DNA of 64,000 nt from contig OZ038465.1 of assembly GCA_964036295.1 (NCBI GenBank), positions 7,753,167-7,817,166 on the forward strand. The letters run 5' to 3'. The notes beneath the pieces were generated by a model, which was given only the letters and a program-made list of their open reading frames with translations, did not search any database and was not told the DNA's origin. The first letter of the stretch is position 1. Each line of letters starts with the position of its first letter. The position numbers were made by a program, and so were the translations under genes. The DNA comes from Plumapathes pennacea (Eukaryota > Cnidaria > Anthozoa > Antipatharia > Myriopathidae). Below, piece by piece: positions 1 to 64,000 of the stretch.

Positions 1-172
1 AAAGAGTCTCTACAATGCAGTGACAGATGGTATTTCTGAAAAACTACTACCCTCAACACCAGACGAAAATGAGTGGAAAACGGCACAGACGGGCAAAGGC
101 TGTTTGAAGAAGGAATGTGATAGCAGCGTGCCAACTAGTAACATGTTCGATAGCCTGCCGGAGGAAGACTAA
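1..172 (+). CDS. Terminal exon of an asteroid-like nuclease gene (partial, starts outside window)
   Basis: An open frame runs from the window edge to a TAA at 170-172. It encodes a short C-terminal tail beginning KSLYNAVTDGISEKLLPS, then a lysine/cysteine stretch, then a tail containing VPTSNMFD. This closely matches the last exon of the intact gene at 9523-13210 (QSLYNAITDGISGRLLPS and VPTSNRFD). It is therefore the 3' end of another member of the same subfamily, whose body lies left of the window. Sequence after the stop (about 225-320) resembles the 3' flanks of the copies ending near 5963 and 13210, so the duplicated unit includes downstream DNA. Whether the whole gene is intact cannot be judged here. 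Confidence 0.75.
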   Translation, partial: KSLYNAVTDGISEKLLPSTPDENEWKTAQTGKGCLKKECDSSVPTSNMFDSLPEED

Positions 173-2027
173 CATGAATTCAGATAACTTTTTCGCCTTT
201 TTCTTTAGAGGATCAGAGGCCATTAGCATGAGAGGCCTACTGAATGATGTTCGTATTGAGTTACAAAAACCTTTTTGGAGCTGATTAAACTACCATGTAA
301 ATTCCTATAATTACCACACAACACACAGTCAATAATAAGAAAAAAAAAACACTTTGTTTTCTATCAGGATGCCTCTGTACAGGCTGGCAGAAGGCTAAGT
401 TAGTTGTTAGAATGCAAACTTGGTCCTTTTAGTTCTCAAACAGTGGTAGAAAGCAGATCTACTTAGAGGAGCAAAACCTAAGTCCATTATTTATGGTCCA
501 TTTCATGTAGAAACAAGTTATTATACATTTGTAGCACCTGTGACAACCAGATCTACAGACTATTTTCTGTTTCATAACAACTGTCAAATTACCTTATTGC
601 ATAACTATATAATATTATTACTATATATTATTCTCTTTCAATAACTATATAATATTATGACATGATGTTGTATTTCAAAAATGAGTCTGAGTGTTTGATG
701 AGTGTTTAAATGCACAAACTAAGTCTAGGTGAACTAAGTGAGCTTTATGGCAAATCTCCATTGTGAACATTCCTGGGAGTAACTTGCTGGTTACTTCGGG
801 TTATAAGAAACCAACACCTTTACCCACCTCCATTAAAAGTTGTTTTTGAAGTGTCCCTGGTCTTTTCCATGACAGTGTCAGTTGAATTCTACTCTGCTTT
901 TTCACCCAATGCAATGGAATGCAAAACTCCCAACAAAATATGAAGTGCTGAAAAAGAAATGGTAAAGGGACAGTTACTTAACCAAACAACAAACAATAAA
1001 AGCAAACAAAGGATCAGGGCATTCAGGTGTGTTAACACTGCTTTTGATAATCAAGCCCAGAATTCCAGCCACAATGTGTTAATCCCTCTCATATATTTTG
1101 TGTGGCACCAATTCACCAGTTTCTCATTACTAGCTTTAGTGGCTAAGCCCTTCAATGTAAGAACATATTGTTTTCTGCAAGCACTCACTTCTGTATACTG
1201 GATTTCAGATTTGGTAAAGCATATTATGAATCATTTTTAATCAGGGCCAATCCCATAATATCCATAATTTTCTTTCACCACTGACATAATTTTAATGGTA
1301 AACTTTTCACTTTAAAAAAAAAAAAGAATTCCAGCATTTGTAAACTAGCTAGTTCCTGGCTACAGTAGCCTGCAGGCTACGGCTACTCAAACTAGTAAAT
1401 GTGAGGTCTGTTTGGCTAAAACATAAGACATAATGCATGTCAACGTAACCAAGTTTTCCCTTTCACTCCTGAGCTCATAACACCAATTCTCCCAAAGAAT
1501 CAAGAAGAAAATGTACGAGTGATGTTTTGAATTAGAACTGATAGGACAATCAGCTGTCATCTGAGCAAACTATCAAGTGGCATGCATATTCTCCAATACT
1601 GTACCATAACTCTCTGGTGTGAGACTGAAGGAGAAAATTTAAGTTGATCTCTCTCAGGAGTGGAAGGGTTCAACGCCGTAAAGATGGTGTAAGCTAACGT
1701 TTCGAGCGTTTGCACATTTTAAGAAACACCAATAAATCAACCTTTTTACCAAAATTGCAGCTATATAACTCTGCAATTTTACTGTAGGATAAAGTAGACA
1801 ATACCTGTCTACTCCAACTGGGTGTCCTTACGGTCCCGTACCCGGTGAAATCTGCTTTTTCACAGAATGCAATATATACGTCATATATGCTACACTTACC
1901 GTCCCCAAAACAATTGTCGGCGCGAAAAAAAGATGGCGGATGGACTCGCCTCGTTTTGTACTTTTTGTCTTCTTTGACAATTCTGATTCCTATAACTCCA
2001 TAATCAAAGGCAGTTGATTCTACACAG
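173..2027. other. Intergenic stretch between asteroid-like copies
   Basis: No gene is supported. The first 150 bases are 3' flank shared with other copies of the array. About 1457-1600 is a member of an interspersed repeat also seen near 20937-21140 (reverse), 30930-30985 and 59957-60035. A poly-A run lies at 1314-1325. From about 1735 the sequence matches the upstream region of the copy at 14853 and is probably the promoter and 5' UTR of the copy starting at 2028. Confidence 0.6.
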
Positions 2028-4294
2028 ATGGGAATACAAGGGTTAACGAGTTTCGCTGACTCGATTGGCAACCTGTGGACGAAACTGAAGCTTCATAACA
2101 CCAAAGTGGTTATCGACGGAAGTTGTCTGTATTATCATTTGCACAGCAGTGCCCAGCTGAACTGCCAAAGTGGAGGGCAGTACAAGGAGTTCCACGACAT
2201 TACTTCATCTTTCTTCGACTCCTTAAAGTCAAGCAACGTGGAACCTTTGGTCGTTTTAGACGGTGCATACGACGCGAGCGGCAGGAAGCTAAACACCCTC
2301 ACGCGACGAGCGAAAGACAACATCTTGAACGCCTGCCAGTTAGCAAATGGGTCGGTTGAGTGTGAGCACGTTCTGCCTCTACTCACAAGACGATCCTTTA
2401 TGCAATCAATGGAGGAACTTGGAGTTAAATTTGTTGTTTGTGACTGGTAAGTTTATAGTTGAGCTATAAAATGTTTCATGCACGTACTGTAGGATCAGCC
2501 GTACAGTGCTTGAATTTTCGGTGCTCATATTTATTTACAAGGTTTTTATGAAAGAGAACGACAGGATCTGTCAGAAACTCATGACTCAAGGGAACCAAGA
2601 GTGCATTCATTACCATACAGAATTTTTCAGTTTCGTGTACACAATGCGCAAGTTTTTCCTTCAACAGTTTCATTTGTTGATGCGATTATAGCTTCTCACC
2701 GCACGCGACACGCGCAAAAGCTAGTGACTACAAACACGTGACCCTCTCTCTTTCTTTCTAACCCCGTGACGGCCATGTTTATCCGACCAAATTAATGGTT
2801 ACACCTTCAGGTTTAATTAGACAGTTCAGAAGTTGAAAGTTTACTATTCAGTAGTTGAAAGTTTGCAATTCAGAGATTGGAGTGGAAGTTTCCATCTGAA
2901 CAGGTTGACACTGCGGTATTTCTAAATCCCCTTGTTTTTTGTTCTACAATGAAGCTGATGAAGAGATTGCCTCCCTGGCGAACTTTCTGGACTGCCCTGT
3001 GATCAGCAGTGACAGCGACTTTTTTATTTTTGATCTGAAGCAAGGCTACATCCCGTTGAAGTACCTGGACTGCCGCTCAAAACCGCTAACAGTGGATCTC
3101 TTCAAAAGCGACGCGCTGGCACGACATCTGGGCATCTCTAAAGACCTCCTGCCTCTGTTTGCTTCCCTTCTGGGAAATGATTTCGTCAGTTCGGAGACCT
3201 TGACGCCCTTCCATCGCACCTTGAAACGCATACAGCAAACGCGCCAACCAACCAAGAGAAACCAGCGACTCACGAGCGTCGCCTATTTTCTGTCCAAATC
3301 CAATACCTTGGCAGGCGGACTTCAAGATGTTATACAAACGGTGCCATAGCACACTCGCAACGACCTGCGCAAGGCTTTAGAAACGTCCGTACAGACTTAC
3401 GCGGCCGCAGAACAGGAAAGCGAGTTGGCAAGCTCTATCGAAGGTGGGGAAGTTCACAGCAGCCTGTTTTCTGCCCTCGAGCCCTGGGTTTTGACGAAAT
3501 TTCGCCTGGGCCTGTTTCCCGCTGCGTGTATGAATGCGCTCACTGTTGGGGAAGTGTTTCTCAGAGTTCAAGTGGAAAGCTTCAGTGCCGTCTCGGCCAA
3601 TCAGTGTTCTCTTGAGCTGAGGCGCTTCATGTATGGAATCCTGAGGAAAAACGAACTCGAACCAGCTAAGAATCGAGCAGAAGCGCCGGTGAGCGTGTCA
3701 ATCAAAGAATGGGACAGAGAGCAGAAGGGGCTGCGACATTACGCGGTCAAACCTCATCGCCACGTCCAATGGTATGGAGAACTTCCACGTCTATGCACCA
3801 TCCCAGACTTGGATGCTGCCGCGAGACGCAGGCTTTGCCTCGTGTTGCTCGAATCCAACACAAACCTCGTGCTGAGTTTACCCGCTGACCTCCAACTTTT
3901 CGCCGCGTCGCTCCGTTACTGGATCATCCACGCCAACCCGTCCATTGAGGAAGTTCATCTTCGCGCTCTTTTGATCTGCTGCCTTCAATTAACAAAAGAC
4001 GAACGCACGCGCGAGTTCCACGCGTCACAGCGCAAGTATCGCTCGCGTCCTCCGCGAGGATTTCACCCGTCGTTCAATCTGGCAGCTCAGCACAGCTTCG
4101 CACATTGGCAGAGTGTGATGCAAGAAGCGCTCCACCTGAACCTCCTCTTGCTGGAGCCACTGCCCACACCAAAAATTCGACAGCTGTACGACGGACTGCT
4201 AGTTCAGGACCTGGTCTCAAAGTTGGAAAGTGGTACGGAATTAGTATATGGACACGATTTCTTTGTAGAGCTGTTTTTGGATGACTGTCGATGA
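2028..4294 (+). pseudogene. Asteroid-like (ASTE1/XPG-fold) nuclease, recently broken copy
   Basis: Exon 1 (2028-2446) encodes MGIQGLTSFADSI, the XPG-type N-terminus, and ends in a good donor (TG|GTAAGT, phase 2). Exon 2 would start at about 2948 and continues to 4294. The copy is nearly identical to the intact gene at 14853-17984, including DNA on both sides. Three lesions are visible. The exon 2 acceptor reads CTACAA where the intact copy has CTGCAG. A GAG codon has become TAG at 3347-3349 in the middle of exon 2. The third exon is absent, because similarity to the intact copy stops near 4692. The rest of the frame (3350-4294) is still open, so inactivation is recent. A shortened product from exon 1 alone cannot be excluded, but it would lack the I-region catalytic acids. 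Confidence 0.85.
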
Positions 4295-4954
4295 CAAAAA
4301 TCAAAGCACGTACATGGCCTGTAAGAGACACTTCAACCAATTAAAAGCCAAAGTAATCCGCACTCGGTTTTACTCTGAAGAAGCCAATCAGAAGTGCGAG
4401 GAAACGCCCTCGCCACTTGCCTTTTTGTGTGAGAATATCGCAATCATATTTTGCTTTTGCTCTTGATTGGCCAAAAATGCTGCCGACGTTTTTTGAACAA
4501 ATCAGAAAGCTTACTCCGACAGTCATCCAAACGGCTCTATATAGCAATACCAACAAAAGACTATTAACAAGGCAAAACTTTGCGCATTCATGCACGCACG
4601 GACACAAATAATATGATATGATAATAATGACTGATAAGACACACTTAGAAGAGTACTCCACTTGCTAACACTCTAGTAAATGTTCTGCAGGCATTTGTGT
4701 ATAAATGACTTTACCAAATATTTTGTATATATTTGAAAACAGTTCCAATCACAAAGAGAAAGAAAGAGCATGGAATTCCTGCTTTGACATGTCACATCAT
4801 TACCATATTCGAAATATAAACCTGTATAACTTAAAGGCGCAACGTTGAAACACAGAAACATGCTAATAGTCAACTATTTACTTGATGTAGAATCTATTGC
4901 AAATATATCATTTCTGGGCTGATAGGCACTTTAAAAATATGTTTTTGTTTGTAG

Positions 4955-5963
4955 TGAAGCGGATCCAGAGATCGCATCCCTGGCGGCCAAATGGGAGTGC
5001 CCTGTGATTAGCGATGACAGCGATTTCTTCATTTATGATTTAAAAGAAGGTTACATCCCACTGAAGCTCCTCGATTGGCGCTCAGGACAACCAAAAGCTA
5101 AGCTCTTCAGAGTCGAGAAGTTATCGGCGCACCTGGAAATCCCGAAACAACTTCTTCCTCTGGTTGCTTCTTTCTTGGGAAATGACTTCGTCAACAATGA
5201 CGTTCGCAAGCCACTCTACCACTCTACTGCTTTGAGAATTCGTGATTGGTGGAGCGTAGAAGAAAAAATCTCAGCAATTCGCAAACATTTTCAGGAGAAA
5301 AACATCGGGTCTTTGCAAGAAGGAGTCGAATCTATTGTGCAACTTGTGACTGGACAAAGCTCCGGTGAAAGCGAGTTACGTCAAGCTTTGGAATCTTCCA
5401 TAAACTCGTACAAAGTTGATGACAACCAACTAGCGGTATACTTTGAAAACGGTCACGTTAACAGCAGATTGGAATCTCGAACCGCAGTCCCTTTTGAGGA
5501 TTGGGTTTTGACAAAGTTTCGCCAGGGATGCTTTCCCATTATGTGCGTGAAAGCCCGTAATGTTGGCAAACTGTTTTTTCACCCTCAAGTAGAAGATTTT
5601 GGCGCTATCTCGGCAAATCAGTGCTCCCTTGCGCTGAGGCAGTTCATGTACGGAGTACAGGGGGAGGAGAAGGTAGAGGAATGGAGGAGAAACAGATCAC
5701 GTCTGCAAAAGTACACAATTTGACCATCCATCCATCATCGACTGGAGTCTGAGGAGATCCTTACACTGGGCACTATACCAGACCTGGACAAAGATGAACG
5801 AAAGGGACTTTGCCTTTCCTTGCTTGAATCTCACACAGATCGTATACTTAACCTGCCAGCCGAGTCCCAACTGTTCGCAGCGTCCGTCCGTTACTGGATC
5901 AAGCACGCTGAGCCAAAAATCAAAGAAAGCCAACTTTGTGCTCTGCTGGTTTGCTCCCTTTAG
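4955..5963 (+). pseudogene. Asteroid-like nuclease, exon 2 remnant of the second subfamily
   Basis: A normal acceptor (TTTGTAG) at 4954 precedes exon 2, which starts with EADPEIASLAAKWECP and the acidic motif SDDSDFF of the XPG I-region. The product is closest to exon 2 of the gene at 9523-13210. The frame stays open to a TGA at 5721-5723. It continues recognisably in the same frame (IPDLDKDERKGLCLSLLES and on) to a TAG at 5961-5963, where the intact gene has CTG. No matching exon 1 lies between 4294 and 4955, and no terminal exon follows. The 3' flank from about 6040 matches the flanks of the other copies, so the last exon was lost by deletion. Splicing from exon 1 at 2028 into this acceptor is possible in phase (both phase 2), but the product would still truncate at 5721. 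Confidence 0.8.
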
Positions 5964-7844
5964 TTAGCTCCTTAATCAACTGAGCTAAATTGTTTGATTT
6001 TTACATAAAATCGCAGAGGTCACATTCTTTAAAAAAAGATATATCGAGAAATGTATGAATCTCATTTAAGTTTGCTATAGTATTGAAGGCCGAGTGAATG
6101 GTGTTCGGATTGACTTACAACAATCACTTTGGAGTTGATTATAACCATATAAATTTCCCTGGTCACTATATACTGCACACAATCAAGAACAACGTAAACT
6201 TGTGGATCAGTAACTGGCCCATTCAGGGCGTTAGTTCTGGGTTGCAATGGATATAATCCACGACTTCCGAACACAGCTGTATTCAATAAAGTTAGCAATT
6301 GAAATGCAACGTTTCTCTGGTTTTTGTCATAACACCGGAGAAGGGAAGTCAACACGACTAACAGAATTCAACACCTACGCGAGTGTTTGGATTGCCATGC
6401 TTCCCCTTTAAGATCATCAACATTTGAATACTTGGTGAAATAACAGCTGTAGTCCATGATAGTTTTGTTTTAGGGCTAAGCCAATCAGAATACTCAGTTT
6501 TAAACGCATGATTCTAAAAAGCCGTTTCCCGCCGTGTGGAGATTTTAACAATCGTGTTATATTATAAATAGAGTATGATAATATATTTTCTAACAATTTT
6601 ATGCTAATACGGCATATATGAGCTACATTTATACAATTTAATATTTGAAAAGAAAAGATGGGACTGTGCGGGGATTGAAAAATTAAGTCATAGGGAACCC
6701 TACACTGGATAATCTCCCAAAATGGTGGTCCAAAACAGTCAACACTCGATCAGATACGATTGTGTTGTTAAATGTTCAACAAACGATAACTGAATCATGT
6801 TAACAGCTGTACGTCTATTCGTTATGCTAACGCCATGTATATTTTTTGTTCACCTATACTCGGAACACTAATAGGCGCACTGTAGAATGTACCTCATCTG
6901 TCCGTCGAGAAAAGTCAAACAAAATATCAAACACCCGCAAGCGATGATCGCTGATTATGTGTAGAATTAACTTTTTAACCAACAGATGCACACCATTCAA
7001 CGGTCCCTGAACTGGTCTGAATATGCGATGTTCCGAGCGGGGCCCTTTCCCGCATTCTCTTTGCATTCTCTTTGCATTCTCTTTGCATTCTCTCATTCTT
7101 TGCATTCTCTTTCTCCTCCTTCCCCTTTTCTCTCCACCCCCCTCCCCTCCCTCTGCTCCCCCCTTCCCCTTTGCCGTTTTGTGTCCCGCCCCACGATCTA
7201 CCCCTGGGTCTCCGAGGGTGACTCGAATGGAAGTGCAATGAAAATGATATGGAACTAAACGCACCGATAAATCAGATAAATGCGGCACTACAAAGAGACC
7301 CTGAACAAAATAGTTCGACATAGTTGTAGTCGGTAACCATCACTCAAACCTCCTGACGGCTTTCTCGTGCTCAGAACGGTCGCGACGCGTTCAGATATCG
7401 AAATCGTTATAGGATCCCTAGACTTTATCTTGAGCGGTCCTAGCCACTACATGGAAAGCAGGCTTCAGAAAGCAGCAAAGAAAACATGGCATTAGCAGGG
7501 GTAAAACAAGATATATAATTATAAAGAGACTCAGACCCTCATTTGACAACAATGAACCATCATACTACATTACTAATAATAAAGGTCGTTTCAGTCAGTA
7601 ATCAAAAAGAAATCGCGACAATTCGACAGTTCGACTTATTCATGACGAACTGCTGCATTCAGACGGAACAAAGTCCACTTGTCAAATTGTCAATTCTCAG
7701 AATTCATCAAGCAAATAACAGCTAGTCAGAGTAATCATGAATATTATTAAAATAACAGTTCCGAGAACTGCACAACGAACTTAATTTGACTCGTACATAA
7801 CCTCGCAATACTTCGTTTATATATCTTCTGTCGCCCGGGTTAAA
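5964..7844. other. Intergenic stretch with shared 3' flank and low-complexity runs
   Basis: About 6040-6200 is the downstream flank shared by members of the asteroid-like array. About 7052-7110 is a short tandem repeat built on TTTGCATTCTC, followed by a pyrimidine-rich stretch to about 7175. No coding region is supported; open frames across 6854-7321 come from the low-complexity run. Confidence 0.6.
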
Positions 7845-8086
7845 ATGGGAATAAGAGGGTTGACGAACTACGTTAACTCAATCAGGGACGCCAAATTTTG
7901 GACAGAAATCGATCTACAGAACACGAAAGTGATAATCGACGCAAATGCTCTGCTTTATTATTTGTACTTCGATTTTAAGCTGGACTGTCGACATGGTGGG
8001 CAATACAAGGCGTTCCACGACGAGATCGTGTCCTTTTTCAAGCACTTGGAGGAACACAATGTCGAACCCTATGTTCTACTGGACGG
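7845..8086 (+). pseudogene. Asteroid-like nuclease, truncated first exon
   Basis: The frame starts MGIRGLTNYVNSI and contains VIIDANALLYYLY and VEPYVLLDG, matching exon 1 of the gene at 9523-13210. Similarity stops abruptly inside the exon at about 8086, immediately after the second catalytic Asp. The frame then runs through unrelated bases to a stop at 8103-8105. No donor, second exon or third exon follows before the next copy at 9523. It is a fragment left by an unequal exchange or deletion within the array. The part that remains has no stop or frameshift. Confidence 0.85.
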
Positions 8087-8187
8087 ATATAATTGCGAGG
8101 TTTAGCGCAACATCGCATCGTCACAAATCGTCGTTGCAAATCGGTGTAACAACATATGGACTTGAATTTTATCCACTTCTAGACTAA

Positions 8188-8336
8188 GGCCGTGGTCACA
8201 CTTGCGCTAGAAGCGCGTTTACCTTTGCTTTACCCTACCATATTTGGTTGTCTAGCACATGCTTGCTTGCACGTGAGGCAAAACTACAAAAGAACCGATA
8301 AACATGCTTAGTTCTAGCGCAAGTCTGACCACGATC
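8188..8336. mobile_element. Short MITE-like element with terminal inverted repeats
   Basis: The ends are imperfect inverted repeats of about 23 bases (20 matching). The left arm begins GGCCGTGGTCACACTTGCG and the right arm is its near reverse complement. TAA lies directly outside both ends (8185-8187 and 8337-8339), as expected for the 3-base target duplication of PIF/Harbinger elements. It has no coding capacity. The superfamily is inferred from the TAA duplication only. Confidence 0.65.
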
Positions 8337-9522
8337 TAAATCATCGCTAAATCAAACAACGCCATGTACGTCACTTGAATAGTAATTATTGATAATTTCT
8401 GAGAATTTCGTCATGTTTAAACACACACTTCCGGGAAACCCGGCTGTCAACCTACAGTAAGTAAGGCTAAGGTCACACATACCCAACTTTACTTAGAAAA
8501 ATCCTTATTCATCACTGACAGCAGTGATCAATAACTTAAGTTAATTCAGCATCCCTGTCTTCCTCTAATATCTCTCAAAAAATAACACCGTTTGAAAGTT
8601 TAGACAGGTCCAAGCAGCCCAAGTCAGCAATTGCGTCATCGAGTATTAATAGAAACTTGTTGGGCACCTGTCCAAACGTCCGGGACCGCCACCAATAAAA
8701 AATACTATTAAAATTTAATCGTCGAGCAAATGGGATTTTTCCCCACACATTTGACCTCATTCGCATCTAATCTCGAGGGTGTTGGTTCTCGAATGCATTC
8801 GATTTGAATTGAGTTCTTTTTATCATTACGTACTTGCTGAAGTTTTCTGATGCTCAATTCTTAGAAAATGTGTACTTGTCACCATTAATGTATGAGTGAT
8901 TTCCAACTACGATAATCCCCCACCCCCTCCCCCTCCATGGCAAAACCCATCGGGCATTTCACTTTTTGGGGAAAAAATTGGTGAAATGCCCCACCGTACG
9001 GGCAGAAAACACGGTCAAATGCTCCTCCGGCTGAGCTCCACGGGTACAAAAAAAAACGCACTCTTTTATCGAAGGAACAGTTAGCGGATACGTTGTCACA
9101 AGACAAACTTCAGTCGGTAGAAAGCAAATAATCACCACGAACGGGTTTTCGTACGCCGTGATCAACAAGAACGCCAAGACCCGCGAGAGGGAATAGATGA
9201 CAGAATCCCTTAGACGACCACTGACCAACGGAGTTTGTCGGTAGTCAAAATGCCCGGCTGGGAGGTCAGAAACCCCTCTCCCGAATGATTGCTCCTGACA
9301 GGACAAGACGAGACAGCTCTCGGATTTAAATCGCCGTACAGCCCCTCATTATATATAGAATATGAAATATCCCGACAAAGTTGCTTATGTTTGCACCATA
9401 TATGTCTATGACGATACCGTACATAAATATGCTATGTCATGAAAAACAGCACTGAATCGTCTATAAAAGCGATTGCCAGAAAAGCATTTTTATTTATTTA
9501 TTTTTTGTCGCTACGGCTTAAA
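8337..9522. other. Intergenic stretch before the intact asteroid-like gene
   Basis: No gene is supported. A C-rich run (CCCCCACCCCCTCCCCC type) lies at 8916-8935. The last 100 bases contain a TATA-like box (see 9462-9468). Nothing else recognisable was seen. Confidence 0.5.
9462..9468 (+). promoter_or_regulatory. TATA-like box upstream of the asteroid-like gene at 9523
   Basis: The sequence CTATAAAAGC lies about 55 bases before the chosen ATG at 9523, a spacing compatible with a very short 5' UTR. It is assigned by sequence and position only. Confidence 0.35.
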
Positions 9523-12500
9523 ATGGGAATATGGGGGTTGACCTCCTACGTCAACGCAATCGACAACTTTTGGGAAGAAATCGATCTTCGGAACAAGAAG
9601 AAAGTGATCATCGACGCAAATTCTTTGCTTTATCATTTGTACTTCAATTTTGAGGTGGACTGTCGACATGGTGGGCAGTACAAGGAGTTCCACGACGAGA
9701 TCGTGTCCTTTTTCAAGTACTTGGAGGAACACAAAGTCGAACCCTATGTTCTTCTGGACGGTGCACCCCATCCAAGTGATAAGAAATTGAATACTTTGAA
9801 AGAGAGAGCGACTGACAAAATTACGCGAAACTTGGCCCTAGCAAAAGATGTAAGTCCTAAATATCCCAACTTTCTGCCTCTACTGGCAAGGCAAAGCTTC
9901 ATCCAAATAATGCAAGGACTGAGTGGAGTTCGATTTGCTGTTTGTGATTTGTAAGTATCACTCAAGACCAATACTGTCTGTTAACGTTCCTCGTTTCCAT
10001 CCATGTTCGAGTTGCATCGGGCATTGAGTGAGTTTAATTTATCATCTTGAAGGCCCAGTCCCTAGCCTGTTGTTTGAGAAGCAAATACACAATCTCACAT
10101 TTTTAAATACTTAAAAGTATTCCTGAATGGGCGTACATCAATACGACATCGTTTTCAGATAAACAACCGTTTGCAAAGTTTGCGTTTTCACCATTTCTTT
10201 TCACCCGTTCGCACGTATACGGATAAACATCGTATTCAAAAGTCAAGGACACAGTACTCGTGAATGAATTTCAACATGCAAAAGGAAGAAGCTACGTTAA
10301 AATTGAACGGAGAGTGACCGGAAATGCGCCAGCCATAGAGTTGCTTTGTTGACCTTGTAAGTTGTAACTATAATTAAGAAATATATAATGCGTTCCGTGT
10401 AATATAGCCTCATCTAAACACGCGGGAAGTAGAAAAACACGAGAGTAGCGCAGAGAACCACGAGGCCGCCGAGTGGTTTCCCTTGCTACTCGAGTGTTCT
10501 TCCAACTTCCTAAGTGCTATATTACAAAATGCTATATTATAAAATTCGCTGTCATGCGCTTTTGTCTTTGTGGAGTTGTTTTTGCTTCTGATGTTCTTTG
10601 TTCTAGCAACGTTTCGTGGCGGCAATGTCTGGTCTCTGCTTTTGTTTCCGAGGGCTTTATACTTCTCGTCTTTGCTGAAAACGGATTTTTCTCTCTTCAC
10701 ATGTTTCACGATCCCCTCGCTTTTGAAGAGAGGCTCGTTCAGTTTCAGTTTCCAAATTCATTTTCTTCAACGCAGAACAAATAAATCCGTTCAAATCTGT
10801 TCTTTGACTTTGGTCAAAGTTGACGAGCAAAACTTGGATCCTGCATTAGACGGTGATTGTTCGATTTCCACCAACTGAAGGGCGCGCAAAGCATCTGCAA
10901 TGAGAGGGTCTCTTTAAACTTTCTGAAGAAGTGCCCGAGTTCATCCGAACCAAGTACGTGTATCTTTTGAAAAGTGTAACACGAGTCGCTTATTTACTTT
11001 CTCCCAGTCTGGAAAATATGTTAATTTCGGCAATTATTGTAATTGCGCGCGAGAGAATTTGCCTTGCTTAAATTACATATGTTGTCATTGACAATGGACC
11101 TTGCATCAGTCTTAACATGACGAGGGTCTTCTTCTGAATGACTGAATCACTGAATGACGACCATGAGCAGTCAGTTGGCGTCTCGAAAAAGCAAGATACC
11201 CCAGTAACGTTTCGATTATCACCCTCGCAAATCTCGAAATTGAGTCTGAGAAAGACGAATACAGCAACACTTCTAAAGCAACCTCCACTGTTTATGTTGG
11301 TTATAATTTTTTTTTCTTTTTTTGTAGTGAAGCGGATCAAGAGATCGCATCCCTGGCGGCCAAATGGGAGTGTCCTGTGATTAGCACTGACAGCGATTTC
11401 TTCATCTTTGATTTAAGAGGAGGTTACATTCCGCTGGAGTACCTCGATTGGCGCTCAGGTCAACCAAAAGCTAAGCTTTTCAGAGTCGACAAGTTATCGG
11501 AGTACCTGAAGATCCAGAAGGAACTCCTACCTTTAGTCGCCTCTCTCTTGGGAAACGACTTTGTCAAATTTGACGTTCTCGAGCCACTCTACATTGCTTT
11601 GGGAATTAGTGAATGCACCGTAAAAGAAAAAATCTCAGAAATTTGCAAACATTTTCAGTCTTTGCAAGAGGGAGACGAGGCTGTTTTGCAACTTGTGACT
11701 GGACAAAGTCCCGGTGAAAGCGAACTACGTCAAGATTTGAAATCTTCCATAAACTCGTACAAAGTTCATGACAGCCAACTAGCGGTATACTTTGAAAACG
11801 GCCAAGTTAACAGCAGATTGGAATCTCGGAAAGCAGTCCCTTTTGCCGAGGCTTGGGCTTTGACAAAGTTTCGCCAGGGATCGTTTCCCATTATGTGTAT
11901 GGAGGCCTTTACAGTTGGAAGACTGTTTTTCCATCCTCAAGTGGAAGATGTCAACGCTGCTCCGGCAGATCAGTGCTCTATAGAACTCAGGAAGTTCGCG
12001 TACGGAGTCCTGAGAAATGGGGATGCAACAGTCATAACAGAGTGGAAGAGAGAGGGAAAAAAGCTGCGAGAGTACACAGTCCAACCTTCTCATTATCTGC
12101 ATGGGTTTGGAGAGCTACCCAGCCTAAGCAACATCCCAGACCTGGGAGATGCTGAACGAAGGAAACTTTGCCTTTCCTTGCTTGAATCTCACACAGATCG
12201 TATCCTTAGCCTGCCTGCGCAGTCCCGACTGTTCGCAGCGTCCGTCCGTTACTGGATCAAGCACGCTCAGCCAAAAATCCGAGAAAGCCACCTTAGGGCT
12301 CTGCTGGTCTGCTCCCTTCTGTTGGCTGAAGGTGAACACCATCACGACGAAATCCCGAGGAAGTTTGATCTCACAGCACAGCAGAGCTTCGCCCAGTGGC
12401 AGTGTGTCATGCAAGAAGCAGTGAACGTGAACCAGATTTTACAAGAGCCACTCCCTACACCAAGCATTCAGAATCTGTACGATGGACTGCTGGTGCACAG

Positions 12501-13210
12501 TTTAGTTTTGGACTCAAGTGAAGTCTCAGAAATCACTCTAGAGACAGGTGAGTATTACACTGATTTGACCGTTCTTTTCACGATATTCACTCATCCGAAA
12601 GTGCTGTTATATAATGGCGCAATAATGGTCCAAACTTGTAAACTCTCTTCCAAAACTATGCAGTAAGGCCAATAATTCTTTCTTCTTTGGTTGAATATTT
12701 ATCATTTTTCAGTTTCCTAAACTTCCGTCGACGTATTTGTTTTCTGTGTGAGCAGGTGTCATTTTGTCTGAGCCTTTATATCGGAAACAGACCTCGAACT
12801 ATGTCTGTTTCTCTTTTAACCCACTTATCTACTAGAGTTTGATAAATTTATCGTCTACTGACTTTTTATATGTACATTCTAATGGTCTCTATCTATCATC
12901 TGTGTTGCACTGTAATACAAAAATTCCTGCGTGCCTTTGCTTTTGTACCTTTCCAAATATAGCACAAAGTCTCTACAATGCCATTACAGATGGTATTTCC
13001 GGAAGGCTACTACCCTCATTACCAGGTTCCCTCACTTGCCACTCGACATCCCGGTCAGGTGATGAAGGCAACACGGAGAGAGAACAAAAGACAAGCAGTC
13101 GCTCTTTGAAGAAGAAGGAATATTATTATAGCGTGCCAACTAGTAACAGGTTTGATATTCTTGCGGTGGAAGACAAAAGCAGCACCGAAGAAGAAAATGA
13201 CTTGAATTAA
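9523..13210 (+). CDS. Asteroid homologue-like nuclease (XPG/FEN fold), intact, 631 aa
   Basis: Three exons: 9523-9950, 11328-12547 and 12963-13210, all with GT-AG borders and matching phases (2, then 1), giving 632 codons including TAA. The start is chosen at MGIWGLTSY because XPG-family proteins begin with a Met-Gly that sits in the active site; the in-frame ATG at 9439 would add 28 residues. The catalytic acids of the FEN1/XPG family can be placed: D31 (VIIDAN), D79 (LLDG), E144 and D146 (EADQE), and D164 and D166 (TDSDFF). Asteroid proteins are nuclear XPG-like proteins; human ASTE1 (679 aa) has been reported as a structure-specific nuclease at DNA ends. The rest of exon 2 is the asteroid-type C-terminal region and exon 3 is a short charged tail. 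Activity is inferred, not shown. Intron 1 (1.4 kb) holds a foldback repeat. Confidence 0.85.
10399..10525. repeat. Imperfect foldback repeat in intron 1 of the asteroid-like gene
   Basis: The outer bases GTAATATAGC and GCTATATTAC are inverted copies. Inside them, the segment around 10425-10448 (AAGTAGAAAAACACGAGAG) pairs imperfectly with 10488-10511. The arrangement is a hairpin of about 127 bases, probably a non-autonomous interspersed element. It has no coding content. Confidence 0.5.
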
Positions 13211-14852
13211 GAAAAAATTGAATAATGCAGCTCTTCCAGGAACTCCACTAATTTTCTTGGCTTGCTGGCAGAAGCCATTCTTATTAAAAAGGTGTTACAG
13301 AAATATGTAAATCTCATTTACGTTTGTTTTATTATAAGAGACCAAAAAATTGGTGAGTTAGTGTTGATTTGCAAAAACCACTCTGGATCTGTCCACAATC
13401 ATATACATATTTCTGGTCACTACAGCACACAGTCAAGAATATCTAAAAAATGTGAATTTACTTCTACTTGACTTACCTGACTCTGTCAGTCACTATAAAG
13501 AATTTATTGTGGATCACAAACTATGGGTGTCAATACTACTACTATAAATTTCATAAGAATAACAAGTAATAGAAATTGCATCTCAGAAAGGGGAGCTATG
13601 CAAATCAGGGTTTATCAAAAGGGAAAACTAATCCCCCTTTCTATCCGAGTTGGATTTTCTAGCTTAATGCATATGTATTGTTCTGCTCACCTAATCTGAG
13701 TCTTGGTAAGTATTTGTCCAAGGCCTTGTGTTAGCTTATTGTCTGCCTTAGCTTCACTGTATTTCCTCTGCAAAGTATAACGTCAAAGAAACAAGACTAA
13801 CTTTAATTTCACCAAGAATGGCAATATTTTTTGTACACAGTACTCATATTTTTAGGTTGCAGCTTGGTAGAGCCGTGTGGTGGATTAGCAGTAGATTTGC
13901 ATGCGGTAAGAGATAAAGAGTCTAGTATATAGTGGTAAGAGATAAAGAGTCTAGTAGCATGATTGACATGCGTGTACTACACTCCATACCATGGACCTTT
14001 CCAAATGATTACTTTTGACACTCATCTGAGTACTGCTCTTTGTGTTGCTGTGCTTGTGCTATCATGTGGAACAATAAATCTCTCAATATCAAATCAATTT
14101 TTGAAACAGCAATGAAGGCACCACTGCATCAATTTCCAACCCTAAAGTTAACTATTAATCCTAACCCTTCGGATATGTCCATAACTTCAGGTCCTGTTGA
14201 GGCATGGTTCTTTTTGAGTCACCCCTTTTAGCCTTTACCAAAAAAGAAATTGTCGAGATAAATGTAAATTTAACACGTGGAAAATTACAACTAAAATTTA
14301 AGATGTCACGTTCCCCTCACCGACTTTTTGTTCAAAATTGCAGCTATATAATTCCGCAATTTTATGATCGTCGGCTAAAGTAGAGAATGACTAAGGTCGA
14401 TGTGTGAAAGCTGGACGCCGCGAAAGAATTTGAAGCTGACGTTTCGAGCGCTAGCCCTTCGTCTGAGCAAAAAATGAGCATTTGAAATTCTTTTATGGCG
14501 TCCAGCTTTCACGCATCGAACCTTAGTCGATCCAAGTTAAGTTCTCTTTAGAGCTGGTTTTCCATTGTAAAGTAGAGAATACCTGTCTGCTCCTACTAGG
14601 TGTCCTTACGGCCCTGTGTTGTTTCCTTACAAAAAATCCATATCTCCACAGCTGATGATGCGCAGAATGGAAATATATACGTCGTATATGCTACATTTAC
14701 CGTCCCAATAACAATTCCGCTGACATAATGATTGTTGGCGCAAAAAAATGGCGGACGGACTCGCCCCGTTCTGTATTTTTCGTCTTCTTTGACACTGGAA
14801 TACAGGTCTGATTCCTATAACTCCATAATCAAAGGCAGTTGACTTTACAGAG
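13211..14852. other. Intergenic stretch between the two intact asteroid-like genes
   Basis: About 13300-13440 is the 3' flank shared with copies ending at 172 and 5963. A direct duplication of GGTAAGAGATAAAGAGTCTAG lies around 13902-13956. The upstream region of the next gene starts near 14330 and is interrupted by an insertion at 14389-14567. No further gene is supported. Confidence 0.55.
14389..14567. mobile_element. Insertion with 13-base target-site duplication and internal inverted arms
   Basis: The flanking bases TAAAGTAGAGAAT occur on both sides (14376-14388 and 14568-14580). The same site occurs once, uninterrupted, upstream of the sister copy (around 1792-1804), so this is a real insertion after duplication. 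The left edge GACTAAGGTCGATG continues for about 44 bases as an imperfect inverted copy of a segment ending near 14525. A further 40 bases lie to the right of that arm. It contains the motif ACGTTTCGAGCG, also present near 1699, so related pieces exist nearby. There is no coding capacity. It lies about 290 bases upstream of the ATG at 14853. Confidence 0.7.
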
Positions 14853-17800
14853 ATGGGAATACAAGGGTTAACGAGTTTCGCTGACTCGATTGGCAGCCTG
14901 TGGACGAAACTGAAGCTTCATAACACCAAAGTGGTTATCGACGGAAGTTGTCTGTATTATCATTTACACAGCAGTGCCCAGCTGAACTGCCAAAGTGGAG
15001 GGCAGTACAAGGAGTTCCACGACATTACTGTATCTTTCTTCGACTCCTTAAAGTCAAGCAACGTGGAACCTTTGGTCGTTTTAGACGGTGCATACGACGC
15101 GAGCGCCAGGAAGCTAAACACCCTCACGCGACGAGTGAAAGACAACATCTTGAACGCCTGCCGGTTAGCAAATGGGTCGGTTGAGTGTGAGCACGTTCTG
15201 CCTCTACTCACAAGACGATCCTTCATGCAATCAATGGAGGAACTTGGAGTTAAATTTGTTGTTTGTGACTGGTAAGTTTATAAGCTGTAAAATATTTCAT
15301 GCACATACTGTAGGATCAGCCGTACAGTGCTTGAACTTTCGGTGCTCATATTTATTTACTAGATTTTTATGAAAGAGAACGACAGGATCTGTCAGAAATT
15401 CATGACCCAAGGGAACCAAGAGTGTATTCATTACCATACAGAATTTTTCAGTTTCGTGTACACAATGCGCAAGTTTTTCCTTCAACAGTTTCATTTGCTG
15501 ATGCGATTATAGCTTCTCGCCGCACGCGACACACAGGCACGCGAGGATACGCGAGCACGCGCAAAAGTTAGCAACTACAAACACGTGACCCTCTACCTTT
15601 CTAATCCCGTGACAGCCATTTTTTCTCCGACCAAATTAATGGTTACACCCTCAGGTTTAATTTGACAGTTCAGGAGTGAAAGTTTGCTGTTCAGTAGTTG
15701 AAAGTTTACAATTCAGAAGTTGAAAGTTTCCAGCTTGAGTCAATCTGAACAGGTTGATGCTGCGGTATTTCTAAATCTCCTCGTTTTTTGTTCTGCAGTG
15801 AAGCTGATGAAGAGATTGCTTCCCTGGCGAACTTTCTGGACTGCCCTGTGATCAGCAGTGACAGCGACTTTTTTATTTTTGATCTGAAGCAAGGCTACAT
15901 CCCGTTGAAGTACCTGGACTGCCGCTCAAAGCCGCTAACAGTGGATCTCTTCAAAAGCGAGAAGCTGGCACGACATCTGGGCATCTCTAAAGACCTCCTG
16001 CCTCTGTTTGCTTCCCTTCTGGGAAATGATTTCGTCAGTTCGGAGACCTTGACGCCCTTCCATCGCGCCTTGAAACGCATACAGCAAACGCGCCGACCAA
16101 CCAAGAGAAACCAGCGACTCACGAGCGTCGCCTATTTTCTGTCCAAATCCAATACCTTGGCAGGCGGACTTCAAGATGTTATACGAACGGTGCCAGAGCA
16201 CACTCGCAACGACCTGCGCAAGGCTTTAGAAACGTCCGTACAGACTTACGCGGCCGCAGAACAGGAAAGCGAGTTGGCAAGCTATATTGAAGGTGGGGAA
16301 GTTCACAGCAGCCTGTTTTCTGCCCTCGAGCCCTGGGTTTTGACGAAATTTCGCCTGGGCCTGTTTCCCACTGCGTGTATGAATGCGCTCACTGTTGGGG
16401 AAGTGTTTCTCAGAGTTCAAGTGGAAAGCTTCAGTGCCGTCTCGGCCAATCAGTGTTCTCTTGAGCTGAGGCGCTTCATGTATGGAGTCCTGAGGAAAAA
16501 CGAACTCGAACCAGCTAAGAATCGAGCAGAAGCGCTGGTGAGCGTGTCAATCAAAGAATGGGACAGAGAGCAGAAGGGGCTGCGACATTACGCGGTCAAA
16601 CCTTATCGCCACGTCCAAGGGTATGGAGAACTTCCACGTCTATGCACCATCCCAGACTTGGATGCTGCCGCGAGACGCAGGCTTTGCCTCGTGTTGCTCG
16701 AATCCAACACAAACCTCGTGCTGAGTTTACCCGCTGACCTCCAACTTTTCGCCGCGTCGCTCCGTTACTGGATCATCCACGCCAACCCGTCCATTGAGGA
16801 AGTTCATCTTCGCGCTCTTTTGATCTGCTGCCTTCAATTAACAAAAGACGAACGCACGCGCGAGTTCCACGCGTCACAGCGCAAGTGTCGCTCACGTCCT
16901 CCGCGAGGATTTCACCCGTCGTTCAATCTGGCAGCTCAGCACAGCTTCGCACAATGGCAGAGTGTGATGCAAGAAGCGCTCCACCTGAACCTCCTCTTGC
17001 TGGAGCCACTGCCCACACCAAAAATTCGACAGTTGTACGATGGACTGCTAGTTCAGGACCTGGTCTCAAAGTTGGAAAGTGGTACGGAATTAGTATATGG
17101 AAACGATTTCTTTGTAGAGCTGTTTTTGGATGACTGTCGATGACAAAAATCAAAGCACGTACATGACCTGTAAGAGACATTTCAACCAATTAGAAGCCAA
17201 AGTAATCCGCACTCGGTTTTACTCTGAAGAAGCCAATCAGAAGTGCGAGGAAACGCCCTCGCCACTTGCCTTTTTGTGTGAGAATATCGCAATCATGTTT
17301 TGCTTTTGCTCTTGATTGGCCAAAAATGCTGCCGAAGTTGTTTGAACCAATCAGAAAGCTTACTCCGACAGTCATCCAAACGGCTCTATCGAGCAATACC
17401 AACAAAAGACTATTAACAAGGCAAAACTTTGCGCATGCATGCACGCACGGACACAATATGATATGATAATAACGACTGATAAGACACACTTAGAAGAGTA
17501 CTCCACTTGCTAACACTCTAGTAAATGTTCTGCAGGCTAAAGAATGTTGGCGTGTAAGGCTCTTTTTATACGTCTACCGTTCGCCAAAAGTTCTCTCTTC
17601 TCACTCTATTGTCTCTAATCGCTGACCACATGGTCATGTTTCTATTTAATGAACCGTTCTGAAACTAGCACACATCTCGACTGTTGTTTCACAGGTCAGA
17701 GAACTCGGATGTTACTGCCAAGCGCGCACGAGTTTGAAACGCTCTATCAGGTCGTGACGGATGGCATCGCAGAGAAGTTGCTTCCCTCGGCTACAGCTCG

Positions 17801-17984
17801 CGGTGCTGGCGTCTCGACGTGTGGGACAGATGCCACGAGTGACCTGGAGCGAGCAAAACAAACACGTGATCGCTCTCCACGGAAGAAAGTTGAAGTTAAC
17901 GCGAACGTGTTGACTGCGAACCGGTTTGGTTTTCTTGATATGGACAACGACAGTAGCTCTGAAAAGGAAGATGACGAGGACTAA
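14853..17984 (+). CDS. Asteroid homologue-like nuclease (XPG/FEN fold), intact, about 663 aa
   Basis: Exon 1 is 14853-15271 (phase 2 donor TG|GTAAGT). Exon 2 starts at 15799 after TTCTGCAG and is open to a stop at 17141-17143. Exon 3 is 17695-17984 after TTTCACAG and encodes a serine/acid-rich tail ending SSSEKEDDED. The exon 2 donor is not certain: phase requires an exit at 17078 (A|GTGGTA) or 17081 (G|GTACGG), both weak. The second gives 664 codons including stop. If neither is used, the protein ends at 17143. The catalytic acids are D30, D78, E141, D143, D161 and D163. It differs from the broken copy at 2028 at only 5 of 140 residues of the exon 1 reading frame. Its expected role is DNA-end or flap processing in the nucleus, inferred from the family. 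Confidence 0.82.
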
Positions 17985-18094
17985 GAGGAGATGGAATTCT
18001 CGAATATAAACGTTTTAGAATATGTGTAAGCTTCATTAACTAGTGAGGACTTAGGAGTTAGTTTTTAAATTTGGATAGATTTTTAGCGTTATAG

Positions 18095-18100
18095 AATAAA
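18095..18100 (+). terminator. Probable polyadenylation signal AATAAA
   Basis: AATAAA lies 111 bases after the stop codon of the asteroid-like gene ending at 17984. Assigned by sequence and position. Confidence 0.5.
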
Positions 18101-19353
18101 CCTGTAGGAAGAACTTTTATTGAAGTGTTCTGCAACTTCATATATTCAAAGATATAATTTGCTTTCAAAAAGAAATAAAGAAAGAAGAAGGCACTTGAAG
18201 TACAAATCAACTTGGCAACTTTTATTACGTGTTGGGGTATTTGGGATGTTACTAGTTTCAACTTGAATGACTGCAATCTCAGTTTGTTAAATGTTTGTCA
18301 AATGCGACTGTCAAGTCGGTGCAGTGCGGGCCCAGCCACGTACTCACAACGAAAACCAGATTGCAATGTTCCTTGCCCCTATGCTGAGTGGGGAATGTGT
18401 CCCCCAGAGCTTCCTGAACTCTCTCCAAAGGAACCCCGCCGCTTTATGTGACGCACGGAGCTTTGGACGAGAGAACACAGGTGAGGGATGCGAAGTGGGC
18501 CAGCGCTCCCCTTTCCCGCCAAAAGCCAAAAGCAAAGATTACTAACCGTCACAGTTGCGTGTTTTGGACTTTAATTTCGGTCACTTAAAAACGTGGTGTC
18601 CATTTTGTGCATGACCACTTCTTTCCTTTGTAATGTCTTGGAATACAATTAAATTAATATATCAAGGATTTTTTCTTAAGTTCTAATCTCACTCTAAAAG
18701 TCTGAGGCCTCTTCTTGCTAACAGTTCACATATATATACAGTCATAATCAGAATACTGCACAATGTGCTGGTAAGCTGAAGCCACAGAATAGGGCACAAA
18801 GGCCACGGTGGTAGCGGGCATTACCCCTTGATCTACCAAAAAAATAAAATATTGTGAGCCCAAGTAATAGCAGCCATGGACAGCTATATATACAGTCAGT
18901 TTGGCAGCCAAATAGATAACCCTCTCAATTCAAATTTTCTCCAAAAAAGCTGCACGCATTTCACAATCCTCCTATTTACGTTATATTCATATCTTCTTAA
19001 GAAAAATAAAGAAATGTCATGAAATACATCAACGTACAAATGGAAAGTTATTTCTGTTTCGAAAAATATCACCGTAAATAAAAATGACCATGAAAGTCAC
19101 TAGAGTCCTGGTCAGGAGTACTGGAGCATTCAGTTTTCTTTCCAAATCGTTTCTTCGATCCCTGTCTAAAGAACATAATGTTGAATTTCGCTCATACACG
19201 TTCTTCATTCCAACATTTTTCTTGTGAAAGGTGGTTCTAAAATATCGAGTCACTAAACATCAGCTGTATAAACCGCAAACAGCATAAACAGCATTAACGG
19301 AGAAGAGATAAAGAGTTCACTGGGGCCATGTACGATGGATGTTGATAAAGTGC

Positions 19354-19850
19354 TCAAGAACTTTTGACCAGGATACAGTGTTGTTCTGAGTTCACTACAC
19401 ATTGAATTGTGTTCACTGGTAACTGTATAAAGCACACACACACACACACACATACTGAGAAAAGGACATATAATGATGAAATGATAATCAAAATATAGAT
19501 TTCAAAAAGGAGGTATTTCAAGAACTTTTTGACTGATATTGTAGTTATGAGTTTACTAAACGTTAGGTTATGTTCACGGAAAAACGTATAAAGAAAAAAG
19601 GATGAGAATCAAAATCTAGACGTTTAAAAAATTAAAGATACTTCAAGAACTTTTGACTGGCATTGTAGTTCTGAGTTGACTAAATGTTGGGTTATGTTCA
19701 CAGGAAAACGTATAAAGAAGGAAGTGTAGAATCAAAATTTAGACGTTTAAAACATAAGGGGTAATTCAAGAACTTTTGACCTTGTTTGTAGTTCTGAGTT
19801 CACTAAATGTTGTGTTGTGTTTACTATAAAACGCATAAAAACAAATGCAG
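19354..19850. repeat. Degenerate tandem repeat, four copies, period about 125
   Basis: The phrase TCAAGAACTTTTGAC starts units at 19354, 19518 (one base longer), 19643 and 19766. Each unit continues with a variant of GTAGTTCTGAGTTCACTAAA, then GTTATGTTCAC and an ACGTATAAAG-like end. Spacings are 164, 125 and 123 bases; the first is longer because it includes a CA microsatellite. It lies just downstream of the Caskin-like gene and may be transcribed in its 3' UTR. Confidence 0.8.
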
Positions 19851-20057
19851 TCGACGAAAAAAGACATCCTAAGCCATGAAGTGCTTGATTTTTCAAATAA
19901 GAAGTTGGAATATTATACTCTCTCTCTTTAAGTTTCTTTTTCTGGGTTTGAACACCGTGTGATGTTCATAACAGTTATTAGTACACTATGCAGCTACAAT
20001 ACCAAGTGTTCACGGCAGCACACGTTTAAAAGCCAGTGAGCCTAAAAAACATCCGAG

Positions 20058-23000
20058 CTAATACATTGAATCTAATTCTGTGGAGATATCACTGAGTAGA
20101 TTGTTGATATCATTCATCAGGTCGTCGTCAAGACTGCAAGAAGGAAAGAGAGAAAAGGGATATGAGGAGGTGATGAAGTGGAGGGAGACCTAAGAAGAAA
20201 GATAATACAAAGAAAAGAGGCGGAAACCGGCAATAGGATAAGAGGTATCAGATGAGACGTAAAAAGGCAGAGACAGATCGGGAAGAAAAAAAAGAGAGAG
20301 AAAAAAATAAAGCAGAGATGTCTGAACGTGGACGAGAAGAAAAACGGACTCAGAGCGAGAGAGAATAAGTGACGAAGCATAGCAAAGACCGAGAAATGCA
20401 ATAAGCACTGGAAAAGACAAACAAACAAACAAAGATGGAACAGGATCCAAAAAAATGCAAGTGCATTGAAACCGAGAATTCTCAGACACTTCACTGAGCT
20501 GCGTTTGTATGGATGCGTTTTCGTCACGTCTGAAAACGATGCGTTCGTCATCTCCAGTTTTCTCTGTCTACACGAAAACAGCAACCGAAGCGTTTTGAAA
20601 ACGATCCAGTTTTGGCTGGTTTTTCATCGCTGGCTTTGATCGTTTTCGTGCAGACGGTAGATAAAAACGCATCGAAATCGAACCGAAAACACACAGACAG
20701 AAGAAACGGTGATGCAATGCAATGCTGAAGGGCATATCAAACACTCACTCTTTCTCTTTCTCTTCTTCTTTGGCGAGTTCTTGACCTCCACTGTTGAAGT
20801 CGTTGTTAATACCAGTGCCTTCTGAACCAAAGTCGTGCCTGGGTCCTTCTGAAGTGAAACCAGAGGTTTTGTTTTAACTTAAAAGCACAATGAAACCAGA
20901 CGTCTTGCGGAATTCTACGGGGCTGGAGATTAGACCTATTTAACCCTTTTACAATCAAGAGTGATCAACTTCAATTTTCTCTTTCATTTTTCTCATTACA
21001 AGACATAATGTAAAGTTAGGAGAACTTGCTTTTGATCCCTTGCTCAGATGATACCAATTCTCACTTCATCACTCATGCGTTTTCTTCTAAAACAGTTGGG
21101 AGAATCTGAAATTTGAGCATGGGAGTGAAAGGCTTAACATACACGAACATCATTAACTTTTTCATTGTCTTCGCCAGGTTTTCGTGAAAATGTAGGGTGG
21201 CGTCTTAACCAATGCAACTGTGGTATCTTAGCAAGTTTCTGGGGTCGATCGACAACTCACCTGAGTGAAAACTCGGCAGTTCCTCGGTGGACTTTCGTCT
21301 CAAAACGTTCTTAATCTGCACCTCCAAGTCTTCACCTAGATTACCAAACAGACGGTTATATTTGATTTTCACCATCGAAATGCCTTTGGCAGAACAAAAA
21401 AATTCTTATAATTGCCCGTCAATAAGCAGTTCACGTGATTGATAATGATCAACACGAGATACAGCTCGTCTACACGGTCCCTTCCTTTGCAGGCTTGCGC
21501 AGCATTACAAAACCCTCAGCCGGACGCATGATTTTTCTATATCAGACAAACTTTGGACGGACCAGGAAACTGATGGCGAGAGCGGATTTAAACGATGCTC
21601 AGCTGGGTCACAAACTTGCCTCACTGCGGAACTAGTATGCCGATCTTACGAACTCGGTTTTCTTTTCGCCTTGGCCCCTATCTTTTAGGTGAACCGACTG
21701 CTTTCGATCGTTTTGCCCCAAAAATCTGAGAACTTTTGTGAGCTCATCCGAGAACTCCATAACCTGCGGATACAGCCGCTTCACATGAGATGCCTGCTTG
21801 AGTCCGAGACGCCCTACGTGAACAGGATGTATCCGCAAGCTAGAGAAGCCACTTCGAGTATCATGAAAGTTTCCATCAGATGAACAGCAACATGACAACG
21901 AATGAGATGGAAAATGGATGAATGTCCTCGTGCCCAGTTTACCTCCACCATGTGACATACTCTCGCCAGTCTCTCCACTCCACCTACTCGGCAGCATCTC
22001 GGGCGCGCTGTATTTCCGACGCAAGGGTCGGATTCTTTCCAGGCTCTTTCTCCTGTCCTCGAACTCCTCGATGATGGACTCCACCGAGCTGCGGCTGCTG
22101 GTGCTACCGCTGCGACCCCTCCAGTCTGTGCCATTTTGGTGAGAGGGGAGGGGTGCAAAGAAGAAACCGCCAGGATCTGAGCCCGTGCTCCTGGTACGTC
22201 CTGACGGGGGGAGAGGACAGTGGGATGTGCGCTATATGAACTGTGCAGAATGGCGGTGTGTGTGGAGTGAAGATCATGAACACCTCCAAGCTACGTTATG
22301 AGGATGAACGTCACAGTGTGATGATTAGCCGATGTTATGATGGATTTCAAGCGACATCTCAAGTGACGTCATATTTGATCAGATGACGTCATAAGTAGGA
22401 CCGTGCTGTTAACCGATGTTAACTGAGTAGAAACACTGCATTTCAAGTAGCCACACAATGTGAGATTACGTCGTCAAACGGACTGCGCTGTTAGCCGATG
22501 TTACGAAGAAATATTAGATTTTCTGCTTTTACTGAGTGACGTCACAAAGTCGGACATTTGTTTGTTATTCAATAAAGCACAAGCCTAAATAGCACGTGAC
22601 AGTTGTCGGGCACTGGTTAGAACTCAGTCCTTTTACCAAGTTTACTGTTGCTGATACAGTGCTGTAAGAATAGCGTTACAAAGCTGCCATTACTTTATCA
22701 TTGCTATCGCCTTTTCCGGATTAGCTGTGCGCACATTTCTAAATTAAGACAGTGAACATAATTCATAACATGTGTGTATGTATGTATGTATGTATGTATG
22801 TATGTACGGGAGGTAGATAGGTAGATAGGTATGTACGTATGTATCCCGTATTTATAACTTCAGCATGAGAGTAAAGGACAGTAACATCAGGAAAAGAAAC
22901 CAGTAAGAACACAAAAGATAAATGCTCATAGGACGACATTGCCTGCACTTTAAGGGTGTGTTTCATTTTAGGAATCCAAATCCGGATCACAAATCCAGAA

Positions 23001-26000
23001 ACAGATTATCTGTTTCTTTACTGAAATCCAAGTGATCCACACTTAGGACGGATTCACTGGATCATATCCAAGATTGGATACTTTGGACCATGGATCCATT
23101 AAAGAAACGTTTTCATTTTCTTTCTACAGGGTTAAAATGATCATCAAGAAAAACAAAAAACAACAAAAACAAACAAAACAAAAACAAAACAAAAACAAAA
23201 AAACTTACGGTGCCGGAGGGAACCTCCTGTTGACCCAGTCTCAGCCTCAGGAGCGGAGTCGCTCGGCTGGCCTGTGAACGAGGCTCCCCTGCTAGACCCA
23301 GTCCTCGGCTTGGGCGGTACGCGCGGCGGCCGCTTCTTGAACGACTTTGGTTTGACAGGTGGCGGCGCTGGCTTAGTCCGCGTTCCTAGAACACTGGATT
23401 GTGAGGTGTTGATCACTGCTTCACGGCTCTGTGGCTTGTTAAGTTCGATATCTGTACCTCTCTGTGTCGCAGCCCGCGTGGAGTCTTCATACACGTTGTT
23501 ATTGTTCGTTGCGGACTCAGTTGTGTCGATTTTCATCTGTGTTGGTTCACACTTCACAGCTTGGTCTTCCTCCATCTTGGATTCTACTCCAGCACTTGAC
23601 CGTTCCTCTGTAAAACTCTGAGGTGATACTTCTCTTAGTTCCGAATCCGGCATTTCTTTCTTCTCTGCTGCTGAAACATTGTTCACCTCGGAAGGTGCAG
23701 CTTCATTTAAATCTTCCATTTTTTCGGCGCTCAAAGCCGGCACTTCAATAATCTCATCAACATCTTGTACTTCAGACAGACGATTGAACGTCGACATTGG
23801 CTTTGTTACTTCAATCACACTGATATTCGAGCTGCTAGACGAAGCGTTCGAGTACAAATCGTCGGAACTTCCAGCATAACAATCCAGTTCGGGGGAAGGC
23901 TTTGCGGGAATTGAAGTCGGCGCATTTTGAAGAGAACTCTCATAAGATACACTGTGCGTTTTTGCAGTCGCTGCATCCGCCGATACCTCAGCCGTGTCGT
24001 CATAAAAGTGCTGTGCATCGTCTGATGACTCACACCCATTTTTGCCTTCACACATTTGACCTTCCTCTCCGTTGTTCTCCTCGGTTGTGTTATGAGCTTT
24101 TTCTCTGAGTGTTTCGACGGGAGTTTCGCTTTTCAGCACCTCGTTTTGTTTCTTGTCTACTGGCTCTTCTGTGCCGGTGTGTTTGCTTAAAGCATTCACT
24201 GCCATCCAGAGTTTTCTTCTGTGGCCCGGCTTGTTGACTCCAATGGTGTCCAAGTCTTCCACGGTCACGTCTTGAACGAAGTCCATGTCGTCGAAACCTC
24301 CATCGAGGAACTGAGGGATGTACTGCTCCATCCCGATCAGTTTCAACCAGATCATTATCGTGGGCTGAAGGACACAAGGAAACGAAGCACATGAGGCGCG
24401 GTTCTGTAAGCTTACTGCATACAGGTACATACACACATCACACACATCACATACATCACATAAGCTCACGTCAGGTATTGACATGACACGTCACACCACA
24501 CAACATCACATCACATCACGTCACATCGCGCCTTGACATGACACGCACAACACAGTCGATCACAGCCAGTCACCTCTTGAAACGACACGTCACATCACAC
24601 ATCTCATATCACGTCACGTCACGTGTTGATACGGCACATCACATTACACAGTAGCATATCACACAACACACAAAGAGAACTTTTCACGCACGGGTTTTTC
24701 TTTGGGGAAGACATTCGTGGGCTCCAGACTGGTGGATTCGGATAAAACCTTCTTTCTGTGACCAGTCTTGACGATATCAATAGCACTGAGGTCCTGGCAA
24801 GAGAAGAGAAACGTGATGAATGTTTATCAAAAGATGGAAAACCTGTGACTCATGGGAACACAACCATAATACTGATCCGCTCCCTCGCATTGACCCACTC
24901 ACTCGCTAATCCACCCACCCACTTAATCAATCAATTACGTACTCACTACAAGTACCGAATCGTTCACTGTCACTCACTCACACTCTCTCGCCAACATATA
25001 CTTGTCTATTTGTCTGCATGCACCTCTACCTCTTTCTGTCACTGTATGTCTGTCTCCCAGTAGTGTCTCTGTCTGTCTGAATCCCTTGCTTTGACAAAGA
25101 GCTGACGCTCAAAACATCACTTGCACTATCACAACGACATACCCACATCAACGTTGGGTCGACATATTATACGTTTCTTCCTGTCTCTGTCAGTCTGTAC
25201 CCCACCCCCCCCCCCCCACCCCACCCCCCCTCCTTTCTATCCCAAAAATATTGTTCAGTCAGCTACTCTAGGTAATCTTCAGAAGTTTACAACTTACCTC
25301 GGGCGTGATTCCTCGAACGCTGATAATGTCAAAGCCGCCTTTGACGAAGTTATCAATGTACACGGACAGTTTGATGCGCTCCAGCCAATCATACAGGACG
25401 TTATAGTCACGCATCTGTCACGCAAAGAACAAAACAAGCCGGTCAACATGATATCCGACTGAGCATGCTCAGTTCAGGGTACCAGGCCGGTGGCAGAACA
25501 CCGTTCTGTATGATCTGGAACTACAATAAAAAAGAGTTTGGGGGCCAACAAACAAGATGCATGTTGGTTAAATTCAAAGTACCACAGTAAAAGTTTCTGA
25601 AAAAAAAAATTAAATAAAACACGAGCAAAAGTCGGAAAAGCATGACACACGACCTGTTGGTCAGGCCATTTCTGAGATTCTTGTCAGCCCTGTTTCAATA
25701 CGAGGCCCAGTGTAAAATTTTTTCTAACGAAAAATGAGTTTGACTTGCCTGAAAATGATCATCCGAGTAAAACTAATTTTCATAAGAAAAGCCTTGCAAC
25801 AGCCTTGAAACAGAGGGCATTTCGGAAATGACAGTTGAATGCGGCCGCCCGATGTGAGGCGGTAGTCTGAAGCCGTCTCCTACTCATGCCCACCGTATGG
25901 GAAGGAGACGGCTGACACGTCAGACTAGCGAGACGGCTGTTCACGCAAAATATAGAAGCTCCGTGTATCGAGACTTTGTAGACGATAATAGCATGAACAG

Positions 26001-29000
26001 ATGTGAACTCTTTTTTTGTTTTGATTAGCTCACTGATTGACTGACCGACTGTATACAAGTTTGAATGATTGATGACTAATTGACTAATAATTCAGCAGGT
26101 CGGTGACGAGTGAGCACAAGTCATTACAGTCGTGTGTCGTGAGTCGCATATCAGAGAACAATTTTAAATTGCATTAAGTCATCGTTCTCTTTCAAATTTC
26201 TGATCAATCTCAGTTTCCTCCCTGGCATAATCAACTATTTCAACTTCTTCCATGCTTCGCACCCGCTTTCTTGGAGCTGTCCACGAAACACAACCGTTAT
26301 CCTCAGGCAATTTAAAAGCCAGTACCACTTGGCAAAAAAAAAAACTTTTCCGCTGAATTCCTGAAGAATCGAGTAATGCGTGTAATCAAATGATCTGTAC
26401 CAGAGGATTGATAAGGGATCAAGTTGATGAGGGAAGATAAAGGATCTCTCGGATAATTTTCACGAGTCAGATTTCGCTGGTGTTACAGTGGAAAACTGAT
26501 CATGAAGACATTTGAGAAAAATCATTTTGATACAAGTTCCTTAGTTGGTGAACGTAAAACTGGTATTATTACTCCTACCGTTAGCGTGACAGTGCCTTGG
26601 GGTGCTGTTGGATTCTCACTTGGCATACCTTAAAAGACGAAGAAGAAAAAACTGGAATTTAGTGCATAAAACAAGCTTCTTTACAGCAAAGAACGCGTAT
26701 CGAAACACAGTCCGCCGTACCCACTTGGATGTGGAAAGAAACTACTAATTGAAAACCAACCATGCAGCTCAACTTATAACTCTAAAGGAAGAAACGAATA
26801 AACGCGCGATGCACATAACTGACAAGCAACCGAGCTTTCTCAGTTGTAATCTTACGCGAAGCGCCACGCTGAAACTCGCACAACTAAAAGTGTGGCGATA
26901 ACGTAGACGTAGAAGCTGTTAAAGTTTGTTGCCGGGGTATGGTCCAAACGTGCAGGTCCTGGGAAACGTGTAACTGTTGTCAAGCAAGACAAAACAGAAG
27001 CGACCAACGAGGTCCCGTACCCACCTCGGTGTGAATTCACACAGCAAAAGGAAAAGGTTTTTTTTATCACTCACCGTGTAGTGCGTATGAGAAGCTTGCT
27101 AATTCTGTTTGTGCTGTTTACGAAGTGTATGATAAGCCGGATATAATAAAGGTATGAAACTGAGAAATCTAATGCTCTTGCCCTACGGGGAGAACTCTAA
27201 AACTGCCACTAAACAAATTCCATTCATTTCTATTCCGTTACAAACAGTATCGGTTCTACCCACAGGCGACAGGGCGGGCGATTTTTTCTCGGTCTTTTGG
27301 TCGATTGAGCCACTGGAGATACTTCCTGTCCGTAAACTCGCCAGAGTTTAAATTAAAGCAGTGGGCGATCTCTATGTTTGTGTAACACTTCTTTGTTATT
27401 AAACAAAAAAAAAAATGTCAAATATGCACGGCAAGCGGGCAGACAGAAACTCCAGAAACAGGCCACGTATTTCAGCTATGCGCCGCAGATCTATTTCGCA
27501 TTGTGGATCCATTACGTAGTTACTATACCAAGTTTGTCCATACTGAACATACAGAACATACAAGTTTGGGTGCGGTATAACATCACCCTCTCGTATTCAA
27601 AAAAAACCTCTTTGTTAGTAGTCTTTGTACTCTCTAGCTCTGACTGTGTTTGTCTGTCTGTCCGATCGTCCCAACTGTCTAGCCGGATGTCTCTAATTAC
27701 TGTCCGCTGTCGAGTCATTACAGCAGTACACCAATTGCATACTAGGCTGACGCTAAAAAAAATCATGTTAGATTCTCTGGATGGTATGCTGCAGGGTAAT
27801 GCTGGCAAAGCACCGAAAATCGTTTTTCCTCAACCAAACATAAACCAACTACTCGTATTCTCGTCTACAAGTTTTTCTCCTGCTGTTTCGCGTGCGGTTG
27901 GCCGGCAGCTCTGAGGGTACAGCGACTCTCAAAGGGTCCGCAATAATAGGAATATGCTGTTGCGGTCACTATGTCCGGAAATGTGAGTAACTTTGGATAC
28001 TTCCACCTTATCTAATTTGTCATATGTTTCACTACTGTAATACTGTGACACTAATTCTGGCATGCTTTTTCTCCTGATGGGGTATATTTGTTTCTTTGAC
28101 AGTGAACTCTCTCTCTATATATAAAACAGACACCCTTGGGACCTGGTCTATTGTAGGTGTCCTTTTTAAAGATGCCCGATTCGTAGAGAGTTTAGATACA
28201 GACAAATAGGTAAATTTTGGCCGGCCAGGACCAATAAACCCTGCCCGGCTCAGAGAAGTGTCCGTCTCATAATAGTGTCCGTCTTATACTGGTGTCCGTC
28301 TCATACTGGTGTCCGTCATATACTGGTGTCCGTCATATACTGGTGTCCGTCTTATGCTGGTGTCCGTCTTATCCTGTGTCCGTCTTATACTGGTGTCCAT
28401 CTTGAGATAGTTGACTCAACAGCCCTGCGACTTGGCTGCATGACTAATTTTGACATGCTCGGTTGTCGTTAAATAGGATTAACTTGTTAAATAGGGACGG
28501 TCATCAACTATCAACCGATCTATTATGTCACACTCGCAACTCATGCCTCACCGTCTGATTTGATGTTGATGTAGTCGTGGCTTGAACCGTCAGATCCTCG
28601 CTTCATTGTCACATACTCCCGGCCTTCAGACTCATCCCCTGAAAGATCAATCAAACAAACAAACAAACAAACAAACAAACAAACAGGTCAGACAAGGACC
28701 GCACATACAAGCCAGTTAGCTAAATCCCGCAAGCCGAGTGTAAGCGGTCAACATTTTCTTTGATCAATCTCACTTTTTCTTCTTGAGTTTTCGCCAATGT
28801 GCCGAAAGCCGAACGCGCCTTTAGGTTCCGGCCAATCTCGGAATTCTCACCAAGTCACTTGTTGGAATAATTTGTACCGTTAGTGAAAGGGTCAGAAAGA
28901 GTTACCTTGTTGGTCTTCAACACGTTCGCTCTGCCTGTTCTGCTTTTCTTCAGCAGTTTGCGTGTTTTTCATCTCCACGTAAGACAGCTGTTTACTGCTG

Positions 29001-32000
29001 CTCATGCTTTCGTACCTCTCGCTTTGCAGCAAATCTGGCACGGGCACATTTTCATACGAATGTTTCTTAATAGGAACCCGCTGTCTGGAGGGGCAGACGT
29101 TTTCGTAGCCCCCGGCGCTCACCGTGTTGGATCTCTGGTTTATCACGACGTACCCTTCCGGTTCTTCGCTGTCGCTATGACGGTCCACGTCAAAGATGAT
29201 CATGCTCTGTGGATGCTGCGGAGCTCGTTCTTTGAGCTGCACGTTCTCGTACTGGAAATAATTCGTCGTTTTCTCCGGTCTTCGTTGGTCGTAAGTTCCC
29301 TCAGCTGGTCCAGCCTTCCTGGAAACTTGGGGCGAGGCCGTTTCCTTAATCGGCGAGCTCATAACTTCGTAGGCTTTCCGAGAAAGTTCCGGAGTAGCAG
29401 GTTTGACAGCTTCCCTCCGGAGCAACTCCGGCGTGGAAATTATCTCCGGCCGCGTCGCAGGGACCTGTGGTGGACTCCGTTCGATAGTGGGTTTAACACC
29501 GCCAGGGATTTCAGTTCGCACTCGCGTCTTGGGTGGTAAAGCCGGCATGACCGCGTTACGAACCCAAATATCGTCTGTGGTAGCTTGCTGGTGTTCTTTG
29601 CCTGGCAGCGTTGGAAGCTCATCGAACGGATCAACCTCCTCGACCTCGCCGTTCGGACTACCCAGCAGGCACCGCGGGCCGTCACCCTTGGGGAGAACGA
29701 CTTCTGCGTATTGCGTCTTAGAGCTGACAACTGCACACGAAGCTCCTGAAGTCAAGGCTGGTGGTGAGTTCTGTTCCACGGCCACCTCGATGTACTGCAG
29801 ACTCTGCCCTGGTTTCTTCACGGAGCCTTTTTGTTTGATGCCGTTGTTGTTGACTGGCGTGGCTCTGGTAGGTGGTTGGGGTGCTTCGCTAGCGTTCGGC
29901 TGTCGCTCGGTGTCTTCGTCGCACGATGAAGAGGATTTGTGATACGATTTCCCGAAGCTGCTCAGCCTGGGACTATTTCTGTGAAATCCTGGGGATGGTG
30001 GAACTGTCGGGTCGAAGCCAAAGAATGGTGAGCAAGATCGCGAGAAATCCGACAAGAAGTAGCAAACGAGGTCCCTAAGATTTCTAAGAAACACTCTTTA
30101 CAAACTAAGTCAAATTCTGCGAAATGTCTTTGCCCACTCCATTGCTCAAAATTGAAGTTTCTGCACATTATACCACCCATATTGTTACCACGTTAAACAT
30201 TGTCGATCTTTGAGACTCACCTGGGGCGAGAGCTACGAGTTCAAAAGACCCCATCGGTAGAACAGCAGCTTCCCTGGCTGATACTCTAGCTGTAAAGAGA
30301 ATTTAACAAGGTTAAGACTAGAGTGTAAGTGTAAATTGTATACCCTTTTTAAGACAGAGAACCATGAAAACCATACCCGTTCATCGTAACTGGAACTGTC
30401 CGCTTACGAGAATGTGTAAATACAGAGTTTGACTGAGCTAGAGTTTAAACAGGCTTTTGTAAAGGTGGCCGTAAGTATAGCTGTCCGCTTACGATAGTGT
30501 CCGCCCAGAAAGCTTTGATTGTAAAACTTACTTGAAGATCTCTTCTTGGGAGATGCCAGCTTCACAAAGTTGGCGGGAAAATACCCAACTTTCTGTCGAC
30601 AAAACATTTTAGCTACGTCAGTGAAACTTGTATGTATCAAACACATAAGTACTAAATTTTGTGAGGAACGATGTTCGTTGTACTTGACAGCCCAGCTTGC
30701 CGGCCGGCGCCACGTCTTATGTCCTGTTACTATTAACAGTAGTATTTCAAAAGCATCGTATAATACAATAGCGTTATGAGGTTTGGGTGTAATGAGCTTC
30801 GCCTACTGCAGAACACGTTATTAACTCACTTCTTCGCCGTGGATTCTTCCCTTCCACCTTCCATTCTCATTTTGCTCTAAAATCTGAAACAAAAGAAAAG
30901 AAAAAATGGAAACAAGTTCTTTGATACAGATTCTCCTAACTAATCAAGAAGAAAATGTGCACATGATGTAGTGAGAAGTGATAGCCAAATCATTTTTTTG
31001 CTAATGGTAAATAACCCAAGCTATATCAATTGCCAACAATTCCACATTGAACGACAACTAATCTCTGGTAACAGATTTTAAAAGCAAAAATACTGTAGGG
31101 CTAAATAATGATTGTTGGGTAAAAAAACATGGTTTGTTCCCTAACCAAAGAAAAAAACATTAAGCCACTAGACGAGGGACTAATGAACACTATGCTGGAG
31201 TTTTACTGGCTGTTAATTCATATTTTACCTCAATTGTGCTCCCTGTACGAAAGATAAGACACGTGGGATCGTAGATGTTCATATGATCCTTGATAGCCTT
31301 AGCATATGTGCCTTTTACCTCTGTCACCTCTGAGAACGAAGTGGAATGTGCTTGTTAACGTTTTGGGGGAACATGCCTTCGAACCCCCCACCCCATCCCC
31401 CACAAACAACTATTGTGCTCAAACATTTGGAAACTCCATCAAAATCTAATTTCGGCTATTGGACGAATCTTGATGCATAATCCGACAGTGTTTGTTTTGT
31501 CTTGAAGACGCGCATTACCAAATGAATGATTAATCTAAGACAGATAATTTATCTCCAGATTTATATTTGGACACGTTATCCATCTCGCGTATAGCTTGTC
31601 TAGATGGACAATTCGACTCTAGTATAAAATGGGCCAATAAAACAAATTACTGTTGTTCCATCAGACAGGTCTTGCTCCGCCACAGTAAAAGTACAGCATG
31701 TGTGCATGTGTAAGCAATCCAGAGTCAGTAACACATGTACATCATTACCTCTTAACAACTCCTTGATTTCTTTGGAGGCATTGGAGCTTGTGAAGCGATG
31801 AACAATGTCCTCTGCAGTGTGCTGATCTTTGTTTTTTGCAGTAGCATCAATCCCCCACTGACAAAAGAAAACACAAAAATATTTAATAGAGAAACCACAA
31901 TTTGAGGCAATATGCTGTGTGACTGCATGCACATAATTACTTGGCAACAGTCACACTGGTACTTATATGTGGTCCATGACAGGGTAAGTAAGTGGTTGTT

Positions 32001-35000
32001 ATTAAACGGTAAGTATAGTATGATTGGTTAATTTACTGGTCCATAAACTTACAGTACGGACTGGCACATTCTTTTCTCAGCCGAATACACCACATACTAA
32101 ATATCTTTATATTAACCTTGTTTGTTACCTTGCTTTTTTCTTGCCTTTATATGTCCCGCGCTCTTCAAAAGATATATCTATGTGGTCTGTATGTAAGATG
32201 TGCCCTTTCTGTGATAAAGGGCTAGTGTATTGATCAATAATGCTGCACGTTACCATCCCCATACCCCAAGGGGAGTAGGAGAAAATCTCAACCTTTCTCC
32301 CACAATTTTCCTCTTGTGTCTATATTAATACAATATTATTGTTGATATCTGCAGTACATTTGCCTCAAGTCATATCTTACATCTAACAGCAGTTTGACCA
32401 CTTCAGTCTTGCCATACAAGGAAGCCTCATGAAGACAGCTCCCACTTTCGTCCACTTCATTTATATCGGCTCCAGCCTCAAGAAGCATCCTATCACACAA
32501 CAGATCACAAGTATGGCAACCAAATTTGAAAAGACTCTTTATCTTATTCTTGGCCTTTCACCTGGAAGGGATGTGGGGGAGGGGGAGGGGGGAGGGGGGA
32601 GGGGGAATGGGGGGGACTCGTATACATGAGCCTTATGTGTGTGTGCACCATAAGGTACTGTATTTAGCTTTTTGGTCTGGCACAGGGTATAGATTTTGTC
32701 CTTTTGGTCTGGCACAGGGTATAGATTTTGTCCTTTTGGTCTGGCACAGGGTATAGATTTTGTCCTTTTGGTCTGGGATAAAGTATATTAGGGTTTGTCC
32801 TTTTGGTCTAGGTTGGCATGTGACTTTGAAGAGATGACAGAATTATGGCAGCTGGAAATTTGGGGGACAGATCTGTAAAAGGTTATCAAAAATTCCAAAA
32901 ATATGTCAGGGCTTTGGGAACTTTGTGACACACCTCCACCCAATTCTGAAGAGAACCCTTTCCCCCTCCCTGGGGGCTTCTACCCCAGACTAATGATTAC
33001 CTGACAATCTCAACATGCCCAGTCTTACATGCCAGGTGCAGAGGAGGCCGTGTGTTCTTGGGGTTGTTGGCATACACACTCAACAGCTTTCGAACTGAAC
33101 TGGATTTTAGCAAGAGTTCCACCACCTGGAATTCAAATAAGCATGTAACAACTGTTAGAAGGCATGCAGGGCTGTCAAAAGCTGGATTGCAACAGTCCTG
33201 GGTATATCTAGAATGTTTTAACTGTAAGCCAGATAAAGGAAGACTCAATGTACTTGAATTTTGTTTTGTGGTATTCTAAAACTCTTTGGTTTTGGTCTGG
33301 GGTTTACAATATTTTATGAAGCAATGCAATTCATAATAAAATCACTGATACCCAGTATATGCAAATAATCAATCTAAAGGCCCGATCAAACGGTGATGAT
33401 AGTCAATGATAGTTCAAACTACCACGCGCATTTGAACACGAACCATCATGAACTATCATGCACTATCATGGACTATCGTGAACTATCATTCGATTTGAAC
33501 ATGTTCAAATTTCCATGATAGTCAATGATAGTTTTTCGGTCAGCTGTTTTTACCCTGAATGAACAGGCTCAAGCTTTTGCAACAGTCAAAAATGGCAAGC
33601 AATAAAAAGCAATGAACACTAAAGATCCTACTCCTACTCCCTTGACCCGAGCTGTGTTACCTTTGTTTGTAACTCTCGCAGGAGTGCAGACAGACATATT
33701 TTTTACAAATGATAACCTGGGCGATTTTCGGAGTGTCGTGGGCCGTATCGAGTGATGAAGAGAGTAAAATTAAACAAAACAAAACAGATAGTGGTTCGTC
33801 TGTGCATAGAAAGAGCCATTTTTGTCATGTTTCGCTGAGGTGTTGTTGACGTTTTCACGAGAGATTGCATTATTTCCGGTCGACTATCATGCGCTCTCTC
33901 GTGAGCGTTTGATCGCTCTCCGTGATAGTCAGTGATAGTAGGTGATAATTTCGGGATCGCAACTATCAGCTATCATTCACTGTTTGATCGGGCCTTAAGA
34001 AACAAAAGAATATTAACCCTGGTATAAATAATATGGTAGCATGCAGTACAGACTGCTGAATGTCAAACCTGGGTGTGGCCAAAGCGGCAGGCAAGGTCCA
34101 AAGAAGCCTCCCCATTGTGGTTTATAACTGTTGGATCACAATTGTTATCTAAAAGAACTTCAGCCTGTAAAATAGAAAAATAACTTACTATTTACCAAGT
34201 TGCCCACCAAAATCTGCCTCCCTCATTCTAGTAAGACTTCCACACAAAAGATGTACAGCATGCAATGTAGTAAAAGCAAAATAATGTCAACATTTTAACC
34301 ATAATTCCCCCTTCTTCCTTCTTCCTATCCCTCTTCCCCTTCCCCTTCCCCCCCCCCCCCTCCCCCCCACACACACTCTCCCTCCTACGCTATATCCTAC
34401 CCTTCGCCACTTTGTCGCTCATCCTAGCAAAATACAAAATGGTACCTGGATGCAAACAAAGTTATTATGATCTTACCACATCAGCATTGCCATGCTGACA
34501 AGCCAGGTGTAGGGCAGTGACACCATTGTCAGAACAAAGATTCACCTCCGCCTTTGCCTCCAGCAACAGCCTGGCCACTTCAACCTTCCCAGCCCAAGCC
34601 GCAAGGTGCAGCGGACACATGCCTTGAAAGTTAAACATTACACGGTCAACACATGCTGTACACTGCTCTGCGATGGTCATCTGAATAATATACACTATAA
34701 TGAACATCAGAATAGAATGGAACAAGATGGCATGAGCTGGATAATGAGATTGGAAGCTGGAATGTGGTAGATAGGGTGGGATGAGGGAGAGAACTCTGCT
34801 TACTGCATCACCTCATTTAACACTGATACCTTTGTTGTCTGTAGCATTAATGTTGCAGTCCATGTCAATAAGGGACATTGCCACATCAGCAATCCCTGCA
34901 AGGGCTGCATGGTGAAGAGTAGTGAAGCTGCAAATAGAAAACAACCAAGATAAATAGCGGACCTCCAGATCACAAGCTGTTTCTCTTTATTTATGGTACC

Positions 35001-36905
35001 CCCCTCCTCCAGTGCACCTCTGCAATCCCCCTCAAAATTTGGGAGTAAAAGGGTGAAAGTCTCAATCTCCATTATATACTCACCCATCTCCATCCTGAAT
35101 ATTCACATTGTACTTCTTCCCTCCTTTCTCTAAAAAGAGAGTACATCAGAATCAAGTCACCACACAAGCCTGCAGTAAATGCATCTGTTGTTTCAAATCA
35201 CTTGATCAATAAAAAGTAATGAACCTGACCCACAAAATAAATTGATTGAATAATATAACATACAAATTACATACAATATATTGGCATGAAAATCATCACT
35301 TCTCACAGGGAAATTAATCACTTCTCCAGATTGTCAAACCTGCCACTCTCTCACCTCCATGCCCCATCTCCTGCAAGTTCACAACCGCATCAACCTCCAC
35401 ACCTCATCCATCATAAACGCATGTCAATCACCCGCCTCTATGCCTCATCTTACACAAGTTCACATCAATCTCCAAAGCTTATCTACCACAAGTTCACATC
35501 AACCTCCACACCTTATTTTTGAGGCTAGAAAAGTGATATTCTGGTCATCTAAAAGAGTTGACCAGTTGGCACAGAGTAATATACAAAAAAACTCCTTGAA
35601 TTTCAATACTGTAAACACTTCCTGTTTCCCATATTTTCTAATCTAGTTCCAACCAACACTAATATAATATTGATTGTGAATTAGTTATTCAGCTGGCAAA
35701 TTAGAAAATAATGGAAAACAAGGCTTTAAAATAAAATAATTTTAAAGAAAGTGTCTTTGCTTTCAATAAGATTAAACACAATGGCATATTTTGGTTTCAA
35801 AGTGCTCTAATTGTTCACCAAATAACACAAGTTCAAAACAGTTCCAAAATAAGAATGTTTTGTTAGCATATTGAGAAAGAAATTTGGCACTTCATATCCT
35901 GATATTAATGCATGCACCTGCAGGTTCACTTTCAATTTAGAATGAAAGCAAAAAGCATCAATAATTAATCCACGACTAGTACTTTCACCATATTTCACTG
36001 AGAAGAATCACAAACTCATGCAAACATTATATCAATGAGGCATTACAAATTCTTCACTATATCCCTGACATTTGCATACATGATTGCTCGTTTAGATGAT
36101 TCAAATAATTGAAAGAGTGACACCTTATAAAAACAAATGTAACTTATTGTTTGAAAAAATACGAAAGATTATTCTACCATATTAAAAATAAAATAATGTG
36201 CCGATGTGAGGCTTATAAACTTTAACGGCAAACGTGGTAACTTCATTTAATTCTATCCTGTTACATTAGTCGTGTCTATATCTCAGTGGGTCTCTCATAT
36301 TCCTGTAAAAGTCTGTGGTTAGAGAAATCCATGAAAAGCTAGAACGGTTTCCGTAAAAATCTTAATTTAATAGAAATTTAATTCCACGACAACAATAAGC
36401 TTCCTTCTTCCGTTTTAGCCAACATTGCTCGCAAATGAAGGACTTTAAATAAATCGCTTGCTGTACTGTACATATAGAGACCATACATGTTGGGCACCAA
36501 CCGATCAAACACAAATAAAACAGCCATTTTAAAAATATTCTGCGTCGATCCGTACATCAACACGCGATCTCTTTCACAACTTGCGAAATATTACGAACTG
36601 CATGGGAGGCATACTTCAGCCATATCGATACGTACGCGAACTCGGGAGGCAGAAAAACCGCAGTCGTGACTACTTTTAAAGCATTAACCTCAAGCATCAA
36701 AGTGTTTGTAGATGTTAACATAACATTTTCTGCCATTTGCAGTCTATAATTGGAATACCTTCAGCTACAAATTTGGATCCGCCATGTGGCTTTTTCTAAA
36801 AGAATACTTACTTCCTATAGCAGCTTTGATTTTCGCCAGCAATTTTCTCGCAGAGCTGAGGTCTTTGGCCTTTACAGCTTGGAGCAACTCTTGGTCTTTC
36901 GCCAT
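20058..36905 (-). CDS. Caskin-like scaffold protein (ankyrin repeats, SH3, two SAM), 1,393 aa
   Basis: Twenty-three exons on the - strand, listed 5' to 3': 36905-36812, 35129-35084, 34927-34830, 34622-34477, 34164-34069, 33125-33001, 32489-32381, 31857-31749, 31329-31229, 30883-30830, 30592-30532, 30289-30221, 30003-28906, 28638-28552, 27104-27075, 26628-26579, 25414-25298, 24793-24692, 24364-23209, 22125-21943, 21335-21261, 20848-20749, 20133-20058. All are GT-AG, phases agree throughout, and the sum is 4,182 bases. Start is ATG 36905 ([16 protein letters not shown], as in Caskins). Residues about 32-274 are ankyrin repeats, 275-346 an SH3 domain ([20 protein letters not shown]), 370-735 a tyrosine-motif linker, 792-864 and 865-930 tandem SAM domains ([17 protein letters not shown]), then a Ser/Pro-rich tail ending in a short acidic helix-like end. 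Caskins are cytoplasmic scaffolds at synapses and receptor complexes; vertebrate Caskin1 binds CASK. The length fits (human about 1,200-1,430). Confidence 0.93.
22318..22545. promoter_or_regulatory. Cluster of CRE palindromes in a Caskin-like intron
   Basis: The full CRE/ATF palindrome TGACGTCA occurs at 22364-22371, 22384-22391 and 22537-22544, in the intron between the exons 24364-23209 and 22125-21943. Three related segments with GCTGTTAACCGATGTTA-type sequence (around 22326, 22404 and 22482) show that part of this is a degenerate direct repeat. A regulatory role is inference. Confidence 0.35.
22770..22806. repeat. TATG microsatellite
   Basis: A run of the unit GTAT/TATG in a Caskin-like intron, followed by GATAG-type repeats to about 22830. 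Confidence 0.85.
24425..24665. repeat. CACAT-type degenerate minisatellite in Caskin-like intron
   Basis: Repeated variants of CATCACA, CACGTCA and CACATCA fill this part of the intron between the two SAM-encoding exons 24793-24692 and 24364-23209. No coding or splice feature was seen within it. Confidence 0.7.
28259..28400. repeat. Tandem repeat, unit about 18 bases (TGTCCGTCTTATACTGG)
   Basis: About eight successive variants of TGTCCGTCTTATACTGG, differing in CTTATAC, CTCATAC and CATATAC, lie in a Caskin-like intron. A separate (CAAA)n run lies at 28651-28684, just upstream of the exon end at 28638 in gene orientation. Confidence 0.85.
32574..32616. repeat. G-rich run in Caskin-like intron
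   Basis: Runs of five to seven G separated by single A (GGGGGAGGGGGGAGGGGGG type) on the + strand, so C-rich in the Caskin transcript. Opposite-strand C runs at 25203-25232 and 34340-34370 would be G-rich in the transcript. G-quadruplex potential is inference. Confidence 0.6.
32667..32805. repeat. Tandem repeat, unit 33 bases, about four copies
   Basis: The unit starts CTTTTTGGTCTGGCACAGGG and continues TATAGATTTTGTC. The first three copies are almost identical and the last is degenerate. It lies in the Caskin-like intron between exons 33125-33001 and 32489-32381. Confidence 0.88.
33378..33995. mobile_element. 618-base MITE with terminal inverted repeats and TAA duplication
   Basis: The left end AGGCCCGATCAAACGGTGA and the right end are inverted copies (right: TCACTGTTTGATCGGGCCT). 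TAA flanks both ends (33375-33377 and 33996-33998), as in PIF/Harbinger elements. The subterminal regions carry many ATGATAGT/ACTATCAT motifs on both sides. It has no open reading frame of note and sits in a Caskin-like intron. Confidence 0.8.
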
Positions 36906-39002
36906 CGCTCAAAGCGAGGCGTTCCGCGACTCTCTATAATGTCCAATTGCTTTATCGATCAATAATGTATAAACTATAAGCGAGACTCCCACATTTCATC
37001 AGGCATTGGGCATAGTTCCGTAAAATGTTAACTGGCAATCGCATCCAACCTCTCCATTCAATTCATCCCTCTTTACAAGCGTATCTATCATGACATTGAT
37101 CAAATGTCCATCTTTGGACACATACCACCACGGAGGTAAATACAGCCCCTCGAGCCAATCGATTTGCATACGACATGACCTCGACCCACGTTCGGAGCAT
37201 GACGTACGCTACCGGAAATGTGGCGATTAGCCTACGAGGCCTTTTGCTGGAATATGAGGTAAAAAGATGATCCAAATAGCTCAGGATATGTCAGGTTAAT
37301 GAAGTTAAACCTGTGGATAATGCAACAAAATCCTTCTGTCTAGTTTATTTATAGTGCCTTGGCTTCATCGGCGGTAGCAGTATCTCCGGCTTCTTGCTGA
37401 CGCTTGTCACACACCCTGGGAAGGGTTCGGAAGTGACGTGCCCAAGTGTCGCAAGTGAAAGTGCGCTGGGAATCGATCCATTACTGACGGAACTTTGATT
37501 AATCATATTTCTTGAATCTGCACCCAACGCACTTCTCTTTTTTGGTGTCAGTGTTGAGGTATCAGATCAGAATTATTAGTCCACATTAGACTTGCGGTAT
37601 TGAATGCATGATGGTAATCAGGGCATATAAACTACATATACATTCGTTTTTCTAATCGGTGGAACTTCAAAACACTCCAAATTGTCATTTTCAAGCTTTC
37701 AATGGTTCTGATTGTGAGTGATTTTACTATTAAACCGAGACTTCTCGCACGCGTCGTCGTCATGTTTCTTTGTTCTTGCCCTGATTACCATTCATGTATT
37801 TCAATACCGTGAAGCAGGCGGCAACGTCAAGGCTGAAAGCCGACTCCACTGATTGCGCACAAAATCTAAAAATAGTCACAGGTTCTTGAGCTCCCAAAAT
37901 GTTTTAACAACTTAAAAGTGTTGTCTAACAAAAGGGCAATTGTGTTTGAAACGTCGGAAGAATTAATTGGGCAAAGTTTTTGTAACTGGGGAGTGCGCTC
38001 TAATAATCTCAAGATCCTACTTGTCAAGAATTTTCCCTGGAAAAAGAGTTTGCGTGGTGTATATCAGCAATGAAAAATCGTGGCTTCAGCTGACCAGCAC
38101 ATTGTGCAGTATTCTGATTATATCAGCATGGCACTTGAAAGTACAACCGCCGTGCAGCGCCATGTCAAAGAACTAGGCCTAGATGAAAACCAACTTGATG
38201 ATCACATTAGAGCCAGCCCAGGGTGTTCCTTTATTAATATATTCCTTGCTGTCAACCTTTCTGACCCCGAAAGAGCCGAATCAATGGAGTTCTATCAATG
38301 CGGTACCACTGTAGACTCCCATTGTAAATGCTGATAAATATTGGTCAACGGGACTTGCCATTGGAGAGGGTGAGCCAATAATAAGCGTGGAAGCAAAGAA
38401 TAAAACTTGGAAATAACACTTGAAAAACGCAAGTATAATACAACTTTAGGGCTGCAGGAATAGACGGAATAATACTGCCTTGTGTGCGTAAATATTTTTT
38501 GAACAGATATTGCTTGTCAATCAGTAAAATGCTTGGGATTATACTGAATTTTCACTCAAACACCAGTTTTCGGTGCCAATGCTTGACAAATTTCATGGAG
38601 GTGACAATTATAGCAGTACATGACCGGGCCACATGGACTTCAAGTGCTGCGTACGATTATCTGGGTGAACTGTCCTTATTGGTCAGTTGAGTCTGTAATG
38701 CCCAGGCTACGCGACGAGGAATTAATTTCAAACAGTTCGTGAATCTTTTTTCTTGTGATGTATCAGTTTCGATATCTACCGTGGTCTGATTTGAAAAAAA
38801 AAAAAATCGATAGTTTCTATAAATACCTCCACTGGGGTAAGTTTATAGTAAGGAGTGTTCTTTGTGCCGGCATGAACAAGGTGAATAAAAAAAAGTATAA
38901 AACCTTTGTGCATTTATAATTAAGAAATATAAGACGATCTCGACGTGGTACGTGTAATTATCTTGTTTATCTAATAAAATCACGTCAACACGAAAAAGAT
39001 CT

Positions 39003-39100
39003 GGGGCCGGATTCACAAAACTTGCGTACGAACGAATATGTTCGTAAGTATGACTTACGCATCGTAAGTCATAAAAATTTTAAAATTTTACTAAAATTTT
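39003..39100. repeat. Half copy of the adjacent foldback element
   Basis: The sequence GGGGCCGGATTCACAAAACTT and the following TTCGTAAGTATGACTTACGCATCG match one arm of the complete foldback at 39109-39300. The second arm is missing and replaced by AT-rich sequence. Confidence 0.7.
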
Positions 39101-39108
39101 GCTTAGTG

Positions 39109-39300
39109 ACCAGGGGCCGTATTCACCAAACTTGCTTACGAACAAAAATGTTCGTAAGTATAACTTACGCATCGTAAGTACGACTTACGCACACTATATT
39201 GCGCAAAATAGTATGCATGCGTAAGTCGTACTTACGATGCGTAAGTCATACTTACGAACATTTTTGCTCGTACGCAAGTTTGGTGAATCCGACCCCTGGT
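39109..39300. mobile_element. Near-perfect foldback element, 192 bases
   Basis: The left arm starts ACCAGGGGCCGTATTCACC and the right end is GGTGAATCCGACCCCTGGT. The arms pair over roughly 85 bases with few mismatches, leaving a short centre near 39203. The arms carry repeated CGTAAGT/ACTTACG motifs. No clear target duplication was seen. It would form a long hairpin if transcribed. Confidence 0.8.
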
Positions 39301-40142
39301 CATTACCGGTTATGGATCTTGGTGAAAAGGCTATAATTAATTAGTCCTGACATCTTAGCCTTCCAAGAAGATCAAATGCACAAATGCAGTGTAAACGGAA
39401 CTGGAATTTGGTATTATGACGGTACATGTATATAACAATCACGGACAGTTGTGCCAGAACCTGACAGTGGGCTGCCCCCTCCCCCCATTACGGGCTGCAT
39501 ATTAAGCTAAACGCATCGACACAGCCATACAGTCACTACAACTAATGATCGTTCGAGTTTTTTAAAGGGCACTTAAGTGCTTCAACATCATTAATCGTTG
39601 AACGCGCAGGTGCATTCTGAAGACAAGACAATAACTAAGTCTATTATAATTTGGTGAACGACATCATTTGTTCTCCTTTTTATGTATTTTTATGTATTTT
39701 TATGTATTTTTATGTATTCGGTTAGTTAGTTAATTAGTTAGCCGCTGGTTGACGAATCCTTTTTGGGAGAGAAATCAGTGACGGACCCTTTCTAATGTCG
39801 TGAGCCATAAAAGGGAGGGGGAGGGGGGTGACTCCCACAAAAAAAAAGACGGGAATGCTCGTCGGGAATTTTCGTTTTGACCCCTAAAAGGTACCAATAA
39901 AAGCATACAAAGAATTTAAAGTTTCAGTGTCTTTAATTGCTATACATACCTATTGGTGATTTGCACGATCGGGCATCGGAAAATTATCTTCTAAATCATT
40001 GATCTCAAACATAGTTTGATGTCTCAGATTGATAGATATGTTGAAAATACATCACTAGGCAAAATTATAGAGAAATTGCACATTGCGGTGTGAGTTTATC
40101 GAGACCTGATTTCCGACGAAATTTAATAGGGCTTTATGGAGC

Positions 40143-40181
40143 CGCCATGTTGGTGTACAGCTTCTGTACACCAGCATGGCG
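40143..40181. repeat. Short hairpin, 18-base arms
   Basis: CGCCATGTTGGTGTACAG at 40143-40160 and CTGTACACCAGCATGGCG at 40164-40181 pair at 17 of 18 positions with a three-base loop. Probably the tip or edge of a dispersed repeat; it is not followed by a T run that would suggest a terminator. Confidence 0.7.
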
Positions 40182-41752
40182 ACCTTTTTCTTACGGCACG
40201 AACTAAAGCTGATTTGATTCTTAATTTGATTCTGTATTGCTTGGAATCATTTCCCATCCATTCTTTAAATGATTCTAGAATTAAAACATTCAAATTCACA
40301 CACAAACACAAGGATTTCCGCGGCAGAAAGCGTGACACACGGCCTTGTTGTCACGAATTTGAAACATCAATAATTCTTGATAGAAACTTCGTCTCTTCCC
40401 AGAACTTTGCTTGGAGGCTTAACTTATGGTATTCTAGAAAATACCAACGTATTGGTTTTGTAGAATGCATAACTTCCGAGATAATTTTTGATGACGTCAC
40501 ATGCAAACCACTAATACAATAAAAGTTCGTTTGACTGACACCCGACATAAAAATGTCAGCATTTGATGTTGAGCACCCTAAGCGGTACCAAAACGAGTGA
40601 TTTTGACTCCTACAAGAGCCGACGACGAGCATCCCCGTCTTTTTTTATATGGGAGTTCCGCCGCCCCCAGGGGGGAGCCATACTGAATTCGGGTTTCACA
40701 AGGCAGAAATATTCGTCTGGTTCAGTTTCTCAAATAACGTAGGCATTCGCTTCAGTTCGTTTTTGCCTTCTTTGAGTCGACTTTCCTTGGACGAAATACC
40801 TATAACTCCTCCCTCTAAAAATGATACTGTAACTCTTGATCGGGGCTCAAATTTCTGATCATTAACTTTGCGACAAGTGAACAGTTTCGTATCAGTTGAG
40901 TCTACCTTTCGTTCAATGTGACAGAAAAGTGAAATATAGCAAGTTGAATTTTCCTCCGAAAGGAGAAATATATGTAGGTAAGGAGATAGATAGACAGATG
41001 TGAAGAAAGAAAAGAAACAAAAAGCGCGTAGAATCGGTTCCAAGCCGAAAATATCTTTCTTGCTTCATTATTAAAATCCTGTCTGAAGAAAGTTCGATGA
41101 CCTTTCGAACACATAAAGCCTGTTTGTCAACGACACTCAATAAGACAGACAGACTGACAATAAAAGAAATCTGTGTTTTGATAAGTTATTTGTTTTTGAC
41201 ACATAAATGAAGCACTCGGCTTTTTTAACTAATTCATAACAGATTTGGCAAAGACTCATTTCCCTTTCGAGTGCCCTTCGGTTTCACAAGTTAGAAGCGC
41301 GAAGATCCAGCGGGCACGCTTCGTTGGCGGTAATCATCGGTTATGATCAGATGATGGGCGAGAACGTCACACGATGGATTATTCAGAAGTAAAAAAACAA
41401 TACTTTTACGGTCTCCTGGGTGTTAATGCGCATGTAAAATAAACGGTTTACCGACTCTGATCGAAAACAGAGGCAAACGAAGGCAAGGGTAGATGGTGCT
41501 GAAATACGCCTAGAAACAGCACCTATAGAATTAGGATCCGATTTTAGAGGTTTGTATGTTTGATCTCACACTTGATTTCTGGCCCTGCCACAATAGGGAG
41601 TATCCGATTTGTTGACAGCGATCTGCAGACGGAGCATTAGCAGACCGAGTTAGCGGTTTCAAATCACAGGTCCAGCCGAGTGGTGTGGGCCGAGTGGTAT
41701 GGACACGAGTAGCGCTAAATAGTGAGCCACAGTCAAGCGTCACTAAATTGGC

Positions 41753-43177
41753 ATGTCTTCATTCATGGACAGGTCGAGTAAACAGTGGCACTTAAGAAAG
41801 ACTGACGAGCCATGCGACTATAGCAGCGTCTCAAGCGACTTAGAGATGAACGACATCAGAACCGAAGCGGCGAGCGATGTCCCGGTCACTCAGAAAGTTG
41901 TCATACAAGCGCCGTCGGAGAGAGTACGCAACGGCTTGGGGAGGAAGAACAGGCTGAGGAACCCGAAGCGGCACAGGATGAAGCGTGTTCTCTCGACCAA
42001 ACATATGCCCAAGAAACCTCGGCTGGTTGGTAAACACGGTCGTTTGAAGATAGCCGCCGCTCACGTGCCCCAGAAACATGGCATGTACTTCTCAGATCTC
42101 TTCACGACCATGATCGACTCCAAATGGCGCTGGATAACTTTGTTGTATTGTATGATGTATTGTGGCAGTTGGTTGATCTTTGGCGTATTGTGGTACTTGA
42201 TCACGTACTACAGGGGTGATAATTACTGTGTGGACAATGTTTACACCGAATCGTTCGCGAGCGCGTTTCTATTTTCACTGGAAACACAAACTACAATTGG
42301 ATATGGAGGTAGGCAAATAACTCCAAACTGCCCCGAGGCTGTCATCTTGCTTAATATCCAGTCGCTTGTTGGGTTTCTTATCGGTGCTCTGGAGCTGGGT
42401 CTCATTTTTGCCAAGTTATCTCGACCTCGGAACAGAGCCGAAACAATTCTATTTTCGCGTAATGCGGTCGTAGCACTGCGAGACGGCAAAATGTGTCTAA
42501 TGTTTCGCGTTGGCGATGTCCGCAAGAGCCAAATCCTCGAGCCTAATGTGAGAGTGCAAATATTTCGGAAACGCACTACCCGAGAAGGCATCGAGTTGCC
42601 GTTTTATCAACAGGATTTGGCCATTGGCATCGACTGGACGAACCAAGAGAAAGAGGAAAAGCAATGCTACAACTTGTTTATTATTCTGCCGCTCACGATA
42701 GTGCACGTCATAGATGAAGACAGCCCCCTCTTCGACATCCATCCCCGGAAGCTAGCGGACTGCGATTTTGAGATGGTCGCAATTCTAGAAGGCACAGTAG
42801 AAGCAACCGGAATGCAAACTCAAGCCAAAACGTCTTACCTCGGAGACGAGATTTTATGGGGTCACGAGTTTGTGAACACAATCAGTGAAGATCAGTGGAA
42901 GGGAGGTAGGTACCGAGTGGATTTTTCCGTGTTCGACGACACTGTACAAGTAAACACTCCACGTATGTCTGCGAAGGAGTACTACGAGGGAAAGGGACAT
43001 CGTTTGGCTCATGCGTTTTCCGTTGAATCAGAACCTGAAGACTTTGAGCAGAATTTTGATGGCGGTAACGTAACTGAAGATTCGGAAGAAGGAGGGGACG
43101 AATTAAGCAGAGAAGATTGCACCATAGACATATATCCAACGGATGATGACGAATCACCGGTTTGTTATGATGTTTGA
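41753..43177 (+). CDS. Inward-rectifier K+ channel (Kir), single exon, 474 aa
   Basis: A tetrameric plasma-membrane K+ channel subunit with two membrane segments. A basic N-terminal region precedes the slide helix and M1 (WITLLYCMMYCGSWLIFGVL, about 127-146). The pore loop carries the filter TIGYGGR (181-187), where most vertebrate Kir proteins have GYGFR. Flanking cysteines C159 and C193 match the conserved extracellular pair. M2 (about 196-220) ends in KLSRPRNR, the PIP2-binding linker region, followed by a full Kir cytoplasmic domain (VVALRDGKMCLMFRVGDVRKSQ; EDSPLFDI; GDEILWGHEF) and an acidic tail. At the Kir2.1 D172 position (rectification controller in M2) it has G211, so weak rectification is predicted from known Kir structure-function. 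The ATG at 41753 is followed by a second in-frame ATG at residue 5. The gene has no intron, unlike the two paralogues downstream. Confidence 0.93.
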   Translation: MSSFMDRSSKQWHLRKTDEPCDYSSVSSDLEMNDIRTEAASDVPVTQKVVIQAPSERVRNGLGRKNRLRNPKRHRMKRVLSTKHMPKKPRLVGKHGRLKIAAAHVPQKHGMYFSDLFTTMIDSKWRWITLLYCMMYCGSWLIFGVLWYLITYYRGDNYCVDNVYTESFASAFLFSLETQTTIGYGGRQITPNCPEAVILLNIQSLVGFLIGALELGLIFAKLSRPRNRAETILFSRNAVVALRDGKMCLMFRVGDVRKSQILEPNVRVQIFRKRTTREGIELPFYQQDLAIGIDWTNQEKEEKQCYNLFIILPLTIVHVIDEDSPLFDIHPRKLADCDFEMVAILEGTVEATGMQTQAKTSYLGDEILWGHEFVNTISEDQWKGGRYRVDFSVFDDTVQVNTPRMSAKEYYEGKGHRLAHAFSVESEPEDFEQNFDGGNVTEDSEEGGDELSREDCTIDIYPTDDDESPVCYDV

Positions 43178-44485
43178 GTGAAAGATGTGCAAGACATGTA
43201 CTATACAAAGAACTTGTTTGTCAAAGGATAAGACAGTTTTAAATCGATAAAGAGCTCTTTTTACATGATTCCAAAATCTCAACATCTTTCTCAAAGCCAG
43301 TTATCGAACGGTAATTATAACGACCAGACACCGGTGAATTAAATCATTGGGTTCCCAGCAACACTTCTTATCCGACTCATTTAGAAGCCATTCTAATTTA
43401 AATTACGCTTTAACACTTCAATGGAATCAATGATCGTCAGCTAATCGTTGCTCGAATTGTTTATTCAGTCGATTACCATCTATATTCAACCACGGTATGC
43501 AAACGCCGCTCTTGTGAAGCTTTGATGCGCTGTCGGCGACCACAAATTATTTCGGGTCAGCGACAGCTCAACTAAATCGTGAAACTGTTTGGCTATCCTC
43601 AAGGCTTGGATAAATGAAACAAATATTTTTGGATCGTTTGATCTAAATATCAGTGACCTTTTTGATGATATAGTTTATTTATTTTAATACCGTATACCAA
43701 AGGTTGTGTGACATGAAAGAGATAAGAAGGAAGCTATTTCACATTTCACAGATAGCCATGCAAAGCTCCCAGCGCGTGTCATGTGATATCTAATACCCAC
43801 TGCGGCGTTGCGAAAAATCACGGCGGTTGGATATTATAAGAGTGTATGGGATAATTCGGTCGGTCGCGAAACTCGAACTTTACTGGAATATTAAAGCTGA
43901 AACCTTCATACCCTGTTTCTGTGTGTATTTTCTTGCCGCTGTAGCGATTTCAGAGCCACCCGCTTGCTTGATCACCCCTCATTCGGTTCCCAACCGGTGA
44001 GGGTACCGCGAGGAGTACCCATCCCCTTGGACGACATGCAAAGAACAAGATTCGTAAATAGCATTGGAAGACATGGTTATATTTACAGGGCCGTAAAAAT
44101 TGATACTAGGCCGGAGGTCTGGTGACGAACCGTTAGTGAGATCCGCATTAACTTGGAGGACTGGGACGAAAACAAGGTGTGACAACTAAACAAGTCATAA
44201 AATCAAAATCAAAAATCAAAGGGAAAAGTTGCTCTTTGGCTGCACGATTTGCATGATATGACGGAGCAGAACTGATGTTCTCCTACAGAAAGGAACTGGG
44301 CCTCGATCACTAAACACTTACGCGAATTTGAGTTCGGCCACGCCATTAACCTGCAACGCGACGTGATCACATCGGTAGGATGTTCGCAGTTTGCGCATGT
44401 CTCCCTGCAATTTGGGCCCTCTGTTTTATTTAACTTCCTTTTCTTTTTTCTCTTTGAAGTTTTTATAGGAACGAGTCAGAGTAAC
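43178..44485. other. Intergenic stretch between Kir gene and OLD-type gene
   Basis: 3' flank of the Kir gene and 5' flank of the OLD-type gene. A T-rich tract ending TTTGAAG at about 44432-44460, shortly before the ATG at 44486, could be the acceptor of a non-coding 5' exon. Nothing else was recognised. Confidence 0.45.
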
Positions 44486-47400
44486 ATGAGGTTCACGAAA
44501 GTAAAGATTGACAACTTCTACAACCTGAAAGAGGTTGACCTGGACCTGACAAACAGGAATACACTCATTGTTGGACCAAACGGAGCAGGAAAAACTAACA
44601 TCATCAAGTGTATACAGTTTCTAGTTCATCAGACTCTCAAGCGAGAAAACAAGGAAACTGATTGGTTACTTTCATTGGGAGAAATGGACCACCCGGAAAT
44701 GTATGACTTGACGTATTTACCACAAGAGCATCATAAGCAAAAGATTTGGAATCCAAACGAAAAAGACTGCCACATTGAACTTCATGCACAGTTCAACAAA
44801 GCTGAGATGGAGTTGTTTTCTGAGCTGAGAGTTCTCTCTCTTATGGCAGATGTGTGTTACGTTGTTTACATTGTAACAGCATTGTTGATGGGTGAAGCTG
44901 CGGATCATGAGAGGCAATTTTACAAGGACCATGGCTTAAAAGACTACAAGCGTGATCCAGGAGAACTAAAAGAAATGTTTATTAACAGTCTGTTGGAAGA
45001 CAAAGAGGGAATTTTCAGTGACTTGCCAGAGGCTACACTGAGAAATATTATAGATCAACCCTACCCTGAAAGAACGTGTCATGCACAATTGAGCGACATA
45101 TCTGAATCTGATGAACGTCGATCGTTAAGCACTCCATGTGTGGCACAACTAGTCATGGAAGTCACCAACAACTTGTTTCCCGAGTTACTGAAGATCACAA
45201 AGAGGGCTTTGTCTGAGTGGCAGGACACGCCTTGTCCAGTTGAAGCTCCTAGTCATGTGTTGATGAGGGCACAAACAAACGAGACCTCGAGCCGAATGAA
45301 GTATTCTTTTGATGTGTGAGTAATGATACCCAGGACTGCTTAATCAATAGTGGTGTGAGAAAGAGGTCCAGGGGGGATTGCCTGATTCTGGTCATGATTC
45401 CAATGTTTGCCAGAAATGTTTGAAGTCTTTTGGCTAATGCATACTGGGCAATAGCATGATTTTATTGTGGGATTTATTTGTTCAGTTCAACTTTTATATT
45501 GTAATGCATTTATGCATTGATAGGTGTACTTTAAAGAAGTGGGTGACCTTTTTTCTGAAGCTTTCGAGCACTTTAGAGTTGACCACATGCACGCAATTTC
45601 ATGCTACACGCGTGTAATCAACGCAATATTAGATAGACTATGTCTGAATGAGTTTCTTTAGAAGCCGCCGTGAACCGCAAACCGGCGGGGCTGAACACTG
45701 AGACAGTTTTCGAAGCGAAGTAAATTATTCGTTCGGGCGTGAACAAACGGTGCAAACGACTCGATCGCGTTTTATAATTGCGAAAGTTTGCTTTTCCCTG
45801 TAGTTTTCAAATTTACGAATACGCGTGTAATCAACACCATATATGTATTTGGTACGCAACAAGACCAGATCTCACACACTATTCATCTGCAGCGTGTATT
45901 TCACGATGTTAATGTGCGTGTCCATGCATGTAAATGTACTAGCTGGACCCCAATGAGTATTTATATATTTGTCAATATATTGTTGTACTTGCAGTTTCAA
46001 TGATGACGGGCTACCCACCAAACACCCAAAGTACAAGAAGGAGGAGTGTAAAGTAATTTGCAGCACTTTACAAAATGTGTTTGGTGAAATGAGAAACATA
46101 AAAATTTCTTGTAAGTTCTCAGAAATTTTATACCTTCTTTACTCTGAAATATGTTTCCTATGGAAGTGAAATGCCGTCTACCCGCACGCATTGATGCTGT
46201 ATTTTCCATACTTTGTCCATTCGCACTAGGGGTACCCCAACGTGAGTCGCAACGGCAAAACAAGGAGCAGCAATGACAACTACATATTATGTTATCTCAA
46301 GATTGAAGTTTTAACTCACATTAATGACCAAATACGAACCCATCGAGGATTCATAAATGTTTCACTCTCCACCGACTGATAAAACAGATAAACTTAAGAT
46401 GCCGTATTCCTCGATAAATTAAGCGCCCTCCCTCGATTAAGCCCCCCCTTTGAGCACGATATTCGAAATAAGCGCCCTCCCCTAGCCACAAGTTGCCAAA
46501 ATTTTCCTTAAAAGTTGCTAAAATAAATCCAAAAAGGTGCCAAAAAGTTGCTAATATTTCAAAAAGTTGCCGAAAAGTCATTCCCAATTTGATAGCAAAG
46601 TTGGTCTAAAATGACCAAAAGTTGCTTATTTTTCCGACTTATTGCCTGTGAGTTATGTTTGAAACGTTGCTCTACTGTTAGCATATTTCTGAGTCAGAAA
46701 ACTCATCCGCATTCATCATTTTCGGAGGATGAAGATGAATAATGTACTAAGTATAACTGGAAATTTTTGTAGTGGAATAATGGATTAATGGTCTTTTCGG
46801 GAATAACGGACAAACGACGTTTCCTTTGGCCCAGGAATAATGGAAAATGGAAATTTTAGAGCTGGAATAATGACACTAATTCCGGATTAATGGAATAATG
46901 AACACTCCATTATTCCTCTTCGTCCTTTGATCATTTGCTGTCATTCGCCATTTTGCTTTCGCACGTGACCGCTGACTGCCGTCGACCACTTTGCTTAATT
47001 GATCTGTGTTCCAGACAATGAAAATCACGGACTAAAATACTAATTTTCAATTTTAAAACATGAAAAATTGCCGAGCAACTTGTGGCTAGGCCTACCCTCT
47101 TCTCTCCCTCAAAATATACGTACAGTACGAGATTTTAATCTGTTACTGTAGCAAGCCCCCTTTGGCCATGAAATTTGAAAAAGCGCCCAGGGCGCTCATT
47201 CGAGGAAATACGGTAACTGAATACGTACCAGCATATTGTAGCGAACATGAGTTGTTGTTATCCGCAGGAAAATCGGGCAATACCTGTTTCGTTATTGACC
47301 AAGAACACTAAAGTAACCTTACGGCTCTAGTGGCTTCCGCAAAGAAAATTTGAATACACTCACTGCACGTGCTGAGCATCATGACGTTGTGTGCGCATGT

Positions 47401-50400
47401 GAGCGTTGTCATTGCTCAGCTGGCTTCAGTTGTCACATGACGTGATCATCCGGACAAACATCCAATAATCGAGTCAAAGAGGAAGATTAATTTGCTGCCT
47501 TTTCGTCGGCATCAATAATTTATTAGCGCCTACAATTAAAGACCTTCATGGAAAAACGGCGGATGCGACAATTTACTTCGCTGTCTTCAAAATACCGAGT
47601 TAATAACAGCTCGAAGAAAGTTTCCACTTCCGACTCGACGCTGGTTCAGAACTTCAGCTCAAGGGGTCTGAAGTCTGTCCTTTGATCCTGACCTCATTTC
47701 AGTCGGTTTTGTTAGCTTGTTTGTTGTCGCAATTAACCAGCGAAAGAATGAAAGTTATGACCATTTTTATTTCTCACTGCTGAGTGTGCTATGCATTGAT
47801 ATTATCTGTCATGACAGTGGTCACATGGGTAGCTAGTCAATGCTAAAAGCTTTCCTGGAATACACATTTTTCACTCTTTAGGATATCTTAGGGTCTAAGA
47901 TAATTCAAAGACCAACTGAAAAGCTTGTTGTGTAACCTTTCCATTTGAGGTGTATGAGATGACCGAAATTACGATTAGCCTTATAATTCATAATTTGAAC
48001 TGGGCACAGGTTCGATTGCTAATGAACTATATGGGTTGACCCCATTGTTGTTGTTTTTAGCTTTACACAATCGCATCGCAGTTACAGTACATATGCAGAC
48101 CAGATATTAAACCTTGGCATTAATATGCTGATGTTCTAACCTCACCTGTGTTTTGTTGTTTTTAGTTTGTAAAAAGCTGGCACCAGTATCCTCTTTGTAT
48201 GAAGCTGTAAAAATCCTGCCTAAACTCAACTTCGAACGCTTTGACATACGTCCAAAGGTGAGGGGTGTGTCCACTTCGAAATTTGGCAGGCCACCCTGGG
48301 CAGTCAGTGAACTTGTGGACAAGCTGCATGGCAAAGTACAATACACCCCCTGGGGTGATCTCTTCTCGCGCTGTTTGGCAAAGCTACAGCTGAGGGATTG
48401 GAGAAATGTCCTCTATTTTAACAAGAAGACATTCTTCCATTATGCAGCCACACGTTTCTTGGAGAGTAGCACCATCAACTGTATACTCCCACAGGTTAGG
48501 GGAATTGCAATGGAGAATGACGATATGCCATTTACCATAAATTCACTGGAAAAACAGCTCATCAGTTGCAAATTAAAGTAAGTCTTGTCATAGTGTTACT
48601 AGATTTCCTGACCTCTGAAAGTTTGTTTGAAATTAGGACTCGCTATATATTATTTTAAGCCGTTATTACATTGACTATTTTTAACAGTAAAGATGAGGTG
48701 ATGCAGCAGCAGTTCAGCAAAGTGAAAGATGGCATGACGTCATTTTGTGGCATTAAAATCCATGTGCTGCAGCGAAAGGAAGCTTTGGTGCAAGACAACG
48801 ATGAAGAGGCAAAGAAGATAGAGGAACTCGGGGATGAGTTGCGAGGCAAAGACCGAGTTGGACTCCTCGAATATGGTTATCGCCTATCCTGCATTGGGCG
48901 TGAAATGATGCGGAAAGCACCTTCCTGGAGTGGTGACCTGCATGTCATGGTGACGCGAACACAGAGAAATGAAACGTCAACCTACAGCCACAGAACCCCT
49001 CTGTGCGGCCTTAGTGGAGGAGAGGTCGAAATCCTGATGGTATTGTGTACCATCCATCTGTCAGGAGCTGAGACTGTTTTCCTGGATGAACCTGGGCACT
49101 CTCTCCACCCCCCTCAGCAGGCCCAGTTGTGTCGCTGGATCGAGACCCTACAGTACCCGGACCCAGTGTGTGTCGTGATTACTCACTCTGTTGAGTTCAT
49201 CAGCCGCAAGTCTCTCTGTTCCCTCTATCACATGTCCTTCACAGGAAGGGGATTCACTCCGTTCAAGTTCAGTGTTGATTCAGAAAGAGCGAGGGAGCAG
49301 CAACCTGTCCCAATGGAAGAATCCTCCGCATCATCAAAGGATGTCGTCTTGAGCAGAGAAATGCTCAACATGCTGATGCGACCAGATATGCGCAAGATGT
49401 TCTTTGCAAGTGGCCTGTACCTTGTGGAGGGCGAGACAGACAAGCTTGTCCTATCCGCGGTGAGGCACCACTTGTTAAAGGACGCCCGCAACACAAAGGA
49501 GAAAAGCATGGATGTCCGGGAGCTCCTACAAGCAGTGCAAGTGCTCGAAATGGATCAGTGGGACATCCTGGCTCTTGGAGGGTGTGCAGAGGCAATGAAG
49601 GCGTACAGAGCAGCTGCAGCGCTGAGGATTCCATGTGCTATTGTGCTGGATCTTGACGCAATCACTGTCAAGCATGGCAAAAGAGTGGAGCCTTTCTGTT
49701 CCAAGACCTGGGAGAAATCAAGGATGTACAAGGAGCTGACAAAGGAACGGCAACGGAACTCTCTCGAGGTCGCAGAAACTTTGCTGGATAAAGTCCAATC
49801 TGTGTTTACAGATACAAAAGAAGATGCCTTGAATGAAACCCGTACGATTTTGCAAGAACATGGCATCTGGATATGGAAGGGTGACTTGGAGTCAGTAGTC
49901 TGTGACAATCAAGCAGCAAAGCAGCAACTCCGAACATCTGAATGCTTCATGGAGGCTCTTGGGGAAGACATGTCTGTTTCTTTGTCCGTCAGTGGTCGAG
50001 AGCAAATGCCAGCTAAGGATGCCTTGAAGGACTACGATGAGCGGATTTTCATTCCGATGCATTCTTTCGTAGATGAACTTTCTACGGCACTTGATGCTGC
50101 TCGCCACCAACGCCAGATTAATCCGTCGCAGATTGTGACTGACGAGCTCCAGCGAATATTTGGGGAAATTAACAAATGCAAGCAGCGCCTCATTCAACAT
50201 GATAAATTCTGCCAAAAGGGGACCAAACGAACCGCCGACTGGAAAGCCAGTGAGATTGCTACGTCTAAGAGGCCCCTCCTTGATCCTCCACTGCAATCCC
50301 ACGTCCACCATAGTTCAGAAGCGATGCTCCTGGAAGACACTGATCCCGAAGCAGATGGAGGAGCCTGCAGCAACACAGCGCAGCCTGGTATCAACGAAGG

Positions 50401-50653
50401 TTTTGAAAAGATGTTCTGGGACCGTGTTAAACACAAGCTTCATGAAGGTGGATGGATGAAATTTTCCTGGGAAACACTGTGTGAAGTGGTGGAGGTGTGT
50501 CTTGACGCAAAGTCAAGTCCCTTACAGGACTTCTGCAGATTCATGAAGAAATGGCAGTGCAAAGGCAAGAAGAAGATGAAGCCTGAAGATCTTTCTCGGA
50601 GTCTCCTGAGCAAACTCTTTGCTTCTACTGAAGAAGACACCGAGGGCAAATGA
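44486..50653 (+). CDS. OLD-family-type protein: ABC-like ATPase with TOPRIM nuclease domain, 1,107 aa
   Basis: Four exons: 44486-45315, 45995-46110, 48166-48577 and 48688-50653, GT-AG with matching phases (2, 1, 2), 1,108 codons including stop. The start MRFTKVKIDNF is chosen because RecF/SMC/OLD ATPases begin with this strand just before Walker A. Motifs in order: Walker A GPNGAGKT (30-37), signature LSGGE (561-565), Walker B VFLDEP (583-588, D586 and E587), switch His VITHS (H619), then TOPRIM motifs LVEGETD (E700) and VLDLDA (D774, D776). An ATPase split by a long insert and followed by TOPRIM is the layout of OLD nucleases (phage P2 Old, GajA). The C-terminal third (about 800-1,107) has no domain I recognise. 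In bacteria these proteins nick or cut DNA under ATP or nucleotide control, often in phage defence. The role in an animal is unknown. Introns argue against bacterial contamination. Confidence 0.85.
46400..47216. mobile_element. Probable MITE-like repeat in intron 2 of the OLD-type gene
   Basis: The left edge (GCCGTATTCCTCGATAAATT, then AAGCGCCCTC) and the right edge (GGGCGCTCATTCGAGGAAATACGG) are inverted relatives, separated by about 800 bases of AT-rich sequence with runs such as AAAAGTTGC. There is no coding frame. Target duplication is not clear, so the exact ends are approximate. Confidence 0.5.
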
Positions 50654-50749
50654 CAGACTTATAGTGCGAAATGGTTAAAAATGCAGTGGTAGAAACAGAG
50701 TTGTTATCTTTGAACGTGTAGCGAAACAAAGCAAAATTAGGTGTAGCTG

Positions 50750-52180
50750 AAACGCTTTCCTGGAGTGACTTGCCAGTCATGGTCACAGCCCAAGTTCGTC
50801 TGTCAGGGTCGATGTGGTTTTTTCGTTTAACTTCGTTACTCCCTACACCCCCTCAGCAGGCCCATATGAGTCGCTGGATAGGGACTTCACCGCAACAAGT
50901 GTGTAAAGTAATCACTCACTTTGTAGAGTTCAGCACCTGCAAGTCCGAGGTCCTTCAATCACATGTTCTTCGTGAAGAGGACTTAAACTGTTCAGACCCA
51001 GTGCAGATAGAAGGAGACGGAGCAACAGCAGAACCATGTGCGTCTTCAGTTGCACAATCCAGTTCACCACCAAGAATAAAGCCTTAAAGGATATGTTCCG
51101 TGGTTATTAAAATAAAATGGGTACAGTTGTCAATTACGAGGATTTGGTGCAGTCGAGGTTTGGAAATCTTCAAATAGACCACTGGTACACCTTGGCCCTT
51201 GGGGGATGTAGTAGAACATTGATAAGCCGCACAAAAACGGCATGGAACCGTTCAATTCCAAGACATTTGACAAAGAACTTACAAATGAAATGCTCTATTT
51301 CAGTGGCATTATGTTTGCTGGATTAGATTGAGTCAGTCTTCAAAGATAATTTTTCAACGGGAAAGCCTTTAGTGAAGACAGAAGAAACCTACGACAGCAT
51401 GGGTATTTGGACGTGGAAAGGCGGCCTTGAGTCAGTAGTTTGTGATAAACTAGAAGTGAGAGGTAAACTAAAAAAAAAACTGAATGTTTCATGGATGTTA
51501 TTTGGCGAGAACGTTTCTGGTTCTTTCGCTATCAGTGGTCGGGATAAAATGAGAGTGAAATGTGCCACAGATGTTAAATCTTTTACCACCTTTCGTTTCT
51601 TTTATGGTTGAACTCCCAAAACAGCCGGACGCCGCTCGTGATAGACTCCGCGAAGATCCTTCGCAGGTCGTTACAGAGCACCTGCAGAAGCTGATCACTG
51701 CTGACTGCAACAAGCAGGCACTAGTGCGACATCATAACGGTTCCACAAACAAAGAGCTGAGAAAATATGTGCCTGATCCTTCACAGCAGGATGCAGCGTC
51801 AAAGCTTCCAATAAAGATGCATCGGCATTCCCTTGCGGATGAGAGGGGCGGCACCATTGCCGGCCCTCTGAAGCGATTTCTGGGAACGCATGAGGCGCAA
51901 ACTCCACTACAATTGCGGATGGGTGAAATACTGGTGAAAGTAGCGGAGGTTTCTATTTATGCAGAGCCAAAGTCGTTAGTCCCCCAAAGGATTTCTACAG
52001 ATTCAGGAATGAATTGCAGTGTAACAAAAGGACCAGGGCCTTTCTGAAAATCACTTATGCGAGAACGTTTTCCTGGTTGTAAAGATTATTATTATTATCA
52101 TTAGTGTAAAGGGTAGAAGAAGATGAAGGTTGCAGACCTCTGTAGAAGTCTCTTGTGCAAGCGTTTTGATGCTGCTGAGA
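50750..52180 (+). pseudogene. Decayed second copy of the OLD-type ATPase-TOPRIM gene
   Basis: Starting 97 bases after the intact gene's stop, this stretch follows the last exon of that gene in order, with several frame changes and stops. Around 50750-50790 it matches the region before LSGGE. At 50850-50960 PPQQAHMSRWIG and VITHFVEF match PPQQAQLCRWIE and VITHSVEF. At 51175-51215 WYTLALGGC matches WDILALGGC. At 51400-51560 MGIWTWKGGLESVVCD matches HGIWIWKGDLESVVCD. At 51610-51700 DAARDRLREDPSQVVTEHLQ matches DAARHQRQINPSQIVTDELQ. At 52108-52180 the match is to the C-terminal end. The Walker A exon, Walker B Asp-Glu and TOPRIM EG motif are not recognisable. It is a tandem duplicate that has lost function. 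Confidence 0.85.
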
Positions 52181-52828
52181 GTAATGCCTTTGACGAGTGG
52201 CTCAAATATTTTACGCTCGACCATAGTTTTGCTGTAGATTTTTTTTTTAGCATACAGTCCTAACTGAACGCAGACGGGCTGAAAATTGCGAAAGTAATCC
52301 CCACAAAGATTGGTCAGACATACAAGAAGCTCTTTGGAAAGCAGAAAAGTTTAATGTTGATTTGGTAAAACTGTTAGATTGGTAGTGTTGGTAGTTTTTA
52401 ATTTTAACACTTCTAAAACTTGAATAAACGTTTAGACTCTGATCGAGTGCATGAACTGTTACCTGTACATGCTTAGCGACGCGTCTCAGGGCGAGGGGGA
52501 TAGTCCCTTTTGTACTTTTAAAATGGTTCAAAGACCATCCAACTATGGTACCTGTAACCTGGGAAGCTCCGCGCTGCACGGCCGCGTAAGGCTGGGGGTG
52601 AAACCACAGGAATTCGAAAATAGTGCGCGTGTAGGCTAGACTGCCACTCCCGCTTCCAGGAATTAAGAAAAAATACTAATTCGCTGCACGCATGCGAGAT
52701 GTAAACCCTTTCTTTTTGTATTGGAGTCACAAATTGAATTGAGGGACCCCACCTCCTACCCCTCGGGAAGCAGATTTTTTCATGCCGCTGTGGCCTTGCG
52801 GGCGCACTTTTTCCGTTGGTCATCCAAA
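52181..52828. other. Intergenic stretch before second Kir gene
   Basis: No gene is supported. It includes the promoter and 5' UTR of the Kir gene at 52829. An in-frame ATG at 52721 could extend that protein by 36 residues, but the sequence between is not Kir-like. Confidence 0.45.
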
Positions 52829-54140
52829 ATGAGTCGAAACGGATCGGAGCAACTGTTACACACAGATTCACCAAGAAAAACCTACAAGAATACGGACCAG
52901 CCGAGCATCAACAGCCCTTCTGACAGCTATCTCTGCCCCGAACATGCTTTTTCTCGACTATCTTCTCCGCCGTTTTCACTGAACAGTTCAAAAACTCGAG
53001 CACCAAGGCGGCGTTTAGTCGGCAAGCGAGGCGAGCTTCGCGTCGTATCGAAGAACGTACCCAACAAGACAAAGCTCTACGCGTCGGATTTGTTCACTAC
53101 GGTTATCGACCTCCGCTGGCACTGGGTTCTGCTGTGTTTCGTTTTGTCTTACATCGTGTCCTGGTTGTTGTTTGCTTTAATATGGTGGGCCATTGTGCGT
53201 GTGAGGGGAATTGATGTCTGCTTCGAGAACGTAAGTACGAAAAGAGAAATTGAGTTTTACTCCCGTTTAGCCTGAGTTTGGAATATATGGGTTGTACCTG
53301 CTACTCAGAATGGACAAATAATATTGTTATTTATCACACAGTATTGTGTTATTTCAGGTCAAAGACTGGACATCTGCCTTCCTGTTTTCAGTCGAAACTC
53401 AGCAGACGATTGGATATGGTGGACGGTCAGTAACCACTAAGTGTCCTGAGGCAGCCATCGTACTGCAACTTCAGTCAATAGTTGGAGTAATGATCGATGC
53501 TTTTTTGCTTGGTCTGACATTTGCCAAACTGTCTCGTCCTCGGGAGCGAATGAAGACTGTTTTATTTTCAGAACATGCTGTCATTAGTCTCAGAGATGGA
53601 AAAATGTGCTTGGTTTTCCGAGTTGGTGATGTCAGAAAAAGCCAGCTGGTCGAGGCTCACATCCGATTGCAGTTGTTCCAAAAAACAGTCACAACTGAGG
53701 GATATGAATTTCCCTTCTACCAACAAAACCTCAGGGTTTGCTATGACTGGCGAAATTATAGAGAAGACGATGACCGTCATCAGCTGTTCTTGCTGTTTCC
53801 ACAAGACATAGTTCATGTGATCGATGAAAAAAGCCCACTCTATGATATCACACCAGAGATCCTGCAAGGATCAGATTTTGAGCTGGTTGTGGTCTTAGAT
53901 GGGATTGTTGAAGCCACAGGCCTCAATATGCAAGCAAGGTGTTCCTATCTCAATGATGAGATTATGTGGGGTTATGACTTTGAGGCCATGGCTGATAGAT
54001 CACAGTTTGATGAAGGAGACTCCATGTTTTTTGCAGACTTCTCAAAACTAGATGATAGGTATCAGACTAATATCCCTACATGTTCTCCAAGGGAATACTA
54101 CCAACAGATAGAGAATCATTTAGAAACAGAATGTGTCTAA
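52829..54140 (+). CDS. Inward-rectifier K+ channel (Kir), two exons, 394 aa
   Basis: Exons 52829-53230 and 53358-54140 (donor AAC|GTAAGT, acceptor TTTCAG, phase 0). The start MSRNGSEQLL is chosen for its AAAATGA context. The conserved body starts RRLVGKRGELRVVSKNVPNK, followed by M1 (about 97-120). The intron falls just after the conserved extracellular Cys (C131) and before the pore helix. The filter is TIGYGGR (151-157) and the second conserved Cys is C163. M2 carries D181 at the Kir2.1 D172 position, so strong inward rectification is predicted. The cytoplasmic domain is complete (SLRDGKMCLVFRVGDVRKSQ, IDEKSPLYDI, NDEIMWGYDF). It has an acidic stretch REDDDRH in a loop where Kir2.1 is much less charged. 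The C-terminus ECV resembles a class III PDZ ligand; this is weak evidence. It is closely related to the gene at 55297. Confidence 0.93.
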
Positions 54141-55296
54141 CTGACAACCCAGCAACTTCTGGAATTACACAGTTTTAACAGACACACCAGCAAACTTTAG
54201 TCAACAACAACATAAACACTGCCACTAGATTGTACTCAAAGTAACATTTTCAATTTACAATTTAATATTTTCTCTTCTATAAAACCTTTTCAAATAGTAC
54301 TTATTGGTTCTCCCTTCTATTCTGAGTGAAATCCTGATTTTTCAAACCTTCAAGGGGATCGGGGACTGCTGAGAACCCAAAATAGTTCTCTGAGCAACTG
54401 ACATGGAATGCCTTGCCTCCTGAGCTGACATCTCTTTCTTCAAGAAGTATTTTAAAGAAAGAATTAATAAGTTCATGTTCAGTAATAAATAAAGTGGTTA
54501 TAAATTTTTAGCATTTATTTGTGGACATTTAGTGAGATGCAATTTTAATGTACACTTTTTATACTTTTATCTTATTACAGTATACCTTATGTTGTTTTAA
54601 TAATATCATATTTCATGTACATATTTTTAACTATATTAAGTCTATACTTTCTGGCAAATAAGTGTGCCCTATTGAAAATCACATGAAGTGACATAGGCCA
54701 TCTGTATAACGAATTGTTTTGTTATTATATTATGAATGAAAACATTGGTTCATGTTATCAATAGTTGAGAATCAGGTGTAAAATTACAGTTCGGTGTTAA
54801 CAAGCCAAGGGAAACAAGTTTTGGTTCAAATAATGGGGAGGTTCTAATTATTGAGAGCTTGGAAAATTGAGATTCCACTCTTCATACATATTTTGATTTA
54901 CAATGTAGCTAAATGATCTAATATCTCCAAAAAATGAAGACATTTTTGAGCAATTTTTTGGTTGTTTCTAGCCAGATTCACACCACCTTATATTTATTCT
55001 GTTACCCAATATTGAAGCAGCTGTTTTCACAGGTTTTACATAATTGATGCTGCACTCTCACAACTACATTTTCTTCTTGAATGTTGGCACTTAGCTCAGG
55101 ATAAGATAACATGCAAAGATTTGTCTTTCTGTCCTGGGTTGAGATTGAGTGCAATTTATTTTCTAACTTTACGAGATGCTGGTAAACCTGATCTTTATTT
55201 TTCATCAATACATCGTTTTCATGGAACACGCCTGAAAATCATGCTTCTGAAACATCTCAAAGTTTGGCTACTACCCCCTCTCCTCCCCCATCGCAA
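54141..55296. other. 3' UTR of second Kir gene and upstream region of third
   Basis: AT-rich, with a polyadenylation signal at 54484-54489. The rest up to 55296 should hold the promoter and perhaps a non-coding first exon of the third Kir gene. No other feature was recognised. Confidence 0.5.
54484..54489 (+). terminator. Probable polyadenylation signal AATAAA
   Basis: AATAAATAAA lies about 345 bases after the stop codon of the Kir gene ending at 54140. Confidence 0.55.
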
Positions 55297-57062
55297 ATGT
55301 TTGTCACGCGCGCGAAGACTGGTAACGACAACATGGGGTCTTTAATGAACAGCAGGCTGACAGATCGGCCGGCGTCTGTGAACCTTATGGTAAATATGAC
55401 TGAATTTACAACTAAAGAGCGATTAATTGAGCCAGGCAAATCGAATGTGAAGCCTTGCACCAGCACAGAGCTACAATCATGCTCGGAAAGTTCCTCGAGT
55501 ATCCCAAACTTTCAAGATGTGTCTTGTTTTCGCCCGTTGGCGCCTTCTTCACCGACATTTTTCCAGCTGCCTTCGCAAGCGTTACTAAATTCACCGAAGC
55601 AGCGTTTAGTCAGCAAACGAGGAAACCTTCGCGTCGTATCAAAAAACGTTCCCAACAAGGCCAAGCTTTACGCGTCGGATTTGTTCACTACGGTCATCGA
55701 CCTCCGCTGGCACTGGGTCCTTTTGTTCTTCGTTTTGTCTTACATCGTGTCTTGGTTGCTATTTGCTTTAATATGGTGGGCCATTGTGCGTGTGAGGGGA
55801 GTTGATGTCTGCTTTGATAATGTAAGTTCGATTGCCTTTTCATTTTCTCTTCCCTGGCTTTTTTTTTTTTTTTTTTTTTTTTTTTTCTTTTTTTTTTTCC
55901 TGGGGCGGAGTCCCGGGCCAGGTGGGTGGGGTAGGATTTCTTCGCCCACCGGAGGAGAATAAATCAGGAAAATTGAGGAATATCTACAAAATAATGATTT
56001 AGTTTTCTGGCTTAAAATTTGCTTATTTAGCAAACAATTTGGGTAAGAAATGGGTTGGAAAGGAAATCTAGGGATTATATAAAAGGAACTAATTTTGATA
56101 CAAGAGATAAAAAATCTAAATTTCCCCTTCTTTGTGGCAGTTATCAGGTGGTTGGGCTGTAAAATAGGACTTTGCAGCTCTTTGTCAGAAAAGAGTTGGG
56201 TAAGGATGATTATTCCAAATTAATAGTACTATTAATAATAAAGAAATTTTCAAACCCTTCTTGTCTGCAGGTCAACAACTGGACATCTGCCTTCCTCTTT
56301 TCAGTTGAAACACAGCAGACAATTGGTTATGGTGGACGGTCAGTAACTACCAAGTGTCCCGAGGTAGCCATTGTGCTACAGTTGCAGACCCTTGTGGGAA
56401 TAGTAATTGATGCATTCTTGCTTGGCTTGACATTTGCAAAGATATCTCGCCCTCGTGAACGATCAAAGACGGTGCTCTTTTCAGAGCATGCTGTGATAAC
56501 TCTCAGAGATGGCAAAATGTGTTTAGTTTTCCGAGTTGGAGATGTCAGAAAAAGCCAGTTGGTTGAGGCTCATATCCGTTTGCAGCTGTTCAGAAGCATA
56601 GTAACGGCCGAGGGACATGAATTTCCCTTTTACCAGCAAAATCTCAGGGTGTGCTATGATTGGAGAAATTACGAAGATGATGACGACCGCCATCAGCTAT
56701 TCCTGTTGTTTCCTCAAGATGTTGTTCATGTCATTGATGAAAAAAGCCCCTTTTATGATGTCACACCAGAAAAACTCCAACAGTCAAATTTTGAACTTGT
56801 TTTCATTCTAGATGCAATAGTGGAAGCAACAGGGATGAACACTCAAGTGAAAGGCTCCTGTCTGAGTGATGAGATCTTGTGGGGTTACGATTTCAAAAAT
56901 GTTGCTGACAGAGCACAAGTTGAGGGAGGGAACTACTGGGCAGATTTTTCACAATTTAATGAGCTATACGAAGTTGATACTCCAACATGCTCTCCGAGAG
57001 AATATTATGAACAGCAGGGAACACAGCTAAGGAATGGTGCAAAGGTTGAAAATTTTATTTGA
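55297..57062 (+). CDS. Inward-rectifier K+ channel (Kir), two exons, about 438 aa
   Basis: Exons 55297-55821 and 56271-57062 (donor AAT|GTAAGT, acceptor TCTGCAG, phase 0), at the same intron position as the gene at 52829. The start is uncertain: ATG 55297 has a poor context and ATG 55333 (ACAACATGG) a strong one, giving 438 or 426 aa. The N-terminal 100 residues are Ser/Thr-rich and not conserved with the paralogue. From KQRLVSKRGNLRVVSKNVPN on, similarity to the 52829 gene is very high. The filter is TIGYGGR (192-198 counting from 55297). D222 in M2 predicts strong rectification. The cytoplasmic domain is complete, with an acidic YEDDDDRH stretch. The intron has a T run at 55858-55899. It forms a recent tandem pair with the gene before it; the two may form heterotetramers, which is inference from the family. 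Confidence 0.92.
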
Positions 57063-57409
57063 GGGTATTGAATTTTCCCAAGCCCCATGATTTGAGTTAT
57101 TGGTTCTTGAGAACTAAGTTCAAGTTTTTTAAACTGTATCTTGTTTTAGGGTACATTATTTTAATTCTTTGTTCCTATTCCGGAAAGTCTAAACAGTGAT
57201 GTTGTTTGTTTCTTTTGAATGCCTTCCTAACTAGAACACTGCAAACAAATTCCCAATTCAACTGTCATCAGTACCTAAAACTACTGGCAAGACTTTTCTG
57301 ACCAGCCAGGCTGTTACAGTATTTGTATCTGGAATAAGGCCCAAAAATGTGAGACCATGATATTGCCATTTTGACAGACAATACTTTACATAATATTAGT
57401 TTTTATGTT

Positions 57410-57415
57410 AATAAA
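57410..57415 (+). terminator. Probable polyadenylation signal of third Kir gene
   Basis: AATAAA lies 348 bases after the stop codon at 57062 and 43 bases from the opposite-strand signal of the convergent LMF1 gene. Confidence 0.5.
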
Positions 57416-57452
57416 AAATAGATACATGTATCTGGGATGAAAGTTTCACTGT

Positions 57453-57458
57453 TTTATT
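57453..57458 (-). terminator. Probable polyadenylation signal of LMF1-like gene
   Basis: TTTATT on the + strand (AATAAA on the - strand) lies 210 bases beyond the LMF1-like stop codon at 57668. Confidence 0.5.
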
Positions 57459-57667
57459 AAAACCACTAAATGTTTAAAGTACTGTACTGCTAACAAGCAT
57501 GAGTGTGTGAAATTAGCATTATATATTTATGGCATGACCTGTCAGATCATCTTCAATGGTTTAATCAGTGTTGAGTAACAAAACACTTAATAAATGTATG
57601 TGTATTTAATGATTGAATGCTGCTTTACATTCCAATTACTGGAATAAGAATTAAATATTTAGTCATG

Positions 57668-58466
57668 TTAGATTTTCTTTTTGTATTCCGGGATTTTCCA
57701 GTTATTTGCTTTTAAAAATGCCTGGATGCTTTCAAGTGTTATGGGTGGAAAATATGAGCCAATTTTTTTTCGTTTCCACCACTTCCCCTGCTTGGCTGCT
57801 TTGCTGCCAACTTTAGTAAACTTGTACAAGTAGTGCTCACCTCGTATGTATCTGTGATGAAAAAAAGGTGCAGGAACAAAGTTTGTATAGTACATAATAT
57901 CTGATGAATACAAACGCCTCCTCCACTAAGCTTAAATCCTGTTTCCAGTAAATTGACTCATTTTGATCAGAGATGCATACATAAGCCTGACTCCACTAAT
58001 TCCCAGTCAAAATAAACCCAGATTCCTTCACTTTTATTAATTTTTTGCTAAAATTCTTATTTGCTAAATCTCCTCTCGTCTTTTTTCACTCTCTGTTTCT
58101 GTCCGTTTGTCCATCTCACAAAAGTACTCACTAGATAATACTAGTACAATATAATACTTACTTTGGTGGAGTGCCATTGATAAAAGGGTTGTCAGCTATC
58201 AAAGATGCGGTTTGCTCGTCATTTGCCAAAAGTTTAGCAGCCAGGTGAATCAGCCACGGATTATAGCGATAATTCTAAAACATAACAGAAGTAATAAAAG
58301 TATAAAGAGCTTCTTTGTTGATCTAATTTTGTGCCAAAACAATATTAAACAACACTAAAAAATTAAATATTATTAAATATAAAATTTTGATTCTATGAAC
58401 AATGATTTAGGAAACAAAAAATAACTAATTAAACTATTATTTTTATTCATTTAGAAAAAAAAAAAA

Positions 58467-58497
<31 letters not shown>

Positions 58498-61400
58498 CCT
58501 CATATTGTCAAAAACTCTAGTTCAGTTCAAAACTGTAAATGTTATTTACCTGAAAAGCAGCAAACCACATGAGCCAGTCCAGTCGGTAATGGTATGGTGA
58601 AATGATACATGGGGGACGGTACAGGTCACCTGGTTTACACTTAAACTGGTATTCCTCCCAGATGCCCCCATCCTCGTCTGAGATAATGGTGGAGTTTCTT
58701 GTTCCTTGGAAAATCACTTCTGTCCTCTCCTTAGTTACGCTACCATAGTTCAACATCAAGAGCAATAAGAAAAAAGAGTGATTTTAGTACAAACTCCACC
58801 GTGACTATTTTCAAGAAATTTGTGTCCACATGCATTGGTTTGATGGACTACAACTTTCAAAAATAATAATATATTAATTTTTGTTGTTTGGCAGACTCAC
58901 AAGCAATATAATGTACAGCTCTAGAAAAACTCAATCCAACCCAGGGGCTGAAGACAGGTTGAAAGTTTGAACTCAAAAATGAATATGTTACATGTCAAGC
59001 TGGAATTTGTGCACAACCTTGTAAAACAGTCTATAAAACACACAAGTGGTCAAAAGGATTTTTCTGCATGAAAACAACAGTTGCTGTAGAAGAAGTTGGC
59101 CTCCTGCAAACAGTTACAGACTGTCTAACAATAATATTTAGGGTTACAATTGGGTGTTATAGCCTACAGTACCTTCCAAAGGCACCATAGGTATTGACAA
59201 TCCTGAAGGAGTCAAAAGACGTGTTCATGGCCTGGTTTGACGAGAAAAGATTCTGCACAACTGGGACACTGAGGTAAGCTAGAAGAATTCCCAGCATGAC
59301 ATCAAACACTCGCCGAATACAAAGACCTGCAAATAAGAAGAAAATTACTGTAATGTGAATCACTGAACATCATCCTTGTTACAAACTCAAGCAACAAGAC
59401 CATCTTAGAGTAGGATATTACAGATTAATGTCATTAATGTCATGCCTAGGGTTTCATGCTCTTAGTGGTACTTCAATTTTCTACATTAATTTTTAATACC
59501 CCACCCCAACCACGAGACATATCCTATTAGAGTTGTGTTTTCATTCACCTACCCCATGTTGGCCGTGCCCCATTTTTGGAGGCTTGTTGGATTTCTCCAA
59601 CAGCTTTCCTTGTCCGCATTGGGAACAGGAAGGCCAGTGTTACATCATCAAAGCACATGATACTGGGTAGAATGGTCAGCCAGTTCAAAAAACTCAAATT
59701 ACCACTGACAATCAAAGTCACCTGGAAATGGAAATCGGTTCAATGCCAAGTCTCAGAGATGGCTGAGGTCGCTTACGTCTTCGCTGTCATAAATCCAATG
59801 TCAAGTTCACATATATATATATCTTCTGTAAATGCCTTCCAAGCAATAACATATTATCATGTTATATGCAATAGAGGCTGGATAGATTGGGAGGAGAGGT
59901 TACAGTATCAGGTTGAAACAATGATGTGGGAAGCACCATCTACTCCCATCCACTGATCCTTTCACTCCTGAGCTCACTTATAAATTCTCCCAACTGTTAA
60001 ATAAGAAATTATATGGGTTCTGTAGTGAGAATTAATTAATTGTTCAACCAGCTTTGTGCTAGGGCAAGCTATAAAATGGCAAGTTCAAATAATAAATTGC
60101 CAATAATCTTGATATGGCCAGAGCACATACTTGAAACAGAATTTGCAGAACTCCACAGGTAATCCTAAATGGCCTGAAAAGAATGATAAAAAAAGGCACC
60201 ACCAGTTCAATGAAGTGGTTTGTCAGAGTTTCAAACTTGTGGAACCATTCTGGTGACTGATGTAAATAGTAGCTGATAGGGTTGGGTATTGGCTGAGTCT
60301 GGAAATAAACAAAAAGCAAATAAAAATATTCAGTGAAGTGATATATTGCAACATTCAGGAAAGAGAGGGATGAACAAAAAAAAATGAAAAAGATGCACAA
60401 AAGAACAGATGACGAAATAAATAATTACAAGAATGAAGGAAAGAAGGGGAAGGGAAGGAGAAGTTAAAATCATGATTGGATGCATGAAAGAATGGATGAA
60501 AGAAAAGACAAAGGAAGCAAAGCCACATGAATGAAAACAGAGGAAGGAAGGAGGACAGGGGGAGTTGTAAAGAGTGGATGCAGGATTGAGAAGGAAAGGA
60601 GGGAGGGAGAATAACAGAGGGCAGGCTATAATAAGTCTACCTGAATTCCCTAATATGCAACACAGCTCTATTGAATTAAAAGATATTATATTAAATATGA
60701 GGCAAACACAGCCTGAGTGACCTCATAATGATAATTCATGCATGTTAAGTCACGCCAGCACTGGTCTCCTCGAATCTTGATCAAACCCTGAAAAAAAAAA
60801 CAGGTTGCACAAAATTAAGACTTTTGGTGACTTGCATTTGGTAGTGGTATACATTTCTAATGATAGGTTCTTCCCACTATATTTTAACATATTATAGACA
60901 ATGAAAGGAGAAATATTTTACCTGTACTCACACTAGGAACACTTGAACAAGATTATTTTTGACATGTCAGTGCATGTCTTAAGTCTAAGGAGTACTTCAG
61001 CAGTTGGGGAATGTAACAGAGGTGCTATTCAGAGCACACAAATTATTATAAGTGTCAACTGAGACGTAAATCTTTCTCAGAGTCTGAATTTAACAGTGAA
61101 GTAAATCATCACATATAAGCCTTTCTTCTAGGGAGGTCTTCAATACTGCATCATTTTTCTCAAAGCAATATTTTTGTCTCTTGAACACATTGCACACTAT
61201 AAGTAAACAAAATTTTAGTTGCCTCAGCATGTTTTCTGGACAACCACTAATTTTGAACCCTGCTTCTTATCCTATCTAGAGACTACCATACATAATTATA
61301 TACAAAGAATGCTTTTGTAACTATGATGCACTCAAACTTACAGCTCCAAGCATAATACGGAAGATGAGCCAGCGGTAGCCCCATACTACAACCACAGGGG

Positions 61401-62870
61401 TGGGGGTATGGACAGGGATTTGTCTCAGCTTCAGCAAAGGGCAGAGAAAGATGGCAAGGAAACCTGTCTCAAGAAGTTGAGACTCCCAGCCTATAGAGCA
61501 AAGAAAGATTTAGCACAGACTTAAGAAGGAGAAAGAAACAACAGCCTTTACTAAAACAATGGGAAAAATGAAAATGAAGTAGTTGAAACAAAAGAAAACT
61601 ACACTTACCAAATGAATACCTGCAATGAAAAGAAAATCAAATCCTTAATATAATAACTATTATATATTAAACATACTATTATTTTACAATAACTTCTGGT
61701 ATATATCACATGGTAATTTATGCTACAATTATATATATTTTTAAATATAGTTACAGTGTGGAACCCCACCTTACAGCCACCCTGTTATTATGGGCATGTC
61801 ATTATTATGGACACTATTTTTTGTTCTGTGGAACATATGCCATCATTTTCTTATCTGACAACTCTGTTAATTCACTCTTGGTACGGTGCCACCATCTTGG
61901 ATTCAAAGCGAGGCTAAACTGGCATGAAATCCGCCAGACATAAAACAAGAGAGTTTCCTATTGCTCTAAAGCACCAAGGCGTCTAGAGAGGAGATGCACA
62001 TGTTTTATTTTGGGAGTTGCATGCACATATTTCCAAGGTAAAATTCTTAGTGTTTGCCAGGACAGCTTCATTTTGAAGCTCATGCCAGTTCCCATGTAAA
62101 GATTCACATACAACCAGACTTTTATGTCCTGATGGTGGCCGTAATAATGGGGTTCCACTGTAGTATTATTAATTTGTGTATTTGTGGAAAATTCACTCAC
62201 CATCTCTGCCCAATGTTAACAATGGAGTGATAGAGTACCCACAAGACAAGCATTATCACCATGTTGGCAAAACCAGAGACCAGCACAAGTCCAGCCAATG
62301 CCATACCAGTATAGGCCATTATATTCAAATGCTCATCAATCTTGCCAGTGTCTGTAAAAATGAGTAATGATGGCATATGCAGGAACGTCTTCCAGTTTGG
62401 GCCCCCAAAGTGCTGGCTTATTCTTTGAAGGTACAGGTCTGCTGGGAGTAGACCATCTCTGCCAAGAAGCTGCTTATTTTGATTAGCTGCTATGGCAAAG
62501 GCAACAACTGCAAAGTGAAGAATGTCCTAAAGTAAATAAACTGTACACCTAAAATTAAGTATGTACTACATACGTAAAAAGGAGAACATACAATAATGGG
62601 TTCATTTCATTAATTGGGCAAATAAACTAGTCTCTGGCCAACCAGGCAAAATCTTCAAAACATTTATCTAACAGTAGCTTTAGCACAATAAGGCGCATAC
62701 TCACAATAAATAAAGGCTAAACCTCTCAAAAAAACAATTCTCGTTAACCAGTAAGTCCCAGTTTCAGGGATTTCGCCGGGGGAATTTCCTTTGATTGGTT
62801 TTTCTTTCTTTTCTTCTCTCTTGAGATCAACTCGGTCCTTCGTATCATTCTTTCTTTTCCTTATATCCAT
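57668..62870 (-). CDS. LMF1: Lipase maturation factor 1-like ER membrane protein, 558 aa
   Basis: Eleven exons on the - strand, 5' to 3': 62870-62705, 62507-62201, 61619-61609, 61490-61342, 60787-60722, 60298-60131, 59721-59553, 59326-59173, 58739-58550, 58274-58162, 57851-57668. Phases agree and sum to 1,677 bases. The start ATG 62870 has a strong context (GTACCATGG). LMF1 is a multipass endoplasmic-reticulum protein needed for folding and assembly of lipoprotein lipase and relatives. Family signatures visible: TYWLTRIVFLRGLAFIY, NQNKQLLGRDGLLPADLY, WYSFGWESQLLETGF, IKIRGDQCWRDLTCM, then FKCKPGD and SPYHYRLDWLMWFAAFQ in the C-terminal domain, and the end GKWWKRKKIGSYFPP. Hydrophobic segments are spread over the first two thirds. 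Length is close to human LMF1 (567). The third exon is only 11 bases. The donor after exon 60787-60722 is weak (GAG|GTCACT). LMF2 is less likely. Confidence 0.93.
58449..58495. repeat. Poly-A and CA microsatellite in LMF1-like intron
   Basis: A run of A followed by about 15 CA units between exons 58739-58550 and 58274-58162. Confidence 0.9.
61755..62160. mobile_element. Pogo-like MITE in LMF1-like intron 2
   Basis: The left end CAGTGTGGAACCCCACCTTA and the right end ATAATGGGGTTCCACTG are inverted relatives, each flanked outside by TA. TA target sites with CAGT termini are typical of pogo/Tigger-type Tc1-mariner elements. There is no transposase frame, so it is non-autonomous. The superfamily assignment is inference. 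Confidence 0.65.
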
Positions 62871-64000
62871 GGTACACCAAAAAAGTACACTATAGTTACA
62901 CACAAAGGCTTTCAGTTTCTGCACTTTTGCAACGTTGCTGCCGCCATTTTGCTGCTGTATGGGTTTCAGTCTTCCGCAGCAATATGTCTAGGGGAAGCCT
63001 GGACACCAGACTTTTGTTTGTTTTGTTTTGCTTGTTTGTTTGTTTTATTTATTTGTTTGTTTATTTATTTGTAAACTCACTTCAAAAGTATAGCACTGAT
63101 CAATTTTCTCATCCAGTTTATTTGCCGTACAACAGCTAGCAATCACAATTCTTAAAGTCATCACCATGGTAAGTCTCTGAGTGCCTCAGTGAGTGAGTGG
63201 TGTGTTTTGTGCTTGACCAAGCTTTACAGGAGCAACCAATATACGTGATAAATCAAAGCCGCAGTGGTTTAATATCGGCTTTGACGTCATTAGCCTGCTA
63301 TTAAAATTTCTTCCTGTTCATCGCGTGACCGCTCCCAGTTCCTTCTGCAGTAAAAAGAAAAACGTATTTAATTTTTCTTTCTCTTCTTTTTTACAATGGT
63401 TAGTATTAAACGACTCTAACCCCAATTTTCTCAACAGTCTCTCAACAAAACTGTACGAGAAAGGTCCGTTTGGCTGGTCTGTTACTCTGTGACTTCGAAG
63501 GGTCAACCTGTCATTCCCGCACATAAGTGACTACTAAAATACGATAATCGCAGATCACCGCACAGTCTTGGTAAAGTTCACGTCAGTTCTCCGATCTTCT
63601 TTTTAAGGCCTGCAAACAGGACTTTGAACCACGGGATTCAAATACTAATGGTTGTTTCGATTACTGGTGTCGACCGGGCCGATACAATGCCGTTTAATAA
63701 CGGAAACGTTACGTAAACGGCTGACATGGGCAAAAAGGCCCAGTTGAGACGTCGCTCTTTTCATGCGCCGAACTCAATGCAAATGAGCAAAAGCCATTAC
63801 AGCAAAATCGGCACGAATACACGGCGCACGAAAGAAAAGCAACTGAGGCGTGGCAAAAATAGATTGAGCACGCACACAGCAGGAAACAACCGGCCAAAGC
63901 CGACTGAAAACCAAAGACAGCGGCTGGGTTGTATTCAGGGACAGAAAAAAGAAGTTTACTACTCAACACACAGTTTGATTCGAATTATGCCATGATTTTA
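62871..64000. other. 5' region of LMF1-like gene and right edge
   Basis: The LMF1-like promoter should lie here. An ATG directly followed by GTAAGT at 63166-63174 on the + strand could be the start exon of a divergent gene (see findings). TTTG/TTTAT-rich sequence lies at 63015-63072. The segment 63720-64000 has an open + frame with basic composition but no recognisable domain; it may be part of a dispersed repeat. Confidence 0.45.

Follow-up and report, generated by a model that had tools for sequence, protein, structure and literature searches.

Does the chromosome of an animal carry a gene for a nuclease of the OLD family, which is known mainly for its part in defending bacteria against viruses, and if so, how might its product work and what might it be kept for? 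This question is raised by a locus in a stretch of 64,000 nucleotides of contig OZ038465.1 of Plumapathes pennacea (the window in the following), in which a first-pass annotation had recognised an OLD-type ATPase-TOPRIM gene. We confirm this gene in animal DNA, intact-looking as judged from its sequence, and by its predicted product it is a fusion of an OLD-family ABC ATPase and a TOPRIM nuclease. The explanation that we favour and consider likely is an OLD-family ATPase-TOPRIM nuclease that has long been resident in an animal genome, with the mechanism and origin proposed below.

Among 41 anthozoan genes derived from horizontal transfer, Bhattacharya et al. (2016, PMC4878875, Table 1 row 36) list an 'ATP-dependent endonuclease', Seriatopora_21195, with a support of 100 and dinoflagellates as source (PMC4878875). 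The passages of the paper that deal with it call it a DNA repair gene of algal source, found in the anthozoan ancestor (PMC4878875). Its name is similar to the PDB name of Thermus scotoductus OLD (TsOLD), 'Putative ATP-dependent endonuclease of the OLD family'. By description only, an animal OLD-type gene may already be in print as this coral 'ATP-dependent endonuclease'. No animal OLD protein was named in the titles and abstract openings listed by literature searches among open-licence papers, and animal OLD proteins go unmentioned in the excerpts of an OLD review and of an archaeal paper.

Gene structure and reading frame

One gene of four exons lies on the + strand at 44486-50653, with exact limits from ATG to stop:

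44486..45315, + strand: exon 1 (830 nt), start codon and ATPase N-lobe
45995..46110, + strand: exon 2 (116 nt), about 38 residues of the insert
48166..48577, + strand: exon 3 (412 nt), 137 residues of the insert; no Pfam match at E up to 1
48688..50653, + strand: exon 4 (1966 nt), ATPase C-lobe, TOPRIM, C-terminal extension and stop

The introns (679, 2055 and 110 nt) are all GT...AG and phase-consistent, as the first-pass annotation had it, and its coordinates and motif list were right. The exons end in phases 2, 1 and 2; since exon 1 ends in phase 2 and exon 3 begins in phase 1, exon 2 is required for the frame with these splice sites. The spliced frame is single and open over 1107 residues. 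Exon 4 makes up 59% of the coding sequence and holds the signature, Walker B and TOPRIM, in line with the earlier estimate of about 60%. It lies within a stop-free run of 664 codons; 200 base shuffles of the 7 kb around it gave no run longer than 208. This run, together with the Pfam matches and the comparison of a profile with shuffled sequences given below, rules out a chance assembly of motifs.

Motifs and active site

The following features were located in the predicted protein:

44573-44596, + strand: Walker A GPNGAGKT (aa 30-37), in exon 1
49010..49024, + strand: canonical ABC signature LSGGE (aa 561-565), in exon 4
49076..49093, + strand: Walker B VFLDEP (aa 583-588), followed by an LHP motif
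49178..49186, + strand: switch/H-loop ITH (aa 617-619), in exon 4
49400..49657, + strand: Pfam match to PF20469, OLD-like TOPRIM (aa 691-776)
49427-49441, + strand: TOPRIM motif EGETD (aa 700-704), with E700 and D704
49649-49657, + strand: TOPRIM motif DLD (aa 774-776), with D774 and D776
49880..49891, + strand: GDLE (aa 851-854), missing from the first-pass list
49937..50650, + strand: C-terminal extension (aa 870-1107), about 240 residues past the TOPRIM core; no Pfam family above cut-off in 49970-50650

Walker A, LSGGE, Walker B, the switch His, TOPRIM EG and DxD follow each other in the order of OLD proteins, and all six, as claimed before, are found in the 1107-residue frame. An N-terminal ABC ATPase with Walker A, Walker B and His switch and a C-terminal TOPRIM with E, G and DxD, which define the OLD family, are both present. 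Where OLD proteins carry a helical dimerisation domain inserted in the ATPase, the two ATPase halves are separated by an insert of about 400 residues (aa 131-530) without detectable homology, the exon 4 part of which is modelled with low confidence.

For BpOLD, the account of the active site gives E400, D455 and D457 as metal A residues and E404, T506 and E508 as metal B residues (PMC6755086). E700, D774 and D776 match the metal A residues E, D and D by motif. D704 lies four residues past E700, at a position where the nine printed relatives have D or E. E854 of GDLE is common to these nine relatives, in a column outside those conserved at 90% in alignment A4. By pattern, BpOLD being outside the alignment, E854 is a candidate counterpart of BpOLD E508, with D852 at the position of T506, and a probable fifth TOPRIM residue beside E700, D704, D774 and D776. 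No counterpart of K562 was found in the animal protein. Strings similar to its GIWIWKGDLE, GIWVWAAGCIE among them, occur in a group of Pseudomonas, Halomonas and Akkermansia.

The joint alignment has invariant columns at Walker B (E, P), at LHP, TH and EG and at the first D of DxD, with the second D nearly so. In the 35-row alignments the TOPRIM E, G and first D do not vary, and the second D is conserved at 90% or more. As read from these columns, the acidic TOPRIM residues are kept in the animal protein.

Family assignment

In Pfam, AAA_21 (5.2e-12), AAA_15 (1e-11) and OLD-like_TOPRIM (PF20469; 4.3e-7, 30.8 bits vs a gathering score of 23.2) all score above gathering, which bears out the domains first proposed. 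AAA_23 (40 bits vs a cut-off of 27) and ABC_tran pass as well; SMC_N falls just short (39.5 bits vs 40). Among PADLOC models, Old scores best (1.3e-20), with mad3, GajA and others behind it, and exons 1 and 4 match PHROG family 4747 collinearly. By sequence, the best PDB match is a Rad50 (1e-6), followed by GajA (0.0018) and TsOLD (0.0061); for all three the best stretch is in the N-terminal part. A Foldseek search with the TOPRIM model has TsOLD as its first row (E 0.037); the stretch after DxD is modelled in part with low confidence. In the exon 4 model, the ATPase lobe has its best matches among heads of SMC/Rad50 type.

Prokaryotic and viral relatives were gathered from plasmid matches, at least 44 loci in all (9 viral contigs and at least 35 genome contigs); the genome scan used two motif patterns and is not a survey of OLD proteins. 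Forty-three ORFs were read, L014 being left out as a repeat of the match of L013. Alignments A3 and A4 each hold 34 of the 43 ORFs, the tree 36 of the 43 and the plasmid proteins P0001-P0003. L007, L008, L028, L035 and L040 were dropped as TOPRIM-less, and L010 and L017 as cut off or near-duplicate, as were L029 and L031 from A3 and L016 and L029 from A4.

Thirty-four C-terminal halves, 29 of them from genomes and 5 from viral contigs, were made into a profile, with the animal row aligned along and then removed. This profile matches the exon 4 protein with a probability of 99.4 (E 4.9e-22, score 168.3), in an alignment that starts at the signature, spans TOPRIM and extends past it. Among 30 shuffled controls, the best-ranked reached a probability of 2.0 and a score of 25.4.

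An intact ABC signature

The ABC signature is where the animal protein departs from OLD enzymes. LSGG[EQ] stands at the signature site in none of 37 TOPRIM-bearing relatives among the matches listed, some of them near-duplicates. These 37 are the 43 ORFs less the five without TOPRIM and L029, the ORF of which, as read, starts past the signature site. L023 is counted as TOPRIM-bearing, although the regular expression missed its TOPRIM; the automatic match of L030 at residue 270 lies past its Walker B (227) and is not at the signature site. The five TOPRIM-less ATPases have LSSGE or LSAGE, and TsOLD and GajA, as aligned, are non-canonical too. Published excerpts report a degenerate signature for all Class 1 OLD homologues and one Class 2 enzyme that also lacks LSGGE. 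LSGGE is thus present, as annotated at first, but among the 37 relatives read it is not a typical motif of OLD proteins. OLD proteins with a canonical signature may exist elsewhere, beyond the sampled matches.

Since LSGGE is canonical, the ATPase heads would be expected to engage in the usual ABC way. Judged by its motifs, the ATPase half may work more like that of Rad50 or SMC proteins, the protein itself being neither. The new point from which most can be learned, in our view, is that an OLD-TOPRIM protein of an animal has its ABC signature intact, since this leads to a clear, testable prediction of how the protein works.

Genomic setting, tandem copy and age

The upstream neighbour is an inward rectifier potassium channel (Kir) gene of animal type: its product scores 302.6 bits with the chain ATP-sensitive inward rectifier potassium channel 8, as compared to 110.2 bits with the best bacterial-type channel. 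Two more Kir genes lie downstream. GC and GC3 of the OLD-type gene are similar to those of its neighbours. With these neighbours, the Pfam and profile matches and the kept residues, the claim of an OLD-type ATPase-TOPRIM gene in an animal chromosome stands.

The gene is followed by a remnant of itself:

50776..52188, + strand: degenerate tandem copy of exon 4, in BLAST pieces in three frames

In this copy 140 of 334 aligned residues are identical to the gene, the BLAST pieces hold two in-frame stops and the DxD stretch is missing from the alignment. Between gene and copy, dN/dS is 0.32 (bootstrap 0.18-0.46), a value from BLAST pieces, which favour similar protein, with six query residues counted twice; dS is about 1.6 and therefore saturated.

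The coding sequence is depleted in CpG (98, where 500 codon shuffles gave 139.7 on average and never fewer than 124); CpG o/e of the two longer introns is 1.03 and 0.93. CpG-depleted coding exons presumably fit a germline-methylated gene body. These values fit long residence in a methylating animal genome under constraint.

Origin and neighbourhoods of relatives

In a tree of 40 rows, with prokaryotic, viral-contig and plasmid relatives, the animal protein joins the OLD group B (Synechocystis, Pantoea, Bergeriella, Clostridia and others) at 99/95. Groups A-D were drawn by eye before the tree. AU tests disfavour a joining with A plus L013 (0.035), with C (0.026) and with D (0.003). The animal end branch has 2.11 changes per column, and its letter make-up was flagged. 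Scored by group, the full protein is best with B (52.0 bits), the TOPRIM piece with A and the C-lobe with C and B. Because of the long end branch and the split signal, with the TOPRIM piece best with group A, no donor is named. A horizontal origin, as the first-pass annotation suggested, is plausible, and the gene is probably an old borrowed one.

By tblastn, the exon 4 protein matched a single record among 50,697 from phages (E 0.08) and eight among 72,556 from plasmids; the best plasmid match (E 2e-4) is to an ORF that resembles an ABC transporter. No relatives of window proteins were found in two viral contig scans. On these grounds we reject a recent donor among phages or plasmids.

The neighbourhoods of relatives were scanned by eight hand-picked flanking ORFs at six of seven listed loci (L046 left out) from groups A and B. 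L038, of group A, has an N6 methylase, a specificity subunit and a restriction subunit around the OLD protein, and in L034 a restriction-type protein adjoins it; restriction-type loci are thus two of the six examined, uncontrolled for chance frequency. Single neighbours are a SIR2-like protein (L018), a Fic protein (L020) and a phage terminase (L024), which we take to be conflict-linked or prophage-linked; the one flanking ORF scanned in L043 matched no family.

Proposed mechanism and role

In the mechanism that we propose, ATP binding would bring two ATPase heads together. Since LSGGE is canonical, their engagement would be of the Rad50/SMC/RecF kind and not the non-productive form reported for nucleotide-free TsOLD. 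Engaged heads would position or license two-metal cleavage by TOPRIM of a nucleic acid, most likely DNA. Less certain is the proposed origin, by which an old horizontal transfer, whether direct or by way of another eukaryote, would have brought the gene from prokaryotes. It may have been retained for a product that keeps watch over the genome, against viruses or elements, or for one that repairs DNA, roles that we rate about equal.

The second of these roles has the strongest claim among the alternatives. The protein may be a DNA repair or genome-maintenance enzyme, RecF-, RecN- or Rad50-like with a TOPRIM, and not a defence protein; this concerns the role only, overlaps with our favoured explanation and seems to us a serious possibility with somewhat less than even chances. 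Its signature is canonical as in SMC and Rad50 heads, and the CpG depletion of its coding exons, as we presume, fits a germline-methylated gene body, although methylation is silent on role. An archaeal OLD protein, Cran1 of Saccharolobus islandicus, is described in excerpts of the literature as acting in the cell cycle and apparently not in antiviral defence, so membership in the OLD family does not by itself imply a defence role. The anthozoan 'ATP-dependent endonuclease' is placed among DNA repair genes, but in the relevant passages this label is an annotation (PMC4878875). Against a repair role stand the restriction loci that hold some bacterial relatives (two of the six examined).

A bolder extension of the favoured explanation strikes us as rather unlikely in its full form: some animals might retain an OLD-type ATPase-TOPRIM nuclease with which each cell protects itself from foreign or aberrant DNA. 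By its intact LSGGE it would be switched by ATP as Rad50 is, unlike the OLD enzymes compared here, so that a bacterial defence-type effector would have come under animal control.

A TOPRIM-less ATPase lobe of AAA_21/AAA_15 type might have been joined to an OLD TOPRIM. The five TOPRIM-less ATPases have signatures close to LSGGE (LSSGE or LSAGE) and segment identities of 32-43% over about 60-75 residues, and TOPRIM piece and C-lobe score best with different groups (A; C and B). Such identities are inflated by short identical motifs, however, and the full protein has its highest score with the OLD proteins of group B and joins them in the tree, which makes a chimera improbable. Less probable again is a decaying gene without current function: the neighbouring copy at 50776-52188 is degenerate, but the gene itself keeps 1107 stop-free codons and its catalytic residues, and dN/dS between the two is 0.32.

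An ordinary eukaryotic Rad50-, SMC- or RecF-type protein with a chance TOPRIM-like stretch is very improbable, and we reject it. The best single-sequence PDB match, the AAA_23 score and the heads matched by the exon 4 model speak for it; SMC_N stays under its cut-off while OLD-like_TOPRIM exceeds its own, a crude heptad score gives no coiled coil in the insert, and TOPRIM acidic residues and LHP agree with OLD proteins column by column. Pfam, the joint alignment and the 34-relative profile contradict this reading. Contaminating or symbiont DNA, from a bacterium or a dinoflagellate, is hardly credible, even though the published source of the anthozoan gene is a dinoflagellate (PMC4878875), for a GT-AG spliced gene in 64 kb with animal-type Kir genes on both sides, a tandem copy and GC and GC3 similar to its neighbours.

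If the favoured OLD-family nuclease is expressed and active, OLD would join the bacterial defence-type proteins with animal counterparts, and an OLD enzyme would have an ATP cycle open to the logic of Rad50 and SMC proteins.

Comparison with known systems

Class 1 OLD proteins (P2 Old; TsOLD, PDB 6p74) share with the animal protein a single gene and an ABC ATPase followed by a TOPRIM with EG and DxD. The animal gene likewise stands alone, its neighbours being Kir genes and the degenerate copy of itself. Its product is longer (1107 vs 528 residues), with a long insert, a C-terminal extension and an acidic GDLE past a helical stretch, and its LSGGE is intact, whereas the Class 1 signature is reported to be degenerate.

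Class 2 OLD proteins and GajA (BcGajA, BpOLD, XccOLD) are alike in the metal A residues E, D and D by motif, in acidic residues at E404 and, by pattern, E508, and in helices modelled after DxD, in part with low confidence. Unlike these, the animal protein would have D852 at the T506 position, and it has LSGGE. No UvrD-like helicase of GajB type was found in the 11 other window ORFs scanned with Pfam. Membership in a Gabija system is rejected, as the ORFs scanned include no helicase neighbour and the nearest genes found on both sides encode Kir channels.

The Class 3 OLD protein, the effector of retron Eco8, has the same ATPase-TOPRIM order and is among the best VIA rows. The NCBIfam model retron_eff_Eco8 matches residues 1-55 only, with 34.8 bits vs a cut-off of 250, and no retron element was found by Rfam (0 matches at gathering score in the window) or in the ORFs scanned. 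Retron membership of the animal gene is unsupported.

Cran1 is likened to the animal protein by description only, as an OLD-family member which the excerpted literature reports outside antiviral defence.

Rad50 and SMC heads have the same canonical Walker A, LSGGE, Walker B DE and His switch; unlike them, the animal protein has a fused TOPRIM nuclease and an LHP motif past Walker B. The crude heptad score found no strong window in the insert, and the longest run free of Pro and Gly in aa 111-530 is 44 residues; by this crude test, the absence of a coiled coil sets the animal protein apart from Rad50 and SMC.

Closest by description, and likened by description only, is Seriatopora_21195, also a horizontally acquired animal gene, to which its authors assign a DNA repair role and a dinoflagellate source (PMC4878875). 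The Plumapathes gene offers a concrete candidate for comparison with this 'ATP-dependent endonuclease' reported to have been acquired by corals.

Genomic surroundings of the OLD-type gene

The OLD-type ATPase-TOPRIM nuclease gene and the degenerate tandem copy of its exon 4 sit between the first and second of three consecutive genes for inward rectifier potassium (Kir) channels. Other features noted in the window are:

2004-17143, + strand, array of XPG-type nuclease genes
about 21632-34812, - strand, multi-exon gene or genes
28258-28403, tandem repeat
32670-32776, tandem repeat
39152-39257, tandem repeat
41747-43177, + strand, first Kir channel gene
52667-54140, + strand, second Kir channel gene
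55192-57062, + strand, third Kir channel gene

The coding CpG observed/expected ratio is 1.12 in the first Kir gene, and the ratios are 0.42 and 0.46 in the C-terminal ORFs of the second and third, respectively. In the nuclease array, the Pfam domains XPG_N or XPG_I_2 were matched in all four ORFs scanned, and its genes resemble 'protein asteroid' homologues. Judged by eye, the translations of array ORFs 2004-2450 and 14829-15275 are near-identical. One minus-strand ORF carries a SAM domain and another ankyrin repeats. Among the tandem repeats at 32670-32776, 28258-28403 and 39152-39257, one has a period of 32 with 100% matches and another has a period of 17; two period-20 arrays lie next to each other, and their units appear to be near reverse complements.

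OLD-type relatives in other genomes

Two OLD-like proteins from Phycisphaerales (L016 and L017, about 730 aa) share an identical DEPGHSLHP stretch with the animal protein. Despite this common stretch, the animal protein was not joined in the tree with L016, the sole member of the pair included. In Pseudomonas yangonensis (L038:32-7998), the specificity and restriction genes of a type I restriction locus flank an OLD-type gene.
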